64,000 bases of DNA, from the NCBI GenBank assembly GCA_030432235.1, contig JAUIHT010000012.1, positions 1 to 64,000 on the forward strand, given 5' to 3'. The notes under the pieces were generated by a model that was not told the DNA's origin, ran no database searches, and was given only the letters and a program-made list of their open reading frames with translations. The DNA comes from Verrucomicrobiia bacterium (GTDB taxonomy: Bacteria; Verrucomicrobiota; Verrucomicrobiia; Opitutales; Cerasicoccaceae). The translations under genes were made by a program, and so were the position numbers. This document shows, in pieces, positions 1-64,000 of this stretch; the first letter of the stretch is position 1; each line of letters opens with the position of its first letter.

Positions 1-135
1 GACCACCGCGACGGGCAGCAGCACCGGCAGGACGAGCGAGGCGAGCAGCACCGTGGCGATGCCCACGATGAGCGCGATGACCAGGGGCAGGATGCCCTTA
101 ATCAGCAGCCACGGATCGTTGTTATCGTGACTCAT
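1..135 (-). CDS. Small membrane protein, 3' part (cut by window edge)
   Basis: An open frame starts with ATG at 133-135 and runs off the window edge. The first residues are polar (MSHDNNDPWLL) and are followed by a long hydrophobic stretch rich in Leu, Val, Ile and Ala, so at least one transmembrane helix is expected. The start lies inside the end of the upstream lipoprotein gene (overlap 122-135), which points to co-transcription with the nuclease genes behind it. I do not recognise a family. By analogy with phage and ICE gene order it could be a small accessory membrane protein, but that is a guess. Confidence 0.5.
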   Translation of the reverse strand, partial: MSHDNNDPWLLIKGILPLVIALIVGIATVLLASLVLPVLLPVAVV

Positions 136-298
136 GGTCGTCTCCTTTTTGGCGATTGGTGGGCAGGCGTTGGATGACCGCGCTCACGATCAGGGCCAGC
201 CCCACGATGGCGAGGCCACCGCCGATCGGCGTCATGTCCGGCTCGCGGGTGCAGCCGCTCAGCAGCAGGAGCACAGTGAGGTGTATCCAGATTTTCAT
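122..298 (-). CDS. Small lipoprotein with one membrane helix (58 aa)
   Basis: The ATG at 296-298 is chosen because it overlaps the stop of the upstream nuclease gene as ATGA, a translational-coupling arrangement. A longer frame upstream would run far into that gene. The product has a type II signal peptide (MKIWIHLTVLLLLSGC, lipobox LSGC) and a second hydrophobic stretch (GGGLAIVGLALIVSAVI), followed by a basic polar tail. It should be an inner-membrane or outer-membrane lipoprotein. No family is recognised. Its place in an operon with a nuclease and primase genes suggests an element-encoded function, for example exclusion or lysis-type, which is not shown by the sequence. Confidence 0.6.
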   Translation of the reverse strand: MKIWIHLTVLLLLSGCTREPDMTPIGGGLAIVGLALIVSAVIQRLPTNRQKGDDHESR

Positions 299-1149
299 GA
301 CAGGCCTCCCGTCCATTGTGAGCACTGCTGGCGGAACGCGCACCACGCACAGTGCATGCCCGGTTGCGGCACCCAGGCTTCCTCATAGATGCCCTTGACC
401 GCGTGCTCAGCCATCGCCCAGAAGCGAGCGATATCGGCTTCGCTAGCCGGGGGCAGGCTATGCACGATGACCTTGGGCTCCTTGGTTTTGACCAGGAAGA
501 CCAGCTCACGTGCCCTCACTTTGCTACCCGTTGCTTCCTCCACGAGGAGCTGGTAGGCGGTCAACTGCAGGCTGTGCTGGAAGGCCTCCAGGTCGAGGTT
601 GGGCGTACTGGCACAGGTCTTGAAGTCGACCACCACGTTGCCCGGTTTGACCAGATCCACGTAGCCCAGCACGGGCGACGGCAGCTCCGGGAAGTGCTCC
701 TCCAGTTTTACCTCCACGCCCACGGGCTTGCCCTTGGACTTGGCGTGATCGCTCGCCAGGTAAGCTTGTATGAGCGATTCGCCTTTGACCGTAAGCTTGT
801 CCAGCTCGCCGTCCTTGAACGTTATGTTCTCCGATGTAGCCATGTGCGCCAGCGCATCCTTAAACGCCTGCACGATGGTTTCAGCAGAGGTGTCACCGTC
901 ACGCCACCGAGCTAACCAGAAGGCCTGCAGGGCCGCGTGAACAGCTTTGCCAAAGACCAGTGCGGGCGAACTCGGTTCAGGCAGTTGCAGGACCTTCTTG
1001 AAGTAGAACTTGAGCGAGCACGTCAGGTACAACTTCAAGCTGCTCGGGCTGATGTACTCCAGGGCGCCGTCCGAGGACTTTAGGGGGAAGGCGATGAGTT
1101 GCCCGGGTTTGGAAACAACTGTTTCGGATTTCCCGTTGGGTGAACTCAT
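295..1149 (-). CDS. PD-(D/E)XK exonuclease with Fe-S cluster motif (Cas4/AddB/RecB-nuclease-like)
   Basis: The 284-aa protein carries the RecB-family nuclease motifs: an N-terminal FGKAVHAAL segment (His71), GYVDLV with the metal-binding Asp165, and VVDFKT with Asp175 and Lys177, then the downstream Gln-Tyr region (LTAYQ). Four cysteines are placed as in Cas4, AddB and Dna2: Cys44 near the N-terminus and a C-terminal cluster at Cys267, Cys270 and Cys276. This predicts a 4Fe-4S-stabilised 5'-3' or bidirectional DNA exonuclease. It overlaps both neighbours by ATGA, so it belongs to one operon with the 164-aa protein before it and the lipoprotein after it. The element also encodes a prim-pol/helicase, so a role in element replication or recombination is likely. 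No cas1 or cas2 is nearby, so a CRISPR role is unlikely. Confidence 0.85.
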   Translation of the reverse strand: MSSPNGKSETVVSKPGQLIAFPLKSSDGALEYISPSSLKLYLTCSLKFYFKKVLQLPEPSSPALVFGKAVHAALQAFWLARWRDGDTSAETIVQAFKDALAHMATSENITFKDGELDKLTVKGESLIQAYLASDHAKSKGKPVGVEVKLEEHFPELPSPVLGYVDLVKPGNVVVDFKTCASTPNLDLEAFQHSLQLTAYQLLVEEATGSKVRARELVFLVKTKEPKVIVHSLPPASEADIARFWAMAEHAVKGIYEEAWVPQPGMHCAWCAFRQQCSQWTGGLS

Positions 1150-1640
1150 CGTGCCCTCCCGCTCGCATAACTGCCGTTGCGGCTGTAGGCACCGCGTCGA
1201 CCATTACTGTTTTGCTTGCTACCGTACTGCTCCAGCAGCTCATCGATCAGCCCGGAAGCTTCCATGCGGTTGAGCGCTTTCACGCCCTTGCCGAAGCGTT
1301 CCCGGGCCAGTTGATCGATCTCGTCCTTGTCGAGCTTGTGCTCCTCCACGATCTTGAGGATCAAGCGCTGCTGCTTGAGTGAGCATTGCCAGGCCTCGTC
1401 ATGGGACGCACGGCTGTGCCCGTTGCGTGATGGCTCGCTACCGTCTTGAGCTGGCAGCCAACCGGTGTGCTGGATTTCCGCGTCGACGCTCTCCTGCAGG
1501 AGTTGGTAGATGCGCTGCGATTCTTCCGGGACCTTGCTGATGTCGTTCAGCTCCGCCCGGATTGTTACCCCGTACTGGTGCGACGAATAACCCGGTAGCC
1601 CGAGCTTTTTTGAGTAATTTGCTTCGAGGACAATGGCCAT
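1146..1640 (-). CDS. Hypothetical element protein upstream of the nuclease (164 aa)
   Basis: The frame starts MAIVLEANYSKKLGLPGYSSHQYGV and looks like a compact alpha/beta N-terminal domain of about 50 residues. A low-complexity polar linker with SRNGHSRASHDE follows, then a helical C-terminal region with ERFGKGVKALNRMEASGLIDEL. The tail is rich in Ser, Asn, Gly and Arg. It ends in an ATGA overlap with the PD-(D/E)XK nuclease, so the two are translationally coupled and probably work together. The C-terminal helix-hairpin-like segment and basic tail could bind single-stranded DNA, but I recognise no family. A terminator-like hairpin sits in its leader, 39-66 bases upstream. Confidence 0.7.
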   Translation of the reverse strand: MAIVLEANYSKKLGLPGYSSHQYGVTIRAELNDISKVPEESQRIYQLLQESVDAEIQHTGWLPAQDGSEPSRNGHSRASHDEAWQCSLKQQRLILKIVEEHKLDKDEIDQLARERFGKGVKALNRMEASGLIDELLEQYGSKQNSNGRRGAYSRNGSYASGRAR

Positions 1641-1678
1641 CGAAACCTCCTTTCTTTAGCAACCTGTAGACACAAAAA

Positions 1679-1706
1679 GGCCCGGATCAGGTCGAAAATC
1701 CGGGCC
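1679..1706 (-). terminator. Rho-independent terminator (minus strand) in the leader of the 164-aa gene
   Basis: A perfect 9-bp stem, GGCCCGGAT (1679-1687) with ATCCGGGCC (1698-1706), closes a 10-nt loop. On the minus strand it is followed directly by TTTTTGTGT. It lies only 39 bases upstream of the start of the 1146-1640 gene, so it either ends a transcript from upstream or acts as an attenuator for the nuclease operon. Confidence 0.65.
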
Positions 1707-2196
1707 AATAAGACAGCGAAATCGCTCGCATCTCATCCATATCTAACGCGAAAAGGGGTCTTGTTGCGTTTTTTGAGGCGCCCGAAATCAACGCGCGGTT
1801 TTCGTCGTGCGCCTACCTTAAAAGTGAAAAAGCAAAAAACACCGTTAAAAATTTATAAAACAGTTCTACAACCCGCATTAAACCTAGAAGTCTATAGGAA
1901 ATTAAAACGCGACTTCTTTTACAATGGGCGATCGATCTTTTACATTTGTAAAAGATCGCCGTTTTGATCTATGGGGTCTTTACCTCAACTAACACCCTAG
2001 AAGAGGGAGATTAGCCTACGCTCAGAGCCTATAAGGCACGAGATACGGAGCTAGTGGGGAGTGATTCAGAGAAGTGATAAATATCTGGAGCTTCTCTCAA
2101 ACAGTCCATCAGGCTATCCATAGGATCATTAAGGTCAGGATCAATAGCGCCTAAGCCTATGAAGGGCATAGCTAGTTGTCTGGACTGCAATTAGAA

Positions 2197-2246
2197 TTGG
2201 CAGTCTGAAACGGATTGCCGGAGCATCGACCGATTCAGACTGCCAA
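2197..2246. repeat. 17-bp inverted repeat downstream of the radical SAM gene
   Basis: Arms 2197-2213 (TTGGCAGTCTGAAACGG) and 2230-2246 (CCGATTCAGACTGCCAA) match at 16 of 17 positions around a 16-nt loop. It lies just past the stop of the minus-strand radical SAM gene, with only a weak T-rich run after it. It is probably a transcript-end hairpin, or a protein-binding palindrome of the element. Confidence 0.55.
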
Positions 2247-2267
2247 CGATTAGGGTGGAATCAGCGC

Positions 2268-3353
2268 CTACGACTCATCGGCACCTTTCCCGAGAAGGAT
2301 TGCTCCGTGCTTTTTATGCTGCTTCCACCAGTTTAGGTGTGCCGGATTTACGTACTGGAGAAAACGCAGCTTATCTGCAGGCGTCACCGCATGAATCGCT
2401 TCAAATGCCGCCTGGGCATGCGATTCCCAAAGCTCTTGATCGCCTGCCAACTTCTTGAGCATGGCAGACTCCCATTGAAAGCCCAGCTCCTCGAAGCGTT
2501 GACAAGTGCGTCGCATGGATGCTCCACGCGCATTTATGACTTCGGCCCAGACATGCTCGCATCGGTCAATCCGTATGGCTTCTGCCATGTCTGCGACGAA
2601 TGTGGCATAGTCACGTTGCGGCGGAATCGGGCAGATCATGCCATAGGTACGCATCCCCTCATCCTGCAAACGATGAAGCGCTCGCAGGCGACGAGAAACC
2701 AAAGCGGTACCCGTTTCGTATTTCCCAAATTGATCGTCGAGCACCCCCGTTGAGAAGCCGTAGATCATGCGCTGCCGGTACTTCTCAGGTATACGATCAG
2801 CAATCCATGCCAACAAGGGGGACTTACTGAGCAGGCGGATCTCCCAGACCGTATAGTCAAGCACCACCATGCACATTTCGAGGGTTTCTTTTGCAAGGGT
2901 AACGTTAGCGGCACAATCCACCGTTGGCGAAGAATAGATCACATGCTCCTCATGGCAGATGGCCTTTGGCTTCTTACGCTTGGGGGTCAGCAATTCACTT
3001 TTGAGTTTCTCAACAGCGTCCTGCCTGCGGATCACCATCTGCTCATGCGTTAGACCCAAATGGGCCTTGGCGGCGAGCATGCCTGGTTGACGCGCAAAGA
3101 GGTTGTCCACGTAACAAAACGGACAGGAAAACGCGCAGGCACTGCCCGCTGTCATCGTTATCCCCGTACAGAGCAGCTTCTCTTCAAAAGCTGACTTCAT
3201 ATTCAAAATGCGCATGGGCATTTCCACAACTGGTTTCCCGTTCATGGTTTCGCCAGTAATGTGAATTTTCTTCAGCGCTTCAGCCTGTTTAATCGTAAGC
3301 GTCTGCGGTATGGCGGAACTTGTACAAGCTCCTTCGGTGTTCAAATTTTTCAT
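2268..3353 (-). CDS. Radical SAM protein, spore-photoproduct-lyase-like
   Basis: The radical SAM signature CAFSCPFCYVDN holds three cysteines spaced CxxxCxxC (residues 73, 77 and 80 from the ATG at 3351-3353). This identifies a 4Fe-4S/SAM enzyme that makes a 5'-deoxyadenosyl radical. The C-terminal half (IRLLSKSPLLAWIADRIPE and YGFSTGVLDDQ) resembles the SPL-like radical SAM group found in mobile elements, whose substrates are unknown. The open frame extends to a GTG at 3485, and ATGs at codons 16 and 33 of that longer frame are also possible. I prefer 3353 because conservation-like sequence starts there and the earlier part is low-complexity. It follows the primase block on the same strand with its own possible promoter. 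Whether it repairs or modifies nucleic acid is an inference. Confidence 0.75.
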   Translation of the reverse strand: MKNLNTEGACTSSAIPQTLTIKQAEALKKIHITGETMNGKPVVEMPMRILNMKSAFEEKLLCTGITMTAGSACAFSCPFCYVDNLFARQPGMLAAKAHLGLTHEQMVIRRQDAVEKLKSELLTPKRKKPKAICHEEHVIYSSPTVDCAANVTLAKETLEMCMVVLDYTVWEIRLLSKSPLLAWIADRIPEKYRQRMIYGFSTGVLDDQFGKYETGTALVSRRLRALHRLQDEGMRTYGMICPIPPQRDYATFVADMAEAIRIDRCEHVWAEVINARGASMRRTCQRFEELGFQWESAMLKKLAGDQELWESHAQAAFEAIHAVTPADKLRFLQYVNPAHLNWWKQHKKHGAILLGKGADES

Positions 3354-3508
3354 AATAAATAACTCATTTTTTTCGACTACGTTGAGCATTTGCCCGGAGT
3401 CGTTTATAGTATTTCCAAGAGCGTAGGGCGTGGTGGCCATTGGGCTATTCCGCAATGCGGCAAGGGGAATCTCTGACGGACGCACCGGACGCCCTTAACG
3501 TACTCCAT

Positions 3509-3538
3509 ATAATAATGTATAACCACCAACTACCCCAA
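3509..3538 (-). promoter_or_regulatory. Possible promoter of the radical SAM gene
   Basis: On the minus strand TTGGGG (3533-3538) and TATTAT (3509-3514) are 18 bases apart in an AT-rich gap between the frameshifted primase-linked ORF and the radical SAM gene. The match is moderate and no experimental support exists. Confidence 0.3.
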
Positions 3539-3546
3539 CTGCCTCT

Positions 3547-3929
3547 TTAAGCTGAGGAGTTCCGAGTAGACGTCCGTGACGTCCGGATCTCTTTTAACAC
3601 GCCAATTGGCGGGTAATGATAGGGACGGATGCCGAATCTTATTTCGACAGCACGCCCACTCGAAGCCCGGAGTAAATACCCCGGGGCTCGACTAGACTTA
3701 GCCTTGAGCGCATCATCGATTTTATGTGCTAGCTCTTTTCTGACCAGGCAGGCTGGCACCGCTGGTTATACTCACGCAACAAGACAAGGGCCTCATCGCG
3801 TTTAAGCATAAAACCGTGAGCCAGTACACAAGCCACCTTGAAGGTTTGATTGTGTCCCCCCTGCCCAGAGAGGGCTGGGGGACACTCCGCTAAATAGCGT
3901 CGTGCTAGACGTTGCGCATCCCCGCTCAT
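3547..3929 (-). pseudogene. Primase-associated C-terminal protein split by a -1 frame break
   Basis: Frame 1 (start 3929) reads from MSGDAQRLARRYLAEC through ALSGQGGHNQTFKVACVL and REYNQRCQP to AWSEK, then stops at 3729-3731. The frame at 3547-3759 continues seamlessly with ELAHKIDDALKAKSSRAPGYLL. Joined, they give a well-known C-terminal module of prim-pol-type primases of mobile elements (RAYLAKCPPAISGQGGH .. PWSEKELAHKxDDA type). The break is at an A-run, seen as TTTT at 3736-3739 on the plus strand, where reading one base back restores the frame. The start follows the primase stop by one base. Either it is a one-base deletion (or sequencing error) or a programmed -1 frameshift. The extension after GYLL is not recognisable. 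Confidence 0.75.
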
Positions 3930-3930
3930 G

Positions 3931-5886
3931 TCAATTCCTTATGGTCAGGTTACGATAACCTCGACGGCATTGGCCATTAACGAGGAGGTCGTGCGACTGA
4001 CGGACACCGTGAACCTCTAGGATCATAGAGCGCATTTCGCCAAAAGCTTCTTGGCGCCGCTTGGGCTGCCAGTCTTGCGCAAAGCAGAAGCTCTCGTACT
4101 CATCCATCAGCTCGCGAGACGTTACCGAACACGCCTGCTTTGCCGAGAGCCTTTCCACCACAAAGCCGCGTACCGAATCGCTCTCATTAAGCAGGTCATC
4201 GATACGCTTTTCTTGCGATGCGGTCAGGACAAACTTGCCATGCCGAGATAGCTCTTCTCGGTGAAGGGAGAGGCCATCAAGCATCCAGTTCAAGATGCCG
4301 CAGCCTTCTTCCTGCATGAGAACATCATCGAAATTCGGGATGCGTTGCCGCTCCTGTGGCTTATTCCATTCCAGCAAGATCATCCGTCGACGCCAAGCCT
4401 CGCTATCGCCATCAAATGATACGTGGAGATTAGAGTTGGACGTGATCAGGAGGTGAAAATCACCGCGAAGCCGCATAGATTCGTTCGAGCCTTTTTTCTC
4501 CGCTGTCAGCAGGTCGTGCCCACACAATTTTTTCAACACGTGTGCACCTGGCCCCTGAAGAAAACGTCCCGGCACATCCTTACCGGTCAGCAATCGCTTC
4601 CCCAGATAGAATTGAGCCTCAAAACGGCCGCCAAGATTTTCTGTTCGCAGTTCATGGACATTTTCCTCGCCGATTATCGATTCGATAATGCTGACGAGCG
4701 TCGACTTTCCACTGCCAGCCGCGCCGGTAAGCAGCACCAATGCCTGGGCTGCATTTTTCGGCAGCAATAAGCTGCCCATGATGCGCTGCAGCAGGTGGAC
4801 GTCCTCTTCGTTGAGGCACGGACGAAGTAGCTCCTCAACAAAACGAGGACAATCAGCCCCTTCCACGTATTCGACAGCTAGCTGATTTCGCGAGAAGTAA
4901 TCAGGACTAAACGTGTTCAGGGTCATCGGCTCGGCATCAAGGTCAATCACACCATTGAGCAAGTGAACGATGTTTCTAGGCCGCGAGAATGCGGTCGGGT
5001 TTTCCACTTTGGGACGGATGAGCTTGATTAGGGAATCAACCAAGTTTGCCGTGATTTTGCTCACGGCACGCTCAAGCCCTGCTTCAAGCATGAGGCGGCG
5101 CACCATTTTCTCCACCGCATCAGCTATGCGCGTCGGAGTCTGACGCTCCCACAGGCCGTTCTCGCCTTTATAGCGGTAGAACTCACGCTCCGCGGGCTCG
5201 TACAGAATCAGATTTTCGATGCAGAACAGCTCTGCTAGACAACCTTGATTCAGAGTCACGCCCCCTTTCTCATTTTGCAAAAAGGGTTCTCCCTGGCGGG
5301 CACGTAATTCAACATACGAGTCCGCCTGACTCTCACTGCGACTGCCCCCATTCCATGGAAGGGCAAGATAATTCGGCCAATTTATGTCGCCGAATGCAAT
5401 TTCCAACACGGTCTTATCAACAACCACCGTGTAATCGCAGCCCGATGGGTGCCGGCCATAAACGACGGTCTGGCCGCCGTCTGCCCGGAATTCTCCCCAC
5501 GGCTGTTGCTTTGTATCATGTATCTTTGTGAGGCGAGGGTATTCGCCGATCAGGCGCACCCATATATTTGCCCCACGGGCGCCTCGCGTTTGAAAAGTCT
5601 CGCGCAAGGCGGGGTTGAGGTTCAGGAACTTTTCAAGTTCAGTATCGTCATCGATGTCGATCGAACAGAGGCCATTGGACGGCTGCCCGAGTAAAACGCC
5701 GATGTTAAATTCACCCGCGTCGAGCTCGCTCAGGTAATCTTCGGACAGATTTATTAAAGTGGTTTCTTGCCACCCTTTTACCCTTGGGCCCTTCTGACCC
5801 ATAGGAATTTTTAGCAGCACGGCGCCGCTACCCAATCTGGTGCGCAATTCTTCAGTGATGCGTCCAGAAAATTTACTTTTAGTCAT
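3931..5886 (-). CDS. Bifunctional prim-pol / SF3 helicase replication protein
   Basis: The 651-aa protein has two recognisable halves. Residues 20-180 form an archaeo-eukaryotic-primase-like prim-pol domain, with the catalytic CSIDIDDD segment (Asp77, Asp79) and YGRHPSG (His146). Residues 345-520 form a superfamily 3 / D5-type helicase with Walker A GAAGSGKST (388-396), a Walker B-like LLTGKDVP segment and the LITSNSN motif. This is the P4-type phage/plasmid primase architecture, which primes and unwinds at an element origin. It is translationally linked to both neighbours: ATGA overlap with the HTH gene at 5884-5886 and one-base spacing to the frameshifted ORF. It probably replicates the excised element. 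Confidence 0.9.
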   Translation of the reverse strand: MTKSKFSGRITEELRTRLGSGAVLLKIPMGQKGPRVKGWQETTLINLSEDYLSELDAGEFNIGVLLGQPSNGLCSIDIDDDTELEKFLNLNPALRETFQTRGARGANIWVRLIGEYPRLTKIHDTKQQPWGEFRADGGQTVVYGRHPSGCDYTVVVDKTVLEIAFGDINWPNYLALPWNGGSRSESQADSYVELRARQGEPFLQNEKGGVTLNQGCLAELFCIENLILYEPAEREFYRYKGENGLWERQTPTRIADAVEKMVRRLMLEAGLERAVSKITANLVDSLIKLIRPKVENPTAFSRPRNIVHLLNGVIDLDAEPMTLNTFSPDYFSRNQLAVEYVEGADCPRFVEELLRPCLNEEDVHLLQRIMGSLLLPKNAAQALVLLTGAAGSGKSTLVSIIESIIGEENVHELRTENLGGRFEAQFYLGKRLLTGKDVPGRFLQGPGAHVLKKLCGHDLLTAEKKGSNESMRLRGDFHLLITSNSNLHVSFDGDSEAWRRRMILLEWNKPQERQRIPNFDDVLMQEEGCGILNWMLDGLSLHREELSRHGKFVLTASQEKRIDDLLNESDSVRGFVVERLSAKQACSVTSRELMDEYESFCFAQDWQPKRRQEAFGEMRSMILEVHGVRQSHDLLVNGQCRRGYRNLTIRN

Positions 5887-6140
5887 TTTAAGCCTTTCAG
5901 GTCTTCCACCGCATGGGCGGAATGGCTTCTTGTTTTTACCATACAGGTCGCAGCCAAAGCGCTGCGTACCTCATCCGGATCAAAAAAGACGAGTCTTCCA
6001 ATTTTGATGTGCGGAATTATTCGAACTGCCGTCATTTTCCTCAACCACCTTAGTGACGGGCGGCAGTCTTCTTCAAATAATGACTCAAGAAGGCCTTGAG
6101 CATCTACAAGTTGTGTTGTTTCATTTGTTCTATTTAGCAT
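5883..6140 (-). CDS. Excisionase-like helix-turn-helix protein (85 aa)
   Basis: The ATG at 6138-6140 (MLNRTNETTQ) gives the usual length for a MerR/excisionase-type wing-helix. The open frame reaches 6209 upstream, but the added residues are basic and unlike the family. The pattern WLRKMTAVRIIPHIKIGRLVFFDPDEVRSAL is the typical HTH_17/AlpA-like core, in which a recognition helix is followed by a short wing and the FDPDEV turn. Such proteins control excision or activate the integrase or primase genes of integrative elements. It overlaps the primase start by ATGA and is first in the replication operon, divergent from the XRE regulator. Confidence 0.75.
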   Translation of the reverse strand: MLNRTNETTQLVDAQGLLESLFEEDCRPSLRWLRKMTAVRIIPHIKIGRLVFFDPDEVRSALAATCMVKTRSHSAHAVEDLKGLK

Positions 6141-6304
6141 GTTTTTATTTCGATTCTTAACTTCAAAAAGGCACGAGGCCTTTACATGGGCAGGACGCAT
6201 GCATTGCACACGGCCACCCTAAACCCACCGCTTCACATCGGTGGTAAACTTCAGCTGACTTTCAAAGAACGATCGTCTGCAAAAAAGCAGTGCCGGGGAG
6301 TTTG

Positions 6305-6349
6305 GTCAACTTTTATTTTAACAAATTCTCCAGTTGACTAATAGTTAAC
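6305..6349. promoter_or_regulatory. Divergent control region with palindromes at the XRE start
   Basis: GTTGACTAATAGTTAAC (6333-6349) is an imperfect palindrome that ends directly at the ATG of the XRE gene. Its GTTGAC half is also repeated inverted as GTCAAC at 6305-6310. The stretch between is AT-rich and lies between divergent genes, as expected for operators of a CI-like repressor controlling itself and the replication operon. Confidence 0.4.
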
Positions 6350-7033
6350 ATGTCTAAGAGTAGCTACATGCAAGTAGATGAAACAGCAGACAACGAATTT
6401 GGTAAGCGGGTCAGAAGCCTCATGGAGTTGCGCTCAATTTCGGGTGAAGAATTAGCCGGAAAACTCAGCCTCAGCCAGACGGCCATAAGCAAGATTCTCC
6501 ACGGGAAGAATCGACCGCGACAGCATACCTTTGCGAAACTCTGTGAAACGCTATGCCAGACGGATGAGGAAAGATGGATGCTCGTCTCAGCCTACACGGG
6601 CTTGAACTCTCTGCCGCAATCAACACCCCCTCCAGCAGGTAGCACACAGGCTCCCAGGCTAGACGATCTGGAGTACCGAGCAGCCGGCGCACGCCTCGAA
6701 AGGACCCTCGTAGAAAAACTCGAAGCCTTAGGATGCTCCCATATCAAGGCTCCCTACATCGGAAACTACAAAACCGATATCCTGATCGAATACGAATCCA
6801 AGAGAATCGCCCTGGAATGCCACATCCCGGATTTTCAGCCCATGAAGCTAGAAGGGCTTGGAGATCTATTACGTGCGTTGGAAAAATCTGATGACTGCGA
6901 TCACGCTTACGCCATCATTCCCAAGGAGACACAAATTCAGTACATGAAGCTCAAAAATAATGCAGAATTGATGTCCATCGACTACCTGATCGACACTGTA
7001 CTCAAACTACGTGCGCCCAAGAAGGGGCGGTGA
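6350..7033 (+). CDS. XRE-family repressor with C-terminal endonuclease-like domain
   Basis: Residues 15-72 are a Cro/CI-type helix-turn-helix (FGKRVRSLMELRSISGEELAG followed by LSQTAISKILHGKNRPRQHTF). A Pro/Ser linker leads to a C-terminal domain of about 125 residues. Here TDILIEYESKRIALECHI has the D-x(n)-ExC pattern reminiscent of a restriction-endonuclease-like fold without the catalytic Lys, so it is perhaps a sensing domain. It is divergent from the replication operon and sits 140 bases from the att-like site, the usual place for an element's maintenance repressor. A decayed copy of its 3' end lies at 30290-30452. Confidence 0.75.
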   Translation: MSKSSYMQVDETADNEFGKRVRSLMELRSISGEELAGKLSLSQTAISKILHGKNRPRQHTFAKLCETLCQTDEERWMLVSAYTGLNSLPQSTPPPAGSTQAPRLDDLEYRAAGARLERTLVEKLEALGCSHIKAPYIGNYKTDILIEYESKRIALECHIPDFQPMKLEGLGDLLRALEKSDDCDHAYAIIPKETQIQYMKLKNNAELMSIDYLIDTVLKLRAPKKGR

Positions 7034-7195
7034 TGATGGGCATGGATTTTCACCCAGCGCTCAGCATTTAGGTGTATCTCCAATCACTTTAGCGAAGTTG
7101 ATGAACTCTGCATTATGCTGGCAAGGAACACCCAATTAGCCGAAGGGTAACTAGCTGAAAACCCCATAGGGATTCGAGTCCCGCCCATCCCGCCA
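6890..7195 (+). repeat. Direct repeat copy 1: regulator 3' end plus tRNA 3' end
   Basis: From about 6890 the sequence matches 30311-30624: first the last 48 codons of the XRE gene at high identity (shared stretches such as GCGATCACGCTTACGCCATC), then a looser 140-base spacer, then the att-like core. The two copies bracket the whole glycan region and are in direct orientation. Confidence 0.75.
7173..7195 (+). other. att-like site: 3' end of a tRNA gene (copy 1)
   Basis: The 23 bases from TTCGAGTCCCG to ATCCCGCCA have the form of a tRNA T-loop, acceptor strand CCATCCC, discriminator G and encoded CCA. They match 30602-30624 at 22 of 23 positions. The 5' T-stem strand here pairs poorly (AGGGA) and no full tRNA can be folded upstream. 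This looks like a recombinant att site, not a working tRNA gene. Confidence 0.7.
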
Positions 7196-7202
7196 CTTTT
7201 TA

Positions 7203-7229
7203 GCACGCATTTGCGGGCTTTTTTTTGTG
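7203..7229 (+). terminator. Terminator behind the att-like site
   Basis: GCACGC-ATTT-GCGGGC (6-bp stem with one mismatch) is followed by eight T residues. This arrangement is common directly after a tRNA gene and suggests that sequence from about 7196 on was once the flank of the intact tRNA. Between here and 7485 I see no gene, only AT-rich sequence with a tandem CCTCCATA repeat near 7340. Confidence 0.6.
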
Positions 7230-7485
7230 CGCATAAACGATTGTAAATAAATCACCTCCAGTGCATTCACTACTAAAGATAGGCAATAATTGGCCTACCT
7301 GTAGACCAACCCAAACTGCCATTTTTTCCGGTCAGACCACGCCTCCATACCTCCATACCGTACAGTATTGGCTTTTTACAGCATAAATCATACTATCAAC
7401 GCCACCAGCCAAACGAAACCACTGGTACGGTTAGCGTAGCTCACTTACCGATATGCCATTAGTGAGGTCTTGTTTTGCCAAAGTG

Positions 7486-9810
7486 CTAAATACGCCTACA
7501 GGCTGCAGGAGCATCCACGGAGGGCACCAGTGCGTCCCCTACCTGCCTCCAGCTAATCTGGATCGGTCCATGCGGCGTAGGGATATGCCCCGAAACCCCA
7601 CTTCGCACGCCCGGCCCAACTTCAAACTCCGCAAACCCAGGCTTTATCGGTCGTACCCCGAGCAGATAAGCTCCGTAAAAATAAGGCGGAACGGCCGACC
7701 AGCCATGACAGAGGCTACCAGCCCCGGAAAATGCGCCCGCTCCATCAATGGTTTCCCAGCATGTCGTGGCTCCCTGAGAGACCATCTGCCCCCAGAGTTC
7801 ACTGATATAGTCGAAGGCAGCATCGACCTCTTCGCTTCCCTGGATGGATGCCTCTAGTACGTATAGCGATTGGCTCAGGGTAGGCGCAATGAAGCGTTCA
7901 TCTGGCTGCAACAGCTTACGCCGTAAATCAGCCTTCCAATCAGAGCGACAGCATCCAGCCAATAGCGCAAGGGCCTGTACCAGCACCGAGTAAACACCCT
8001 CCCCACCTGACTCATCAGAGAAACTGATGTAGCACATCCTCGACTCCTCGGCAAAACACGCGTCGAAAGCTGACCTAAGGTTTAACATCGCGGCACGCCA
8101 ACGCTCAGCCTGCTCATTTTTCTCCAGACACTGCGCAAGCCACACCCCCGTTTCCAAGGCGAGCACGAAGAAAGCATTCAACGGAGCATCGTAGCGCACG
8201 TGGTTCAGTTCATAGAAGTTTGTCGCGCTCGGGTCCGCCACACCACTTAGCCCTCCCTCTGCCCAATCGTAGAAGTGCCAATAGCGCGCTCCCTGTGGTG
8301 AAGCCAGTAACCCCTCTCGCGCACGGGCGACTGATGCATCGAGTATCCGCTCCATACACGCGAACTGCTCCTCCAAAAACGTTCGATCACCGCTAAAAAG
8401 GTAATGCTTCCCTAAGGCGAGTATCCACGAAAAGCTGAAGGAAGGGATCGTTATGGCTGTGCGTCCCGGGGCACATAGCTCCAGAAAACCGTCTTCTTGC
8501 AGACCTCCGGCAAGTAAACGAATCGATGCCCGGGCATACGCATAGTTTCCGAATGCAAAGTACCCGGCCAGGGACTGATTCAGCATGTCATTGGCATAGA
8601 GTGCCTGCTCTCGCCACGGGCTATCTTCGTAGTGATCGCCCATACAGCTTTTCAGCGTCTCTACCGACATGCCATAAATCCGCTCTTCCAAAGTATTCGA
8701 AGATCGAAACGAACCAGCCGTCTCCACGGGGTACCTGCATTTGCGTATCCCGACGTAGTGTATCGAGATCTCAGATCGGGCACCGGAAACATGTACCTGG
8801 AGATAGCGTGTACCGATACGGGTAATGGGATTCAGGTAGACCTGACGCCCCTCGCGGCAGCGATAACGAACAGCAAAGCAACGTTCGCCCACATGGGTAC
8901 GCACGCGCATGTCCTCCAAGTGCTCGCCCCAACCAATCTCAAGGCACGTCCCCTCCGGTGCAGTTATTTCAATCTCCAGATAGCCACAGCACAAACTCCC
9001 GTGGTCGAGTATCAGATAGGTTCCGTCCGCCTGATCCTCGACAGGTCGTATGCACCATACCTCTTGCCCTTCTTCAGCCACCTCTAGAATATCATGCGCT
9101 GGGCGAGCCGACAACCAATCGCGCTGCATACGCCAGCCTAGCGGATGATCGACTGCTTGCTCCGGGACTCGAAACACTCCCTGAGCTATGAGCGTCCAAT
9201 CCTTTCTGCCCTCCAGCGGTATGGGCGGAAAGGGTCGTGGATAAAGTTGATAGCCTCCCTCCGTAATGGCTTGGAAGTCAGCTTTTGTTGCCATCTTCCA
9301 CTCGTGGACACACCGCGATGCAGCATCGTAATCAAACGTAAACCCGAGCTGGGGCGTTATGCGCGGAAGCCCCTCCGTCCGATAATGTGGGGAGCTACGC
9401 CATTGCGTCGTTGCCCCCGAACTGACCAGGCATTGCTCCCCCATTGCCACAGCGAAAGCTAGCCCTGGTCGATCCGCGACACTGGACGCGGTGTCAACAC
9501 CCGCCCAATGCAGAAGGATGCGCAACTCGTTTTGTCCCGCCTGAGCGGATGCTTGCCACGCATCAACCGACAAGCGCAATGGCCAATCCTCAAACGGCCC
9601 GGCCCCGATAAATTGATCGTTTAGCCAGAGCCCATAGCGACTCCCCGCAGCCAGTTGAAGCGTTAACTCCCCCTCACTAGCCGAAGTAAAAACCTGCCGA
9701 AACTCGACATACTGATTAGCATGTGCTCCGCATCCCTGAGGCCAAACCCAATGCGCCGCATTCAGCTCTGAAAAGTCCATTGGTCGCTCTGCTCCACTAA
9801 AACGCTTCAT
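7486..9810 (-). CDS. Alpha-L-rhamnosidase, GH78-like
   Basis: The 774-aa protein lacks an obvious signal peptide, so it is probably cytoplasmic or periplasm-independent. Residues 20-370 are beta-sandwich modules with galactose-binding-like features (AAGSRYGLWLNDQFIGAGPFEDWP). Residues 370-690 form the (alpha/alpha)6 barrel with the GH78 site DSPWREQALYANDM: Asp396, general acid Glu401 and Asp408. The base Glu is expected in TTCWETIDGAG. A C-terminal beta-domain ends with FEVGPGV, as in GH78. It would release terminal L-rhamnose from imported oligosaccharides or glycosides. A second start at codon 11 is possible. It lies downstream of lacI on the same strand, 132 bases away, as the last gene of the cluster. 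Confidence 0.85.
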   Translation of the reverse strand: MKRFSGAERPMDFSELNAAHWVWPQGCGAHANQYVEFRQVFTSASEGELTLQLAAGSRYGLWLNDQFIGAGPFEDWPLRLSVDAWQASAQAGQNELRILLHWAGVDTASSVADRPGLAFAVAMGEQCLVSSGATTQWRSSPHYRTEGLPRITPQLGFTFDYDAASRCVHEWKMATKADFQAITEGGYQLYPRPFPPIPLEGRKDWTLIAQGVFRVPEQAVDHPLGWRMQRDWLSARPAHDILEVAEEGQEVWCIRPVEDQADGTYLILDHGSLCCGYLEIEITAPEGTCLEIGWGEHLEDMRVRTHVGERCFAVRYRCREGRQVYLNPITRIGTRYLQVHVSGARSEISIHYVGIRKCRYPVETAGSFRSSNTLEERIYGMSVETLKSCMGDHYEDSPWREQALYANDMLNQSLAGYFAFGNYAYARASIRLLAGGLQEDGFLELCAPGRTAITIPSFSFSWILALGKHYLFSGDRTFLEEQFACMERILDASVARAREGLLASPQGARYWHFYDWAEGGLSGVADPSATNFYELNHVRYDAPLNAFFVLALETGVWLAQCLEKNEQAERWRAAMLNLRSAFDACFAEESRMCYISFSDESGGEGVYSVLVQALALLAGCCRSDWKADLRRKLLQPDERFIAPTLSQSLYVLEASIQGSEEVDAAFDYISELWGQMVSQGATTCWETIDGAGAFSGAGSLCHGWSAVPPYFYGAYLLGVRPIKPGFAEFEVGPGVRSGVSGHIPTPHGPIQISWRQVGDALVPSVDAPAACRRI

Positions 9811-9904
9811 GCTTAGACACGTGAGAATTGCTCACCAACTTAAAGTTTCGATGGGACTGAATACGTCCACCATCAATATCCCCCTAAACTATTATTAAAA
9901 TGCA

Positions 9905-9917
9905 CGCGGCAGCCGCG
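9905..9917. promoter_or_regulatory. GC palindrome between lacI-like gene and rhamnosidase
   Basis: CGCGGC-A-GCCGCG is a perfect 13-bp palindrome in the 132-base gap. On the minus strand it is followed by GCATTTTAATAA. It may be an operator for the LacI-type regulator or a small terminator hairpin. The sequence alone does not decide. Confidence 0.35.
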
Positions 9918-9942
9918 AATGTAGACCACCCTATCTCCATAG

Positions 9943-11019
9943 CTACTTGTTTGAGTAATCAATAAACTCTCCACGAATTCTACTGATCTGGGGGGCATCG
10001 CGTGCCCCGGTCCGGTTCATTTTGATGTTCTCGTAAAGCTTGTCCACTGCCATAATTCCGAGCTCCGATAAGTGTGTATCGATCGAGTAATCAATCCATT
10101 TGGGGTCGATAATTTCACTTTCAAGGCAGCAGAGCTTTGGGCGTTTCTCACCCAGTCTTTCATGTATAGCTTGAAACACTGCCAGACCAGAAGCCATCAC
10201 ACAATCTACCTTCTCCTTCTTAACCCACTGAACAATCTGCTCTAGATCCTCCCTAGTCCATCCACTCACGACAAATGGCGAAACGTACTCATCAGCATAC
10301 TGCGGATGAAACTGCTTGATCGCGATAAAACTAGATAGCAGCCGATGCTGCAGGCGTGTGGATTCATGCCGCGTCAATACCAGGCCCACTCTAAGGCATC
10401 CCCTTTGGTGAATTTGCTCCAGGCTTCTGGATAGCGTGCCAAAGTGGTCGATTCCGACATTATCTAGAAAATCAAGCAATGACGATGGGCCAATCGTAAC
10501 CCAAGGCAGCGTTTCATAGTTCAAGTGTAACTTGTAATGCTTATTCTCAATGAGCCGAGTATGCTCCTGGGCAGAGAGAGGAGCGAGAATGCCACCACTA
10601 ATGCCACGAGCTATTAACATCTGGCTAAGGCGATGCTCGGAAAGTAGCCCCGTATTGAACTGAAAATCCTGCAACATGAACCCTAAATCATGGGCATGTT
10701 TACTCGCCGCAGTACGCAGCTTAACAATATTAGGGTAGTTTTGCCACTTCTCTGGCGGCGAGAATGTCGTGACAAAAGCTATGATGGCCCGGTCTTTTAC
10801 CTTTCTGGATTGTGCCACGCGAATCATGTTTGCGGAAACTAATGGGCTCTGGGTGTACCCCATTTCCTGCGCAATGCGAAGAATCCGATCTTTTGTTTTC
10901 TGACTGACTTTCTTCTGATTGCGAAGTGCCTTGGACACGGTCATAGCCGATACCCCTGCCTTGGCGGCGACATCGCGGATAGTCACGAAACCCTTGGCTT
11001 GGTCGAATCGCTCAGTCAT
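9943..11019 (-). CDS. LacI-family transcriptional regulator
   Basis: Residues 12-60 are the LacI helix-turn-helix and hinge (VTIRDVAAKAGVSAMTVSKAL, then QKTKDRILRIAQEMGY). The remainder, about 290 residues, fits a periplasmic-binding-protein-like sugar sensor (AIIAFVTTF, GISGGILAPL, CLRVGLVLTRHES, DCVMASGLAVFQAI, LGIMAVDKL). Length and domain order are normal for the family. It is embedded in the minus-strand glycan cluster between the rhamnosidase and the symporter, so it very probably senses a mono- or oligosaccharide of this pathway and represses the cluster. The exact ligand cannot be read from sequence. Confidence 0.92.
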   Translation of the reverse strand: MTERFDQAKGFVTIRDVAAKAGVSAMTVSKALRNQKKVSQKTKDRILRIAQEMGYTQSPLVSANMIRVAQSRKVKDRAIIAFVTTFSPPEKWQNYPNIVKLRTAASKHAHDLGFMLQDFQFNTGLLSEHRLSQMLIARGISGGILAPLSAQEHTRLIENKHYKLHLNYETLPWVTIGPSSLLDFLDNVGIDHFGTLSRSLEQIHQRGCLRVGLVLTRHESTRLQHRLLSSFIAIKQFHPQYADEYVSPFVVSGWTREDLEQIVQWVKKEKVDCVMASGLAVFQAIHERLGEKRPKLCCLESEIIDPKWIDYSIDTHLSELGIMAVDKLYENIKMNRTGARDAPQISRIRGEFIDYSNK

Positions 11020-11137
11020 ACGAGTGTCTGATTTACTAGGCTGTAGCGCATGGGCCGGATGTATTATCCCTCATATTCCTCTTTCAGTCAACGGATCTTG
11101 AAGCGCACATGAGCTTAATTACGACTCAAAGTAGAGA

Positions 11138-13192
11138 TCAATCCTTCTCCTGTAGGTGTTCACTCCCCCTGACAGTTCCGTCATCATCTGCATCACGCTG
11201 AATTCCCTTCAAGTGTCGGACGAATTCACGCAAGTCATATATTCCACCAACAAGAAACCATGCTGTAACCGAAAAAGCCATTACGACGACAATGAATACT
11301 TTGAATCCCCACCAACGAATCCATAGGTCATCAGGAATACCAACGGTCGAAGCGATGATGGTGCCGATAATAAAAGTGGCAAACCAGAAGAAGGTGTTAC
11401 ATGTCGCAAAAAGATAGATAAAGCGATCGCCCTTCGTAAAATCCCGAGTAATGCCCAATCTACGATAAAGACGCTCCTTGATGCCGGCTTCTTGGGGCAT
11501 AGGCGACAGTGAATCGTTTGCCGAGATTGCAGGATGATGCCCCTCGCTTTCTACCGCATAACGTCCTCGGTGCAACAATTTATCCATATCAATCGGCGGT
11601 CTCTTAGAAAATAAAGAGAAGACAACATACGACAGCGCAGCCGCTAATGCCGCTATGGTGGACATTTGCACCCCATCAACAGGAAAGACATCAGGAAGAT
11701 TTTGCAACCAGAGCACATCCACATGCTCTTCCTTCAGGCCAGGAAGCACATAGGGCCAGATAATATTGCGAAGTAAGATTCCTGCAAAAGCTAGCACTGA
11801 CCCGACTATCATACCTGCCCAAGCGCCCTCAACGGATCCACGCTTCCAATACAAACCACCCAAAATCACGGCCCCAGCCCCACCAAGGTATATGGCTCCA
11901 GTCAGTTGGAAATACATCCAGATGTACTCATTAAGAGGGAAGTATAAGCTAAAGAAAAATGCGAATGCCGCCACACAGCAAATTGCCACTCGCAGGAGCC
12001 ACATATGCGCTTTTGTGCTCAGAGGTTTCTTGCGCAGGGGCAAAACAACATCCTGAATGAAAATCGACCCCCACGAATGAAGGTAGGTATCATCAGTCGA
12101 TACCGCAGATGATATAATCATGGCAACAAACAGCCCGACAACCCCGACTGGAAGCAATTCAGACAGACCAACAGGGACGCGCATCTGGCTCTGTATCTGG
12201 GGGCTATCAATTCCTGCAAGCACAGCCTCTACAGATGAGGCCTGGAGCGAAAACTCCGGCAGATGCATCATCGCAAAAACAAAGAGTGGACACAGCATCG
12301 AAAGTAAGAACATGACCTGTCCGCGGAACATCCCCAGGATGCCGGCCATCCTCGCCTCATGCGGGCTTTTAGGTGCCGCATTGTAACCTTGGGTCCCCTG
12401 CCAAGCCTTGAAGCCATAAACATTCAGCATCGCAACCATGACAAAGAAGGCAGGATCAAACCCCTTGGTCTCTCCTTGCTTGAACGGATTGATCCTGGAC
12501 GCCTGTTCGGGAGCCATTTCCAGGCCACGTATCAAGTCCGACCAACCAATCTTCGTGATCAAGAATGCAAAAGCGATGAGAATCGTGATTTGTACAACTT
12601 GGCCTTGGAAGAAATCCGTTATTATAACGGCAATCTGTCCTCCAGACAACGTCAGCAACAACGCGACTGAAAGCAGTAGAAACATAACAACAGCAAGGGT
12701 CGAACAAGTGTAGCCGAAGGCATTGATATGCTGCGGCAATCCACAAAAATAGATCAAGAATCTCGCAGTAACGGCAGGAAAAATCCCATAATTGAGGAGC
12801 CCGGACAAGAAGGCTAGCATGCCAGAGAAAATGCGAAATTTGCGGCTGTAGCGCATTTCGAAGAACTGAGCCATAGTCAGCACGCGTGTTTCCCGGTACC
12901 GGTATATAACAAACCCCGAGAGCGCCAACAGCAGCCCGAGCGGTGCCAACATCTGCCCCCACCATGAGCCGGAAAAACCAGACTCATAAAACTTTTCAAA
13001 ATTTGCTACGATGGTAATCGCGCCGAGCGTCGCCATGCCATCAGCCATCGTAAGCAAATATCTCCCGGCGCAGCGGTTTCCTGCCAGAAAGTCGGCTACG
13101 CTGCGAGTGAGCTGGCTTGTGCGTGCGGCAACAAACAACAAGAAAAGCAGCATCGCTGCGATAATAAGCCAATCAATCCAATGTAAATTCAT
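11138..13192 (-). CDS. Sodium:solute symporter (SSS family)
   Basis: The 684-aa protein is highly hydrophobic, with at least 13 predicted membrane helices. It begins with a TM1 pattern (LIIAAMLLFLLFVAARTS) and the SSS hallmark region (DFLAGNRCAGRYLLTMADGMATLGAITIVANFEK). A cytoplasmic loop and extra C-terminal helices make it longer than classical SglT (about 530 aa), as often seen in Verrucomicrobiota and Planctomycetota. It should import sugars or sugar acids with Na+ across the inner membrane. It sits between the LacI regulator and a GH63-like enzyme in one direction with short gaps, so it probably imports the product of the enzymes encoded upstream. Confidence 0.9.
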   Translation of the reverse strand: MNLHWIDWLIIAAMLLFLLFVAARTSQLTRSVADFLAGNRCAGRYLLTMADGMATLGAITIVANFEKFYESGFSGSWWGQMLAPLGLLLALSGFVIYRYRETRVLTMAQFFEMRYSRKFRIFSGMLAFLSGLLNYGIFPAVTARFLIYFCGLPQHINAFGYTCSTLAVVMFLLLSVALLLTLSGGQIAVIITDFFQGQVVQITILIAFAFLITKIGWSDLIRGLEMAPEQASRINPFKQGETKGFDPAFFVMVAMLNVYGFKAWQGTQGYNAAPKSPHEARMAGILGMFRGQVMFLLSMLCPLFVFAMMHLPEFSLQASSVEAVLAGIDSPQIQSQMRVPVGLSELLPVGVVGLFVAMIISSAVSTDDTYLHSWGSIFIQDVVLPLRKKPLSTKAHMWLLRVAICCVAAFAFFFSLYFPLNEYIWMYFQLTGAIYLGGAGAVILGGLYWKRGSVEGAWAGMIVGSVLAFAGILLRNIIWPYVLPGLKEEHVDVLWLQNLPDVFPVDGVQMSTIAALAAALSYVVFSLFSKRPPIDMDKLLHRGRYAVESEGHHPAISANDSLSPMPQEAGIKERLYRRLGITRDFTKGDRFIYLFATCNTFFWFATFIIGTIIASTVGIPDDLWIRWWGFKVFIVVVMAFSVTAWFLVGGIYDLREFVRHLKGIQRDADDDGTVRGSEHLQEKD

Positions 13193-13227
13193 TATACCAA
13201 ATATTTGTGGATCATAGCCGCCAGCAG

Positions 13228-14487
13228 CTAACCCCCAGTGCTCATTAGAAGAGCAAGTATGTTCCAGTTCAGAAACCCGGCGTTAAAGTTGGGTGTTCCG
13301 GTATCCGGATGATAGCACTCATGTAGCGTACCACTCTCGGCCAAATCTCTGTAGAGAAGGTTAATGCTCTTTTCGGCGAGCAAAGAGGCCTCGTCACGCA
13401 AGCCCGCCTTTCGCAATGCATCCCATACCATGTAGTTAGCCACGGACCAAATTGGGCCCAGCCAATTACTGGGATTAGAGCTATCTAGTTCGTAAGAGAA
13501 CATCTTCTCCTTGGCCGACAGGGTTCGCACGCCGCACTCTGCAAGAAAGGTTGTCGGGTCAAGAAAGTGACTTCGCACGCGTGCGATTTGATCCGAGCTG
13601 GCACAGCCCATTCCCAGCGGCAGGAACCCGCAAAAGGTTTGAATCTTCAGCGGTAATGACTGCCAGCTCATGTTCATGCCCCTTGGTACGTGAGCTGGAA
13701 TATATCGGCTGCGCTGATCTACACTTTGCACATCTACTGTGTAGAAAAAGCCGTCTCGCTCATCCCAGCACTCAAGCATAACTGCCTCAGCCAAGCGATC
13801 GGCCTCTTGCTGGCATGCATCGGCGTAGGTACTATCGCCACAATGCTGAGCCAGAGTTGCTACAGCTATCAGATCAGCATGGTAGAGACAATTGAGAAGC
13901 AAGCTCGCCGAGCTAAACTCTGGGCGCCCGTAGGTAGTCGGGTCATTATCAACGCCTATAGCAGTATCGGAGCCCCAAGTGAGCAGCCCATTCCTGGCAC
14001 CGTACTTTTTTCTCCAGCGCTTATGGAAGGCTCGAATTGACTTGAGGTAGGGCGTGAAAGCATCGGCGCTAACTCCTGCATTAAACAGATCAAGTGCGAA
14101 CTGCCCAAAGACCGGTTTTGCCTGGTTCGTTTCTACCCCTCCCTCTGTCGTACAAGAGAACGGATCTCCCTCGAGTGGGGTGGTAAGAATCGGTAGCGCA
14201 CCATTATCGGCCTGATGGAGAAAGAAGTTCTTCCAACTGCCCAGTCCCGCGTCAACCAGTCGCCTAAACTCAACCTCGCTGAGATAAGGCTGAAGAGACA
14301 TAAGGCCACGGTTAAGCCAAAAGGCATCCCAATCCCACAACTGACCACTATATGTACCTCCAGGTGACAGATAGTTGAATTTCAGCAATCCACTGGCCTG
14401 CTGAATCATCGTCGGCAGATGAGCGATGAAAAATTCCCGAAGTCTACATATGCGTAGATCGTCATGCTTAATCCCAGTCGTATTCAT
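13228..14487 (-). CDS. GH63/trehalase-like (alpha/alpha)6-barrel glycosidase
   Basis: The 419-aa protein has no signal peptide. Motifs fit the trehalase/GH63 clan: YSGQLWDWDAFWLNRGL near residue 45, WGSDTAIGVDNDPTTYGRP near 168 (with candidate catalytic Asp residues), and LGPIWSVANYMVWDALRKAG near 348, all typical of an (alpha/alpha)6 toroid. It likely cleaves a small alpha- or beta-linked saccharide in the cytoplasm. The substrate is not determined. It is 35 bases from the symporter start and in line with it, which supports a role in processing the imported sugar. Confidence 0.7.
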   Translation of the reverse strand: MNTTGIKHDDLRICRLREFFIAHLPTMIQQASGLLKFNYLSPGGTYSGQLWDWDAFWLNRGLMSLQPYLSEVEFRRLVDAGLGSWKNFFLHQADNGALPILTTPLEGDPFSCTTEGGVETNQAKPVFGQFALDLFNAGVSADAFTPYLKSIRAFHKRWRKKYGARNGLLTWGSDTAIGVDNDPTTYGRPEFSSASLLLNCLYHADLIAVATLAQHCGDSTYADACQQEADRLAEAVMLECWDERDGFFYTVDVQSVDQRSRYIPAHVPRGMNMSWQSLPLKIQTFCGFLPLGMGCASSDQIARVRSHFLDPTTFLAECGVRTLSAKEKMFSYELDSSNPSNWLGPIWSVANYMVWDALRKAGLRDEASLLAEKSINLLYRDLAESGTLHECYHPDTGTPNFNAGFLNWNILALLMSTGG

Positions 14488-14549
14488 ACTTTGAAGAAAT
14501 AGCTCTGAAAAATTCCGGAGTGTAAATGTGGCGAAATCTGCTCCCCCAT

Positions 14550-15332
14550 CTACTTCTGACCGTTCTTCGATCCACTAATACCTCCGCCGGCGACACGGCA
14601 CACAGCAATACCACCGCTATCCTTCCTCTCGTAAAAAATCACGAGATAGCGAGCCCCCTCATACACTGGCCATGCCGTTGAGTAGAAAACCTGAGACTCA
14701 CCGTCTATTTTTGCTGCGAATTCTATGAGACTAAAATCCTTTTCAGCATCTATTGGAATCATGCTCAGGCTATGAGGCTCAACCATGGCAATCGATTGGC
14801 CTGAGCCAAGCCGCGAAAAGATAGCCTTGTCCGTAGAATTAAATAATAGCCAACCATCAGAATCGTCGCGGACAAAGCGATCTACTAGAAGCGAGATATT
14901 CAGCTCTTTCAGCTGAGGCTTACCCTTACTTCCCACAACTTCTGGCTGTAGAAACAGCATATAGCTATTTGCGACAGGAATATTGACTGCACCTACATGC
15001 CGATACTGCGGTGCCACACCACTCTGGATACCATCAGCCTCCATCGTTGTTTTAACATAAAAACGCAATACAGCATTGGCTTCACCATGCAATACGAAAT
15101 CATAGACCTTGGAAAAGCGATTCAGCCTAGGACGACAGAGAATATATTCTCCATTGCTACGGTAATAAATTTCATCGGGAACCGATGTCAAAGTGATCAG
15201 TCTGAACGTCCCGCGCATTTCTTGTTCATCTGCAGTAAGCACTGTAGGGGCCAAGAACAGTAATATTGAGAATATCCCCAATACCCTAATCCAGGAATGC
15301 AAATAGTGTTGGTTAAATTTCATGCGATTCAT
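14550..15332 (-). CDS. Secreted hypothetical protein coupled to the Verru_Chthon-type gene
   Basis: A 260-aa protein with an N-terminal signal peptide (hydrophobic VLGIFSILLFLAPTVLTA, cleavage after about residue 34) and a beta-rich body. No enzyme motif is seen. Its start overlaps the stop of the large pilin-like protein by ATGA (15329-15332), so the two are translationally coupled. Such pairing with Verru_Chthon cassette genes suggests an exported accessory of the same surface machinery. No named family is recognised. Confidence 0.65.
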   Translation of the reverse strand: MNRMKFNQHYLHSWIRVLGIFSILLFLAPTVLTADEQEMRGTFRLITLTSVPDEIYYRSNGEYILCRPRLNRFSKVYDFVLHGEANAVLRFYVKTTMEADGIQSGVAPQYRHVGAVNIPVANSYMLFLQPEVVGSKGKPQLKELNISLLVDRFVRDDSDGWLLFNSTDKAIFSRLGSGQSIAMVEPHSLSMIPIDAEKDFSLIEFAAKIDGESQVFYSTAWPVYEGARYLVIFYERKDSGGIAVCRVAGGGISGSKNGQK

Positions 15333-18300
15333 TCAATCCATCGAAAGTCAACAACCCGAAATTTACGACCAAGGGCTGAGGACGGGTTGGCTAATTCCTC
15401 ATCGTCTGTCAAAGCTGACAATTCATTGGGAACTGGATCCGGCAAGCGCTGCACGAATAGCTCGCACTTTGCTTCCGCCACGACCTGACCAGTCAGCGGA
15501 TCAAAAGTTTGCCCAATAGATATAATTTTAAATGTGTCCGAGCGGGCAGACATGTAGGGAGAAAGTGCCTGCAGAATGTCCCCCTGGAGCACATGCCCAG
15601 GGAACCCCGCAGCCTGGGCTGAATCAGCCGGAATAGCATCGTAAGTAGTACTATCCGCATCACTACCATGAGTGCTATTCAGGTTGGCCGCATTAACGGT
15701 ACGATCAAGTGCGGCCTGAAGCGCACCCGACTTTCGCCGCTCATCGTCGGGGCCAATACTATCGTCATCGGGATTCCAGCGGTTCACAAATTCACCTAAA
15801 GTCCTAAAAGGGCCACGCGCACGCACTTCTTCCACCATCGCGATAGCAAGCTGGCGGACTTGATCTGCATCCATCTCCGCATACCCATCCCAGAATTCAT
15901 CACTGCCTGAGAGGCTTGAACTCATGCGGGGAAATCGAACCCCATCGGGGCTCCAGTCAGGTGCGCCCAGACTTCCATCACTACTGAGTTTTGCCAAAGG
16001 CAGGCCCTTGGTCGATGACAAGAATGCTTCCCATGCGTTGATCGAAGTAGAATTGATATTAAAAGAGCCATCTACCAGAACTAAGCCCGCATTGCGAAGC
16101 ACTCCTTCTTCACCAGAGTCTGAGACATGTGCTCGATCAAAGTCGAACCCGTTGGGCTCATATGGGATATAACGCGGATTCCTCAAACTTTCATCACCAG
16201 ATAGCAAATCGGCGTATACCGAGTTAGCCTCTCCATAGGGTATGGTGGTATAAATATAGTCGTCCCACAGCATCTCATTCACCAGATAAGACCCATCATA
16301 GAGATTGAAATTACCGGGGATGCGGAATGCTCCACTACCATAATCACTAAAGCTATCGGTAACATTCGAACGCCAATCATCCAACTCGATACGTATATTC
16401 GCATACGAATTTCCCACAATGTAGCTTGGCTCATAGCTATAATGCCCTGCCTCTGCATGCTGAAGCTGCCCCACAGACACAAGCGGTTCGCGAGGCACAT
16501 CAAACAGCACAACCCTTCCATTCTTCGTGGGATCATGATGACTGCCACCCCAGCGCCCTTTCATCAGGTCATCGGCGACACTGAATGCTGGAAATGCTCC
16601 AGGCGCGGTGGGATTACCTGAAGCCGCATCGTAAATTCCCCACATATTCCCCCCATTGTACTCAGAATCGATAGAACTTATGCTACCAATATGGGCTGGA
16701 GCAGCCGAATAGCTTGCCGGAGTCCTAATGCCGAGACCACCGGAAGTGCTTGCATCCCATCGCGGGTTTACAAGCGACGCCCGCATATTGCTATCAATGA
16801 GTGGGCGGATCTGGTTCACACTCTCACCACTTGTCCGTAGCCACATGCCAAATTTAGCAGAGTTTGTGGCATTCACAGACGGATCCAACTCATTGACAGA
16901 AATATCTTGAATGAATACGCGCTTACCTGGATACGCCTGAGAGTTATTCGCCGTCTGAACCATATCGTAGGCTATTGGGAAGATCATCCATTGGTAGGGC
17001 TGAAAAGGGTTTGAACCTTCAGGTCTGTTGCGCCTGCCGCTCAGAAAATAAGGACGGCCTTCATTATGGTCCGAAGAGCCCGCAGCAACGTTATCCCCAT
17101 GGTATGTCTGCACTTCCATATTGACCAACGCCCAGTCAAAGCCGGGGGGAACGGTTTCTTCGATTGTACGCCCAAAGCCAGCTGCAAAAACATTCGTAAA
17201 GTCATCGGTTAAGATACGAGCGAATTGGCTGGTTGAGGCTACTGTATTCATAGTCATCACCTTAACCTCACCGGGCTCTAGAGAATATGTATCTTTCTCT
17301 GAGTAGAAATCGATATCGTCCCGGAAGTGGCCAAACAGGTGGATAAACTGCCAACCGCCATCTCCTGCTGCACCCTGAAAGAGATCAAGTCCGTTAATAT
17401 CCCTGATGCGCACGGCAACATTCAGATCAGGCTGAAATGTTAACCAGCTCGTATTTAGGGTAACGTTGTATGGGTTATAGTATGCCACCCAAGGGCGCAG
17501 GTAGAGCGTTGCCTTGTATTGTTGGGTAGTGGCAGGAGGCACGGCATCGACATACTCCAGATCTGCCCATACCTCATAATAAAAATAGGCTAAAATCGGC
17601 TTCAAAGGATTATAGGTTTCAACACCGCTGTCATGGGTAACATAATGGGTGCTACGGACGTACCGCTCAAATCCATGCGGGCCATTGCTGAGGGGACCAC
17701 TAAAATTACCCCCATATCCCTCTCGGTACTCTACGCTTCGAGCCCCCGTCCCCAGCATTTTCATAACCGATGCGCTCACCTCACCGGAAGGGCCAAAGGC
17801 ATCCTTTAGTCGATAGTAGTCCCGAAATATCTTCCAGTTTATGTAACCGTTTCCTCCCCTCGAAACTGGCAATAATTCTGTTGCTACTGCTAGCTTATCC
17901 TCATCAACAAGCACGGCATCACCGCCATCAAAAAGCAGGTCAAAGGTGCCAGAGTCCTCGAATGCTGTAGACAAATCCTTTCGTAAACCTCCGTTTCGGG
18001 TACTGCTTAAAACACCATATGTATTAATCGTGTAGTCGAAAATACGATTCCCAAGTAACACCTCATCCACGCCCTGAAGCAGTCGCATATCATTATAGTA
18101 GCGCAGTCTGCTCAACTCCTGGTCTGTGGCGGAAATCATTCCCCAATCACTTAAGCCGCTGACAGAGATGTCACCCGGCAACAGACTTCCTCCATCAAAA
18201 TGGGCGTCGGAGTTTGGTGGAGCTACCGTTCTCAATTTAGCCTTAACTCCTTCGTCTTCGACAAAGAAAGCATAACGGCCAACCACCTCATTAGTCTCAT

Positions 18301-18907
18301 CCAACACGGGAACCCAACCCGCTTTGATCTCAGGTCCGTCAGCCACCCCCTCTACACTATTAGCGTCAATAGTACCCACCTGATAACTGCCCGCTGGGTA
18401 AATCGTAACAAGATCATCCTCGTTGACCGGTAAAGACGCAGTAGCCTGATTGACGCCAGATATCAGCCAATGCAGATTGATACCGGGTTCATTATCAAAA
18501 TCCGGCGTTCTTCTTTGGTTAAGGTCCCCATCCGTACGAGAAACGCCAGTCCAGTATGCCCGTGCATCGGCTGCGGGGTTTGGCATTGCAAAAGCGGGGT
18601 CATCCAGCGCGCCTGCCATAACCTCTCCCCTGCCCGTCATTCTTTGGTCTGGCCCGGCATACTTCTGCAAATCGCCCAAAGCGACCATAGCACCCAACCT
18701 GGCATTCTGTCGCGCCCTGTATTGATCTGAAGATAAACCGCTCAACACAACATCGACTCTCACCGTTGTCGAAAAGCCGATAAGCAAGAGGACAATAAAA
18801 GCCATTAAGGACAGGGCGATGACCAGCGCAAACCCTGGAGCACGTCCAGGAATACGGCGCAAATTACGATGCCTAGAACAGCTTTTAACTCTCAGTGCCA
18901 AATTCAT
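15329..18907 (-). CDS. Verru_Chthon cassette protein A-like, pilin-type N-terminus
   Basis: The 1192-aa protein starts with a basic leader and a type IV pilin-like hydrophobic helix (GFALVIALSLMAFIVLLLIGFS). The segment ARQNARLGAMVALGDLQKYAG with PDQRMTGRG follows, and is characteristic of Verru_Chthon cassette protein A of Verrucomicrobiota. The body is large, beta-rich and extracytoplasmic, with internal PGDxSV and Tyr/Asn/Gly-rich stretches. These cassettes are linked to prepilin peptidase-processed pseudopilin complexes and often lie next to glycan-degradation genes. Here it is inside the glycan operon, with a likely ribosome site AAGGA upstream. A role in surface substrate handling or secretion is inferred, not shown. 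Confidence 0.8.
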   Translation of the reverse strand: MNLALRVKSCSRHRNLRRIPGRAPGFALVIALSLMAFIVLLLIGFSTTVRVDVVLSGLSSDQYRARQNARLGAMVALGDLQKYAGPDQRMTGRGEVMAGALDDPAFAMPNPAADARAYWTGVSRTDGDLNQRRTPDFDNEPGINLHWLISGVNQATASLPVNEDDLVTIYPAGSYQVGTIDANSVEGVADGPEIKAGWVPVLDETNEVVGRYAFFVEDEGVKAKLRTVAPPNSDAHFDGGSLLPGDISVSGLSDWGMISATDQELSRLRYYNDMRLLQGVDEVLLGNRIFDYTINTYGVLSSTRNGGLRKDLSTAFEDSGTFDLLFDGGDAVLVDEDKLAVATELLPVSRGGNGYINWKIFRDYYRLKDAFGPSGEVSASVMKMLGTGARSVEYREGYGGNFSGPLSNGPHGFERYVRSTHYVTHDSGVETYNPLKPILAYFYYEVWADLEYVDAVPPATTQQYKATLYLRPWVAYYNPYNVTLNTSWLTFQPDLNVAVRIRDINGLDLFQGAAGDGGWQFIHLFGHFRDDIDFYSEKDTYSLEPGEVKVMTMNTVASTSQFARILTDDFTNVFAAGFGRTIEETVPPGFDWALVNMEVQTYHGDNVAAGSSDHNEGRPYFLSGRRNRPEGSNPFQPYQWMIFPIAYDMVQTANNSQAYPGKRVFIQDISVNELDPSVNATNSAKFGMWLRTSGESVNQIRPLIDSNMRASLVNPRWDASTSGGLGIRTPASYSAAPAHIGSISSIDSEYNGGNMWGIYDAASGNPTAPGAFPAFSVADDLMKGRWGGSHHDPTKNGRVVLFDVPREPLVSVGQLQHAEAGHYSYEPSYIVGNSYANIRIELDDWRSNVTDSFSDYGSGAFRIPGNFNLYDGSYLVNEMLWDDYIYTTIPYGEANSVYADLLSGDESLRNPRYIPYEPNGFDFDRAHVSDSGEEGVLRNAGLVLVDGSFNINSTSINAWEAFLSSTKGLPLAKLSSDGSLGAPDWSPDGVRFPRMSSSLSGSDEFWDGYAEMDADQVRQLAIAMVEEVRARGPFRTLGEFVNRWNPDDDSIGPDDERRKSGALQAALDRTVNAANLNSTHGSDADSTTYDAIPADSAQAAGFPGHVLQGDILQALSPYMSARSDTFKIISIGQTFDPLTGQVVAEAKCELFVQRLPDPVPNELSALTDDEELANPSSALGRKFRVVDFRWIE

Positions 18908-18966
18908 TTAAATACCATCCTTAATGACTATAGGTTCATTTTAAATCTCATACTTCTCATCCCCCA

Positions 18967-20997
18967 TCACCATTGATAAATTTGCATCTCTCCACCACTG
19001 CCTATAAACTCCATGCGATTACCGCTAACATTGACCTCTTCAATGCCTTTATGACCACTGTGTAGATTAAAAATAGTCATAAACCTCCTCGAGCGCCCCG
19101 GTGCGCGCAAAATCAGTGCGCTACGTTCTTGCGGCAATGGATTGCCCGCACTCTTTGCAGCAGTTGCCTCGAAACCACCATCACTGAGGATCGTTGCATC
19201 CAAGTATTTGTGGCCATCAGCAAGCACCCACCTTGCCCGTAAGGACTCTGATACCGTTGCCGCTTTCCTTTGCGTTATCATGCCGTAGCCATTACCGCTT
19301 TGGGGGATAGGCGGCATACCATATGGAGGTTGCTCAACGACGGCTCGACTTGCTCTGGTGTTTAGAAACTGTAACTCCCCGCTTGCGTGAAAGACCCAAC
19401 CGAAGCGACGCTCAGATGTAGACTGATAAGTATCAATCAACACGATGTAAGGCATATCAAATATGATAGTCCGCTCGTACCGCACACCCTCGAAATCTGC
19501 GATAACACCGCGCGCCATTGAGGGGCATGAATCAAAGTCCCACTGGACATCAGCGTGCCCTCTGTTATCGCATTCATCTGCAAACAATGTGTTGTGTGAA
19601 ATAGTACGCCGAAAGTAGTCCTCAGTCAGCTCACGCAGGGCGTAGCCAGGCTCCCCCAAATCCACCGCAATGGGGCACTCACCAGTATGCATGTATATTG
19701 AGAGCCGATCAGGATGATCATGGCCACCTCGGAATTCACCCCCTCGAAAACCAAGCGTGACACCCTCACTTTGCGATCTGAATGCACCGTATCCGCTGAC
19801 GGGAAGATTCGCATGTCCGCAGATGATTGGCTTCGGTTCGGGCAAGTCAGCCGGCCCAAAAAGCATAGCCCATATTGAGCCCCTATCTACCCCTGATTGT
19901 TCATAGATACTGGCAAGGACTTGCCCAAATCGGTCACTATCCAACTGGCCGGCGGCGAACTCATAAAAATGCCGCATATCAACCAAAGAATATTCACCCG
20001 GTGTCCCTAAATCCCCCATCAGATGCAGTTGAAGATTTGGAAAAGCAAGCTTCAGCGGGGCTTCAAACATAGCATAAAATCGCCTGATATTTTGCTCAGA
20101 GATCGAGCTAGATAAATTATATAGCACAATCAATGGTGCCAGTGCATAAAAATGATAGAATGTCGTTTGTTCATTCCACCATCCGTCAGGCTTACCATCT
20201 GGAGCATCCGGCACATTAGATTCCAGCCAACGAACAAAGCCGAACTCTTCTCCCAGAGCAAAGGTCAGCCAATCATCCCGGCCGTAAACTTCACCCGCTA
20301 TAGCAACCGCTGCCGCCGCATATGCTGCCATGTTCTGCAGCTCGCCTATATTACGAAGAAAATCCATTTGGCGAGGGATGCGCGCTTCAAAAATCACCTT
20401 CCTGATACGGTCATGGTCAGAAGCGGCATAGGCTGCACTGTGACGTGTCAAAGCATAGGCATTCGCTAAAGCCAGCAGGGATGTTGCTTCATAAAGGGGC
20501 TGATACCAGATTGACTTTCCACCAAAAGCACTACGCTCCCATCCGCTCCTCTCTGCTGTCTCCACAAAATCAGCAGCTCGTAGCATGCCCGAAGCCACCC
20601 ACTCTGCATATGCCTCATCTGCAGTTACCTTGTACAGCAGGCCCACAGAACGCATAAGCCTAAAAGTTCGCTCGTGAGTTAATAAGGCCCATGCCTTTCG
20701 CAGTGCTGTGCTACTGTATGCATTTCTGCCAATAGGATCATAATGTTCGTCGGGCGAGGTAGGGTCATAGCATAAATACGCAGCAGTCTCTGGCGAATAA
20801 TAATCATGACGCCAGCCAACCTCCTCAATTGGAAGCTGTGGTGCACTCAAGATAAGCTCCTGGGCCTCGAGAATCATGCGCTTGAGATGAGTCTTCGCCC
20901 AGTCCGACTGCTGGCATTTCTTTGATATCACATTGCCAGCATTATCTGACTGATATACTGTTAACCAATGCGTAGGCCATGTGTCTTCTAACAACAT
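18967..20997 (-). CDS. Heparinase II/III-family polysaccharide lyase-like protein
   Basis: The 676-aa protein has an N-terminal (alpha/alpha) toroid with NIGELQNMAAYAAAA and the catalytic-region motif WWNEQTTFYHFYAL. A beta-sandwich C-terminal domain follows, with GGHDHPDRLSIYMHTGEC and YFRRTISHNTLFADE, typical of the heparinase II/III superfamily (PL12, PL15, PL17, PL21-like). No clear signal peptide is seen at the chosen start (MLLEDTWP). It would cleave uronic-acid-containing polysaccharides by beta-elimination. Which one (alginate, heparin-like or another) cannot be told. It is 8 bases from the SGNH esterase gene, and both point to a decorated acidic glycan. Confidence 0.85.
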   Translation of the reverse strand: MLLEDTWPTHWLTVYQSDNAGNVISKKCQQSDWAKTHLKRMILEAQELILSAPQLPIEEVGWRHDYYSPETAAYLCYDPTSPDEHYDPIGRNAYSSTALRKAWALLTHERTFRLMRSVGLLYKVTADEAYAEWVASGMLRAADFVETAERSGWERSAFGGKSIWYQPLYEATSLLALANAYALTRHSAAYAASDHDRIRKVIFEARIPRQMDFLRNIGELQNMAAYAAAAVAIAGEVYGRDDWLTFALGEEFGFVRWLESNVPDAPDGKPDGWWNEQTTFYHFYALAPLIVLYNLSSSISEQNIRRFYAMFEAPLKLAFPNLQLHLMGDLGTPGEYSLVDMRHFYEFAAGQLDSDRFGQVLASIYEQSGVDRGSIWAMLFGPADLPEPKPIICGHANLPVSGYGAFRSQSEGVTLGFRGGEFRGGHDHPDRLSIYMHTGECPIAVDLGEPGYALRELTEDYFRRTISHNTLFADECDNRGHADVQWDFDSCPSMARGVIADFEGVRYERTIIFDMPYIVLIDTYQSTSERRFGWVFHASGELQFLNTRASRAVVEQPPYGMPPIPQSGNGYGMITQRKAATVSESLRARWVLADGHKYLDATILSDGGFEATAAKSAGNPLPQERSALILRAPGRSRRFMTIFNLHSGHKGIEEVNVSGNRMEFIGSGGEMQIYQW

Positions 20998-21005
20998 AGA
21001 ATAAA

Positions 21006-22034
21006 CTAATTATGATCGTGTTTTGGGCTTTTATTCAGAATAGCGTTTATCACCATCTGCCCGTATAAATTATGCCCATAATCATTAGGATGATTGAGCC
21101 CATTGCCCGTTAGGTCGTAGTATGACTTTCTAGACACCACCGCATCCCAGAGTGAGGTAACATCTACCACCAGAACCCCTACTCCGGCCAACTGGCTCAA
21201 CACCGCAAGGTAGGACTCATAATAATCTGGAGCAGAATACTTCCATGCCGGATTTGAAGTACTCGTGGCAACAAGAACGCACAATCCATGCGGGTTGATT
21301 GCTTGGACATGATGTACGAGTAACTCCATGTGAGACCCATAGTCCTTGGGTTCTACCCTCTCTGAGGCATCATTCATCCCCCAGGCCAGGATGGTGATAT
21401 CGGAGCGACCATGAAGTAAGCCGGGAGCATTATCTGCCGCCCAGCCTGATGTCATGCCGCCGCGCGAAATATTCCGCAACTCTACCGGCACTTTGTATTT
21501 CTGGGACAACGCAGCCCGCACCTGCTCAGGCCACGGCGGGCGGTGCGGAGACAAACCGCGATTAAGCGTAGAAGCCTCTCCACAGCTAATACTGTCACCA
21601 AACACCGTGAGCTGGATTGTGTCATTACCAAGATTCTCAGTGTTCTTAGCACCCCGCGCTACCGGCACCGGTAAATCCCACCCACTATGTCGATACGTGA
21701 ACAGAGATTGGTAGGGATAGAACAAGCCTTCGCCAAACGGCAAAATTTTCCCACCTTTGTCATAGGCCCATTGGCAACCAGCAACGACCGGAGATTGCTC
21801 ACCAAGGTCCATCGATTGAATGCGCGTGTCTTTCGTCAATAATATGGTCCGACGATCATTCGAAAGCATATAATCACGACCTTCTCGATAGACGGTCATC
21901 GAGCTAAAATCTGTAACACGGATAAGCTCATCAGCAGGGAATAGAAGCCTACCAGAGGACATTCCCCCGTCATCGCGGTCCAAGAAGGCAACACTCTCTT
22001 CAGACATGACACAACTGCTCCACCAAAACTCCAT
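21006..22034 (-). CDS. SGNH/GDSL-family esterase
   Basis: The 342-aa protein has an N-terminal beta-sandwich of about 120 residues (as in two-domain carbohydrate esterases) and then the SGNH core: FGDSISCGE (nucleophile Ser), GGMTSGWAADN (Gly block), LAWGMNDAS (Asn block) and GLNHPNDYGHNLYG (Asp-x-x-His type block). It lacks a signal peptide. It probably deacetylates or demethylates the glycan handled by the neighbouring lyase and glycosidases. It is placed 15 bases after the GH42-like gene stop and 8 bases before the lyase, in one operon. Confidence 0.85.
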   Translation of the reverse strand: MEFWWSSCVMSEESVAFLDRDDGGMSSGRLLFPADELIRVTDFSSMTVYREGRDYMLSNDRRTILLTKDTRIQSMDLGEQSPVVAGCQWAYDKGGKILPFGEGLFYPYQSLFTYRHSGWDLPVPVARGAKNTENLGNDTIQLTVFGDSISCGEASTLNRGLSPHRPPWPEQVRAALSQKYKVPVELRNISRGGMTSGWAADNAPGLLHGRSDITILAWGMNDASERVEPKDYGSHMELLVHHVQAINPHGLCVLVATSTSNPAWKYSAPDYYESYLAVLSQLAGVGVLVVDVTSLWDAVVSRKSYYDLTGNGLNHPNDYGHNLYGQMVINAILNKSPKHDHN

Positions 22035-22049
22035 AGGGCATGATCCTAA

Positions 22050-25000
22050 CTACAAATTCTCATCGATAAGCTTAATGCAGGTCCCTTCACCGGGAGCCAA
22101 CTGCAGGTGTATTATGCTTGTTGGTCTGGCTCCGCTGCCTGCATGAATGGGCACTTCAAACTCATGCCCCAGCCCAAGATCGTACGCCCTTTGGTATTGG
22201 CCCTTGAGCACAATCTCAGCCGTTCTTGTTTCTCGAAGATCAGGGTTTACAACGAAGAGGTAGCGTTGCGCACCTTCCCCCTCTCTCAGCACTAATTCAA
22301 AATCACCTTCGGCGTTTGAAACTGTGGGTAAGCCAATCTTCTCTAGTATCGCACGGTAAATGACATCGCGGGCCAGGGTCTTAGTGCCTGTGCCAATAGA
22401 TGCACCGTCAGATGCCGCATACGCAAACCCGATCTCATTGATGTCATCATTATCCTGCTGGTTGATTGTGTTCAGCGGCGTTGCGCAAACATAGACTTGC
22501 CCCTTCCCGTAGGCTGTGGAGATCAGATCGGGGTCGCCATCGGCATCCTCTACCTCTACGATACGCTTTAGTCGATGAGGCACATCCAACACCCAACTCC
22601 ACTGCGTGCCACGTCCCTTCGTACCAGTATATTGCCATCTCACTTCGTCGCCGAAGACTGCATTCATCAGGATGGGATCAGGAATGGCATAAGCATTCAT
22701 TGCTCCAGGTACGCCTTCTGCTATCAGCGTGCCGCCTTTTTCTACCCATGCCAGCAGTTCTTTAGAAAACTCTTCTGGCAGATAAGTCGCATAGGGAAGA
22801 ATTACCACGCTATAGCTGTCCAGTGACTCGACTCCGTCAAGAAGGGCATCCTCGGGCACGTATCTGAAATCAATGTCCCTGCTACCCAGCAACTCTTCCC
22901 ACCTGATGAACGCACGTGTGTATACAGGATAGGTTACAGAGAGCGCCTCATATGGGTACTCATTGTACATCGAAGTGATGGGAACGATCAACGCGGTCTC
23001 AGGCTTAACGACTTCTGTAAATTTCAGCTGAGGCCAAAACTCCCTTGCGCGCTTCTTGGCGACAACCAGAGATGTCGCAGCTTCACGAATGAATGCACCA
23101 TGTGCCCCATGCCCAAAGTATTTTTCAGGCTGATGAATCAAGGAGTCTTTCTCATTAAAATAGCCGTGCTGGTAGCCCCAAGCGTTCTGAGGTGCGAAAA
23201 TCTGGAGCATTTTCCGTCCCCAAACCATTCGCCTCCACACCGCTAACTCACCAGTAACCCTGAAATCCACCTCGGTCTCAGGCTGAATCAAGCGCGGATA
23301 TGTCCAGATCATTTCCGTCTCAATAGGCTGCTTCCCAGCATAGTAGCATAAGCTGTATAGCATGTTCATCGATGCATAGTTCGGCAGCCAGTTGTTGTAG
23401 TGATCTTCTGCGAAGATGGCAGGAGACTTGCGCCATAACCTGTTACTTGGTACAGTTCCATTCACGAAACTGGCATTAAGCGTATTCAACTCTGTGCCGA
23501 CATGGCGCTCCGGATCGGCCTTTTTCAGAGCACTCTCGCAGTGCCCCATAAACCCCATCCATGATGTCGTGCGAAACTTTTGGAAAGAATAACTGAGCGC
23601 AGTGGGGCGTGCATCTTTCTGCGAAAACGGGGACGGGGGAAACTCAATCTCGTCAAAGGAACTGTAATCAGACATCCAGGTGGCATTCAGCGCTGAGATC
23701 GTTCCATACTCTTCTCGTAGTAAGGTACGGAACGCCTGTAATGCCTCATCGTTATATCCATACACGTCGGTCCATTTTCCTAGACCAGACCCCTCCCATG
23801 CCAGCTTCTCATAGAGCAGAAAATTGGGGATATTCTCACGACAGTATTCAGCAGCAGCCGTTAAAGTGTCTTCGAGTAGCGCGAGTATCTTGGGGCTCCA
23901 GATATTGCACATCTCCAAGGCATTCCCATTCTCATCGTGCAAGAAAAGGGATGGATCAGACCGCTCATCCTCAGGTAGCAGGCGAATATCCCGATAAGTG
24001 GACTTCCGGAAATAGGAATTAATCGTTACTGGCTGCTTAAAGTAATAATCTGCTTCAGCTAAATCTCGGGCACGGCTGAGAATTCCTGGAGAGACATCTA
24101 CAACAGACTGCCTGGAATCCATCTTTAACCCAAAGAATTTTAGATCCAGCACATCAGCACACAGTGGTTCATGCGCTGCCACATCCGTCTGTGGGTACCC
24201 AAATTCCATGGTGCTAAAGATAAGCTCAGAGGGATGGCCGTCCTCATCGATGGTAAGGCTCTCCTTACGATAGGGTATCCCCAAGCCGTTATAATCCACC
24301 CCCGGTATAGCTAGGTTCAGGAATTCGAGCACGCGAAGCTCGAGGCTCTCACGCTCAACGCGCATATACTCCAAGTCTTCCTGCAGCCCCATAGCCCGCT
24401 CAAGAAGGTCATCGTAATCTCGATTATCTTCCTGCGTAAGCTCTAGTTCACGAACGCCAAAGAAGCACTCGCCATACTCCATCTCCCAATCTCGATTTTG
24501 CTCAAGCTGTTGCTCGATTAATTGGAAGAATTCACTTTGTGCTCCATCAACTAGTTCCCAGTCAATGTCCGAAGAGGCAACAAGCGCGCCCTCGTTGTAA
24601 TAGAAGTAAACTCGCCTTGCTCTATTAATTAAATCTGCCAGCAACTGCGTTTTAACCCTATGCCAGCTAAACTCCAACGACACCTCGCTCAAGACCTCAT
24701 CAACCTGCTCAATAACAGCCCTCGCATCATCCGCATCCTTTGCCTCTTGCTGGTTTTGGATGGTTGCCCAACGCTCCTCATCCTCAGAGGAAAGTTCGCC
24801 AATGCTTTGACTCCCTTTCAGAATAGACTTCTCGAGTAGCAAATCACTAATCATTTGCTCAGAGAGTTGCTCCCGAAGCTTCCAATACCCCTTTTCTCTC
24901 TCATAGCCCTTCTCTTCACACTGCAATAGTACCGCGTCAATATAGGATAGATTATCCGGGTCTTTAGGTGGGCGAGTACCACTTGGAACACGGCTGAGAC

Positions 25001-25736
25001 GCTTTACTTCTGCATCGATCTCACGCAACCGATCTTCACTCAACCTGCTGCTATTCTCTGCTGCGAGTGCTTGAATAATTTCTCTATCATTAGCAGAAAC
25101 TTCTGCCTCTTTCCCGGCGGAAACCTGAATGAAACCAATACGCCATGGAGCACTTCCCAGCACCGTGAATCGTAGCGCATCTATACGCACCAAGCTAGTA
25201 CCAGACATATTTGACTGCTCCAGAACCAAGCGACCATCCAGTAATAGTTTAGCCGAGTCTGGCAGCAAAATCAGCTTCATGTAATGCTTTGTGCCGGGCT
25301 GTATTCTCGCACCTTCAATACCCAGCTCGCTTCTATCATAAAAGCCCGTAGCATCTCCGAAGTATTTCGGCGATGCAGCCATCATGACCTCATAGTTGCT
25401 GTCCATAGTAGAATCTATGACTTGAATAGAAAATCGCCCGTTACCAACGTCCCTATCCGCATACAAAGAAAACGTAACAACGATGCCCTCAGGCACAGCC
25501 ATCGATTCATTCAGGAGCAGTTGAACCCCTGCGGTATTTGTACGGCTATCGGCATGGATAGATAGAGCTCTTTCGCCCGCTGTCTCCACCACCCGAGCAT
25601 ACTGGTTTAAAATTTTCCAGTTCCCCGAAAGCCCATCCTCAAATGACTCATACTGAGCGTGCCCTGAGCCATATGATAATGACGAAAGCAAACACACAGA
25701 TAGCATTAAATGCATTATAAATACGTTATGACTCAT
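22050..25736 (-). CDS. Large secreted GH42-like glycosidase with extra sandwich and helical domains
   Basis: I place the start at the ATG at 25734-25736 (MSHNVFIMHLMLSVC...), which gives a signal peptide ending near HAQ and a short gap to the upstream gene. The open frame to 25847 would overlap it. Domain order: a concanavalin-like sandwich (to about residue 190), a long charged helical region (about 200-480), then a GH42-type barrel (motif EEYGTISALNATWMSDYSSF and nucleophile-region PIETEMIWTYP) and a beta-galactosidase trimerisation-like domain (VVILPYATYLPEEFSKELLAWVEKGGTLIAEG). The usual GH42 NE acid motif is altered to WEGSG, so activity and substrate are uncertain. It is much longer than normal GH42 enzymes (about 700 aa). 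Confidence 0.75.
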   Translation of the reverse strand: MSHNVFIMHLMLSVCLLSSLSYGSGHAQYESFEDGLSGNWKILNQYARVVETAGERALSIHADSRTNTAGVQLLLNESMAVPEGIVVTFSLYADRDVGNGRFSIQVIDSTMDSNYEVMMAASPKYFGDATGFYDRSELGIEGARIQPGTKHYMKLILLPDSAKLLLDGRLVLEQSNMSGTSLVRIDALRFTVLGSAPWRIGFIQVSAGKEAEVSANDREIIQALAAENSSRLSEDRLREIDAEVKRLSRVPSGTRPPKDPDNLSYIDAVLLQCEEKGYEREKGYWKLREQLSEQMISDLLLEKSILKGSQSIGELSSEDEERWATIQNQQEAKDADDARAVIEQVDEVLSEVSLEFSWHRVKTQLLADLINRARRVYFYYNEGALVASSDIDWELVDGAQSEFFQLIEQQLEQNRDWEMEYGECFFGVRELELTQEDNRDYDDLLERAMGLQEDLEYMRVERESLELRVLEFLNLAIPGVDYNGLGIPYRKESLTIDEDGHPSELIFSTMEFGYPQTDVAAHEPLCADVLDLKFFGLKMDSRQSVVDVSPGILSRARDLAEADYYFKQPVTINSYFRKSTYRDIRLLPEDERSDPSLFLHDENGNALEMCNIWSPKILALLEDTLTAAAEYCRENIPNFLLYEKLAWEGSGLGKWTDVYGYNDEALQAFRTLLREEYGTISALNATWMSDYSSFDEIEFPPSPFSQKDARPTALSYSFQKFRTTSWMGFMGHCESALKKADPERHVGTELNTLNASFVNGTVPSNRLWRKSPAIFAEDHYNNWLPNYASMNMLYSLCYYAGKQPIETEMIWTYPRLIQPETEVDFRVTGELAVWRRMVWGRKMLQIFAPQNAWGYQHGYFNEKDSLIHQPEKYFGHGAHGAFIREAATSLVVAKKRAREFWPQLKFTEVVKPETALIVPITSMYNEYPYEALSVTYPVYTRAFIRWEELLGSRDIDFRYVPEDALLDGVESLDSYSVVILPYATYLPEEFSKELLAWVEKGGTLIAEGVPGAMNAYAIPDPILMNAVFGDEVRWQYTGTKGRGTQWSWVLDVPHRLKRIVEVEDADGDPDLISTAYGKGQVYVCATPLNTINQQDNDDINEIGFAYAASDGASIGTGTKTLARDVIYRAILEKIGLPTVSNAEGDFELVLREGEGAQRYLFVVNPDLRETRTAEIVLKGQYQRAYDLGLGHEFEVPIHAGSGARPTSIIHLQLAPGEGTCIKLIDENL

Positions 25737-25780
25737 GTGCTTATTAAATTCCATTACCAACATCGCAATGCACTGCACTT

Positions 25781-28700
25781 CTAGATCCTTGGCTGCTTGA
25801 TTATTCCGAAGTTTCTTATTTCCACATCTTCCATTCGGTGTTTCCAATCAACGAATGATCCGAATGCAAAGCCTGATAAATCCGGGATGTTTTCTTGCTT
25901 AGTGACAATCAGTGCGTCGTTGAGGTAGAACTCCCATTTCGTTGCGCTACGCTTAATGGTCACGCGATACCATTTATGGGGCTCCAGGCTGGGGTCGATC
26001 ACCTCACCCATGCCACGGAGAGCAACCTCCCCCCCCGGTACCTCCGCATTATCTAGCTGTAGTAACGGGACAAACTCCCCTGCACCAGGCTTCCCCTTTT
26101 TTAATCCCAGAAGCGCACCGGAATTTGCTGCAGAAAACTCTGCATTATCAGCACCATTGAAGATCAGTTGTCCACTGATACGAAAATCAAACTGAATGGT
26201 CCAATGCTCACCCGCAGGAATCACATCATCCCTTTCTGACCAGACGACAACGTTGGAGCGCTGGTCACTGATACGTAGCGTACTTCCCAGCTCATTTCTG
26301 GCTACCTCAGCTGTGCCGTATTCACGCGTGCCATCGGATTGTACAAGTCGCCTCCAACCCGCCGGAACATCCCCGACTCGCGCGTCGGAGAAATCTTCGA
26401 AATAGTGCCAGTTGTCATCGGGTGTTGTACTCAAAAGTGGGTAAGCCCTGACAGGCTTATGGATACCTGAGTTGTAGGCTGAATTATGAATACGGACCTG
26501 TATTCTATTCGAGCCAGCATGAAGAAATTGCGGATCGACCTGAATGCTGAACGGTCTGTCCCATAGCGTGTCAGTGGTAATCTCTTCTCCGACTTCAAAC
26601 TCAGACTCGAGCGTATGCTCTCCTACGTACTCCCCGTTAATATAAACCCATGCTTGTTCATCAACTCCACCGAACCGAAGTTCAATTCCCTGGTGAGCCT
26701 GCTCATCATCGAGGCTAATAGAAGTTTGGTAGGTTCCATAGCCAATTTTATTCCCAGCAGCAGTTTCAGACAGGAAAGCAGGCACGGAAACTGAACCCCA
26801 TGCATCATCGGCTTCAGCTAGCGGCAGTTTCACCGGCGCCGCGTTGTCTTCAGTGCCGCTCTCCCAACTGAAGGTCCACTCACCCCATGCATCCGGTGAG
26901 ATGGCACCGTCACTCAGTCTAAGCATTCTCTCAACACGCATCATTTCGATAAACTTGCTAGCCTCTCGCACACGAGTGCTTCCGTCATAAAAATTGAGCG
27001 TCTGGACATTAAGCTCACCGCAGAGCACTTCCAGTTCGCGACATACCCGCTCATAACGATCCTCATCAGGTGGCACAGCTCCATCCCTCATTTCCATGTA
27101 AAGCTGGGCTGCTTCAACATAAACAACGCCCAGCAATAGTGCTTTAACCCGGTCGCGCACCTCATCTGTTTTGGCCAGACTAATACCACGATTCAGCATC
27201 TCGCGCGCTTCTGCCAGAAAGTCATGGCTAAACATTGCCTCATCGTAGACGGTATAAATCCAGTCTCGACGGCGGCTAAAGTCCGTGTATGCCGCGCAGT
27301 GAGCCCACATCAACTCATTGTAGCGAGCAACCTCACTGGCCGCATCGCCATAGTACCCACCATAGATGAAATCCAGCATAAGGTTCTCAGCATCGAGAGA
27401 TGGATCCCACAGTAATTTTGCGATCACCCATTCACGCATCGGCTGACGGGGCACATCGGCAGTGCCATGCTGCACAAATATATCCTCTACGCCTTGCGTT
27501 GCCGCAAATTCGATATTTTCAGCCAATGCCCGAATGGAGGGCATGGGAGCATAAGAATTTGCATATTGCGACGGATACATCCAAATCGCGAGATGCGGGC
27601 TTAGCTCACGCCATTCTTCAAACAATTCAATTTCAGAAACGTCTGTCCATTGACTGCTAGCATCAGCAGAAGCAAACATTGGATCGTAGTAGGAGTGGTA
27701 GGGCCAATCGAATTGGCTTCCCCTCCCTAAGCAGAGCCTGACCTGAACATTAGGCTCCAAAGGTGGCATGCCCAATGGCGGCTGTCTTGACTGCCAGTAA
27801 GCCAGAGTCTCAATCTTTGCATCAGGAACTTTCTGGCCAACCTTCTGTGCTATCCGGTTCACAAAGGTCAGGAGTAATCCACTGTAACTACCCGTTTCCT
27901 CGATAATGGCTTGGCAGTCCTCGCACTCACAGTCATTTCCCCAGTCCATAGGCGAAACATTAATCACGCGCTGTGTGGGCGCTAAGCCTTGCAATACCCG
28001 GGTGGCATTGCTCGCCGCAACCTCAGCGACTTCAGGATTCGACAGGCAGAGCTGAGCCCGCTTCCACCGACGCTCATCACCCACTAGAGAATAATATTCA
28101 GGATGGGTTTCAAAATACTGCGCCGGAGGTACTAACTTGTGAAAAGTATGAGCAAGATACCCACTGGCTACTCCGTGCTGATGATAGGGCGTGCTGTATT
28201 GACTCAGCGAATCTACAGCACCGCCATTAATCCTGTTCCTCAGCCCCCAAGGGCGAAAGGCATACCCCCACATCAATGTCCGTATCTCGACTGGTGGCGT
28301 ATAAGAACGAGGTACAACACTTACCTCTCCAGATTTAATCGATGGTATGCGCGTCACGCCATCATCGCCCCAAGGAACTGCATTCAGCATTTCCTCTCGC
28401 TCATGCCAATCGCTACGGATTGATCCGTGGGGCGTGTACCAGCGAACCCCAATATCTTCCTCCAGGAAAGCTATGACCGCATTCATGGGGTTATCCCTCC
28501 CCAGCATCAGTATACGCTCACCATACAGCATAATGGCGTAGCCACCTACCCCCAAGGACTCTACGAACGTAACATCACTTTCAGTTAAGCGATTAGTCAG
28601 GCCAACATTGATCTCACGCGGCTGAGGCTCCGTCGCGTCCGATATGATGGGCAAAGTCATACCTGTAACCTTGCTTAGCCAGAGTTGCAGTTCGCTAGCC

Positions 28701-29146
28701 GCCCGATTGTCCATGCGGGATGGATACTCAGGTATGACAATACGATAATCTACCCTCCCTTCGCGGATAAGGCTAATCGGCATGCGCTCCCCCTGTGGCG
28801 CGAGCGTATTCTTCCACTCTGTCCAATTATTGCTGGGCTCGTGCAACACACTTTCGGCCCAACCGGGTATTGCACTATTTCCATCCCACACCCCAAGGTC
28901 CAACCCAAGCGCTTCTGCCCGGGAGATATCAACTGCATCCTCAATCCTATTATTTGCCATCGATACCGGGGCAGCCCCAGATCCATGATGCGATTCTTCC
29001 ACGACCGATTTTTTCAATTCCGGCGGCTTGGCCTGTACCGTATGTTCACTACGGTCAACATCACACCCACAAACTGCCACAGTGAGGCCAAGGCCAACAG
29101 CTCCGACAAGAGGCCACTGGCTATATCTTTTTGCCCTAACTATCAT
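25781..29146 (-). CDS. DUF4838 lipoprotein (alpha-glucuronidase-like) with laminin-G-like tail
   Basis: A 1121-aa lipoprotein with a signal peptide and lipobox near VAVCGC. Residues 120-250 form a GH67/GH20-like N-terminal domain (DNRAASELQLWLSKVTGMTLPI, then IAFLEEDIGVRWYTP). The large DUF4838 domain follows (YHQHGVASGYLAHTFHKLVPP, VSPMDWGNDCECEDCQ, HLAIWMYPSQYANSYAPMPS). Near 800-910 there is a galactose-binding-like module (EQAWVYINGEYVGEH), and residues 940-1121 form a concanavalin/laminin-G-like domain (HWTIQFDFRISGQL). This resembles cell-surface glucuronidase-type enzymes of Verrucomicrobiota and Planctomycetota. The catalytic residues are not certain. It lies upstream of the GH42-like gene in the same transcript. 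Confidence 0.75.
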   Translation of the reverse strand: MIVRAKRYSQWPLVGAVGLGLTVAVCGCDVDRSEHTVQAKPPELKKSVVEESHHGSGAAPVSMANNRIEDAVDISRAEALGLDLGVWDGNSAIPGWAESVLHEPSNNWTEWKNTLAPQGERMPISLIREGRVDYRIVIPEYPSRMDNRAASELQLWLSKVTGMTLPIISDATEPQPREINVGLTNRLTESDVTFVESLGVGGYAIMLYGERILMLGRDNPMNAVIAFLEEDIGVRWYTPHGSIRSDWHEREEMLNAVPWGDDGVTRIPSIKSGEVSVVPRSYTPPVEIRTLMWGYAFRPWGLRNRINGGAVDSLSQYSTPYHQHGVASGYLAHTFHKLVPPAQYFETHPEYYSLVGDERRWKRAQLCLSNPEVAEVAASNATRVLQGLAPTQRVINVSPMDWGNDCECEDCQAIIEETGSYSGLLLTFVNRIAQKVGQKVPDAKIETLAYWQSRQPPLGMPPLEPNVQVRLCLGRGSQFDWPYHSYYDPMFASADASSQWTDVSEIELFEEWRELSPHLAIWMYPSQYANSYAPMPSIRALAENIEFAATQGVEDIFVQHGTADVPRQPMREWVIAKLLWDPSLDAENLMLDFIYGGYYGDAASEVARYNELMWAHCAAYTDFSRRRDWIYTVYDEAMFSHDFLAEAREMLNRGISLAKTDEVRDRVKALLLGVVYVEAAQLYMEMRDGAVPPDEDRYERVCRELEVLCGELNVQTLNFYDGSTRVREASKFIEMMRVERMLRLSDGAISPDAWGEWTFSWESGTEDNAAPVKLPLAEADDAWGSVSVPAFLSETAAGNKIGYGTYQTSISLDDEQAHQGIELRFGGVDEQAWVYINGEYVGEHTLESEFEVGEEITTDTLWDRPFSIQVDPQFLHAGSNRIQVRIHNSAYNSGIHKPVRAYPLLSTTPDDNWHYFEDFSDARVGDVPAGWRRLVQSDGTREYGTAEVARNELGSTLRISDQRSNVVVWSERDDVIPAGEHWTIQFDFRISGQLIFNGADNAEFSAANSGALLGLKKGKPGAGEFVPLLQLDNAEVPGGEVALRGMGEVIDPSLEPHKWYRVTIKRSATKWEFYLNDALIVTKQENIPDLSGFAFGSFVDWKHRMEDVEIRNFGIIKQPRI

Positions 29147-29179
29147 GATCGCTTCGGTGAAAATCTTCCGTCAAATACA

Positions 29180-29198
29180 GGCACAGCTCACCTGTGCC
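29180..29198. terminator. Hairpin between PEP-CTERM gene and DUF4838 gene
   Basis: A perfect 7-bp inverted repeat, GGCACAG/CTGTGCC, around a 5-base loop, lies in the 107-base gap. The following T-run is weak, so it may be a partial terminator or mRNA-processing hairpin that lowers expression of the downstream operon relative to the PEP-CTERM gene. Confidence 0.4.
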
Positions 29199-29253
29199 AC
29201 ATATGACTAATGTGGATAAATCTGCAACAAGTGGTAGCGGTTATTCCGAGTCC

Positions 29254-30096
29254 TTAAGCTCGATTACGCAATCTACGCACGCCTACCAAAACCACGCAGA
29301 GAATGCCGCCAGCGAGGCTAAAAGCATTCGACTCGGGAATCGCGAATGTCACATCGTCGATTGACAGAACGGGGGAATTGCCGGTGGAGCCGCCTGGCAC
29401 ATCACGCCAGAATGCAAACTGGATATACAGGCTGGTTGAATCACCCCAAGACGCCCCGCTAATCGTAGATGAGAAACTCTCAATCGATTCGTTAATCTGC
29501 GCGTAGTTAAGAATCAGATTCGAGGATGGAGAGCCCAGAGGAGTATAGCTCATGCTCGAGGTTCCACCGAGGCCGCCAGAGCCATCGATCGTCGTAAAGT
29601 CGACATTATTAAAGCTGTAGCTAACCTCTAGCAGCCCGTTTTCTCCGCGAGCAAGGAATTGAGCGGCCTCGTATCCCAAGCTAAACTCACTGACTTCGCT
29701 ACCCGTGTTATTGATAAGCTCTAAGGTAAAGAATACGTTACCTGGGGCACTGCCCGTACGGTTACCAAAACGGGTATCACCATCCAGCCCACTGGGCCCG
29801 TTTATCTGCAAAGACTTGATAAAATCTCCGCTGGAGCTATCACCGAGAGTCGCAGAGGATGAAGTGCCGGCGAACCCAGCTCGATAGTTACCATTGGCTA
29901 CAGCATTTGAGCTTGTTACCGTCCAGCCAGGCAGAGTCGAATTGTCCACCCAGGGGGTCTGCAGCTGGTTAATCACCAGCGATTGGAAATCCTGTTCGTA
30001 GGTTGGGTTCTCAGATGTAATGGACACTTGGCCGTGCAAACTGCCAATGAGGAATGCGCAAGATAGGAGGGCTACTACTGAATTCGTTTTTTTCAT
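29254..30096 (-). CDS. PEP-CTERM-type exported protein
   Basis: The 280-aa protein has a signal peptide (MKKTNSVVALLSCAFLIGSLHG), a beta-rich body with NTGSEVSEFSLGYEAAQF, and a C-terminal sorting signal IPESNAFSLAGGILC followed by a hydrophobic helix and a basic RRLRNRA end. The motif is PES instead of PEP, a variant seen in Verrucomicrobiota. Exosortase/archaeosortase-type processing at the envelope is expected. It is the first gene of the glycan cluster and its transcript starts at the promoter at 30123-30151. Its function is probably structural or glycan-binding. Confidence 0.85.
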   Translation of the reverse strand: MKKTNSVVALLSCAFLIGSLHGQVSITSENPTYEQDFQSLVINQLQTPWVDNSTLPGWTVTSSNAVANGNYRAGFAGTSSSATLGDSSSGDFIKSLQINGPSGLDGDTRFGNRTGSAPGNVFFTLELINNTGSEVSEFSLGYEAAQFLARGENGLLEVSYSFNNVDFTTIDGSGGLGGTSSMSYTPLGSPSSNLILNYAQINESIESFSSTISGASWGDSTSLYIQFAFWRDVPGGSTGNSPVLSIDDVTFAIPESNAFSLAGGILCVVLVGVRRLRNRA

Positions 30097-30122
30097 GATC
30101 TTTGGGATGCAATTGAGAGGTT

Positions 30123-30151
30123 AGTATAGGATTGGTTTACGAAAGCGTCAC
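30123..30151 (-). promoter_or_regulatory. Candidate promoter of the glycan cluster
   Basis: On the minus strand GTGACG (30146-30151) and TATACT (30123-30128) are 17 bases apart, about 27 bases before the PEP-CTERM ATG. Only a fair consensus match. Confidence 0.35.
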
Positions 30152-30289
30152 CATACTCAAGAATTTGACTCTAGCCTTCAAACAGTATTCAGGATTACAC
30201 GTAACCCCCTTTCGGATCCGATGCGACATGCCCTTGAAATCCTCCGGGATGGGGAAACAGGCTCGAAATTCACTCGGGCTTCTCCTCAC

Positions 30290-30452
30290 AAAAAACCTAA
30301 AAGAATCTAATGGCTGCGATCACGCTTACGCCATCATTCCCAAAGCGACACAAATTCAATACATGAAGCTGAAAGACAACGCAGAATTGATGTCGATTGA
30401 CTACCTGATAGGCACTGTACTCAAACTACGTTCGCCAAAGAAGACTCAGTGA
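30290..30452 (+). pseudogene. Decayed 3' end of an XRE/endonuclease-like regulator
   Basis: The frame reads CDHAYAIIPKATQIQYMKLKD, then NAELMSIDYLIGTVLKLRSPKK, almost identical to the last 48 residues of the regulator at 6350-7033. A weaker match (SLGLLLTKNLKESNG) extends a little upstream, but the helix-turn-helix part is missing. It is a remnant of the same gene in the same position relative to the att-like site. Confidence 0.8.
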
Positions 30453-30624
30453 CGATAGGCAATGGATTTGCCAATTATTTGCCAAAATCCAGACATCTAG
30501 GTGCATTTCTCGTCACATCATTGCACTTGATAGATTTCGCATCATGCTAATAGATAACACTTAATGAATCTAGGAGCATATAGATGAACATCTCATACGG
30601 GTTCGAGTCCCGTCCATCCCGCCA
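30311..30624 (+). repeat. Direct repeat copy 2: regulator 3' end plus tRNA 3' end
   Basis: Matches 6890-7195, with the same order of regulator end, spacer of about 150 bases and att-like core. It marks the right side of the glycan region and the left end of the conjugative element. Confidence 0.75.
30602..30624 (+). other. att-like site: 3' end of a tRNA gene (copy 2)
   Basis: Same 23-base core as at 7173-7195 (22/23). Here the T-arm is perfect (ACGGG-TTCGAGT-CCCGT) and is followed by CCATCCC-G-CCA, but no anticodon or D arm can be folded upstream, so only the 3' third of a tRNA is present. It lies 57 bases before the integrase start, the classical attL-int arrangement. Confidence 0.75.
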
Positions 30625-30643
30625 TTATTCATGGGCTCTAGAG

Positions 30644-30678
30644 TTGACTGTCAGTGAAATTCAGTTAGAATTCACTGA
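30644..30678 (+). promoter_or_regulatory. Integrase promoter with overlapping inverted repeat
   Basis: TTGACT (30644-30649) and TAGAAT (30666-30671) are 16 bases apart. The inverted repeat TCAGTGAAATTC / GAATTCACTGA (30651-30662 and 30668-30678) covers the spacer and -10. Transcription would start about three bases before the ATG at 30682, so the mRNA would be nearly leaderless. The inverted repeat could be an integrase or excisionase arm site or a repressor operator. Confidence 0.45.
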
Positions 30679-30681
30679 TAA

Positions 30682-32115
30682 ATGCCCACGATTCCGAAAC
30701 GTCGCACTTTGCCCAAGCCTTCCGTTTTCCGGAACGCTTCCACTGATCAGTGGGTCTGCGAATACCATGAGTACGACGACAAGGGGCAGCCCCGCGCCCG
30801 GCGCAAATCCTTTGTCCGGGACTTGAAGCGGGAAGGCAAGGAAGCCACCCTCACCGAACAGCGCACGGCAGCGCTGGCCATGCGGGATGAACTGCTTAAG
30901 CAGCAAAGCGAGCAGAAGCGCAAGGAACGCCGGGAACATGAGCAGACCCATCTTACCCCCGTGCAACTGCGCGAGGCCAAGGCGGCCTTTGCGATATTTG
31001 ACCAAATTCAGTACCGCCACAAAAGTCTGGTCGATGCGGTCATCCAATATCGTGACAGCTTGGAGCGCTACGAGGACACACCACAACTTGCCGATTGCGT
31101 CGGCATCTTCCTGGGGCGTAAGCAGGAGGCCGCCGATGCCGGACGCCTGAGCCAACGAACGTTTCAAACCCTGCAACAGCGCTTACAGCATATGCAGCGG
31201 TATTTCGAGGCCAAGCAACCTAATGTAAAAATCGGGGATATTCACTCAAACCACCTGATTGATTATCTGGACGGTCTCGGCGTTAGCCAGCGCACCCTGC
31301 GTAATTACATCACCGATATTGGGAATTTCTTTCATGATGCCTCAGACGAACGCGACAAGAACCGCCTCCTCAAGGAAAACCCCATGGGCGGGGTCGTGCT
31401 GCATTACCGCAAACATAACCATTCCTCCCTGCTCAAACCGACGAGCACCACGCTCAAAATACCGAAAATTCTGCAACTGGAGCAGTCCCAGCACGCACTC
31501 AATATCGCCTATCAGGATCGCAAATATGGCGTTCTCGGCTTTGTCGTCTGCGGGCTATTGCTCGGGATGCGTCCCAGCGAAGTCTTCGACCTGACCGCAG
31601 AGCCGGATTACTGGAAGCGTTTCGTCAGGCTGGACGAGGGCGTTATGCGCATCGAGGGCTTCGGGAAGAAACGCGATCAGCGGGCCATTGTGATGCCGGA
31701 TAATGCGAAAGCCTGGTTAACCCTGATTCACGATAAAGGCTGGCCGCTGTGCTTCAAAGTCAACGCCAGGGGCCGAAATGTCCGCTACATGAACTTTCGC
31801 GCCCGCGCCTACTTGCCCGATAAGGAAGCTGCTGAGCGCCTCATTCCACTGAGGCGCCTGCACAAGCAGGGCAAGAAACTGAATGAGGAGGAGAAGGCCT
31901 TCATGGAGGAATGCAACACGACCCTGCAAGAGTATGAAGACGTTTTACGCCATACCTTTGGGACTAATTACTACTATGATAGCGGTTTCGACAAAAACCG
32001 CACGATTGAGCAGATGGGCCATAGCTCGGAGGTCTTTGTTGAGCACTACCGGGGCCTGCTCAACAACACCAAAGATGCGGAGGCGTATTTTGCACTGCAC
32101 CCGGATAAATTTTAG
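30682..32115 (+). CDS. Tyrosine recombinase/integrase of the element
   Basis: The 477-aa protein has an N-terminal arm- and core-binding region and a catalytic domain with Arg297 (GLLLGMRPSEVFDL), DVLRHTFGTN with Arg423, His447 (EQMGHSSEV) and the nucleophile Tyr456 (VEHYRGLL). The first His of the canonical HxxR box is Asp420 here, a known variation. It lies 57 bases from a tRNA 3'-end att-like site, so it should catalyse integration and excision there. No ribosome site is visible before the ATG, in line with a leaderless message. The strand, position and downstream HTH gene agree with the left end of an integrative conjugative element. Confidence 0.92.
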   Translation: MPTIPKRRTLPKPSVFRNASTDQWVCEYHEYDDKGQPRARRKSFVRDLKREGKEATLTEQRTAALAMRDELLKQQSEQKRKERREHEQTHLTPVQLREAKAAFAIFDQIQYRHKSLVDAVIQYRDSLERYEDTPQLADCVGIFLGRKQEAADAGRLSQRTFQTLQQRLQHMQRYFEAKQPNVKIGDIHSNHLIDYLDGLGVSQRTLRNYITDIGNFFHDASDERDKNRLLKENPMGGVVLHYRKHNHSSLLKPTSTTLKIPKILQLEQSQHALNIAYQDRKYGVLGFVVCGLLLGMRPSEVFDLTAEPDYWKRFVRLDEGVMRIEGFGKKRDQRAIVMPDNAKAWLTLIHDKGWPLCFKVNARGRNVRYMNFRARAYLPDKEAAERLIPLRRLHKQGKKLNEEEKAFMEECNTTLQEYEDVLRHTFGTNYYYDSGFDKNRTIEQMGHSSEVFVEHYRGLLNNTKDAEAYFALHPDKF

Positions 32116-32163
32116 CCCCGGAGCGCTATTGAGAATATCCTATCATAAAGCCGTTGCGCTTGG

Positions 32164-32499
32164 TTAGAAACGCCCCTGCTCATAATCTATCAGGTCACTT
32201 TCGATCTGCTTGAAACTGAACAACAAGGTATGGCCTTTGTTGTTCGGGATTTTGTAGCAGGAGATAACCCGATCATTGACCCATCGGCGGATCGTGTCCT
32301 GCGATTTTCCGAAATACTGCGCCACCTGTTCGATTCCCACCAATGGAGACTGGATGGCGTTGAGCTCATGTAGCTCCCTCTGAATTCCGGCCAGTTCCGC
32401 GCGCAACGCCGCCAGTTCCTGTGTAACGTCGGTGTCCATCGCCGAATGGCGTTCCGTGCTTTCGGGAAAGTGATGGATCGATGCGGTTTGCTGAGTCAT
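32164..32499 (-). CDS. Excisionase-type helix-turn-helix protein
   Basis: The 111-aa protein has a coiled N-terminal part (QELAALRAELAGIQRELHEL) and an excisionase/HTH_17 domain (GIEQVAQYFGKSQDTIRRWVNDRVISCYKI, with wing HTLLFSFKQIESDLIDYE). An internal Met at codon 21 is an alternative start. It is convergent with the integrase, 48 bases past its stop. It probably binds near the att site and directs excision or controls element genes. Confidence 0.75.
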   Translation of the reverse strand: MTQQTASIHHFPESTERHSAMDTDVTQELAALRAELAGIQRELHELNAIQSPLVGIEQVAQYFGKSQDTIRRWVNDRVISCYKIPNNKGHTLLFSFKQIESDLIDYEQGRF

Positions 32500-32589
32500 G
32501 ATGCTGCCAGTTTATCAGAATATGAAGCCCTGAATAGGGAAGCCTGCCGGAGCGAGACTTCCCTATTGTTGCGAATCTCAATTTTACGG

Positions 32590-33042
32590 CTACAGAGCCC
32601 CAGCCTCGGAAAAGCTATAATATCCTTTACCGCCGGGATCATCCCCAGCCTCGCCGATAATGATGTGATCAATCAGATCGATACCGATGATGTTGCCTGC
32701 TTCACGCAATTGGCGCGTCACATGAAGGTCCGCCGAACTTGGAGCGGGATTGCCGGAAGGATGGTTATGGCTGACAATGATGGCACTGGCCCCGGCCAGA
32801 ATGGCGGGGCGGAAGGCCTCGCGGGGATGAACCAGCGCAGAGCTGGCGGTTCCCACCGTTACGGCAATCCGCCCGAAAGGACGGTTCTTGCGGTTGAGTG
32901 GGATGACAATGAACTGTTCCTGCAAGGGATAGGTGTCAAAAGCCCCCCGCAGGTAACGGACAACCGCCGCCGGGTCATCAAGGGAAACCTCCTCGCCTTG
33001 AGCTACCACGCGGTAAACAATACTAGCTTCAAAGATTTTCAT
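32590..33042 (-). CDS. RadC-like JAMM/JAB-domain protein
   Basis: Start at MKIFEASIVYRV, whose ATG overlaps the previous gene's stop as TGATG. The open frame upstream to 33192 is in another gene's region. The 150-aa protein has the JAMM zinc signature: His92, His94, Ser102 and Asp105 in SHNHPSGNPAPSSAD. RadC-like JAB proteins are common in mobile elements and defence islands. Their role in repair is disputed, and a DNA-metabolic or antirestriction role during transfer is possible. It is the second gene of a minus-strand pair that starts behind repeat copy 33312-33540. Confidence 0.85.
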   Translation of the reverse strand: MKIFEASIVYRVVAQGEEVSLDDPAAVVRYLRGAFDTYPLQEQFIVIPLNRKNRPFGRIAVTVGTASSALVHPREAFRPAILAGASAIIVSHNHPSGNPAPSSADLHVTRQLREAGNIIGIDLIDHIIIGEAGDDPGGKGYYSFSEAGAL

Positions 33043-33296
33043 CAGAGAGCCCCCCTTAGCTGCTTCATCAGTTGGACGCCGGAAACGCCCCAGCGCAGGG
33101 AAACAAGATAGAGCGCCTTCGCCGTCCGCTCTAAGGCAGGCAGTTCGCGAATTTCTTCGGCTGCGTCCTGAAGACGCTGATGGTAAAACCATGTCTCGGC
33201 CATCAATTGGTTGTAGACCGGGTGGGAAAAGCGCCCGCGTGGGTCAACCTCGCCCACAAGTCGGTCGGGGCGGCGGTAATAAGTATTCGGTTTCAT
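33042..33296 (-). CDS. Small element protein coupled to RadC
   Basis: An 84-aa basic protein (MKPNTYYRRPDRLVGEVDPRG, ending RWGVSGVQLMKQLRGAL) with a helical middle part. Its stop overlaps the RadC ATG by one base, so the two are translated together. Its start lies about 15 bases inside the end of the duplicated structured segment. No family is recognised. It is unlikely to be an enzyme at this size and more probably a DNA- or protein-binding factor. Confidence 0.55.
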   Translation of the reverse strand: MKPNTYYRRPDRLVGEVDPRGRFSHPVYNQLMAETWFYHQRLQDAAEEIRELPALERTAKALYLVSLRWGVSGVQLMKQLRGAL

Positions 33297-33311
33297 GTTG
33301 CTTGGCTGGTT

Positions 33312-33540
33312 GCGGCTTCCGTGATTGAAAGCCTGCTTTTCCCTGCCAAGCGGCGAGCGAAGCCAAGCGTGCCCGCAGCGATGGCCGTCAGGCCGCCGTC
33401 AACGGTGGAGATTTTTGCGCCGAGCGCGGAAGCAAGGAGCCCATGACGAAGCTGCACAAGCGAACGGAAAAATACGACCTTGACGGCTCGGAGCGAAGGG
33501 CTGGCACAATATTGCTTTCCTGCTGGCAGGAAAGCAGGCG
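33312..33540. repeat. Duplicated 230-bp structured segment, copy 1 (upstream of the RadC operon)
   Basis: About 94% identical to 39050-39279. It starts 15 bases upstream of the minus-strand gene at 33042-33296. Its two ends are complementary (GCCTGCTTTTCCC near one end, GGCAGGAAAGCAGGC at the other), a local hairpin CTTTCCTGC-TG-GCAGGAAAG ends it, and inner GC-rich stems are evident. The position and foldback suggest a shared promoter or leader, possibly a single-stranded-DNA promoter. Confidence 0.8.
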
Positions 33541-33682
33541 CTCAAACCACTGCTCTTACCCCAAAATCTTGGTTCAACTGCCTGTATCGCGCGTCAGTTC
33601 GAGAAGGAAATATCTAAGCAAAGTCAGGGAGTTCCAGCAGCACCGCAGTCTTCATTTACACCTGAAGATAGCCATTGACATG

Positions 33683-33715
33683 TTGCTTGCATCACGATTG
33701 GTTGTTGCTAACAAC
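33683..33715 (+). promoter_or_regulatory. Candidate promoter with operator palindrome for the RM-like module
   Basis: TTGCTT (33683-33688) and TGCTAA (33706-33711) are 17 bases apart. The palindrome GTTGTT-GCT-AACAAC (33701-33715) covers the -10. A Shine-Dalgarno-like AAGGTG precedes the ATG at 33731. This is the arrangement of a self-repressing control gene. Confidence 0.45.
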
Positions 33716-33730
33716 ACTTTAAGGTGTCGC

Positions 33731-34192
33731 ATGCCCATAAAATACACCATAGCCCAGTTGCGTGAGAGTGTCGGTCTTTCTAAAGAAACATTCCGGCATT
33801 GGCGTACGGTGATCCCATTTCTTGAGGAGCTTCAGGGACGTTCCGCTCAAGTTTTGCCCGAACATTTTGTGGCCACAGCGATATTGAACGAAATCAGCGG
33901 ACAATCCGGTATCAAGATAGGGAGCCTCAGTGTTATGTCGGGGACAATTTTTTCGATTTGTCGAGAAATGCCTTGGACAACGTTGGAGTCGGGCTGGCTC
34001 CTGATCGAGCCGGAAAGTCATCGTTGCGAGTTTGTGAATGAGGTTGACCTGCACCAAATACGCAATGTAGTGCTCATTTGCCCACTACTGTCAACTATCC
34101 GACGCCTTAAAGGGATGTTGGCCGTTAACACGATTGCCGGCCCCCAAGAATTCTTGCCCCTTGTCCACGCCCCGGCTGCTGTAACGCCCTAA
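33731..34192 (+). CDS. MerR-type HTH regulator of the RM-like module (153 aa)
   Basis: I use the ATG at 33731, because AAGGTG lies eight bases upstream and the longer open frame to 33443 is inside the duplicated segment. The N-terminus MPIKYTIAQLRESVGLSKETFRHW has the look of a MerR/HTH_17-like domain. About 90 residues follow, with SLSVMSGTIFSIC and WLLIEPES, of unknown fold. It precedes the methyltransferase by 19 bases and faces the same way, so it is probably a control protein for it, comparable in logic to C proteins of restriction-modification systems. The palindrome before its start supports self-regulation. Confidence 0.55.
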   Translation: MPIKYTIAQLRESVGLSKETFRHWRTVIPFLEELQGRSAQVLPEHFVATAILNEISGQSGIKIGSLSVMSGTIFSICREMPWTTLESGWLLIEPESHRCEFVNEVDLHQIRNVVLICPLLSTIRRLKGMLAVNTIAGPQEFLPLVHAPAAVTP

Positions 34193-34211
34193 TAGCTCTG
34201 GAGAATTTTCA

Positions 34212-37200
34212 ATGCACGCACTTGTACCCATCGCGCTCAGTAAAGAGTGGAAGCAACGTCTGGGGATAGACGATCGCTCTACTGAGCAATTGTGCCAAGC
34301 GACTGATGCGATAAGAAATACTGCGCATGCGGGGGCTATTCGGATGGCGCTCAGGGACATTGGAATTTCCGCAATATTCTGTATCCAAGAAATACCAACC
34401 ATTGCGATTATCCAATCAGAGGTCTATGACGCCGAGGCCGTTAAGGAGGTTCATGCAAAGCTATGGAATCAAGGCTTGGCCCAGTTGCTGTTGGTCATTT
34501 GCGGAGATACGATCCGGATTTTTACACTCTCAAAAACCCCGAAAAGGGTAAACGAGTCTGAATTTGAAGCTCGATGCCTCATTGAAACCCTCACGCTTGC
34601 CGCCCATGCGGCCAAGATTGGTGGACTCGTGTATGGAGCTGAATCGGGACGCCTGTGGACTGAGTATTCAGATTATTTCGTGCGCGAGGAACGAGTCGAT
34701 CGTGACCTCCTAAAGAACCTAAGGCAAACCCACGAGCGCTTGGTCAAGAATGGACTTCTGTCGGAGGAGGCACAGGCGCTTCTCATCCAGACGATGTTTA
34801 TCGCATATCTGGAAGACCGTGGTATTATCGGCAAAGATTATTATACCGATATTCACCCCAGCGCGCCAGCAGGCTTTCAGGATATCCTCGATTCCAGTAA
34901 TCTGACGCACTTTGCCAAACTGTTTGCGAAACTTCAGGGGCATTTTAACGGCGACCTATTTGTGGCCCCTTGTTCCTTTGAGATTTCAAGGAGGCGCGCC
35001 TCCATTTCCGAGGATCATTTACGCCTGCTCAAAAGCTTCCGTTGCGGTGATGTGGTAATGGACGAGCGAGGAGACCAATTGGTCTTCTGGGGCTATGACT
35101 TCAAATACATTCCTATTGAACTCATCAGCGCAGTCTATGACAAGTTTCTGGGCGAGCAAGAGGAAGAACGACGGGATCAGGGAGCCTATTACACCCCCAT
35201 GTTCTTGTCAGACATCGTTGTTTCTCAGGTTTGGGAAATGCTGAATGATGAAAAGAGGGAGCATGGCATCGTCTTTGATCCTGCTTGCGGGTCAGGCATT
35301 TTTCTCGTCCGTATTTTCCAGAGACTATGCGAGCACTGGCGTAGTACACGCCAAACGAAAACGATACGCTGGGATAGTTTACTCAAGATACTCGCGCGAC
35401 TTCACGGATGCGATATCAATGCCGGAGCCTTGCGCATCACGGGTTTTTCGCTCTATCTGGCGCTGCTTCAGGAAGTCAGCCCTCCAGATATTCAGGAGCT
35501 TCTCAAAAAAGGGCGTATACTACCGACCCTATGGGGAGGACAGCTAAGGAATCAGGATTTTTTTGCTTTTCCCGAGGAAAATCTGAAGGCTGATATCATC
35601 ATTGGAAATCCCCCTTGGGCCAGTCGCCGTGCCAGTCACCGTTTATCGATTGCCTGGTGTCAGAAAGCAAAGTTGCCGATGCCTCTCAAGGAAGAGGCTT
35701 GGGCATTTGCCTGGAAATCGATGCGACACCTTCGACACGGAGGGGTACAAGCATTTCTACTCCCGGCAATGGGCTTTCTGCACAATCATTCGGGCGAGTC
35801 CGTTCAAGCTCGTCGAGCCCTTCTTTCCAACTCTAGGGTAAAACGAGTCATCGATTTTTCGGATCTGCGTTTTATCCTCTTTGCTGGTGCAGTACGTCCT
35901 ACATCGCTTATCATTCTTGAAAAGGCGGCTCAAACCGAGAGTCCCTACAAGATCGACTTCTGGGCACCTAAAGCAGATTTGAACGCACAAACGCAAGGCA
36001 TACTCACACTCAGCCACATGGACAAGTGTGCCATTCATTCACAAGATGCAATCACGGATCCCCTGACCTTTAAGCGGTCACTCTGGATGAGTAAGCCAGA
36101 GGTCAAGCTCTATCGCTACCTAGCGGGCTTCCCTGATATCGGAGAAATTACGGTCAAGTATTCTTCAACATCAAAAAAATCGCCTGCACCACCCAATAAA
36201 TGGGTAATTGGGCAGGGACTAAAGCCCGGGAACAGGAATGAGCCTAAGCATGATGATTATGGCGAATGTCCAGAAATTCGTGGCTATCCGCACCTAAGAA
36301 TATCTGAATTTAGCACCATACATCAGGAGATAGACGGCCAGAAGCCTCTGGACGACTACTACTTGCATCGGGCCGGTTTTATTGACGGCTTTACCGGACC
36401 GCGCATACTCATTCCTCGCGGCATCGCGATCAAATCTAATCGGCTGCGGGCGGCCTTCTGCGAAAAGAAAGCCACTGTTCAAGATATATTCCAGATTATC
36501 CGTATTCCAGAAAGCCAATTAAACCTCGGCAAGGCGTTTGCGGCTATCTATTCGAGTAAGCTAATGATGTGGTTTGCGCTGCATGCCACGGCGTCATTTG
36601 GCACAGAGCGCCCTGAGATTAAGCTGTCTGATATTCTGCGTTTACCATTTCCAATGCCGGCAGATTTGCCGGATAAACGTTCTTCGGAAAAGCTCCTGGA
36701 CACGCTCTCTGCGATTATAGATGAGTGCACCCAGCATCGCTCAAGCTTGCTTCACGAAGATACCGCGCCATTTCTTAAAAAAATCGATGCGCTCGTGTAT
36801 CAGTACTTTGGGCTAAGCGCCGAGGAAATCAAACTCGTCGAGGACACTGTAGAATATCGTATCCCTGCGATTCAACCAAGTGCGAATTCCAAACCGGAAA
36901 TATGGAAACCAGCAAATCGTGATCAGCGACATGCATTCTCTGAAACGCTGATTTCTAGTCTGTCTCAATGGTTTACTGAAGACACTCACATTTGCGCAGC
37001 GCTCATTGCTGCCAATCAAGACATCGGCATTCTGAAGCTATCGATCGGAAGTAAACCAAGGGCGAGTAGCTATCAGGAGGAAGCCCATCATGATGTTTCC
37101 AATGCATTGCACATACTGCACAATCAACTGAAACAACCCATATCGAGAAATTTTCAATTATTCCCTGACTATCGGTTTTTTTCGGAAAGCAGTCTTTATC

Positions 37201-37319
37201 TGGTAAAACCCATGCAGTTGAGGTTCTGGCTCCCCTCTACCGCTTTAGCAGATGCCGACTCTATTGCACTTGATCTCCAGCAGCATATTGATGGGCCTAA
37301 CAAAGCTTACGCAAAATGA
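34212..37319 (+). CDS. N6-adenine DNA methyltransferase, Type IIG/Eco57I-like
   Basis: The 1035-aa protein has an N-terminal region with SEVYDAEAVKEVHAKLWNQG as in PglX/Type IIG proteins. The AdoMet-binding motif DPACGSGIFL follows (residues 356-362 onward), then YYTP upstream of it and the catalytic NPPW (466-469), giving an m6A class. The C-terminal half fits a target-recognition region (GFIDGFTGPRILIPRG). Length suits a Type IIG or BREX-like enzyme, but no clear N-terminal PD-(D/E)XK site is visible. It overlaps the next gene by ATGA (37316-37319), and that gene carries a nuclease site. It probably methylates host DNA at a specific site, and its partner cuts. Confidence 0.85.
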   Translation: MHALVPIALSKEWKQRLGIDDRSTEQLCQATDAIRNTAHAGAIRMALRDIGISAIFCIQEIPTIAIIQSEVYDAEAVKEVHAKLWNQGLAQLLLVICGDTIRIFTLSKTPKRVNESEFEARCLIETLTLAAHAAKIGGLVYGAESGRLWTEYSDYFVREERVDRDLLKNLRQTHERLVKNGLLSEEAQALLIQTMFIAYLEDRGIIGKDYYTDIHPSAPAGFQDILDSSNLTHFAKLFAKLQGHFNGDLFVAPCSFEISRRRASISEDHLRLLKSFRCGDVVMDERGDQLVFWGYDFKYIPIELISAVYDKFLGEQEEERRDQGAYYTPMFLSDIVVSQVWEMLNDEKREHGIVFDPACGSGIFLVRIFQRLCEHWRSTRQTKTIRWDSLLKILARLHGCDINAGALRITGFSLYLALLQEVSPPDIQELLKKGRILPTLWGGQLRNQDFFAFPEENLKADIIIGNPPWASRRASHRLSIAWCQKAKLPMPLKEEAWAFAWKSMRHLRHGGVQAFLLPAMGFLHNHSGESVQARRALLSNSRVKRVIDFSDLRFILFAGAVRPTSLIILEKAAQTESPYKIDFWAPKADLNAQTQGILTLSHMDKCAIHSQDAITDPLTFKRSLWMSKPEVKLYRYLAGFPDIGEITVKYSSTSKKSPAPPNKWVIGQGLKPGNRNEPKHDDYGECPEIRGYPHLRISEFSTIHQEIDGQKPLDDYYLHRAGFIDGFTGPRILIPRGIAIKSNRLRAAFCEKKATVQDIFQIIRIPESQLNLGKAFAAIYSSKLMMWFALHATASFGTERPEIKLSDILRLPFPMPADLPDKRSSEKLLDTLSAIIDECTQHRSSLLHEDTAPFLKKIDALVYQYFGLSAEEIKLVEDTVEYRIPAIQPSANSKPEIWKPANRDQRHAFSETLISSLSQWFTEDTHICAALIAANQDIGILKLSIGSKPRASSYQEEAHHDVSNALHILHNQLKQPISRNFQLFPDYRFFSESSLYLVKPMQLRFWLPSTALADADSIALDLQQHIDGPNKAYAK

Positions 37320-37966
37320 CCGAAGGAAATCCTAGCGTATGGGCAGAGCGGTTTAAGTCTCTAGACACGAGGTTACTGGGATGCATCCATCGCGTATGGC
37401 CACTCTGCGTTATGCGATTTTCTAGCTCTCAAACACTACCCATAGAAGATGCAATCACCCTAAATCTCCTTGACTGTCTTGCCAAGGATGCGGAGGTGAG
37501 ACGTATCGGGTATTTCGAATATCAATATGAACCTCTTCGCTATGATGAAAACGGCATAGCAATTAGCTTAGGCAAGATCGATCTAGCCTGCATAATTGAT
37601 AATGATCGCAATGCTTACCTTGCTTATGAGTGCAAACGCCTGAATGTCCAAGGCAAGAAGGGGCGTTCTTCCCTCGCAACGGAGTATGCGATGGAAGGAC
37701 TGCAACGGTTCGTAACCGAACAGTATTCAGAGCATCTCCCCATTGGTTGTATGCTGGGGTATGTGATGGACAGTGACGTTCAACACGCAAAGGATGCGAC
37801 GCAGAAAGCGATCAATGTGAATGCCACAAGTCTCAAGCTTGTGAACGGCATCAACAACTTGGGAGCCTGCGGACGATTTATTCGCTATCAAACGTCGCAC
37901 AATAGGCAGCGGACATGTAAATCAAAAAGCATATTGATTTACCATACCCTACTCCCCTTTTGTTAG
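37316..37966 (+). CDS. PD-(D/E)XK endonuclease-like partner of the methyltransferase
   Basis: In this 216-aa protein the segment GKIDLACIIDNDRNAYLAYECKRLN gives the nuclease triad Asp89, Glu105 and Lys107, with an upstream helix Glu44 (IEDAITLNLL). This is the layout of a restriction-endonuclease fold. The end HTLLPFC matches the length of such partners, so the gene is probably complete. It overlaps the methyltransferase stop (ATGA), which suggests equal expression. It is likely to cut unmethylated or modified DNA with that enzyme. A type II or IV-like function is an inference, and I do not know this exact pair as a named system. Confidence 0.65.
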   Translation: MTEGNPSVWAERFKSLDTRLLGCIHRVWPLCVMRFSSSQTLPIEDAITLNLLDCLAKDAEVRRIGYFEYQYEPLRYDENGIAISLGKIDLACIIDNDRNAYLAYECKRLNVQGKKGRSSLATEYAMEGLQRFVTEQYSEHLPIGCMLGYVMDSDVQHAKDATQKAINVNATSLKLVNGINNLGACGRFIRYQTSHNRQRTCKSKSILIYHTLLPFC

Positions 37967-38117
37967 TCCACCGATTGAACGCTATGACCAAGTCGTCCTT
38001 GGAGGAAATCGACGAGATACCTATTTTCCACCTTTTCCGTCTTCCGTATCTATGTAGTGTGGAATATTCTAGTAGATGTAGATTTTTGCATAGTAACACT
38101 TCATGCTGAACGAACGC

Positions 38118-38153
38118 ATAATCCGGCCTGAGGCTAGCCTCAGGCCGGATTAT
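38118..38153. terminator. Perfect 36-bp palindromic terminator between convergent genes
   Basis: ATAATCCGGCCTGAGG (38118-38133), a central CTAG, and CCTCAGGCCGGATTAT (38138-38153) form one perfect palindrome. TTTC follows on the plus strand. It serves as the end of the RM-like transcript and, read the other way, of the ArdC transcript. An ORF called across it on the minus strand (37878-38180) is therefore not a gene. Confidence 0.8.
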
Positions 38154-38176
38154 TTTCTTGGTGTTAGGTGTATAAG

Positions 38177-39028
38177 TCACTCCTCGGACTGACCCAGAAT
38201 TAGATTGGCTGCTTTCTGGGCCTGACTGGCGGCAGTGACAACCAGCTTGTTGTCACCCTTGAGGACACGAATCCAGCCCTGCAAGTAAGCAGCGGAGTTC
38301 TCCATCACGCTGTTGTCGATACCGCAGTGGGCGCAGAGGAAAGCGGCGGTCATCTCGGCAACGAGTTCCTCGCGGGAATAATCACCATCGCCGAAGCTTC
38401 CTCCGATCTTGCGGTTCAGTCGCTTCTCCACTCCGGTGGCGTGCCCCAGTTCATGAAAGAGCGTGCAATAATATTCTGCCGAAGAAGTAAAACGCATTTG
38501 GGGCGGCAACTGGATCATGTCTTTTTCCGGGATATAGCAGGCCTGCTGGTATCCGTGGAGCACCTCGGGGCCGTCAGCCCATCCCTCAAGCACACGTTCG
38601 GCGGCTTCAATGGGCGAAAAGTTCAACGGCTGAGCCTCCGGCAGGTCGGGAAACTCGACGCCTTCGACCTGACAGGCGTTAAAGACAATGTAAGCTTTGA
38701 GGAAGGGAATCTTGCGGGCCTCTTCCTGATCATCTCCCGGGCTTTCTTTCCCGGCTTCGAGTGTTCCCCAGTAAACCACTGGCAAGCCTTTGCTGCCCTT
38801 GAGCACCTTCCCGCCTTTGGCTTTCACCTGATGAAAAGTAATGAACCAGGGCAGGTCAAAGGCCATCGCTTCCAGCAAGAACCAGTTAACCCCGGAATAA
38901 GGCCGGTCGCTGACAAAATTGCGGGGACGCAACCGCAAACGATTCCAGGGACGGCGCCACGGACAGACCCCCTGTTCCAAGAGTTCAAGCATGCGTTCGG
39001 TAACACGGGCATAAGCGGATTTCTTCAT
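38177..39028 (-). CDS. ArdC-like antirestriction protein (ssDNA-binding plus zincin)
   Basis: The 283-aa protein has an N-terminal ArdC-type single-stranded-DNA-binding region (VTERMLELLEQGVCPWRRPW), a YSGVNWFLLE stretch, and the zinc protease motif HELGH at 192-196 with a downstream Glu (EELVAEMTAAF). Antirestriction proteins of this type protect incoming conjugative DNA and are typical of the leading region. The gene begins about 20 bases past the second copy of the duplicated segment, which probably drives it. The segment copy also lies upstream of the RadC pair, so these two operons may be expressed together upon transfer. Confidence 0.9.
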   Translation of the reverse strand: MKKSAYARVTERMLELLEQGVCPWRRPWNRLRLRPRNFVSDRPYSGVNWFLLEAMAFDLPWFITFHQVKAKGGKVLKGSKGLPVVYWGTLEAGKESPGDDQEEARKIPFLKAYIVFNACQVEGVEFPDLPEAQPLNFSPIEAAERVLEGWADGPEVLHGYQQACYIPEKDMIQLPPQMRFTSSAEYYCTLFHELGHATGVEKRLNRKIGGSFGDGDYSREELVAEMTAAFLCAHCGIDNSVMENSAAYLQGWIRVLKGDNKLVVTAASQAQKAANLILGQSEE

Positions 39029-39049
39029 GATAGGCTTCTTTCGGGTTGA

Positions 39050-39279
39050 GCGGCTTCCGTAATTGAAAGCCTGCTTTTCCCTGCCAAGCGGCGAGCGAAG
39101 CCAAGCGTGCCCGCAGCGATGGCCGCCAGGCCGCCGTCAACGGTGGAGATTTTTGCGCCGAGCGCGGAAGCAAGGAGCCCGCGACGTAGCTGCACAAGCG
39201 AACGGAAAAATACGACCTTGACGGCTCGGAGCGTAGGGCTGGCACCATCCGCCTTTTCCTGCGGGCAGGAAAGCAGGCG
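39050..39279. repeat. Duplicated 230-bp structured segment, copy 2 (upstream of ArdC)
   Basis: About 94% identical to 33312-33540, with the same complementary ends (GCCTGCTTTTCCCTGCC and GGCAGGAAAGCAGGC). The terminal hairpin is kept although its loop changed from TG to GG. It lies about 20 bases upstream of the ArdC start. Confidence 0.8.
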
Positions 39280-39540
39280 AATCAAACGTCGCTACTGTGA
39301 ATTTTGGGAAACGGATGCCTCGTCCCTGCTACGCGATTTGTAAAAAACAGCATAAAAAATGCTTTTACCTACGATTATTAAGTGCTCATTCTTTGACTAC
39401 GCTAAGCTATTGATTGCAAAGCGACATTCCTCATGCCCCCCTCCAACAGTCTTCCTTGTACGTCAACGCGCGAAAAATTATGAGTGTCCGATAATCAGTA
39501 TTGAGAAAATTGAAATTCGACTCACCACCTTTTCTACTTC
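39280..39540. other. Gap before the SIR2-like/NTPase gene
   Basis: About 260 bases of AT-rich sequence without a gene. It should hold the promoter of the two-gene module. I do not see a clear -35/-10 pair. GC drops sharply compared with the duplicated segment on the left. Confidence 0.4.
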
Positions 39541-42500
39541 ATGATTTTTGATATGGCGAATCCTTTCCAAGAAGCACTTCAACGTGGCCCCTCAATCTTG
39601 TTCCTAGGTCAAGAAACCTTACGATTTCAGACAGGTATCGACCCTCTGCTTCAAGAACTAGGAAAGCACTACGCAGTAGAGAGACCACTGGCCAATTATC
39701 GACAACTTCTCGATTTCACCGCCAATGGTACTAACCCCAATTTCGACTGGTTATCAACATGCTGCGCTAAACTTGGACCACCTGCTTGGCTAGTGTCTGT
39801 CGCTGAATATCCCTGGAGCGCTGTCTATTCATCAGCAATCGATAATATCTGGTCACTGGCATTCAAAACAAGCTGGAGAGCCATCCAACCTTACTACTGC
39901 CCTTCGCCAGACAACTATCGACGCAACAAGCTCAGAATAGCTTGCAACCACCTCTTCGGTGGAATCGGCGCACCGGAGACTGAGGGAAGACCTCCTCTAA
40001 AGCAGCTTGGGTTTATCACATGTGAGCAACTGGCCAATGCAATCATTGCAACTCTTGATACCGTTATCACACCAATAGGTAGTCTAGTTATTGAAGCCTA
40101 CGATCCGGAGAATGATTGGCTTAAATTTGAAACTCTGGCAGGACTAATCAATAAACTCGAAAAGAACCAAGCATTCTTCTTTTCAGCCCCCTCGTCACTT
40201 CGCAATAACCCTCTCGCCCAAGAATTAATCGCATCAGGGCAGCTTCATTTATACTCAGCGCCTTTAGGTGAAGTTCTGTCTCAAATGGCAGAAAGTGGTA
40301 ATATCTTACTTGGCCCGCCCAAGGGGGATACAGGAACAGGCAGAATGATTAGAATTGAGAAACAGCCTGTTAATCTCGCTACTGCAAAATGGATAAATAT
40401 TTCCCGGGCAGGACAGCCACTTGATATTTCGATTTTTGAGGAACCAATAGCAAAATCGCCGGAAAAACGTTATCAGGATTTTCGAAGCTTTCTTATGACA
40501 AGCTCCTCATCTCCGTCTTGGAGTGGCTATGTAGCTGGTTTTGCATTCGAACGCGACTATTACACTAGTTTTGGGGATACGAATATCAAGAGAAAGACAT
40601 TGAAAGAAACAACTCTTTCTCAGCTAGAACGAAGAATTCCCATGGGAAAACCTATAATTCTACATGGAGGCGCCGGCTCAGGAAAAACAGTTACTCTCGG
40701 CCTCCTTGCCTATGACGTAGCGAAGGAAGGTAAGTATCCTGTGATTTTTATTCCTCAACATCTGAGAACTCCTAACTATGAATCTCTAGAACAATTCTGT
40801 AAATGGAGTGAGGATAATGGCGCTTGCGTCACATTAGTCATCTGGGACGGGATGAAGGAATTGCGAGAATATCAAAACCTCATTGCTTATTTGGAAGGAA
40901 CAAAAGGAAGACGAATTGTTGTTGTTGGCAGCTCTTATCGGAAATCTCAAAATGTTTTTCGTGATTCTCTTCTAATTGACACTGATACAAAACTGCTAGG
41001 CAATGAAAAGAAACGCTTCTCGGCGTTCCTTGCTGGCTTAAAGCCTGGGATTCAGCAGCCAAATGTACTAGAAAAAATCATTGATCGTGACGATGGGCAT
41101 TTTTTTGTCGCTCTTTTCAGGTTGTTACCTGAAACCGCATCGAACCTCACTTCTGCTGTCGAGCAGGAAGGCCGTTATTGGATGACAATTGAAGCTAACT
41201 TTGCTCAAAAAATTGAGAAAATTGAAAAATCAAAAAAGTTCAATTCGCTAGAATTTGCCTTCGAAAAAGCCCTTAATAGTAGCGTAAATAAACAATCTAA
41301 GGGCACTACCGAACTTGACGATGATGAAAGCAGACACACCTCAGTCTCAAATGAACTAGTGCCGTACGTAATGGCTCCAAGTCAGTATGGTTTTTCAGTC
41401 CCTCTGGAATTGATTTCACGAATCGTAGGTCGTAACGCTTGGACTAGCATCCTAGAAACTAAATCTCATTCAGATTTAATTGAGATTATTGAGGATCCTG
41501 AAGGCGAACTTTATCTTCAATCACGGCACAGAGAAGAAGCGCGTCTGTATTGTCGCGCAGCAATACAGGATACAGGAAATGAAGTCGCTATTCTACGTCG
41601 ATTAATTGAAAACATTAAAATCGGAAGTGTCTTTTATGGACAATCAGAACTAGATTTCGCTACACGGCTCCTTTCATTGATTCACAATGACAGTCACAAG
41701 ATTAAATTTTCTTCTCACTATGCAGAATTTGCTGACGCATTGAAAACCTTGAGGGAAAATCGACAGACTAACTCACGCCTAGTTCTTCAAGAAGCAACGT
41801 TTCGCCGTAAGTCAATTAAGCAGAATAATGATTTGCAAAGCATAGCCGCACTAGAAGACGCAGAGGGGATTCTCAATGAAACACTTGGACAAAGAGAAGC
41901 CACTGAGAACACCTCACACATGAGTCAGCTATTAGGGGAACTCGCATCGTGTCAGGGCTTCAGAATGTCCACCTTAGCGGAGTTGAAAGGAAATCACAGT
42001 GCCTCAGCAAAAGAGGCCTTCTGTTCTTCGAGTAGCTCTGCTGAACATGCACGACGTCTTGATCCTACGAATATTCACGCTGTGGATGTAATGGCTTGGA
42101 CATCCTTGATCGCCTGTAAAAAAGGGCTACTTTCTGGCACAGAGCAAGTAGAGGCAATCGCTAAAGCCATCGCCAATATAGCGAGTGCGTGTCCAAACTC
42201 CTCAGAAGAAGAGACTCAGCTCTGGGGCCGTCTTCTGGAGCTCTCTCAATATGCGGGTCAAAAAGATATTGCTACGAAAGCATATGAAAATCTGGAAGCA
42301 AAAGGGTCCTCGCTAGGGTATTACTTAACTACTATTCAACAGTTAGGGAACGATTTGCTCCGAGCAGCGATATTAGGTCAAGATGAAGTCATCCCAGAAT
42401 CGAATATCAGCGCTTACCGCAAGTCTTTTGAATATCTTCATGAACACGAAGCGGCAGTTATCAATGATTTCCGAACAACATATTTGATGATCAGGCTCTG

Positions 42501-43023
42501 GTGGATCTCGAAAACCGGTTGGGCACTACTCCGTCACGAACACCTACGTGTCGCTTTCAAAGAATCCGATTGGGAATTACTGCTCAAATGGACAAGATCT
42601 ATTTCAATCCACGAAAACGACAACATAATCGTTCCAGCCAGATTCCTAGAGGCAATCGCGTGTTTTCATCTAGGACGTTCTGCCGATCATAATGAATTAT
42701 TCGAGTCAATTCGTCGCACCAATGATGCAGGAAGAATTCGCCGCCGACTTGTCGCATCAAATTCAGATGGAAGCGCCATTGTCGTCGACAACGGAGTCGT
42801 TAGTAGGACCACGATAAAGGGCGGAAAAACACCAAGTCGTTCAAAGACAGAAAAATCATTCGTAAAATTCACTTGGAAGGATGATGAATTTGAAATCCCA
42901 TTTCGAAACGATGATTTCTTTCGTACGGATCTTAAAGAAGGAGACATTCTGGATCCGTTTGTCGTGGCCTTTAATTATATAGGTCCCTTTGCCTTCCCCA
43001 GTGATTACTCTAGCCATTTATGA
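39541..43023 (+). CDS. SIR2-like / P-loop NTPase fusion, candidate antiphage sensor
   Basis: The 1160-aa protein begins with a SIR2-like Rossmann segment (SILFLGQETLRFQTGIDPLLQEL). YPWSAVYSSAIDNI (residues 90-103) matches the place of the SIR2 TNYD core, but key residues are changed, so the NAD site may be degenerate. A P-loop NTPase domain follows, with Walker A GGAGSGKT (376-383) and a Walker B-like VIWDG (Asp436). The C-terminal half is helical and repeat-like, as in STAND sensors. GC content is visibly lower than around it. A second ATG at 39553 (MANPFQEAL) is equally possible. It lies directly behind the duplicated segment and is followed after 6 bases by a second gene, typical of a defence module. 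It is probably an abortive-infection protein; its ligand and effector chemistry are unknown. Confidence 0.65.
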   Translation: MIFDMANPFQEALQRGPSILFLGQETLRFQTGIDPLLQELGKHYAVERPLANYRQLLDFTANGTNPNFDWLSTCCAKLGPPAWLVSVAEYPWSAVYSSAIDNIWSLAFKTSWRAIQPYYCPSPDNYRRNKLRIACNHLFGGIGAPETEGRPPLKQLGFITCEQLANAIIATLDTVITPIGSLVIEAYDPENDWLKFETLAGLINKLEKNQAFFFSAPSSLRNNPLAQELIASGQLHLYSAPLGEVLSQMAESGNILLGPPKGDTGTGRMIRIEKQPVNLATAKWINISRAGQPLDISIFEEPIAKSPEKRYQDFRSFLMTSSSSPSWSGYVAGFAFERDYYTSFGDTNIKRKTLKETTLSQLERRIPMGKPIILHGGAGSGKTVTLGLLAYDVAKEGKYPVIFIPQHLRTPNYESLEQFCKWSEDNGACVTLVIWDGMKELREYQNLIAYLEGTKGRRIVVVGSSYRKSQNVFRDSLLIDTDTKLLGNEKKRFSAFLAGLKPGIQQPNVLEKIIDRDDGHFFVALFRLLPETASNLTSAVEQEGRYWMTIEANFAQKIEKIEKSKKFNSLEFAFEKALNSSVNKQSKGTTELDDDESRHTSVSNELVPYVMAPSQYGFSVPLELISRIVGRNAWTSILETKSHSDLIEIIEDPEGELYLQSRHREEARLYCRAAIQDTGNEVAILRRLIENIKIGSVFYGQSELDFATRLLSLIHNDSHKIKFSSHYAEFADALKTLRENRQTNSRLVLQEATFRRKSIKQNNDLQSIAALEDAEGILNETLGQREATENTSHMSQLLGELASCQGFRMSTLAELKGNHSASAKEAFCSSSSSAEHARRLDPTNIHAVDVMAWTSLIACKKGLLSGTEQVEAIAKAIANIASACPNSSEEETQLWGRLLELSQYAGQKDIATKAYENLEAKGSSLGYYLTTIQQLGNDLLRAAILGQDEVIPESNISAYRKSFEYLHEHEAAVINDFRTTYLMIRLWWISKTGWALLRHEHLRVAFKESDWELLLKWTRSISIHENDNIIVPARFLEAIACFHLGRSADHNELFESIRRTNDAGRIRRRLVASNSDGSAIVVDNGVVSRTTIKGGKTPSRSKTEKSFVKFTWKDDEFEIPFRNDDFFRTDLKEGDILDPFVVAFNYIGPFAFPSDYSSHL

Positions 43024-43029
43024 TATATC

Positions 43030-43941
43030 ATGTCAATTAACCAAAAGCCTGAAAAGGCAGAGGCGATAGAGGCACTAATTAAGCAAATATGTCAACTGTC
43101 CCTGCTGACTGGTGAATCTTCAGCTCCGGGCCTATTTTATAGTTATAGCCCCCTGTCCATTCCAGAGCATGGTGAGATGCGGTTTTCATTTATCGTCTCC
43201 TGGCTGTACCAATTGTACCGTGAGCATGGGGGCGAGGGTCTAAAATACTGTAATCTCAAACTGAAGTCATCTTATCCTATAGAGGTATCACATTATCAGC
43301 TTGTCGACGACTTCCGTACGCTTAAACAGCACTCGATTATTACTCATACAAAAAGAAGTCTCGAACGTGAAGCTAGGTGTAAAGCTTGGTTCGTTTCTGT
43401 ATGTGCTGTCACTTCGCAATCCTTTCCTGAATCGTTGGAAGACTGGAATATTTCGGCAAATGCATTACTTCAAGCGGGCATCAATTATCTTAGCAGGATT
43501 CGAGAAATACTAGAGACATTTAAATCTGACTCAACTGGATTTCTGGTGAAGGAATTTCACATGATTCGACAACGAAGTATTGATCATGGAGATTTTGATC
43601 GATGGGTGGCCGAAATCGCAGCTGATTTAGGTTTTTCAACTTTAGATGTCGTTAAATTTAGGAATACTCATCATCAAACCATCATCCAAGACTTGAGAGT
43701 TCAACGATGGGACATTGATATTACACAATTTGTACGTGATAGAATCGCTAGCAGGATGATAATTCAGTACCCTAAATATGCTATAACGGTCGACGAATTG
43801 AAAGCTCACGGCGTTAAGCCTGGCCGTATGTTAGGTCATGCTCTTGCCGTAGCGGAAGAAATCTTCCGTAAAAGCGAATTCACTATGAAAAAAAATGATA
43901 TCATTTCAGAGCTTCGCAAACGTTCTCTAATTCCCCAATGA
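43030..43941 (+). CDS. Unknown partner of the SIR2-like/NTPase gene (303 aa)
   Basis: It starts 6 bases after the stop of the NTPase gene and shares its low GC, so the pair forms one operon. The protein is helix-rich with no signal peptide. Its last 60 residues (AITVDELKAHGVKPGRMLGHALAV) look faintly like the RNA-binding C-terminus of CCA-adding enzymes, where a GxxPGxxLG-like turn precedes a helix. This is a weak resemblance and could be chance. It is most likely a regulatory, sensing or immunity partner. No catalytic motif is seen. Confidence 0.5.
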   Translation: MSINQKPEKAEAIEALIKQICQLSLLTGESSAPGLFYSYSPLSIPEHGEMRFSFIVSWLYQLYREHGGEGLKYCNLKLKSSYPIEVSHYQLVDDFRTLKQHSIITHTKRSLEREARCKAWFVSVCAVTSQSFPESLEDWNISANALLQAGINYLSRIREILETFKSDSTGFLVKEFHMIRQRSIDHGDFDRWVAEIAADLGFSTLDVVKFRNTHHQTIIQDLRVQRWDIDITQFVRDRIASRMIIQYPKYAITVDELKAHGVKPGRMLGHALAVAEEIFRKSEFTMKKNDIISELRKRSLIPQ

Positions 43942-44036
43942 ACATGCCGACCATTGAGTTCGAATAGGGGCAATCATAATCAGTTTCCTTATAATTAGAG
44001 TCGCCATTGATCGAGTATTCAAATGTTGTTATCTAC

Positions 44037-44279
44037 TTAGATATGCCTACTTGATACAACAATCTTTCGAGACGCCCCTTCCAAGGTGGCCTTGAGCACG
44101 CGGGCCACGAATTTCTCGTTCACGATTCGTTGCACGGCCTTTTCCTCAGCTTTGGCGACCTCAGCCTCAATCAACGGTTGGGCCGTCTCGACAATCGCCT
44201 TGAGCAGCATCGGTGGCAGTTTGTCCAAGTCATATCCTTTACCGATAGTTTTCAAGCGTTCCGTAATTCTTGTTTTCAT
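44037..44279 (-). CDS. Small basic/helical element protein
   Basis: From the Met at 44277-44279 (MKTRITERLKTIGKGYDLDKL) the protein has 80 residues, with PPMLLKAIVETAQPLIEAEVAKAEEKAVQRIV forming an amphipathic helix and a basic end. The open frame reaches 44354 but the added part does not look like protein. It resembles small hypothetical genes of conjugative elements. No function can be assigned. Confidence 0.4.
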   Translation of the reverse strand: MKTRITERLKTIGKGYDLDKLPPMLLKAIVETAQPLIEAEVAKAEEKAVQRIVNEKFVARVLKATLEGASRKIVVSSRHI

Positions 44280-44458
44280 GGCATCAAGGATACCGCACTG
44301 ATGCCGTAAAAATAGGGAAAATGCCAGAAGACGCAGTTCCTGATTATCTGGCATACTACGTCAACGGGTTTGTGGGCAAATTCTAGATGAATGTGTATCC
44401 ACTTGGCTTTGTCAGAATATATATTGCGACTGCGCAAAGTAGATGGCAAAAGATGCAT

Positions 44459-44484
44459 ACCGTTCACTGCGACAATTGAACGGT
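44459..44484. promoter_or_regulatory. 8-bp inverted repeat before the CoiA-like gene
   Basis: ACCGTTCA (44459-44466) and TGAACGGT (44477-44484) form perfect arms with a 10-base spacer, 32 bases upstream of the start. It may be an operator or a leader hairpin. Confidence 0.4.
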
Positions 44485-44516
44485 CAGTCACACACAATAT
44501 TCTAGGATGAACTTGA

Positions 44517-45290
44517 ATGCTAACCGCACTGAGCAGAAACCCGGAAAGAAAAGTCATCGCCCACTGTACGGAAAAGAGCGAGGGACCGTTTTTCTGTCCT
44601 GAATGCGGAGACGAGCTTCTGATCCGCAAGGGTAAGATTCGGGTACACCATTTTGCCCATATCCCACCGACAAATTGCATCTATGGGAGCGGAGAGAGTC
44701 AGGCACATTTAAAATGCAAGGTAGAGATATTCGACGCCTTAAAGAACGATTCCAGAATCGATAAACTAGAACTGGAGCGTCGTCTCGACGGCGTTCGTCC
44801 CGATATCAGCTTTCGGGTTGACGGGTGCCACTATGTAGCGATTGAAGTTCAAATTTCAGATCTGTCACTCGACGATATTGAAAGAAGAACTAAAAGATAC
44901 AAGGAACTGAAGGTGAACGTGTGTTGGATTCTTCAGATGAATGATGAAATCTGGGGAGAGCGGTTTGCCCCAAGAGTATGGGAGAAATGGGCTCACCTAC
45001 TCTATTTTGGGCGAGTCTACTATTGGACCGGTGGCACAAAGGTGATTCCAGCGCATTTTGATGAGCATATGCTCGAAGTGCCTCATACGAGTTGGCACGT
45101 CGAAGGTGGAGAAGAAAGAACCGCCGGTGGGTATTACCGGGTATCCAAGAAATACAAAGAGGCAAGAATCCACGACCCGATAGACTTAATCCAAGACTTC
45201 GACGCGGTACAACGGGATCGTTTTTCAACGTCCAAGTTGGATGTTCCAGCGGCTTGGGTATGGGCAGACCAACTTGAAAAATGGTGGTAG
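44517..45290 (+). CDS. CoiA-like competence/nuclease protein
   Basis: The 257-aa protein has a zinc-finger-like N-terminus (CPECGDELLIRKGKIRVHHFAH, Cys27, Cys30 and His44-48) and a nuclease region with PDISFRV and VAIEVQIS, giving Asp96, Glu110 and Gln112 of a PD-(D/E)XK-type site. This is the CoiA layout, a nuclease-related protein of DNA uptake and recombination. AGGA lies about 9 bases before the ATG. The C-terminal 100 residues are family-specific. In an integrative conjugative element it may act on single-stranded transfer DNA or in defence. It stands alone on the plus strand between minus-strand gene groups. Confidence 0.75.
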   Translation: MLTALSRNPERKVIAHCTEKSEGPFFCPECGDELLIRKGKIRVHHFAHIPPTNCIYGSGESQAHLKCKVEIFDALKNDSRIDKLELERRLDGVRPDISFRVDGCHYVAIEVQISDLSLDDIERRTKRYKELKVNVCWILQMNDEIWGERFAPRVWEKWAHLLYFGRVYYWTGGTKVIPAHFDEHMLEVPHTSWHVEGGEERTAGGYYRVSKKYKEARIHDPIDLIQDFDAVQRDRFSTSKLDVPAAWVWADQLEKWW

Positions 45291-45326
45291 TCATGCCTGG
45301 TGGCGATACCAGAGCCCACCGTATGC

Positions 45327-45539
45327 TTATTTCTTACCCCGCTTCTTCGCCTTGAACTGAACTGCCGGTCCGGCAGCCTCATATTCATCCGCAAGACGCT
45401 CCAGATGCGTGGCGATGAAGTTCGAGCGATTGCGATTTTCTACATCCGCCAGTTTATCAATTTTGCTCACCAGGTCCGCATCCAGACTGATGGATATCTG
45501 CGTTTTCCCTGCTACGCGTTGGGTCGATTTTTTAGCCAT
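45327..45539 (-). CDS. Ribbon-helix-helix DNA-binding protein
   Basis: The 70-aa protein has the RHH core TQISISLDADLVSKIDKLADVENRNRSNFIATHLERLADEY, in which a beta-strand is followed by two helices. Basic ends suggest DNA binding. It is the last of the small minus-strand genes behind the trb operon. It probably represses transfer genes or takes part in partition or relaxosome assembly. Confidence 0.8.
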   Translation of the reverse strand: MAKKSTQRVAGKTQISISLDADLVSKIDKLADVENRNRSNFIATHLERLADEYEAAGPAVQFKAKKRGKK

Positions 45540-45630
45540 AGTTGAATTTATTGATAACTCTTTATTACTTAGTGCGTATCGTCGTCATTGTCACGAACGA
45601 ACAACCCCCCCTAAGGGGGCAATATGCCCC

Positions 45631-45918
45631 TTAAGTTACCTCACTGGATTCCATGTCGAGGTAGGTCTGGACGAGGTGCTCGTCCTGCTCGGGTGGTTGT
45701 TTGCCGGAGAGCAGGAGCACCTGGCGCTCCAGGCCCGCAACGACCTCATGGGCTTCGATACCGGAGAGGAAGAAAACGATCAGGTCCTCTGGGCTGGGGG
45801 CGGCGTTGTCATAGCGGCGCGTCAGGAATTCATTGGCGCGCCGGAAGGTGCCCATGATATCGGGCGGAATTCTGACGGATTGCGAATTGTCGGCTGAAAC
45901 TTCGGATGTGGTTTCCAT
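45631..45918 (-). CDS. Hypothetical ICE protein (95 aa)
   Basis: Starting at METTSEVSADNSQSVRIPP, with the ATG at 45916-45918, it has an RHH-like beginning (SVRIPPDIMGTFRRANEFLTRRYDN), then a helix (PEDLIVFFLSGIEAHEVVAGLE) and a polar tail. The open frame further upstream is unlikely to be coding because it overlaps the next gene. It may be a second DNA-binding accessory of the transfer region. I recognise no family. Confidence 0.55.
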   Translation of the reverse strand: METTSEVSADNSQSVRIPPDIMGTFRRANEFLTRRYDNAAPSPEDLIVFFLSGIEAHEVVAGLERQVLLLSGKQPPEQDEHLVQTYLDMESSEVT

Positions 45919-45967
45919 ACTTTTTAAAATGGTTTGAGTTAATGTGCTGATAAACAGACTGGGTGCG

Positions 45968-46339
45968 TCAGTTGATCTTGAGGGCGGACTTGGTGGCTTC
46001 CTTGCGTCCGAGACGAATTCGGGCCTGCTCCTTCTGCTCATCGGGGACGCGGGATATGCGCTTTTCAATGTCCTCGGCGATGCCGGGATTTTCCTTGAGG
46101 AATTTGCCCACCGCTTCGTTTTCCTGAAGCCGCTGCTTCTGGCTGGAGTCGTATTTGAGGGCGTCCCGCAGGACGGCGCGGCGAATCAACTGGTCCTTGG
46201 ATTCAGTCTTCAGGTAGGCCACCCGGTCGGGATGCTCTTTGAGGTAGCGATCTATCATCGCATCGATTTCGGGGTTACGCTTGGGTCCCGGCGACTTCTT
46301 GGCCGCGAGCTTCTTTTCGACGTTTTCTTTTAATGACAT
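45968..46339 (-). CDS. Hypothetical charged helical protein (123 aa)
   Basis: MSLKENVEKKLAAKKSPGPK is followed by a long stretch of alternating charged helices (IDAMIDRYLKEHPDRVAYLK, RVPDEQKEQARIRLGRKEA), without hydrophobic segments. It is probably cytoplasmic and nucleic-acid- or protein-binding. It lies between the trb operon and the small RHH genes on the same strand. No family is recognised. Confidence 0.55.
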   Translation of the reverse strand: MSLKENVEKKLAAKKSPGPKRNPEIDAMIDRYLKEHPDRVAYLKTESKDQLIRRAVLRDALKYDSSQKQRLQENEAVGKFLKENPGIAEDIEKRISRVPDEQKEQARIRLGRKEATKSALKIN

Positions 46340-46459
46340 AGGATTGTTCCTGGATAAACCCCGCGCGTTCTTTTCCTGCCCGCGAGGCCGCTACTGACTC
46401 AGCTGATGACAGGTCTGGCCGGATGCCAAAAGGGTTGGATATGCGTGTGCATGAAAAAA

Positions 46460-46999
46460 TTAGTCCTGTTCGAGTTCGGAAAGGCGACGCGAGAGATCGG
46501 CAATGGCCTGGTCACGTTTTTCAAGCTGGGCCTGCAAGACATCGTTCTGCTCGATCAGGGCGGCAATGAGAGTGTTGGCCTGGGCAATCTTGCTTTCCAA
46601 TTCACCGGAGAGCTGTCCGACCTGCTTGGCCGGATCGGCCACGGCCACAACCGGCCCCAAGGGCACCGCCGTGGGCGCGCTGGGAGTCAGGTTCCAGCGG
46701 GCGGGCTGTTCGATGCGCGCGATGCGGTGGGCGTCGTGACGCACGCCGGAGTCCTGTGGGTCCACATAAGGCCCCAGATAGTAGGCGTGAATCGACTCTG
46801 CGGTACGCACCTTGGCCATGTTGTTGGGATCGAGTTCGGTGCCGGATACCTGCACCGGCATGGATGGCGGTGGCGGCTCTTCCATGGACTGGGTGCTTTC
46901 GCAACCAGTCATCCATAACAGGACGACTACCGCTCCAGCCCAGCGAATGAGCCATGGATAAAGTTGTCTATTGGTTGAGGGTTTGATTCCAGATGTCAT
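46460..46999 (-). CDS. Lipoprotein downstream of TrbI (179 aa)
   Basis: Start at MTSGIKPSTNRQL (ATG at 46997-46999). The longer open frame overlaps trbI by 300 bases and has a non-protein composition. The lipobox is VLLWMTGC. A proline-rich stretch follows, then a C-terminal coiled coil (KQVGQLSGELESKIAQANTL, ALIEQNDVLQAQLEKRDQAI). It overlaps the trbI stop by 32 bases. It is last in the secretion operon and probably an outer-membrane or periplasmic accessory of the transfer apparatus. Confidence 0.65.
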   Translation of the reverse strand: MTSGIKPSTNRQLYPWLIRWAGAVVVLLWMTGCESTQSMEEPPPPSMPVQVSGTELDPNNMAKVRTAESIHAYYLGPYVDPQDSGVRHDAHRIARIEQPARWNLTPSAPTAVPLGPVVAVADPAKQVGQLSGELESKIAQANTLIAALIEQNDVLQAQLEKRDQAIADLSRRLSELEQD

Positions 47000-48029
47000 G
47001 ATTGCTGATGTTTCCGCGTGAACCTTCCGCCGCGTCGATGGTTTGGGTGACGTAGACGTAGAATTGCTTGCCCGCCGGGACCCGGATGTAAAAGCCGTCG
47101 CGTTCAATGGCGGCCTGAATCTGTTCGGCGTATTTTTCCAGCACCGCCGTGGTCCCGTCCAAGGCGGCGTTGCCCGCCGTCGCCTCGGCGATCTGGACGG
47201 TGGATCCGGTGTCGGTGACAAAGTTATCGTACTGCTTGAAGCCCTGCGTGGCGGCAGCCAGGAAAGTAGCGGCAAAGAGTTTTATCTCGTTCCAGTCGTC
47301 GGTCTTGATGAGGTAGCCCTTGAGACCCGCCGAGCCGTCCCGCAGGCCCCACTGGCCCGTGTTAAAGTCGTATTCGCGATCCAGCGCGATGCCCTGAAGA
47401 GTCAGTTCGGTTCCATTCAGTTCGCCCTTGGTGCGCCAAACGAAATTCCAGGTTCCGGTGGCCGCGATACGGTCTCGGGCGTGTCCTTCGCTGGCGCGGC
47501 CATGGACTTCGGCTCCGGCGGGAATGATGACTTTTCCGGCATGGTCCACGTCGTCGGTCACAAGCCCAATGACCGGCGTGTCGATGGAACTGCTTTCCAG
47601 AGTGATAATAAGCTCGCAGGGAATCAGCCTTCCATACGGCGCGTACTGCGCTGATAGTTCGGTCTGCTGCGGCGTGGTTCCCGTGAACAGATTGAGGGGA
47701 AGCTCGGGCGCGGCCTTCACATGTTCTTCTTTCTGCCGGGCCTGAATGGGGCGTGAAAATGGCGGCTCCTGCACCGACTGCGCTGGCGCTTCGGCCTGCT
47801 CGGGTGTTTCCACGGCGACAATGGCCGATGGCATTTTGAAGCGTGGGATGTCGCGCTTGTACACGTCCGGCTTGTAATCGTAGGCCTCGCCCGGTTCGGT
47901 AAAATCATCCGGCCCTTCATCCAAGGCGTTGAGGACGACGACCACCCCAATGAAGAGAATCATCATCAGGATGACGGCGGCGTTACCCAGAGGCGATTTG
48001 AGAAAGTTCAGCATGGGATTAGCGGTCAA
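46968..48029 (-). CDS. trbI: TrbI/VirB10-family protein
   Basis: The 353-aa protein has an N-terminal membrane helix (AAVILMMILFIGVVVVLNAL), a proline-rich linker, and the VirB10-like beta-barrel region (GRLIPCELIITLESSSIDTPV, GKVIIPAGAEVHGRA), ending with FYVYVTQTI. It should span inner and outer membranes in the T4SS core. The open frame begins at a TTG (48029), which overlaps the previous stop. An ATG at 48012-48014 (MLNFLKSPL) is also possible. It follows trbG, as in RP4/Tn4371-type operons. Confidence 0.85.
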   Translation of the reverse strand: MTANPMLNFLKSPLGNAAVILMMILFIGVVVVLNALDEGPDDFTEPGEAYDYKPDVYKRDIPRFKMPSAIVAVETPEQAEAPAQSVQEPPFSRPIQARQKEEHVKAAPELPLNLFTGTTPQQTELSAQYAPYGRLIPCELIITLESSSIDTPVIGLVTDDVDHAGKVIIPAGAEVHGRASEGHARDRIAATGTWNFVWRTKGELNGTELTLQGIALDREYDFNTGQWGLRDGSAGLKGYLIKTDDWNEIKLFAATFLAAATQGFKQYDNFVTDTGSTVQIAEATAGNAALDGTTAVLEKYAEQIQAAIERDGFYIRVPAGKQFYVYVTQTIDAAEGSRGNISNHDIWNQTLNQ

Positions 48030-48916
48030 GGAATGAGCAACCGGGCCGGGTCCTCGACCCGGGAGACAACGATTTGAAAGGCGTTGTGAACGCTGAGGTA
48101 AGCAGGCTCGCCGTTGGGCTGGCCGGTAATGGCGATATAGGCCACGCTGTCGGCCTGCGCCGGAATGATGCCGGAAGCGTCCGCGATGGACGGGTAATAC
48201 AGGTTCTGGCCCACGCGCACGGCCAGCATCTGCGGCTGATAGAAGATGTCCTCCTCGGAGTCGTTCTGGAAGGACACGCGGAAGACCAATGTGTCGTAAT
48301 GCGCGAAGCGAAAAACTTCGTCGATGGTCGCGCTGAAGTCTCTGTACTCGGTGGTCAGCCCTTCGGGCGCGAAGAATTCGACTTCCTCTTCCAGCATGCC
48401 GGGATAAGCCCGTTGAATCAGCGGGTAACTCTTGGCCCGGTCCAGCAAATCGACCAATACGGTGGGCGATGTTCGCCTTGGCGCTTCGCCGTTTACACCA
48501 AGCCCTGAGGCTGCCATGGGATCATCGCTCTGCACCAACCTCACGGTGCGGTAAGGAATTGAATCCTCATGGTTATAAAAATTGAAAGCGTAAGTCTGGT
48601 CCTGATAAACCACATTGAGCGCTCCACGTGCCTCAGGCTGCATGGCGCGCACGGAAAAGAAATACCTTCCCGCCACATAGCTTAAAAGCACGGGCGGTTT
48701 GTCTTTGGCGTTGGCGCCGATATTCGCCCCGTCGATGGAAGTCAGCGCCCCCGGAAAGGTGATGGTGGTCGGCGTGTTGCCAATGGGGATGTTGTAGACC
48801 GTCCGAGGGTTCAAGGCGTACTGCTTAATGACCTCGCGGTTGTTGCGATCCACCTCGGCCTGCATCAGCAGGGGCAGACACAGTCCGATGACGATAAAAA
48901 TGCGATTCGCGTTCAT
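48026..48916 (-). CDS. trbG: TrbG/VirB9-family protein
   Basis: The 296-aa protein has a signal peptide (IFIVIGLCLPLLMQA) and the start of a VirB9-like domain (VYNIPIGNTPTTITFPGALTSI). A C-terminal beta region follows (DTLVFRVSFQNDSEEDIFYQP). It should form the periplasmic/outer-membrane ring of the T4SS with TrbI. It is located between trbF and trbI with five bases or overlap spacing. The sequence is divergent, and identification rests on position plus these blocks. Confidence 0.75.
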   Translation of the reverse strand: MNANRIFIVIGLCLPLLMQAEVDRNNREVIKQYALNPRTVYNIPIGNTPTTITFPGALTSIDGANIGANAKDKPPVLLSYVAGRYFFSVRAMQPEARGALNVVYQDQTYAFNFYNHEDSIPYRTVRLVQSDDPMAASGLGVNGEAPRRTSPTVLVDLLDRAKSYPLIQRAYPGMLEEEVEFFAPEGLTTEYRDFSATIDEVFRFAHYDTLVFRVSFQNDSEEDIFYQPQMLAVRVGQNLYYPSIADASGIIPAQADSVAYIAITGQPNGEPAYLSVHNAFQIVVSRVEDPARLLIP

Positions 48917-48921
48917 GGGAA

Positions 48922-49608
48922 TTACAGAAGGATTTTTTCTTCGAAGGAGCCCACCGCCAGGGGGAAGCGTTTGTTCTCCAGCATATTGGGATTACGGTAC
49001 ATCACTAGGGTCAGGGTGAACTGCGGGTCTTCGACAAAGGTCTTCCCCTCGAAGCTGCCAGTGCGAATGAGCTGCCCCTTGACCTGGGCGAAAACCTGTT
49101 CGCCGCGCGTTTGCAGGATTTTGATTTCAAAGACCTCCACTTTCTGGTGGATGGACTTCTCCCGCATCTCCTTTTCGGCCTCGGCGTGTAGATGACGGGC
49201 CTCCTTCAGGGCATCACCAAGAAACAGCTTATCGAGGAGTTCCGGCATATCGAAGCCGTTCGGATTCTGGGAAAAGAGCGCGTAGGTCGCCCAGAGCGCG
49301 AGTTCCTCGTGCAAATGCGTCGCCTCCGTGAAATCGAGCGTGGGTGCGATGGAATACGTCCCTGCCCCATCCATGATGACGACGCGCTCCTTGGTGCGGT
49401 AGGCATTGATGATGAAGAAGGGCTGAATTACCACCCACCCCAATAGAGTGAGCGCAACGAGGAACCACAGCCGCGCCGCCCAGGCATTGTCCGTGAACAG
49501 TTTTAACGGATGGAAAGCGTTGCGGGCCGCGCGCGTCTTGCCGTGCTCCCGTGCTTTGACAGGATCGGGCCTCGACGTGTCCAAAGTCTCGGTTTCGGAT
49601 GCGTTCAT
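48922..49608 (-). CDS. trbF: TrbF/VirB8-family protein
   Basis: The 228-aa protein has a single N-terminal membrane helix (LWFLVALTLLGWVVIQPFFIIN) and a periplasmic alpha/beta domain with KVEVFEIKILQTRGEQVFAQVKG typical of the VirB8/TrbF nuclear-transport-factor-like fold. It is an inner-membrane T4SS core component. It overlaps trbL by four bases (ATGA at 49605-49608) and precedes trbG. Confidence 0.8.
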   Translation of the reverse strand: MNASETETLDTSRPDPVKAREHGKTRAARNAFHPLKLFTDNAWAARLWFLVALTLLGWVVIQPFFIINAYRTKERVVIMDGAGTYSIAPTLDFTEATHLHEELALWATYALFSQNPNGFDMPELLDKLFLGDALKEARHLHAEAEKEMREKSIHQKVEVFEIKILQTRGEQVFAQVKGQLIRTGSFEGKTFVEDPQFTLTLVMYRNPNMLENKRFPLAVGSFEEKILL

Positions 49609-50813
49609 ATCGTGATAATGGGCTTAGGGGTGGTCGCGAGCGCGAGCAGCGTAGCCGCGCGTTGACTGCCGAAAGGATCGTGAGGCGAAACGGGCAGGAG
49701 CGGACTCGTCGGCTCCGGCGGCGCGGGCAAGGCGGCAGGCTCGTCGCTGGTCAGCATCAATGGCGCACTTTTACTCGTAGGCGCTCCTCTGCTTGCGACC
49801 ACTGGCGTGAGGGACGCGCTGGCGCTGCCATAAGTCGCGGCGGGTTCCTGCATCTGGTAACCGCCTCCACCCGAGGGTTCAGGCCCCGGTGGCGGCGTAG
49901 GCGTAGGCGGTGTGCTCGGTGGCGATGGAGGCGGTTTCGAACCGCCCCGCATGCCGCCGCCCAAATGGGTCGCCATGTGCGCGGTGAAGGCGACCGCCCC
50001 GGTAACCGCGCCCGTCAGGCCCTGGAGGGCCGCGCCGCTGGTGAAAAGGATGAACATGATGGTGGGCGTCGCCAGTGTACCCACAACCAGAATCAGCGAG
50101 GCCATCAGCCCCATGATGAGCGAACCAAAGCTCATCATGTAGAGGGTCGAGCCGGTATCGTTGCCGGTGAAGGTCGATGCTGTGGCGAAGTCGTTAATAA
50201 AGCCCATCGCGGCTAAGTTCGTAATGGAGAATCCAATGGGCCAGGCCATGACCGCCATCAGGTTAGCAATCAACTTCACGCCGATGTTAGCCAGAGAAGG
50301 AAAGATGAACAGCGAGAGTCCGATGGGCAGGAAAAGGAAGCCCAGCCATTTGAGGACGTACTGGAGGATGTAGAACGGCACCTGAAAAAGCGCGGCTAGC
50401 GTGATGCCGATTTTGGAAATCCCATAGACGACGCTCAGGTAAACCGAGTTGACGATCCGTTCGACGCCCCAGCCTTCGGCCTCCGGGTCTTCATCGATGG
50501 TGGCGATCAAGGCCTCGGTGACGGCGAAAGGTTCGCTGCCAAAGTCCGCGTTGATGACTTCGGCGGCTTCGTTGAATCCGGCGTCGATGCCATCGAACCA
50601 GAAACGGTCGGTCGCGATGAGTGAGACCAGAAAGAAGCCAATAAAGACCGCCTTCATCATGGCGATCATGTCGCCTCCGGTATCGGAGACACGCATGATG
50701 CGCAGAATCAATCCACTCACCAAAATGAAGTAAGCGACAAACATGAGCGCACTTTGAAGTTCGAGAATCGAGTTCTCCAAACCTCGGAGTGAAATAGGAC
50801 CGATCAGATTCAT
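49605..50813 (-). CDS. trbL: TrbL/VirB6-family membrane protein
   Basis: The 402-aa protein has at least six hydrophobic helices (ALMFVAYFILVSGLILRIM, AVFIGFFLVSLI, LPIGLSLFIFPSLANIGV, LIMGLMASLILVVGTLA). A Pro/Ser/Gly-rich cytoplasmic tail without membrane segments ends the protein, a feature of TrbL. It is an inner-membrane T4SS channel protein. It lies between the lipoprotein at 50834 and trbF, in the RP4/Tn4371 order. The proline-rich tail is unusually long but typical for the family. Confidence 0.85.
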   Translation of the reverse strand: MNLIGPISLRGLENSILELQSALMFVAYFILVSGLILRIMRVSDTGGDMIAMMKAVFIGFFLVSLIATDRFWFDGIDAGFNEAAEVINADFGSEPFAVTEALIATIDEDPEAEGWGVERIVNSVYLSVVYGISKIGITLAALFQVPFYILQYVLKWLGFLFLPIGLSLFIFPSLANIGVKLIANLMAVMAWPIGFSITNLAAMGFINDFATASTFTGNDTGSTLYMMSFGSLIMGLMASLILVVGTLATPTIMFILFTSGAALQGLTGAVTGAVAFTAHMATHLGGGMRGGSKPPPSPPSTPPTPTPPPGPEPSGGGGYQMQEPAATYGSASASLTPVVASRGAPTSKSAPLMLTSDEPAALPAPPEPTSPLLPVSPHDPFGSQRAATLLALATTPKPIITI

Positions 50814-50833
50814 GAATATGCTTCTCCCTTTAG

Positions 50834-51289
50834 CTATTGCTCGGATGACTGGGACTCTCGTAGTCCCTTGAGGTAATCGCTGGTCGCTTGACCGGCTTTG
50901 ACCTCCTCATCGGACTCCACGACAAAGCGTACCCCATGGTGCTGCTTCATTTGCGTGATGATGTACTGCTTGCGCTGCGCTTGCAGGGCGCGGATGCGTT
51001 CGCCGCTGGTGCTTTGCAATTCGCCGAAGGCCTCAAGCTCTTCAGGCGTCATGCTCTCACGCCCATTGAGGTAACGGGCTCGCTCCTGCATGTAGGCGGC
51101 GGAGATAGCTTCGATTTCCTCAATGTAGGGGTCTTCGATGACCACGTCATCTCCGTCCTCGACCACGATGCGGATGGCGTGAGTTGGTTGATCATCTGCC
51201 TCAACGATAACGGTGGCCTCCTCGGTGTGGTCTGAACAGCCGCAAAGGGCCAGTCCAGTTAGGAGCAAAATTAATTCAATACGTTTCAT
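50834..51289 (-). CDS. Lipoprotein in trbK position (151 aa)
   Basis: MKRIELILLLTGLALCGC has a lipobox LALC/GC. An acidic body and a helix (IEEIEAISAAYMQERARYL) follow, then a basic charged tail. RP4 trbK, the entry-exclusion lipoprotein, lies in the same place between trbJ and trbL, but this protein is longer (151 aa against 69 aa). Entry exclusion is a positional guess. Confidence 0.6.
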   Translation of the reverse strand: MKRIELILLLTGLALCGCSDHTEEATVIVEADDQPTHAIRIVVEDGDDVVIEDPYIEEIEAISAAYMQERARYLNGRESMTPEELEAFGELQSTSGERIRALQAQRKQYIITQMKQHHGVRFVVESDEEVKAGQATSDYLKGLRESQSSEQ

Positions 51290-51301
51290 GGCGATCTGCT
51301 T

Positions 51302-52105
51302 TTAAGGGTTAGGGCTACTGAGGGAGTTCAGGTAATCGGTCAGCGAGCGGTAGGCCTCATGCTGATCCTGGAACTGTGCCTGCACGGAGACGGACTTTTC
51401 TTTGTCTTCCTGATTCTCGTTCAAACTTTTCAACGCAGAGTATTGCTGGTACTGCTTTTCCCTTTCGGAAATCAGCAGCGCGATCTGCCCGTTCTGGGCA
51501 TTAACGATGGCAGAAAGTTTCTGCACCTCCGCGTCGGTCACGGCGTTTTTGAGTTCCACCAGAGTCAGCGCCTGATTTTCCTGAAGCTCGCGCAAGCGCT
51601 CGTCTATCTGATTGGAGGCATCGACGTAGTTGGTGTATTGCTCGTCCACCACGGCGTATTTTTTCAGCGCCGGATCGTCCACCGCGACCGGTTGACCGGT
51701 GACGGTCTCGGCCTTCACTTCCACATACAAGCCATCATGGGTCTGCGTGAGGCTGTCCGTACCGTCGGCGTTGGTGATGACCGTCTCCCACGGAACGCCG
51801 TAGCTGAGGTCCTCAATGAAATCCTCCATGGTCAGCACCTCCAGCGAAGGCAAAGGCACGGTTCCGGGGTACCCCATCCAATCCCGGATGTAGGTTTGCA
51901 CGTTGAGTTGCTCCGCCATGGTCTCAATCTGCTCGTTGAGCTGCTCATACTGCTGCTGCCACTCCTGCAAAACCTCGGCGTGATTGGCCGCGTCCTGTAA
52001 CTTGGCCGCTATCGTCTGGGCGGTGTGACCGGGATCGGAGACGATCCACTGGGCCTGCGCGAACGGACCGAGGGCCATGATGATGAAGAGAAAAATGTGC
52101 TTCAT
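51302..52105 (-). CDS. trbJ: TrbJ/VirB5-family protein
   Basis: The 267-aa protein has a signal peptide (MKHIFLFIIMALGPFAQAQW) and long helices with coiled-coil character (LQEWQQQYEQLNEQIETMAEQL, NQIDERLRELQENQALTLVEL). This is the helical layout of VirB5/TrbJ minor pilin proteins. It lies behind trbE and the glycine-zipper lipoprotein, as in Tn4371-type trb operons. It is a periplasmic component of the pilus tip. Confidence 0.8.
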   Translation of the reverse strand: MKHIFLFIIMALGPFAQAQWIVSDPGHTAQTIAAKLQDAANHAEVLQEWQQQYEQLNEQIETMAEQLNVQTYIRDWMGYPGTVPLPSLEVLTMEDFIEDLSYGVPWETVITNADGTDSLTQTHDGLYVEVKAETVTGQPVAVDDPALKKYAVVDEQYTNYVDASNQIDERLRELQENQALTLVELKNAVTDAEVQKLSAIVNAQNGQIALLISEREKQYQQYSALKSLNENQEDKEKSVSVQAQFQDQHEAYRSLTDYLNSLSSPNP

Positions 52106-52109
52106 GACC

Positions 52110-52553
52110 TTACCTCGCTTTCACGTAAATGACGCGCTCCTCCTGGATGACGCCGTTGATTTCCTGCGGCGGCAGCACCACGGGCACAAAGGCGCCCGGT
52201 TCTTCGGGCTCGGTATATTCGTCCTCCTTCTGCCGGTTCTGCGTAATCCAGTACTGCTGCTTCACACTCTGGTTGAGAGCTGCCTCGTAGCCGTTGCGGT
52301 AAGCGATACGCTCGTTTTCCTCGACCAAGGCGTTGGCCCCGAGCCCGGCGGCGGCCCCGATGACGGCTCCGCCCGTTGTCCAGGCCGCATCGCCGTCCGA
52401 GGCCTCATAGGCAGTGTACGCGCCCAAGGCACTGCCGCCCAATACCGTGGCGCTCTTACCCACGTCGCTGTTGGCGCAGCCACTGAGTAGGCCCGAGATC
52501 AGGATTAACAACAGGGCGATGCTCCGGTGTGATTTTGATGATATCCATTTCAT
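52110..52553 (-). CDS. Glycine-zipper lipoprotein after TrbE
   Basis: Start MKWISSKSHRSIALLLILI, the ATG overlapping the trbE stop by four bases (ATGA 52550-52553). The lipobox is GLLSGC. A glycine-zipper region (SALGAYTAYEASDG, VIGAAAGLGANALVEEN) is expected to insert into a membrane. The 147-aa lipoprotein could serve as a VirB7-type outer-membrane anchor of the T4SS. The family is not certain. Confidence 0.65.
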   Translation of the reverse strand: MKWISSKSHRSIALLLILISGLLSGCANSDVGKSATVLGGSALGAYTAYEASDGDAAWTTGGAVIGAAAGLGANALVEENERIAYRNGYEAALNQSVKQQYWITQNRQKEDEYTEPEEPGAFVPVVLPPQEINGVIQEERVIYVKAR

Positions 52554-55192
52554 GAGACTGAAACCTCCTGATTGTTGGCGGGCGAACCCTCGCCCTGGTA
52601 ATAGGTTTGCGCCTGGATGTTGAGCGCCGTTCCACATATGGGCGGACGCGCTCCGGGCGCGTAGTAACAGATGGAAGAAAATTTGTGCCCCTCGGCCTGT
52701 TGCTCGACCAAGGGATAGTCCATGATCGCCTCCTGCACCGATTGCGGCAGTCCCGTTTCGCGGGCGATTTCCTGAATGTCGGCCTTGTCCAACTGGCGCA
52801 TCAGCAGGTGCTGCTTGGAGTTGCCCATCACCACGGCGCGGATGCGCGAGCTTCTGAAGCGCTCGTATTGCTGGACGATGGAACAGGTCCAGCAGGAGAA
52901 TTTCCTCAACTGTGCGTAGGCCTCCGAGACAATCTTCTCCCCACCGGGCACATCGAGGAAACGCGAGACCTCCTCAAAGATCATCCGTTTGCGCTCTTTG
53001 CGTGGCAGCGAGATGATGTGCTGCCTGGCAAAGGAAGTAATTAAAAGCCCGGCGGCGGTGCGCAGTTCCACCGCCTCGTCGCCCAACTGTCCCAACTCGA
53101 AATGGGCAATCTTGCTCCGCAAGTCGATGTTGGTTGTCCCGTCGAAAAGTTTCCCGTAACTTCCGGTCGCCGTCCAAGCCGTCATCAACGTGGCGAGTTC
53201 GTCAATCTCCGCCTTGGGGTGGTAGGAACTGCGCCCGAAGCGCATCATTTCAATCAACTGCGAATGCACTGGGTAATCCGTCGGCTCAAAGTAGGCGAAG
53301 GCCGTGTCCTTGACGTAGTCGCTCGTATCGGGGTGCTTGGCGAACTGCACAATACGCTCTGAGGGAATGGCGTCGTGAAATTCCAGCGCCTCGGCGTCCT
53401 CGGCATTGAGCAAGTCCCTAAAGAGACTGAAGGCTTCCACAAAGCTGGTCTTCCCTTGAATCTTCTGCTGCTTCCATAGGTAAGTCGCGCAGGCCATTTT
53501 TCTGACCTCATCCATCCGCTCGCGATGCCGCTTACTCCACGACTCGAACTGGTCGCGGTAAAGCTGATCAATGTAGTGGCCAATCTGCGCCTGACGGACC
53601 TGCTGACGCTCCGGCGAATCCGACACGCCAATCATGCGCGATACCAGCGCGACGCCGGATGAAACCTGTTGGCGCGTAAGCGGCATCCCCACAGTATCGA
53701 GATAGTTGATGACCAGATCGCTGTCGGGTTCGATGATGATGGGCGTCCCGCCCAGCTTCGTCGTAAAATTCTGATACGATAGGCCCTCTTCGATGATGAC
53801 CGTATAGGCGTAGCGGTGCGCCGTCTGGGTAAGCAAATCTTCCATGAAGACGGACTTGCCCGCCCCGCTGATCCCGAACAGGACCGTGTGCTGCGGTGTG
53901 CCGCCGACAAAAGTGTTAATGCCCACCACATTGTTCTGGTTGCCGTCATAGATGGCCTCAGCCTCTTCGAGGTAACCGGTGAAGGTGGCCGAGAACGGCA
54001 GCAAATCGGCCAGATAGCCGTCTTCGGCGTATTCGTCGCGGTAGGTATAGCTAGAGCCTGTCCAGCCCGGCCAGGAGGCAAAGAAGAGCTTCTTGCTGGA
54101 GGCAAACAGGGTGTTCTGATAAATCTCCGCCCCATTCATCTGGCTGATGGCCTGTTTGAGTTCGGCGGTCTTGGCGCGAAGCGTGTCCAAGTCACGCGCC
54201 CAGGTGCGAATAATGTAAGTCACGCTGAAGGGTTTGGTGTAACCCTGCGCCAGAGCGTCGATGGTGGTTTCCTTTTTCGCGATAGCCGTGGCGTCCGACT
54301 GCCGCCCCTTGTGCCGGTGTTCGTTCTTCAGGCGGTCGGCTTCCTTCTCCTCCTTGCGGATGATCTGCTTGATGTTGAGAGGCTTGATGTTGACTGTCAC
54401 CTGGTAATCCAGTGACGGAAGGCTCGTCAGGTGATGGATGATACCGGGATAGGTTTCACTGGGCCAGCGCTGGACCGTGAAGATCGAATGGTAATACCCG
54501 TCGAATTCCAACGCGGCCTTGTCCGCCGGGCGGATATCACAGTGCAGGCAATTTTCCTGAAGTGTGTAACGCTCGTCGAAGCTGCCCGCGAAATCATAGT
54601 CGAAGCTTTCCGTGAGCGACGGATTCAGAAATCGCTTATAATAGGCGTAGTGCTCCACATCGTCCATAGGAGTCACCGTGGTGTCCGCGCCCAGAACGCT
54701 CTGCATCTGCCGTTCACGTTCCTCGAAATGCGTTCGCAAACTCCCAAGCTGCGCTTCGTAAAAGGTGCGCAAGCCGGGCTTGGTTTTGAGGTTACCGGAA
54801 TACTTTTCCATCCGGCAGGAAAGGAGCACGATCAGGTGTTCGCGCCGGAGTCCGCGCGCCAGCATCCTTTCCCAGTAGCGCGTGAAGCGCTCGTTGCGCA
54901 CCGCCTTTACGTAGTCATCCTGACAGTGCTCCAGCGTGTCTTCGTAGTAGCGCGTCAGCGCACGGCGGTAGTCGTTGCCACAGCTCCACTGCACCTGCAT
55001 CGACTCGTTCAGCCCCAGCGAACCGAGCAGTTGGCGTATCTTACGCTTGTACTCATTCCTCACCAAAGCTCCCGCGCCGCGTAAGTCGGGTGTCTCCACG
55101 GTGAAACCCTTGGCCACGTGGCAACCCGTCTCCAGCGAGCCGAAGATCAACATGCCGTCAGCAAACCAGCCGTTAGGCGCGGCGCTACTCAT
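52550..55192 (-). CDS. trbE: TrbE/VirB4-family T4SS ATPase
   Basis: The 880-aa protein starts at the ATG 55190-55192, chosen because AAGGAA lies eight bases upstream. A GTG two codons earlier is the other choice. Walker A is FGISGAGKSVF (mid-protein), Walker B MIFEEVSRFLD, with GQLGDEAVELRTAAGLL and QQYERFRSSRIRAVV motifs. These are hallmarks of VirB4/TrbE/TraC ATPases, which power pilus assembly and DNA transfer. It overlaps trbD by 8 bases. The length and domain order are normal. Confidence 0.93.
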   Translation of the reverse strand: MSSAAPNGWFADGMLIFGSLETGCHVAKGFTVETPDLRGAGALVRNEYKRKIRQLLGSLGLNESMQVQWSCGNDYRRALTRYYEDTLEHCQDDYVKAVRNERFTRYWERMLARGLRREHLIVLLSCRMEKYSGNLKTKPGLRTFYEAQLGSLRTHFEERERQMQSVLGADTTVTPMDDVEHYAYYKRFLNPSLTESFDYDFAGSFDERYTLQENCLHCDIRPADKAALEFDGYYHSIFTVQRWPSETYPGIIHHLTSLPSLDYQVTVNIKPLNIKQIIRKEEKEADRLKNEHRHKGRQSDATAIAKKETTIDALAQGYTKPFSVTYIIRTWARDLDTLRAKTAELKQAISQMNGAEIYQNTLFASSKKLFFASWPGWTGSSYTYRDEYAEDGYLADLLPFSATFTGYLEEAEAIYDGNQNNVVGINTFVGGTPQHTVLFGISGAGKSVFMEDLLTQTAHRYAYTVIIEEGLSYQNFTTKLGGTPIIIEPDSDLVINYLDTVGMPLTRQQVSSGVALVSRMIGVSDSPERQQVRQAQIGHYIDQLYRDQFESWSKRHRERMDEVRKMACATYLWKQQKIQGKTSFVEAFSLFRDLLNAEDAEALEFHDAIPSERIVQFAKHPDTSDYVKDTAFAYFEPTDYPVHSQLIEMMRFGRSSYHPKAEIDELATLMTAWTATGSYGKLFDGTTNIDLRSKIAHFELGQLGDEAVELRTAAGLLITSFARQHIISLPRKERKRMIFEEVSRFLDVPGGEKIVSEAYAQLRKFSCWTCSIVQQYERFRSSRIRAVVMGNSKQHLLMRQLDKADIQEIARETGLPQSVQEAIMDYPLVEQQAEGHKFSSICYYAPGARPPICGTALNIQAQTYYQGEGSPANNQEVSVS

Positions 55193-55526
55193 GGTCACTT
55201 CCTTTCAGTCTTGGGTTGGCCGGTTGGTTAGTTTTTACGAAGGAAAAGCCCTGCGAAGTCACGTTATGAAACCAGTCGCGGTCGTAGCCTCGGGGCTTGT
55301 TGTGCCGCAAAACGATCACATAGACCATAGGAAGGATTAGGACTGGCAAACCGGCTCCTAGAGCGACCACCAGCGGTAGTCGCAAGACCATGAAGCAGAG
55401 CATCACGGTCGCCAGAGAGGCCACCACACCGAGCACCGGATAAAGAAATAGATTACCCGAAAGGCCAAAAGCCTGCCCCTTGGCGTCGGTAGCCGCATTG
55501 GTTCGGGTACGCTCAAGCTGTTCCAT
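55185..55526 (-). CDS. trbD: TrbD/VirB3-like membrane protein
   Basis: The 113-aa protein has two central membrane helices (LFLYPVLGVVASLATVMLC, LPLVVALGAGLPVLILPMVYV) and polar ends, the layout of VirB3/TrbD. It is an inner-membrane T4SS protein that works with VirB4. Its stop overlaps the trbE start. It stands between trbC and trbE, as in trb operons. Confidence 0.8.
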   Translation of the reverse strand: MEQLERTRTNAATDAKGQAFGLSGNLFLYPVLGVVASLATVMLCFMVLRLPLVVALGAGLPVLILPMVYVIVLRHNKPRGYDRDWFHNVTSQGFSFVKTNQPANPRLKGSDHE

Positions 55527-55571
55527 CGAAATCGTGGAGTTTGAATGAATTGTTTTGGGTACTGTGAACCC

Positions 55572-55844
55572 CTAGAATGAGGGCGTGATCGCCGCGTCAC
55601 CCAGGCCTGCCAGAACAAAAAATGCGGACATTATCAGTCCCGCTCCTGCAATGATGATCCCACCAAATATAGAGGAATACCCCTCCGAATCCCCATCGGC
55701 TATTTTCCGCGCGCCGCGCCAGATAAGAAAGATTCCGTAAACAAATCCGAAGAAAAAGATAACCCCCAAGGCGACCGAAAACATCTCTTTCAAGTCCGTA
55801 AGGGTGGTTTGAGCGAGGACGGGAGATACGATTTGAGTATTCAT
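55572..55844 (-). CDS. trbC: TrbC/VirB2-type pilin
   Basis: The 90-aa protein has two hydrophobic stretches (FSVALGVIFFFGFVYGIFLIW and IIIAGAGLIMSAFFVLAGLG) with a small polar loop between them, the layout of VirB2 pilins. It is first in the trb operon, and its promoter region is the divergent gap to the Clp-like gene. It should be the major pilus subunit or conduit protein. Confidence 0.75.
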   Translation of the reverse strand: MNTQIVSPVLAQTTLTDLKEMFSVALGVIFFFGFVYGIFLIWRGARKIADGDSEGYSSIFGGIIIAGAGLIMSAFFVLAGLGDAAITPSF

Positions 55845-55845
55845 T

Positions 55846-56020
55846 TTATCGAATCATTTAGGTTTTAATTATTGGTTTTCGATAAGCCTAAAACTCGAGA
55901 AATTTATTAATTTCTTTTAGGCGTTTGACGGTTATCAATAAACCATTTATTGCTAGGTATAGTCAAAGTAATTAAGGGCCATTTGGCCTTATTGACTATT
56001 CTTTTAACTTAGCGTTAATA
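55846..56020. promoter_or_regulatory. Divergent control region of trb operon and Clp-like gene with nested inverted repeats
   Basis: Three inverted repeats lie here: TTATCGAA/TTCGATAA (55846-55853, 55878-55885), CAATAAA/TTTATTG (55936-55952) and ATAGTCAA/TTGACTAT (55959-55966, 55992-55999), plus AAGGGCC/GGCCTT in the last one's spacer. The first and last pairs have 8-bp arms 24-25 bases apart. A plus-strand promoter TTGACT-N17-TTAATA (55992-56020) reads into the Clp-like gene. The region is AT-rich and should carry operators for both operons. Confidence 0.6.
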
Positions 56021-56041
56021 TTAACCCTAATTACTAAGACA

Positions 56042-56989
56042 ATGGACCGTAATTATGTAGATAAAATAATTGAGTTAAGAGGCTATCTTTCAGCGAACAT
56101 AATTGGGCAGAAGAGAGCCATTGATAAAGCATGCTCAGTACTGCAAAGAGGAGCCCTAAAATTGTCTCCTCCAGACCGTCCTTTGGGCTCATTTTTGTTC
56201 GTCGGACCGACCGGTGTCGGCAAGACCGAACTGACCAAATGTTTCACCCGCTATCTCTTTCCCGGGGACCATCGACTTATCCGTCTGGACATGTCCGAGT
56301 ATCAGAACAAGGAACAGCTCGAAGTACTCCTTGGCGACAGCACGAATGCGCAAGGCCAATTGGGGCGGCTGTTTGACTACAACCGTAATAGCGATGGGCA
56401 ATTACAAGGCGGAACCATTCTTTTTGACGAAATAGAAAAGGCCCATCCCGACCTGCTCCTCATCCTGCTTCAGATACTCGAAGACGGGCGGCTTACTCTG
56501 CGTGACGGGACCTTATTGAATTTGGGGAATTTCTTCGTCGTTTTGACCTCAAATATCGGCGCTTCCGAGGCCATGGAAATGCGCAAATCTACCCCCGAAA
56601 CCATCGAGCGAATTGTCTTTTCCATGGTCAAAGAAAAGCTGCGCCCGGAACTCGTCGGACGCATTACCGAAATGGTCATGTTCGACCGTCTCGAATACGA
56701 CGATCAGGTCAAAATAGTCGAGCTTATGATGAACCGTGAAGTTCGCCGCTTAAGTGAACAATTAGGAATAACAATCACCTACGAAAAAGAGGTTCTTGAG
56801 CATGTGATAATTGAAGGATTCGATTCGCGATTTGGGGCACGACCATTGAGGCGATATATTGAGAAGTTTTTGGGAGATTTAATGGCCAAATACTTAACTG
56901 ACACTTATTCAAAATTAATCAATTTGGACTACAAAGTTAAAAATACATATCGTGTTAGTATCAATGCCCTTCGTAATCTATCAAAATGA
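56042..56989 (+). CDS. Stand-alone Clp D2-type AAA+ ATPase
   Basis: The 315-aa protein matches only the second ATPase domain of ClpA/ClpB: Walker A GPTGVGKT (55-62), Walker B GGTILFDEIEKAHPD (Asp129, Glu130) and ELVGRI (sensor-2/arginine-finger region), ending with the helical small domain (FDSRFGARPLRRYIEKFLG). The N-domain, first ATPase domain and middle domain of ClpB (about 850 aa) are absent. It is divergent from the trb operon, in the place where other ICEs carry a separate transfer ATPase. A role as an unfoldase of the transfer machinery is inferred. Both ends of the gene are AT-rich and the middle is GC-rich. Confidence 0.8.
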   Translation: MDRNYVDKIIELRGYLSANIIGQKRAIDKACSVLQRGALKLSPPDRPLGSFLFVGPTGVGKTELTKCFTRYLFPGDHRLIRLDMSEYQNKEQLEVLLGDSTNAQGQLGRLFDYNRNSDGQLQGGTILFDEIEKAHPDLLLILLQILEDGRLTLRDGTLLNLGNFFVVLTSNIGASEAMEMRKSTPETIERIVFSMVKEKLRPELVGRITEMVMFDRLEYDDQVKIVELMMNREVRRLSEQLGITITYEKEVLEHVIIEGFDSRFGARPLRRYIEKFLGDLMAKYLTDTYSKLINLDYKVKNTYRVSINALRNLSK

Positions 56990-58547
56990 CGTTAACAGAA
57001 TGCTTCGGTAAATCGATTTGTCGAGATGAAGCGCTTATATTCTTAGGCCCACGTGCTAGTTTTACTTCTTCGAGCTCAATATTAGTCTCCAGACTTTCTG
57101 GTGCCTCTCCAACTAGAGAAATTCGACGCGCTGGGATAGGGGGACCTCCATTCCATTCACCCCAACCTTTGATATCAATAGATAGTCTTAAAGGAAGATC
57201 AGGCTCTCTATTTACTACCATGAGCGTCAACGTTTTATCATTTAAAGCAGCACCCGCAACCACATACGGGAACGACTCATTCCATGATACCTTAACTGGA
57301 TTCTCAATTGGCAGACGAAACGTATCGCACCATACTTCAGTATCGTAGCGCATTCCATCGAAGTGCTCACCAAAAAGCTTGAACGTTTTATATGTAGCAC
57401 CAACCTCTGCAAGCCCGTCTGAATTTATTGCTAGCAACCCGCACATCCCTCGATCTTGCTTCCTATCTGCACGGTGGAATTCGAGCGCATAATAATCCCC
57501 TGTATCCATGTAAGTAAGGAGGGCTCCAGCAGCATAAATTGCTGCCCCCAAATCATATGTTGTCTGCATATGATCGATAGGCATATCTTCCCAGCGCCTA
57601 GGAATAGGTGGATGAATGTTCCATTCGCTATTAATGATTTTATAATCCCCAAATCGCTTCACCCTTTCAACCGTGCTATCATTGAAACGAGATACAATAA
57701 GCTCTGGAAACGCGACTCGAGGCAAATAACTGCCATACTCATCAATCACCTCCCACCATAATCCATTATATTGATGGTTATCGATGAAGTCAATGGCATC
57801 AGGAGCACGCTCTCGAATGACCCTTAAAAAAATATCGGCCCAGTTTTCATCACCACTATATTTGCGAGTTGGAAGAAAAGCCCCAACTGTGACACGTGGG
57901 TCGACCTCCTTTATCAGACGGCTACAATCGATTACGTATTGTGCATAGCTTTCAGGAGGAAATCCTTTTCGAGGATTATGCTCTGGTTCGTTCCAGATTT
58001 CCCAATGCAATATATTATACCCATTAGGATAGCCTGGGTGTGGTGTTTTGTTTACCCAACGAACATACTCAGCTACTTCGCGAGGACTTTTTCCAGTTGG
58101 CATGTTATGATCATCCAAACTGTTATAGTAGGTACCAAAAGGAACTGAGCTATGGGGAACCCAGGCAAATACCCAGGCGGGTTGAGTTTCTTTAATAAAC
58201 TCCATGACTGGCTGCCAAGCACCTTCATTCGGGGCATAGGGCCACAGCCTAATAGAGGCTCCGCGAAGAAACGGCTTCATGAGCTCGGCTGCATTGGGAG
58301 CAATGGTGGGGTTCGGCAGTGTTACTCCGTACAACTTGCGATTAACCGGGCCAAGCGGGAGCGTTAGATCAACTTCTAGCTTAGCATGAGTAACTGGCCG
58401 CTGTGTTCCGCGAATCACAGTGGCTTCATTTGCCTTCGTTGCAATATTCGGATTCAGGGTATCGTCATTTTTCGCATTCTTTTCAGCAAAACATAAAGAT
58501 GTGCAAGTGAGCAGGCATACCGCAATACAGTAGTGAATATTTCCCAT
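56961..58547 (-). CDS. Secreted GH-A-clan glycosidase (GH39/GH51-like)
   Basis: I use the ATG at 58545-58547 (MGNIHYCIAVCLLTC), which starts a signal peptide. The open frame begins earlier at a TTG. Acid/base Glu187 lies in EIWNEPE and nucleophile Glu308 in INSEWN, the Asn-Glu/Glu pair of clan GH-A. A C-terminal beta-sandwich ends the 528-aa protein. It resembles arabinofuranosidase- or xylosidase-type enzymes, but the exact family is not certain. Its 3' end overlaps the Clp-like gene by 29 bases in convergent orientation. It lies downstream of the PEP-CTERM and regulator genes. Confidence 0.75.
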   Translation of the reverse strand: MGNIHYCIAVCLLTCTSLCFAEKNAKNDDTLNPNIATKANEATVIRGTQRPVTHAKLEVDLTLPLGPVNRKLYGVTLPNPTIAPNAAELMKPFLRGASIRLWPYAPNEGAWQPVMEFIKETQPAWVFAWVPHSSVPFGTYYNSLDDHNMPTGKSPREVAEYVRWVNKTPHPGYPNGYNILHWEIWNEPEHNPRKGFPPESYAQYVIDCSRLIKEVDPRVTVGAFLPTRKYSGDENWADIFLRVIRERAPDAIDFIDNHQYNGLWWEVIDEYGSYLPRVAFPELIVSRFNDSTVERVKRFGDYKIINSEWNIHPPIPRRWEDMPIDHMQTTYDLGAAIYAAGALLTYMDTGDYYALEFHRADRKQDRGMCGLLAINSDGLAEVGATYKTFKLFGEHFDGMRYDTEVWCDTFRLPIENPVKVSWNESFPYVVAGAALNDKTLTLMVVNREPDLPLRLSIDIKGWGEWNGGPPIPARRISLVGEAPESLETNIELEEVKLARGPKNISASSRQIDLPKHSVNVILIDYEGH

Positions 58548-58645
58548 GGCGAAGATTGTTTTATCTAAATATAAATTAATGGTAACTATCAATCGCCATC
58601 CTCAACGTGAATAGCCGATTTGAACTTGATGTGGCTTGACTACGC

Positions 58646-59770
58646 TTAACGGCTGCGTGAATTACGATAACGCATTGCAATAGCCATTATAATTGCACCC
58701 ATAAAATAGATGCTGGAAGGCTCTGGTATGGCTGTAACGCCTATAATTCCGGTGGTGTATAATGAACTTGTATCCCAAGTCAGTCCACCATCTAGGGTTG
58801 GCAAAGAGATTGTTGTAAAGGTACCCTCAGGGGATGATCCCCAGTCGAATAAATTGAACTGATTTCCAGCAGAGAGAACAATACTCCCCGAATTTGCTAC
58901 GTCTAAAGTGACGTTTGGCCCGATAGTAGCAGCACCCGTGATTGCTAGGTTGTCTGCTCCATTAATGCTATTTGCCCAAATATCCAACTCCAACGAAGAA
59001 GCTGTATTCATAAGCAACTCTCCCGTGCCGGATGTATTGATAGAGAAAGATGCAGCGCTTGCACCGTCACCAACAATCAGGATGCCGTTGTTCGTTACTG
59101 AGTTATTCGCATCAAGAGTAATGATACCCGTCCCCCCAAAGGTAGCTTCCGCCTGAACAATAACCTGACCTGGTCCTACACCGCTACCGCTAGTATTGTT
59201 AACTATAAGATTTCCTGCTGTCACATAGGTGCCGCCAGCGTATTCATTAAGATTACTGCTGAGTCTAAGCGTGCCATTGCCGCGCTTGTCGAGTGTCAGG
59301 ACTCCCGTACCCGCATCGTTTATATAACCCGTATAGTTTGCGGTATTACCTGCATCAACCGTCAAGCCCAACGTTAAAATACTACCAGTTGGCGAAAATA
59401 TGCGCGTATCGGCAAGTGCCGTGCCACTGAAACTCGCCACAGTGTAGGTGTAGTTTCCAGTGCCAAATCGGATCTGGTAGCCTGACGTATTAACTTGCAG
59501 ATCGTCGATAGAGAGACCCGAAGAAGTAACAATAGCAGTTCCTGCCGTGCCAGAGAATACTGCGTCGCTACCATTAACCCAATTTTGAAAAGTACTTCCA
59601 CCATCGGCTGACCATGCATTTGAATCTTGCCAATCTGCAGTCCCTCCTTCGGTGCCACCTGGCCACCATTCTAGGGCTTGTGCCGATGCAAGCAGAGGCA
59701 TGCAGGCAAACACGCTCAACCTGGTAAAAGTACGTATGACATTAGTAGAATGATTTAGGGGTATATTCAT
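58646..59770 (-). CDS. Autotransporter-repeat PEP-CTERM protein
   Basis: The 374-aa protein has a signal peptide (FTRLSVFACMPLLASAQA), repeated strand-loop segments (GTGVLTLDKRGNGTLRLSSN, GGTYVTAGNLIVNNTSG), and the PEP-CTERM sorting end IPEPSSIYFMGAIIMAIAM with RYRNSRSR. The repeats match the autotransporter-associated beta-strand (PATR) type. It is probably cell-surface or exported for glycan binding. It lies downstream of the GntR-type regulator on the same strand. Confidence 0.85.
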   Translation of the reverse strand: MNIPLNHSTNVIRTFTRLSVFACMPLLASAQALEWWPGGTEGGTADWQDSNAWSADGGSTFQNWVNGSDAVFSGTAGTAIVTSSGLSIDDLQVNTSGYQIRFGTGNYTYTVASFSGTALADTRIFSPTGSILTLGLTVDAGNTANYTGYINDAGTGVLTLDKRGNGTLRLSSNLNEYAGGTYVTAGNLIVNNTSGSGVGPGQVIVQAEATFGGTGIITLDANNSVTNNGILIVGDGASAASFSINTSGTGELLMNTASSLELDIWANSINGADNLAITGAATIGPNVTLDVANSGSIVLSAGNQFNLFDWGSSPEGTFTTISLPTLDGGLTWDTSSLYTTGIIGVTAIPEPSSIYFMGAIIMAIAMRYRNSRSR

Positions 59771-59821
59771 GATGATTTTCTTTTAATAACTTTTGTAATT
59801 AGTTGTGGTTACGGAATTGTT

Positions 59822-60904
59822 TTAGTTTTTATTCTCAATAGAACTTGCATGGATTTCGCTCTCAAACTTTGGCGAGATGCGAGTAGTAGTGTGCTTTAGC
59901 TTTCCTGAACGCGAGGCGAGGATCATTCGAATGCTGCTCTCCAGCACTTCAGAGACATCAAATCCGAGACGTAACACTGGCACAGAGCTATGCACGCTCC
60001 ATGGCCAATTACAGTGGGCTACAACATCAAGGTCTTTGCCTACGTTTAGACCAGAGCGCAATACACCACTAAGTGCATGCTCTACTAAGTTGTCGTCCGT
60101 GATAATTATAGCATCGGGACGCTTACAGTCAGGGAGATTCAGTAAGAGAGTCGTTATATTCGCAGCACTATCAGGATTGTGCCGTGAGACACTAAGCGCG
60201 CAGTAAGGTTCGATAGAAAGTCCATTTTGCTGGATCAATTCAACAAACCGATTCATCAGTGTATGCGTGGGACGTGAAATCACGGCAACACGCTCACGGC
60301 CTCTTTGCTTGAAGGCCTCGCATGCCCTCTGAACAAAACATTCAGCATCGAAAAGCACCCGCATCACTCCTTCTGGCTGATCCTTGCCCAGCGAAACGAT
60401 CGGAATCTGCCTTTCGCAAACCAAGGAAGTAGCTTCGAACCCAGACATCGGCTCAGGAAAAACAAGGCCCGCAAACATATGCTGTCGTACGCTTTCCTGA
60501 AGCCCCTTAAATGCTGGGTCGTCATCCTTGGGTAGCACGTCTCGGAAAAACTCAATTTTACAATCCAAATGTGACTGTAGTTCTTCGGCGGCGGCACTCA
60601 AATTCATCCAAAAGCGGTTGCTCGGCATTTCCAAAGGCGGGAGCACCACTGCAAAGCAGTGAGTATACGGAAGTCTTTCACTGACAAACGTCCCTTGCCG
60701 CGGTACCGTTCTTACAAAGCCTTCACGCTGCAAGCGCTGGATCGCCAATTGTAAAGTCAGGCGACTTACATCGAAGCGGCGCTCAAGCACAGAAAAAGCG
60801 GGGAGACGCTCTCCAGGCGTAACTCTGCCTTGCATCATGTCGTGCTTTAAGGCTGCCGCTATATGGTTCTGTTTTCCTTGGGCTGAATTAATTGCTTGCA
60901 TCAA
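59822..60904 (-). CDS. GntR-type regulator with sugar-binding domain
   Basis: The first 75 residues form a GntR winged helix (HIAAALKHDMMQGRVTPGERLP, FDVSRLTLQLAIQRLQREGFV, RTVPRQGTFV). The rest resembles the LacI-type periplasmic-binding fold (FAGLVFPEPMSGFEAT, RVAVISRPTHTLMN, PDAIIITDDNLVEHAL). This combination is common in Verrucomicrobiota and resembles AraR-like regulators. It is first on its strand and has a good promoter. It probably represses the glycosidase and PEP-CTERM genes downstream. Confidence 0.9.
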   Translation of the reverse strand: MMQAINSAQGKQNHIAAALKHDMMQGRVTPGERLPAFSVLERRFDVSRLTLQLAIQRLQREGFVRTVPRQGTFVSERLPYTHCFAVVLPPLEMPSNRFWMNLSAAAEELQSHLDCKIEFFRDVLPKDDDPAFKGLQESVRQHMFAGLVFPEPMSGFEATSLVCERQIPIVSLGKDQPEGVMRVLFDAECFVQRACEAFKQRGRERVAVISRPTHTLMNRFVELIQQNGLSIEPYCALSVSRHNPDSAANITTLLLNLPDCKRPDAIIITDDNLVEHALSGVLRSGLNVGKDLDVVAHCNWPWSVHSSVPVLRLGFDVSEVLESSIRMILASRSGKLKHTTTRISPKFESEIHASSIENKN

Positions 60905-60940
60905 GTTAAAATTTCTGGTTTAGTTCAGGATGTAGCTGAA

Positions 60941-60968
60941 TTAATACAGAGGTTCCTATTTCTGTCAA
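60941..60968 (-). promoter_or_regulatory. Promoter of the GntR-type regulator
   Basis: On the minus strand TTGACA (60963-60968) and TATTAA (60941-60946) are 16 bases apart, and the start codon follows about 37 bases after the -10. This is a near-consensus promoter. Confidence 0.6.
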
Positions 60969-61006
60969 CCCCAAAACATTTAAATTCCAGGTATGCCCTG
61001 AGGTAA

Positions 61007-61744
61007 ATGTCAGAAAAGACCTCCCGAAAGCCAGTAACCCAATATTTTTCGACCATGAGAGCCCCCAGATGCCATATCTATCGCGGATTCACCCTAACCG
61101 AATTGCTTGTAAGTATTACTATTGTGGCCATTCTTGCCGCCATTTTGATAGCGGGACTGAATCATGCCATCTCACGAGCACGAGTCACTAAATGCCAAGG
61201 CAACTTACGCAACATAGGCATGGCCTGGATGCTATACATCAATGAGCATGGAGGCGAAGTCCCCAAGACAGTTGGCAATTGGTATGGTTGGGGTGGATAT
61301 GATACAGGCCATTTGATTAACAATGCGCCTCCCATCGAAATCCGACCACTCACTCCATACATCGATTCACCAGAAACCTTTCAATGCCCCGCCGACGAAG
61401 CTCACTACGCATTCGACGAGGATAAGCCCATCTGGCAAACTCGGGGGACTAGCTATTCATCCAATGAACAGATTTTTTATACACAGGGTGTCGGTGGTGT
61501 ACCCACTCATTTTGCGCAATTCGAAAGGCCCGACCGAACAATTGTCATTGGAGACGCAACCATGAAGTTCGCATCAACGGCAAACAATGCGCGCTCAGGA
61601 GTCAGTGAATACTACACGTGGCATACATCACCAGGAGGAGGCTGGTACAGTAATGTTGTATTTGCTGACGGGCATACAGAGCTTGTAAATATTACAACAA
61701 GCGTCTGGGAAGAGGGTGATACTTACCAATGGGAGGCTAAGTAA
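61007..61744 (+). CDS. Prepilin-type N-cleavage/methylation protein (pseudopilin-like)
   Basis: The 245-aa protein has a basic leader and the pilin motif GFTLTELLVSITIVAILAAILIA. A C-terminal domain follows with the FADGHTELV block of the Planctomycetes/Verrucomicrobia H-X9-DG-type pseudopilins. An ATG at 61055 (MRAPRCHIYRG) is the closer alternative start. It should be processed by prepilin peptidase and join a type II secretion or pilus-like complex. It is divergent from the GntR gene. These proteins often lie next to sulfatase and glycosidase genes, as here. Confidence 0.85.
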   Translation: MSEKTSRKPVTQYFSTMRAPRCHIYRGFTLTELLVSITIVAILAAILIAGLNHAISRARVTKCQGNLRNIGMAWMLYINEHGGEVPKTVGNWYGWGGYDTGHLINNAPPIEIRPLTPYIDSPETFQCPADEAHYAFDEDKPIWQTRGTSYSSNEQIFYTQGVGGVPTHFAQFERPDRTIVIGDATMKFASTANNARSGVSEYYTWHTSPGGGWYSNVVFADGHTELVNITTSVWEEGDTYQWEAK

Positions 61745-62014
61745 AATCTAGACGAATATTCCCATCTCCAAAGCGCACTTGGGTTACTTCACCGCATACA
61801 ACAATAGATCAAATCCCATTGAGCTTACGCAGGGTGCTTTGGTACGGTCATTGAATTGTAAGCCTCAAGCTAACCACACTGTTGAATACTTAATCACTAT
61901 GAATAATATCTGCCATTTGAAGATTCAACAGTTATGTCGTTGTTTACAAATGGAAGTGTACTCTAATGATTCAGCCATCCCAAGCTTCGAGGTATCAAGA
62001 AGCAGAGCAGTTAA
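61745..62014. other. Gap between convergent genes
   Basis: About 270 bases without a convincing gene. An 80-codon frame (61779-62018) has no family and its composition is unlike the neighbours. No clear terminator hairpin was found. Confidence 0.4.
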
Positions 62015-63442
62015 CTAATGCTTGCGGGCGGCAGACAACGGGATGCTCCACGCTTCAGCTCCTTCTCGAAGTAAAGGCGCTTCATCTAACGGGAGATATG
62101 CCTGTAAGGCCTCGACGACCGTCGCGTAGTCCGGATTGCCAGCCAAATTTTGCCATTCATCGGGATCGTTCGGGTGGCGATACAGTTCTTCTGTACCATC
62201 ATAGTAACGAATGTAACGGTACTCGCTATTACGCAAAGCATAATTTCCCTGCCCCCAGGTCATGATTGCGGGTTGATCTATTACGATATCCGGGGTTCGT
62301 AAGTACGGCGCAAGGCTGAATCCATCCACCTCACCGGGTACGGCCAACCCGGCGTAATCAGCGACCGTGCGGTAGATATTAATCAGTGAAACCGGATCGC
62401 TGAAAGTAGCACCTTTGGCCGCTCCATTACGTGTATCCCATAACATAAAGGGCACACGAGTGGTATCCTCCCAAAGTGCGAACTTTGTGAAATGCTCTTT
62501 CTCTCCCAAGGCATAACCATGGTCCGACCAGAGAATAATTATCGTATTGTCGGCATATTCACTTTGCTCCAAAGCCTCTAAAACTCGCCCAATATTGAAG
62601 TCCGTCCACGATATGCAAGCCAGATAAGCACGACGAACCTTGCTCCAAGCCTTATCTTTCTTAAACGCACGATCAAATTTCTTTTTGATCATGGAACGCC
62701 CGACATAGGGCACATCATCCAAATCGCCTTCGAGAATATCCGGCTCTTTAATCGACTCCGGATAGAGATCGAAAAACTGCTGAGGGCAGATAAATGGCAA
62801 GTGCGGACGATAAAATCCAACTGCGAGAAAGAATGGTGACTCATGGGAGCTCGACAAAACATCGATTGCATATTGAGCACGTTGGTAGTCGGGCAACTCC
62901 TCCATCGGGTTGAGCGTCGGGCAAAACGAGTATTTCTGCTGTCCTCCCAACTGATATCCATTGCCGAGATCGAGCCGAAAACGAGTAGGCTTCTCAACCA
63001 GATAGTCCGTCCATTCCCAAGCCGGTGCAAATTCGCGGTGATGGACTTTTCCTGCGCCGTAAGTAAGATAGCTGCTTTCACTCAATAAACGCGGCAGGCT
63101 GACATTACTATCTTTTGCTGCCTCGTGAAACGACATATCATCGTAGAAGGCATACCAACCAGTATTAAAGGGCTCCCTTCCATAGAGGATTGCATTGCGG
63201 CTCGGCGAGCAACCAGGAGATGGGCAATATGCTTGAGTAAAATTAACGCCTTTAGCTGCTAGCATATCTAAGTTCGGAGTGATTGCCTGCGGGTGACCCT
63301 TGAGTGGCCCAACCCAGTCGTTCATATCATCTACAGCTATGAAGAGGAAATTAGGAGGCCTCACCTCGCCTTGCGTAGCTGCGATCCCAATAGTAGGAAT
63401 GATAAACAAGATTGTGACAAATAATCGTGAATACAATTTCAT
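62015..63442 (-). CDS. Secreted sulfatase
   Basis: The 475-aa protein has a signal peptide (LFVTILFIIPTIGIA) and the sulfatase signature CSPSRNAILYG, where Cys78 is the residue turned to formylglycine (CxPxR). Metal ligands Asp38 and Asp39 are in FIAVDDMNDW, and ILWSDHGYALGEKEHFTK carries the second Asp/His set. It resembles iduronate-2-sulfatase-like (S1_7-type) enzymes of marine bacteria. It would remove sulfate esters from a polysaccharide or oligosaccharide. It lies 17 bases past the sialate O-acetylesterase stop, on the same strand. Confidence 0.9.
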   Translation of the reverse strand: MKLYSRLFVTILFIIPTIGIAATQGEVRPPNFLFIAVDDMNDWVGPLKGHPQAITPNLDMLAAKGVNFTQAYCPSPGCSPSRNAILYGREPFNTGWYAFYDDMSFHEAAKDSNVSLPRLLSESSYLTYGAGKVHHREFAPAWEWTDYLVEKPTRFRLDLGNGYQLGGQQKYSFCPTLNPMEELPDYQRAQYAIDVLSSSHESPFFLAVGFYRPHLPFICPQQFFDLYPESIKEPDILEGDLDDVPYVGRSMIKKKFDRAFKKDKAWSKVRRAYLACISWTDFNIGRVLEALEQSEYADNTIIILWSDHGYALGEKEHFTKFALWEDTTRVPFMLWDTRNGAAKGATFSDPVSLINIYRTVADYAGLAVPGEVDGFSLAPYLRTPDIVIDQPAIMTWGQGNYALRNSEYRYIRYYDGTEELYRHPNDPDEWQNLAGNPDYATVVEALQAYLPLDEAPLLREGAEAWSIPLSAARKH

Positions 63443-63459
63443 GGTTAAGGTTGAAAAAA

Positions 63460-64000
63460 CTATTGGTCATCCGTACGGAAGGGAGAGGCTGGCAGACCGT
63501 TCCGATTGTACAGGTTCGCGTTCTCAGGATTCATTGAAAAAGCGTACCGAACGGCTATTGGATTGGGCACATCAGGAGACCAGACGATAACATTGTCTCC
63601 GCGAATCTCCGCTTGAGCCCAATGCCATTGCCCGTCATCACCACTAATAGAGAATTGCTTAAGGGACGTATTATCATCAGGAACAACAACGCCGTTACTC
63701 AGTTTGCCTACCATTAGGCCTTCCCCAATATAATCGAAAGACACTTCTACGGAATCTCCCCGAATCTCATGGGAACGATAGAGAGGGCCACTACAGACAA
63801 TCTCCCGTTCACCATAGTCACAAACTCGTGCCCAGAGGCTCAGCCGTCGAGCCACCTCCAACTTGTTTGATGGGTGGATTTGATAGGGGTCACCGATGTC
63901 AATGGTTACAATCATACCAGTATCAGAAATGCGCAGTGCATCAAGCTGAGCCTCGCGCAATCGAGGCCAACCGGCATCATCGCCTGGCCCAGATGGAGGC
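63460..64000 (-). CDS. Sialate O-acetylesterase-like protein, C-terminal part (cut by window edge)
   Basis: The frame stays open to the window end. The visible part has IGDPYQIHPSNKLEVARRLSLWA, then VPDDNTSLKQFSISGDDGQWHWAQAEIRGDNVIVWSPDV, and ends ANLYNRNGLPASPFRTDDQ. These blocks are typical of the C-terminus of 9-O-acetylesterases (SASA type), where His in the IHP motif is part of the catalytic site. The enzyme would remove O-acetyl groups from sugars. It is cotranscribed with the sulfatase, which fits work on a decorated glycan. The N-terminal half with the nucleophile Ser is outside the window. Confidence 0.85.
   Translation of the reverse strand, partial: PPSGPGDDAGWPRLREAQLDALRISDTGMIVTIDIGDPYQIHPSNKLEVARRLSLWARVCDYGEREIVCSGPLYRSHEIRGDSVEVSFDYIGEGLMVGKLSNGVVVPDDNTSLKQFSISGDDGQWHWAQAEIRGDNVIVWSPDVPNPIAVRYAFSMNPENANLYNRNGLPASPFRTDDQ

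Follow-up and report, generated by a model that had tools for sequence, protein, structure and literature searches.

A ~210-nt element that stands in two copies within the 64,000-nt stretch of Verrucomicrobiota DNA analysed here (the window) is probably a single-stranded DNA promoter of a conjugative element, a function predicted from its copies, its fold and its promoter-like site. The best reading is that it belongs to a new, sequence-unrelated family of putative Frpo-like single-strand promoters. The strand that enters the recipient in single-stranded form would be the + strand of the window, which is template to both the radC and the ardC operon, and each copy would fold into a branched structure made of P0, P1, a long interrupted P3-P4 and, where the branches join, P5. 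On the 3' arm of that long hairpin, a TTGACA-like hexamer and, 18-20 nt farther out, a cAnnAT-like one would then be presented as duplex or at a junction. The host's RNA polymerase, carrying its main sigma factor, could start at this hexamer pair, taking as template first the 5' arm and next the gene in the 5' flank, and anti-restriction proteins would be made before second-strand synthesis. Once the DNA had become double-stranded, the promoter would face away from the gene and be off. We infer the polymerase start at the site, the on/off logic and the identity of the transferred strand.

The repeated segment, its copies and the genes behind them

The strongest repeat of the window is a gapless alignment of 33312-33510 with 39050-39248 (96% identity over 199 nt). 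With the 5' hairpin included, the whole segments span ~230 bp at ~94% identity, the figure put forward by an earlier sequence-only reading, and a 230-bp repeat at 94% is no chance event. The element proper has sharp ends and complementary termini, and the sequences upstream of different copies are unrelated. The core of copy 1 (33331-33539, minus strand; closing stem GCCTG...CAGGC) lies upstream of an 84-aa ORF and RadC, and its conserved 3' flank TTTCAATCACGGAAGCCG extends to 33312; the core of copy 2 (39069-39278, minus strand) lies upstream of ArdC. On the minus strand each core is followed by TTTCAATYACGGAAGCCGC, then an RBS-like stretch, then ATG, with a core-to-ATG distance of 34 nt in copy 1 and 40 nt in copy 2.

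Several other details of the sequence-only reading were borne out. It placed the end of each segment about 20 bases from a minus-strand start codon, and the distances are 15 nt for copy 1 (end at 33312, ATG at 33296) and 21 nt for copy 2 (end at 39050, ATG at 39028); the ends are complementary as it described, and the terminal hairpin is kept despite sequence change (CTTTCCTG/CAGGAAAG in copy 1, TTTCCTG/CAGGAAA in copy 2). Its account of the genes stands for copy 2, which is followed after 40 nt by an ArdC anti-restriction protein with ArdcN and MPTase-PolyVal domains (38177-39028, minus strand; PF08401 E=2.5e-30, PF18818 E=3.2e-41), but needs correction for copy 1, which is not directly before RadC. 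There the first gene is the 84-aa ORF (33042-33296, minus strand), which is without a Pfam match and has homologues behind the C3 and JBa copies; the RadC-like JAB domain protein (32590-33192, minus strand; PF04002 E=1.1e-36) comes second.

DNA and covariance-model searches recovered 17 distinct copies, and a second model (R2) added two divergent ones (G119 and G437) in another Opitutales family. The window's own genome holds a third, divergent copy (C3) on another contig, before the same small ORF and RadC; other genomes supplied the 14 further distinct copies and the two divergent ones. All come from Opitutales, the order of the window, or from one Opitutaceae MAG. In the Opitutales sample, 9 of 372 genomes gave a match, including members of the window's family (Cerasicoccus frondis and the JB024 MAG) and Coraliomargarita, with one to four copies per genome. 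A phylum-wide sample of 387 genomes yielded no additional lineage with the element, the IMG/VR viral collection searched with the 3' motif yielded no whole element, and no Rfam family matched it at the gathering threshold or at E up to 1. A pattern match in a Chloroflexi MAG (L024) was confined to the 3' motif and was set aside as a chance hit. The apical motif of B-type copies, AACCTTTTCGNNNNCCGACCNCTATT, is present in two IMG/VR contigs (L103:10978-11003 and L104:611-636), of which L103 carries terminase-type phage genes.

Placement before genes is regular: 14 of the 17 copies end 33-41 nt upstream of a start codon, and the genes are of five types. ArdC stands behind six copies in total (c2, JBc, Cf1, Cf2, G228a and G228b), and the search of relatives for copies before ardC-like genes, which the sequence-only reading had suggested, found further ones. 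The small ORF follows three copies (c1, C3 and JBa), and in c1 and C3 RadC comes after it; two copies (OpA and HE) precede ArdA, two more (G163 and G388a) a DUF3560 protein succeeded by a small-domain methyltransferase, and the JBd copy has a small protein of unknown type downstream. In G388b the start codon is ~46 nt from the core, and no clear gene was found behind the Coral, JBb or divergent G437 copy. Likeness to a leading region lies here in the gene types alone: ardC, ardA, the small ORF with or without radC, and DUF3560-methyltransferase.

The fold, the strand that keeps it and the promoter-like site

Six helices can be registered across the copies, which are mutually related, with registers that are partly hand-set: P0 is the closing stem, P1 a hairpin, P3a-P3b-P4 a long interrupted hairpin and P5 a hairpin at the junction. 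P0 occurs as five alternative pairings (GCCTG/CAGGC, ACCTG/CAGGT, GCCAGC/GCTGGC, TCCCGT/ACGGGA and GCCTAG/CTAGGC), to which two late divergent copies add GGCACTGTA/TACAGTGCC and CCCTGTG/CACAGGG. P3b has been replaced wholesale among copies (ATTTTTGCG/CGCAAAAAT, ATGGGGCT/AGCCCCAT, CCCGGCCC/GGGCCGGG and ATCGAGAGGTTG/CAACCTCTCGAT). When the 3' arms were permuted among copies, the observed pairing was reached in 0 of 2000 permutations for each of P0, P1, P3a, P3b and P5, and in 22 of 2000 for P4 (B-type copies only). In A-type copies the apical pairing GCTTGTG/CRYRGGC would need G.U on the gene strand, and this helix was excluded from the pair counts; an mRNA structure built on it was rejected, as the G.U-rich helix is not conserved in Cf1, Cf2 or G388a.

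Because an A.C mismatch on one strand corresponds to a G.T pair on its complement, near-miss pairs reveal which of the two has been kept able to fold. When the gene strand is read, the helices contain 649 Watson-Crick pairs, 13 A.C, 1 G.T and 24 others (two-sided P=0.002, for related copies and partly hand-set registers), with the independent A.C events estimated at 10 or more. The excess of A.C over G.T on the gene strand points to the template strand as the one kept foldable. Folding of each strand, proposed as a check by the sequence-only reading and free of hand registers, agrees: of the two strands, the template has the stabler fold in 16 of 17 copies when DNA energies are used, and in all 17 under RNA energies. 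The same preference appears in both divergent held-out copies (G119 and G437) and in all five Frpo sequences of F-type plasmids used as a control, whereas TPP riboswitches of the same genomes behave in the opposite way (template strand more stable in 1/10). The extra stability that the template strand draws from G.T pairs is greater than in 30/30 shuffled sets; c1 and c2 gain nothing from such pairs, yet in both the template strand is the more stable. Pair counts and stability together favour a structure of the template strand over an mRNA leader.

That strand also carries its best sigma70-like pair at the identical aligned place in 17/17 copies, as TTKAC-N18-20-cAnnAT. The -35-like hexamer is TTGAC or a variant, and the -10-like one is usually TGGCAnnAT, its A2 and T6 being invariant in 17/17. 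The site is found in the long hairpin, on its 3' arm, and points outward; the template would accordingly be the 5' arm, then the gene. Copy 1 has TTGACG at 33480-33485 and CACAAT at 33505-33510; copy 2 has, as its best pair, TTGACG at 39218-39223 and CACCAT at 39243-39248. All four lie on the + strand, and in both copies TGG precedes the -10-like hexamer and the spacer is 19 nt. The sigma70 score averages 5.85, whereas the other strand reaches 4.76 and shuffles 4.85, with the E. coli consensus as the assumed preference of the host sigma factor. In the predicted fold the -35 is mostly paired (0.82) and the -10 is open more often (0.43 versus 0.68 overall). The spacer, mostly 19 nt, is long, and in none of the 17 copies does the -10 begin with T; its first base is always C or G. 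Held-out G119 shows TTGACG-N18-TATGGT; held-out G437 shows TTGAGC-N16-CACAAT, and there the best pair of the other strand scores slightly higher. Applied to Frpo of the F plasmid, the sigma70 scan picked out no single place on the outward arm; it is therefore uncalibrated by F, which validates the strand test only.

Alternative readings and known single-strand promoters

A structured 5' leader RNA of the anti-restriction operons (riboswitch-like or protein-responsive, and acting on the mRNA; compare the radC and STAXI motifs) is unlikely. It would fit the constant place 33-41 nt before start codons and the strong covariation, and the radC and STAXI motifs do occur near similar kinds of genes (STAXI: PMC2864571). 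Pairing, however, is kept by the other strand, with 13 A.C against 1 G.T when the gene strand is read as RNA; that strand is the less stable in 17/17 copies with RNA energies, opposite to TPP riboswitches, and Rfam offers no match. Another candidate is a site of ssi/sso type, which would serve mainly to prime synthesis of the second strand on the transferred one and would drive genes only as a side role. The same strand would be expected to fold, Frpo yields both primer RNA and mRNA (PMC7736820), and an sso is known in ICEBs1 (PMC4595007). Two copies in a single ICE and the fixed spacing to the starts of protective genes nonetheless point to expression as the selected function, which makes priming as the main role improbable, and the two roles are mutually compatible. 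Slightly less probable again is a structured antisense RNA made from the template strand: such an RNA would likewise keep G.U pairs on that strand, and the -35/-10-like pair could fire away from the gene in double-stranded DNA, but a start inside the element would transcribe only the 5' hairpin and upstream sequence, not the whole structure, and the pairs are nearly all Watson-Crick in an element that abuts the RBS and start codon.

The sharp ends, complementary termini and unrelated upstream sequences could also suggest a MITE- or REP-like mobile repeat with terminal inverted repeats, lying before these genes by accident. This is very improbable, and the candidate was rejected: placement before the starts of the five gene types is fixed in 14 of 17 copies, the inner helices covary, and each genome has one to four copies. 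Scatter as a simple repeat, which the sequence-only reading had named as evidence against itself, was looked for and is not what the copies show. Its other refuting outcome, the lack of a stable hairpin with promoter-like stems on the transferred strand, did not appear either: the strand likely to be transferred has the stabler fold in 16 of 17 copies (DNA energies) and the fixed -35/-10-like site in all 17. A folded site like integron attC was considered and is disfavoured, as the copies stand before genes and not behind them in cassette arrays.

The single-strand promoter reading draws its closest parallel from the F plasmid, where leading genes are preceded by two copies of Frpo that are 92% alike and lie 5.4 kb from each other, and where single-stranded folds provide -35 and -10 boxes that drive early expression in recipients (PMC9849209). 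Our check of F sequence gave copies ~90-95% alike, 5.4 kb apart and ending ~20 nt before ssb. Frpo/ssi segments of F-like and IncI plasmids share with the element a repeated segment that ends near the start codon of a leading gene such as ssb, a more stable template-strand fold, -35/-10-like boxes in the folded strand, anti-restriction genes downstream and, as in the element's ICE, a MobF relaxase. The differences are equally plain. The element is ~210 nt long and branched, with P0, P1 and P5 hairpins, whereas Frpo is one long hairpin of ~330-440 nt; and it resides in a Verrucomicrobiota ICE whose relaxase gene would enter first, unlike in Frpo plasmids. A sensitive-mode search of 72,556 plasmids returned no match to copy 1 or to the divergent JBd copy, while F-type Frpo gives at least 5,000 in that collection. 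Of the Frpo/ssi-type promoter proposed by the sequence-only reading, the predicted mechanism is thus supported by strand fold, fixed site and placement, and descent from Frpo is not; the element would fall in the functional class of Frpo and outside its sequence family.

The radC RNA motif is associated with radC and other DNA-handling genes. It is a covarying structure listed for Proteobacteria (PMC2864571); the element matches nothing in Rfam, even with E allowed to reach 1, and its fold preference is on the strand opposite to that of this motif (RF01754). A search for RF01754 in 36 relatives gave no match, with control genomes equally silent, so that its absence there is unproven. STAXI, a structured motif near ssb, antirestriction and integrase genes for which its authors considered single-stranded DNA (Weinberg et al. 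2010, PMC2864571), consists of tandem pseudoknots, and the element has no Rfam match to it; both motifs resemble the element in gene context only. The Frpo-like candidates that Samuel et al. (2024) described in anti-defence islands (PMC11541004) also stand before anti-defence genes on one strand of conjugative elements, with a predicted fold and -35/-10. Those were drawn from similarity or consensus in single islands, whereas 17 to 19 divergent copies of the element allow covariation and a strand test.

On balance we favour the view that putative single-strand promoters arose more than once, and that the branched, Frpo-unrelated family of Opitutales ICEs is a portable cassette placed before ardA, ardC, a small ORF with radC, and a DUF3560-methyltransferase. 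Single-strand promoters named in the cited literature belong to enterobacterial plasmids, further candidates there having come from similarity or single predicted folds. A second, unrelated family in the ICEs of another phylum, covarying on the strand that such a promoter should fold, would point to early expression from incoming single-stranded DNA as a general solution. It would also supply a search signature, namely strand-specific wobble asymmetry with an outward -35/-10, and the promoter could mark new anti-defence genes behind it.

The ICE and its likely transferred strand

Two 27-bp att-like repeats, resembling a tRNA 3' end, bound a 53.1-kb ICE (30598-30624, + strand, and contig 83683-83709). 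A phage-type integrase adjoins the left one (30682-32115, + strand; PF02899 E=6e-4, below the family cut-off). The ICE further contains RadC, ArdC, type IV secretion genes (46968-55198, minus strand, with TrbI at 46968-48029 and a TraG/TraC-type ATPase at 52550-55198), cargo and, outside the window, a MobF relaxase (contig 73852-76569, + strand) and a coupling protein gene. The apparent cargo comprises glycoside hydrolase-like, sulfatase and GDSL lipase genes (window 56961-63960 and L064). At 34212-43938, an Eco57I/N6-methylase-type restriction gene and its partner lie between the copies and a weakly nSTAND-like gene pair lies just past copy 2, all on the + strand; this is probably a defence island within the ICE.

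An oriT-like block, CCTTAnnnnTAAGG-GGTAAGGCGTCCC followed by AAACGC..GCGTTT, is conserved upstream of nine related MobF relaxases: at contig ~73770 for the ICE described above (L064:9770), and in L066, L076, L077, L078, L079, L081, L084 and L085. Its hairpin and constant flank are on the relaxase sense strand, where the nick would lie. Known MobF oriTs (R388, F) have a hairpin and then ~9 constant nt on the nicked strand. By this resemblance the relaxase sense strand (+) is likely the one transferred, that is, the strand that folds in the element. By the route through attP, copy 1 would lie ~13 kb and copy 2 ~19 kb behind oriT; the opposite direction would mean late entry. Seven copies have a MobF relaxase on their contig, and the genes behind every one of them run in the direction opposite to it. 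In plasmid R388 the relaxase gene enters last, whereas in this ICE it would enter first.

Some minor observations follow. The related ICEs of G128, G388 and G039 have a RadC-like gene adjoining the oriT-like block (L066:11131-11664 and relatives), with no element detected. A 161-nt direct repeat in the window, 86% identical (6882-7042 and 30301-30461), has its second copy just left of the ICE end and perhaps records an earlier insertion there. A tRNA-Phe gene found ~2.7 kb past the element elsewhere (L015:11966-12041 and L056:11620-11695) is the likely integration site of related ICEs.
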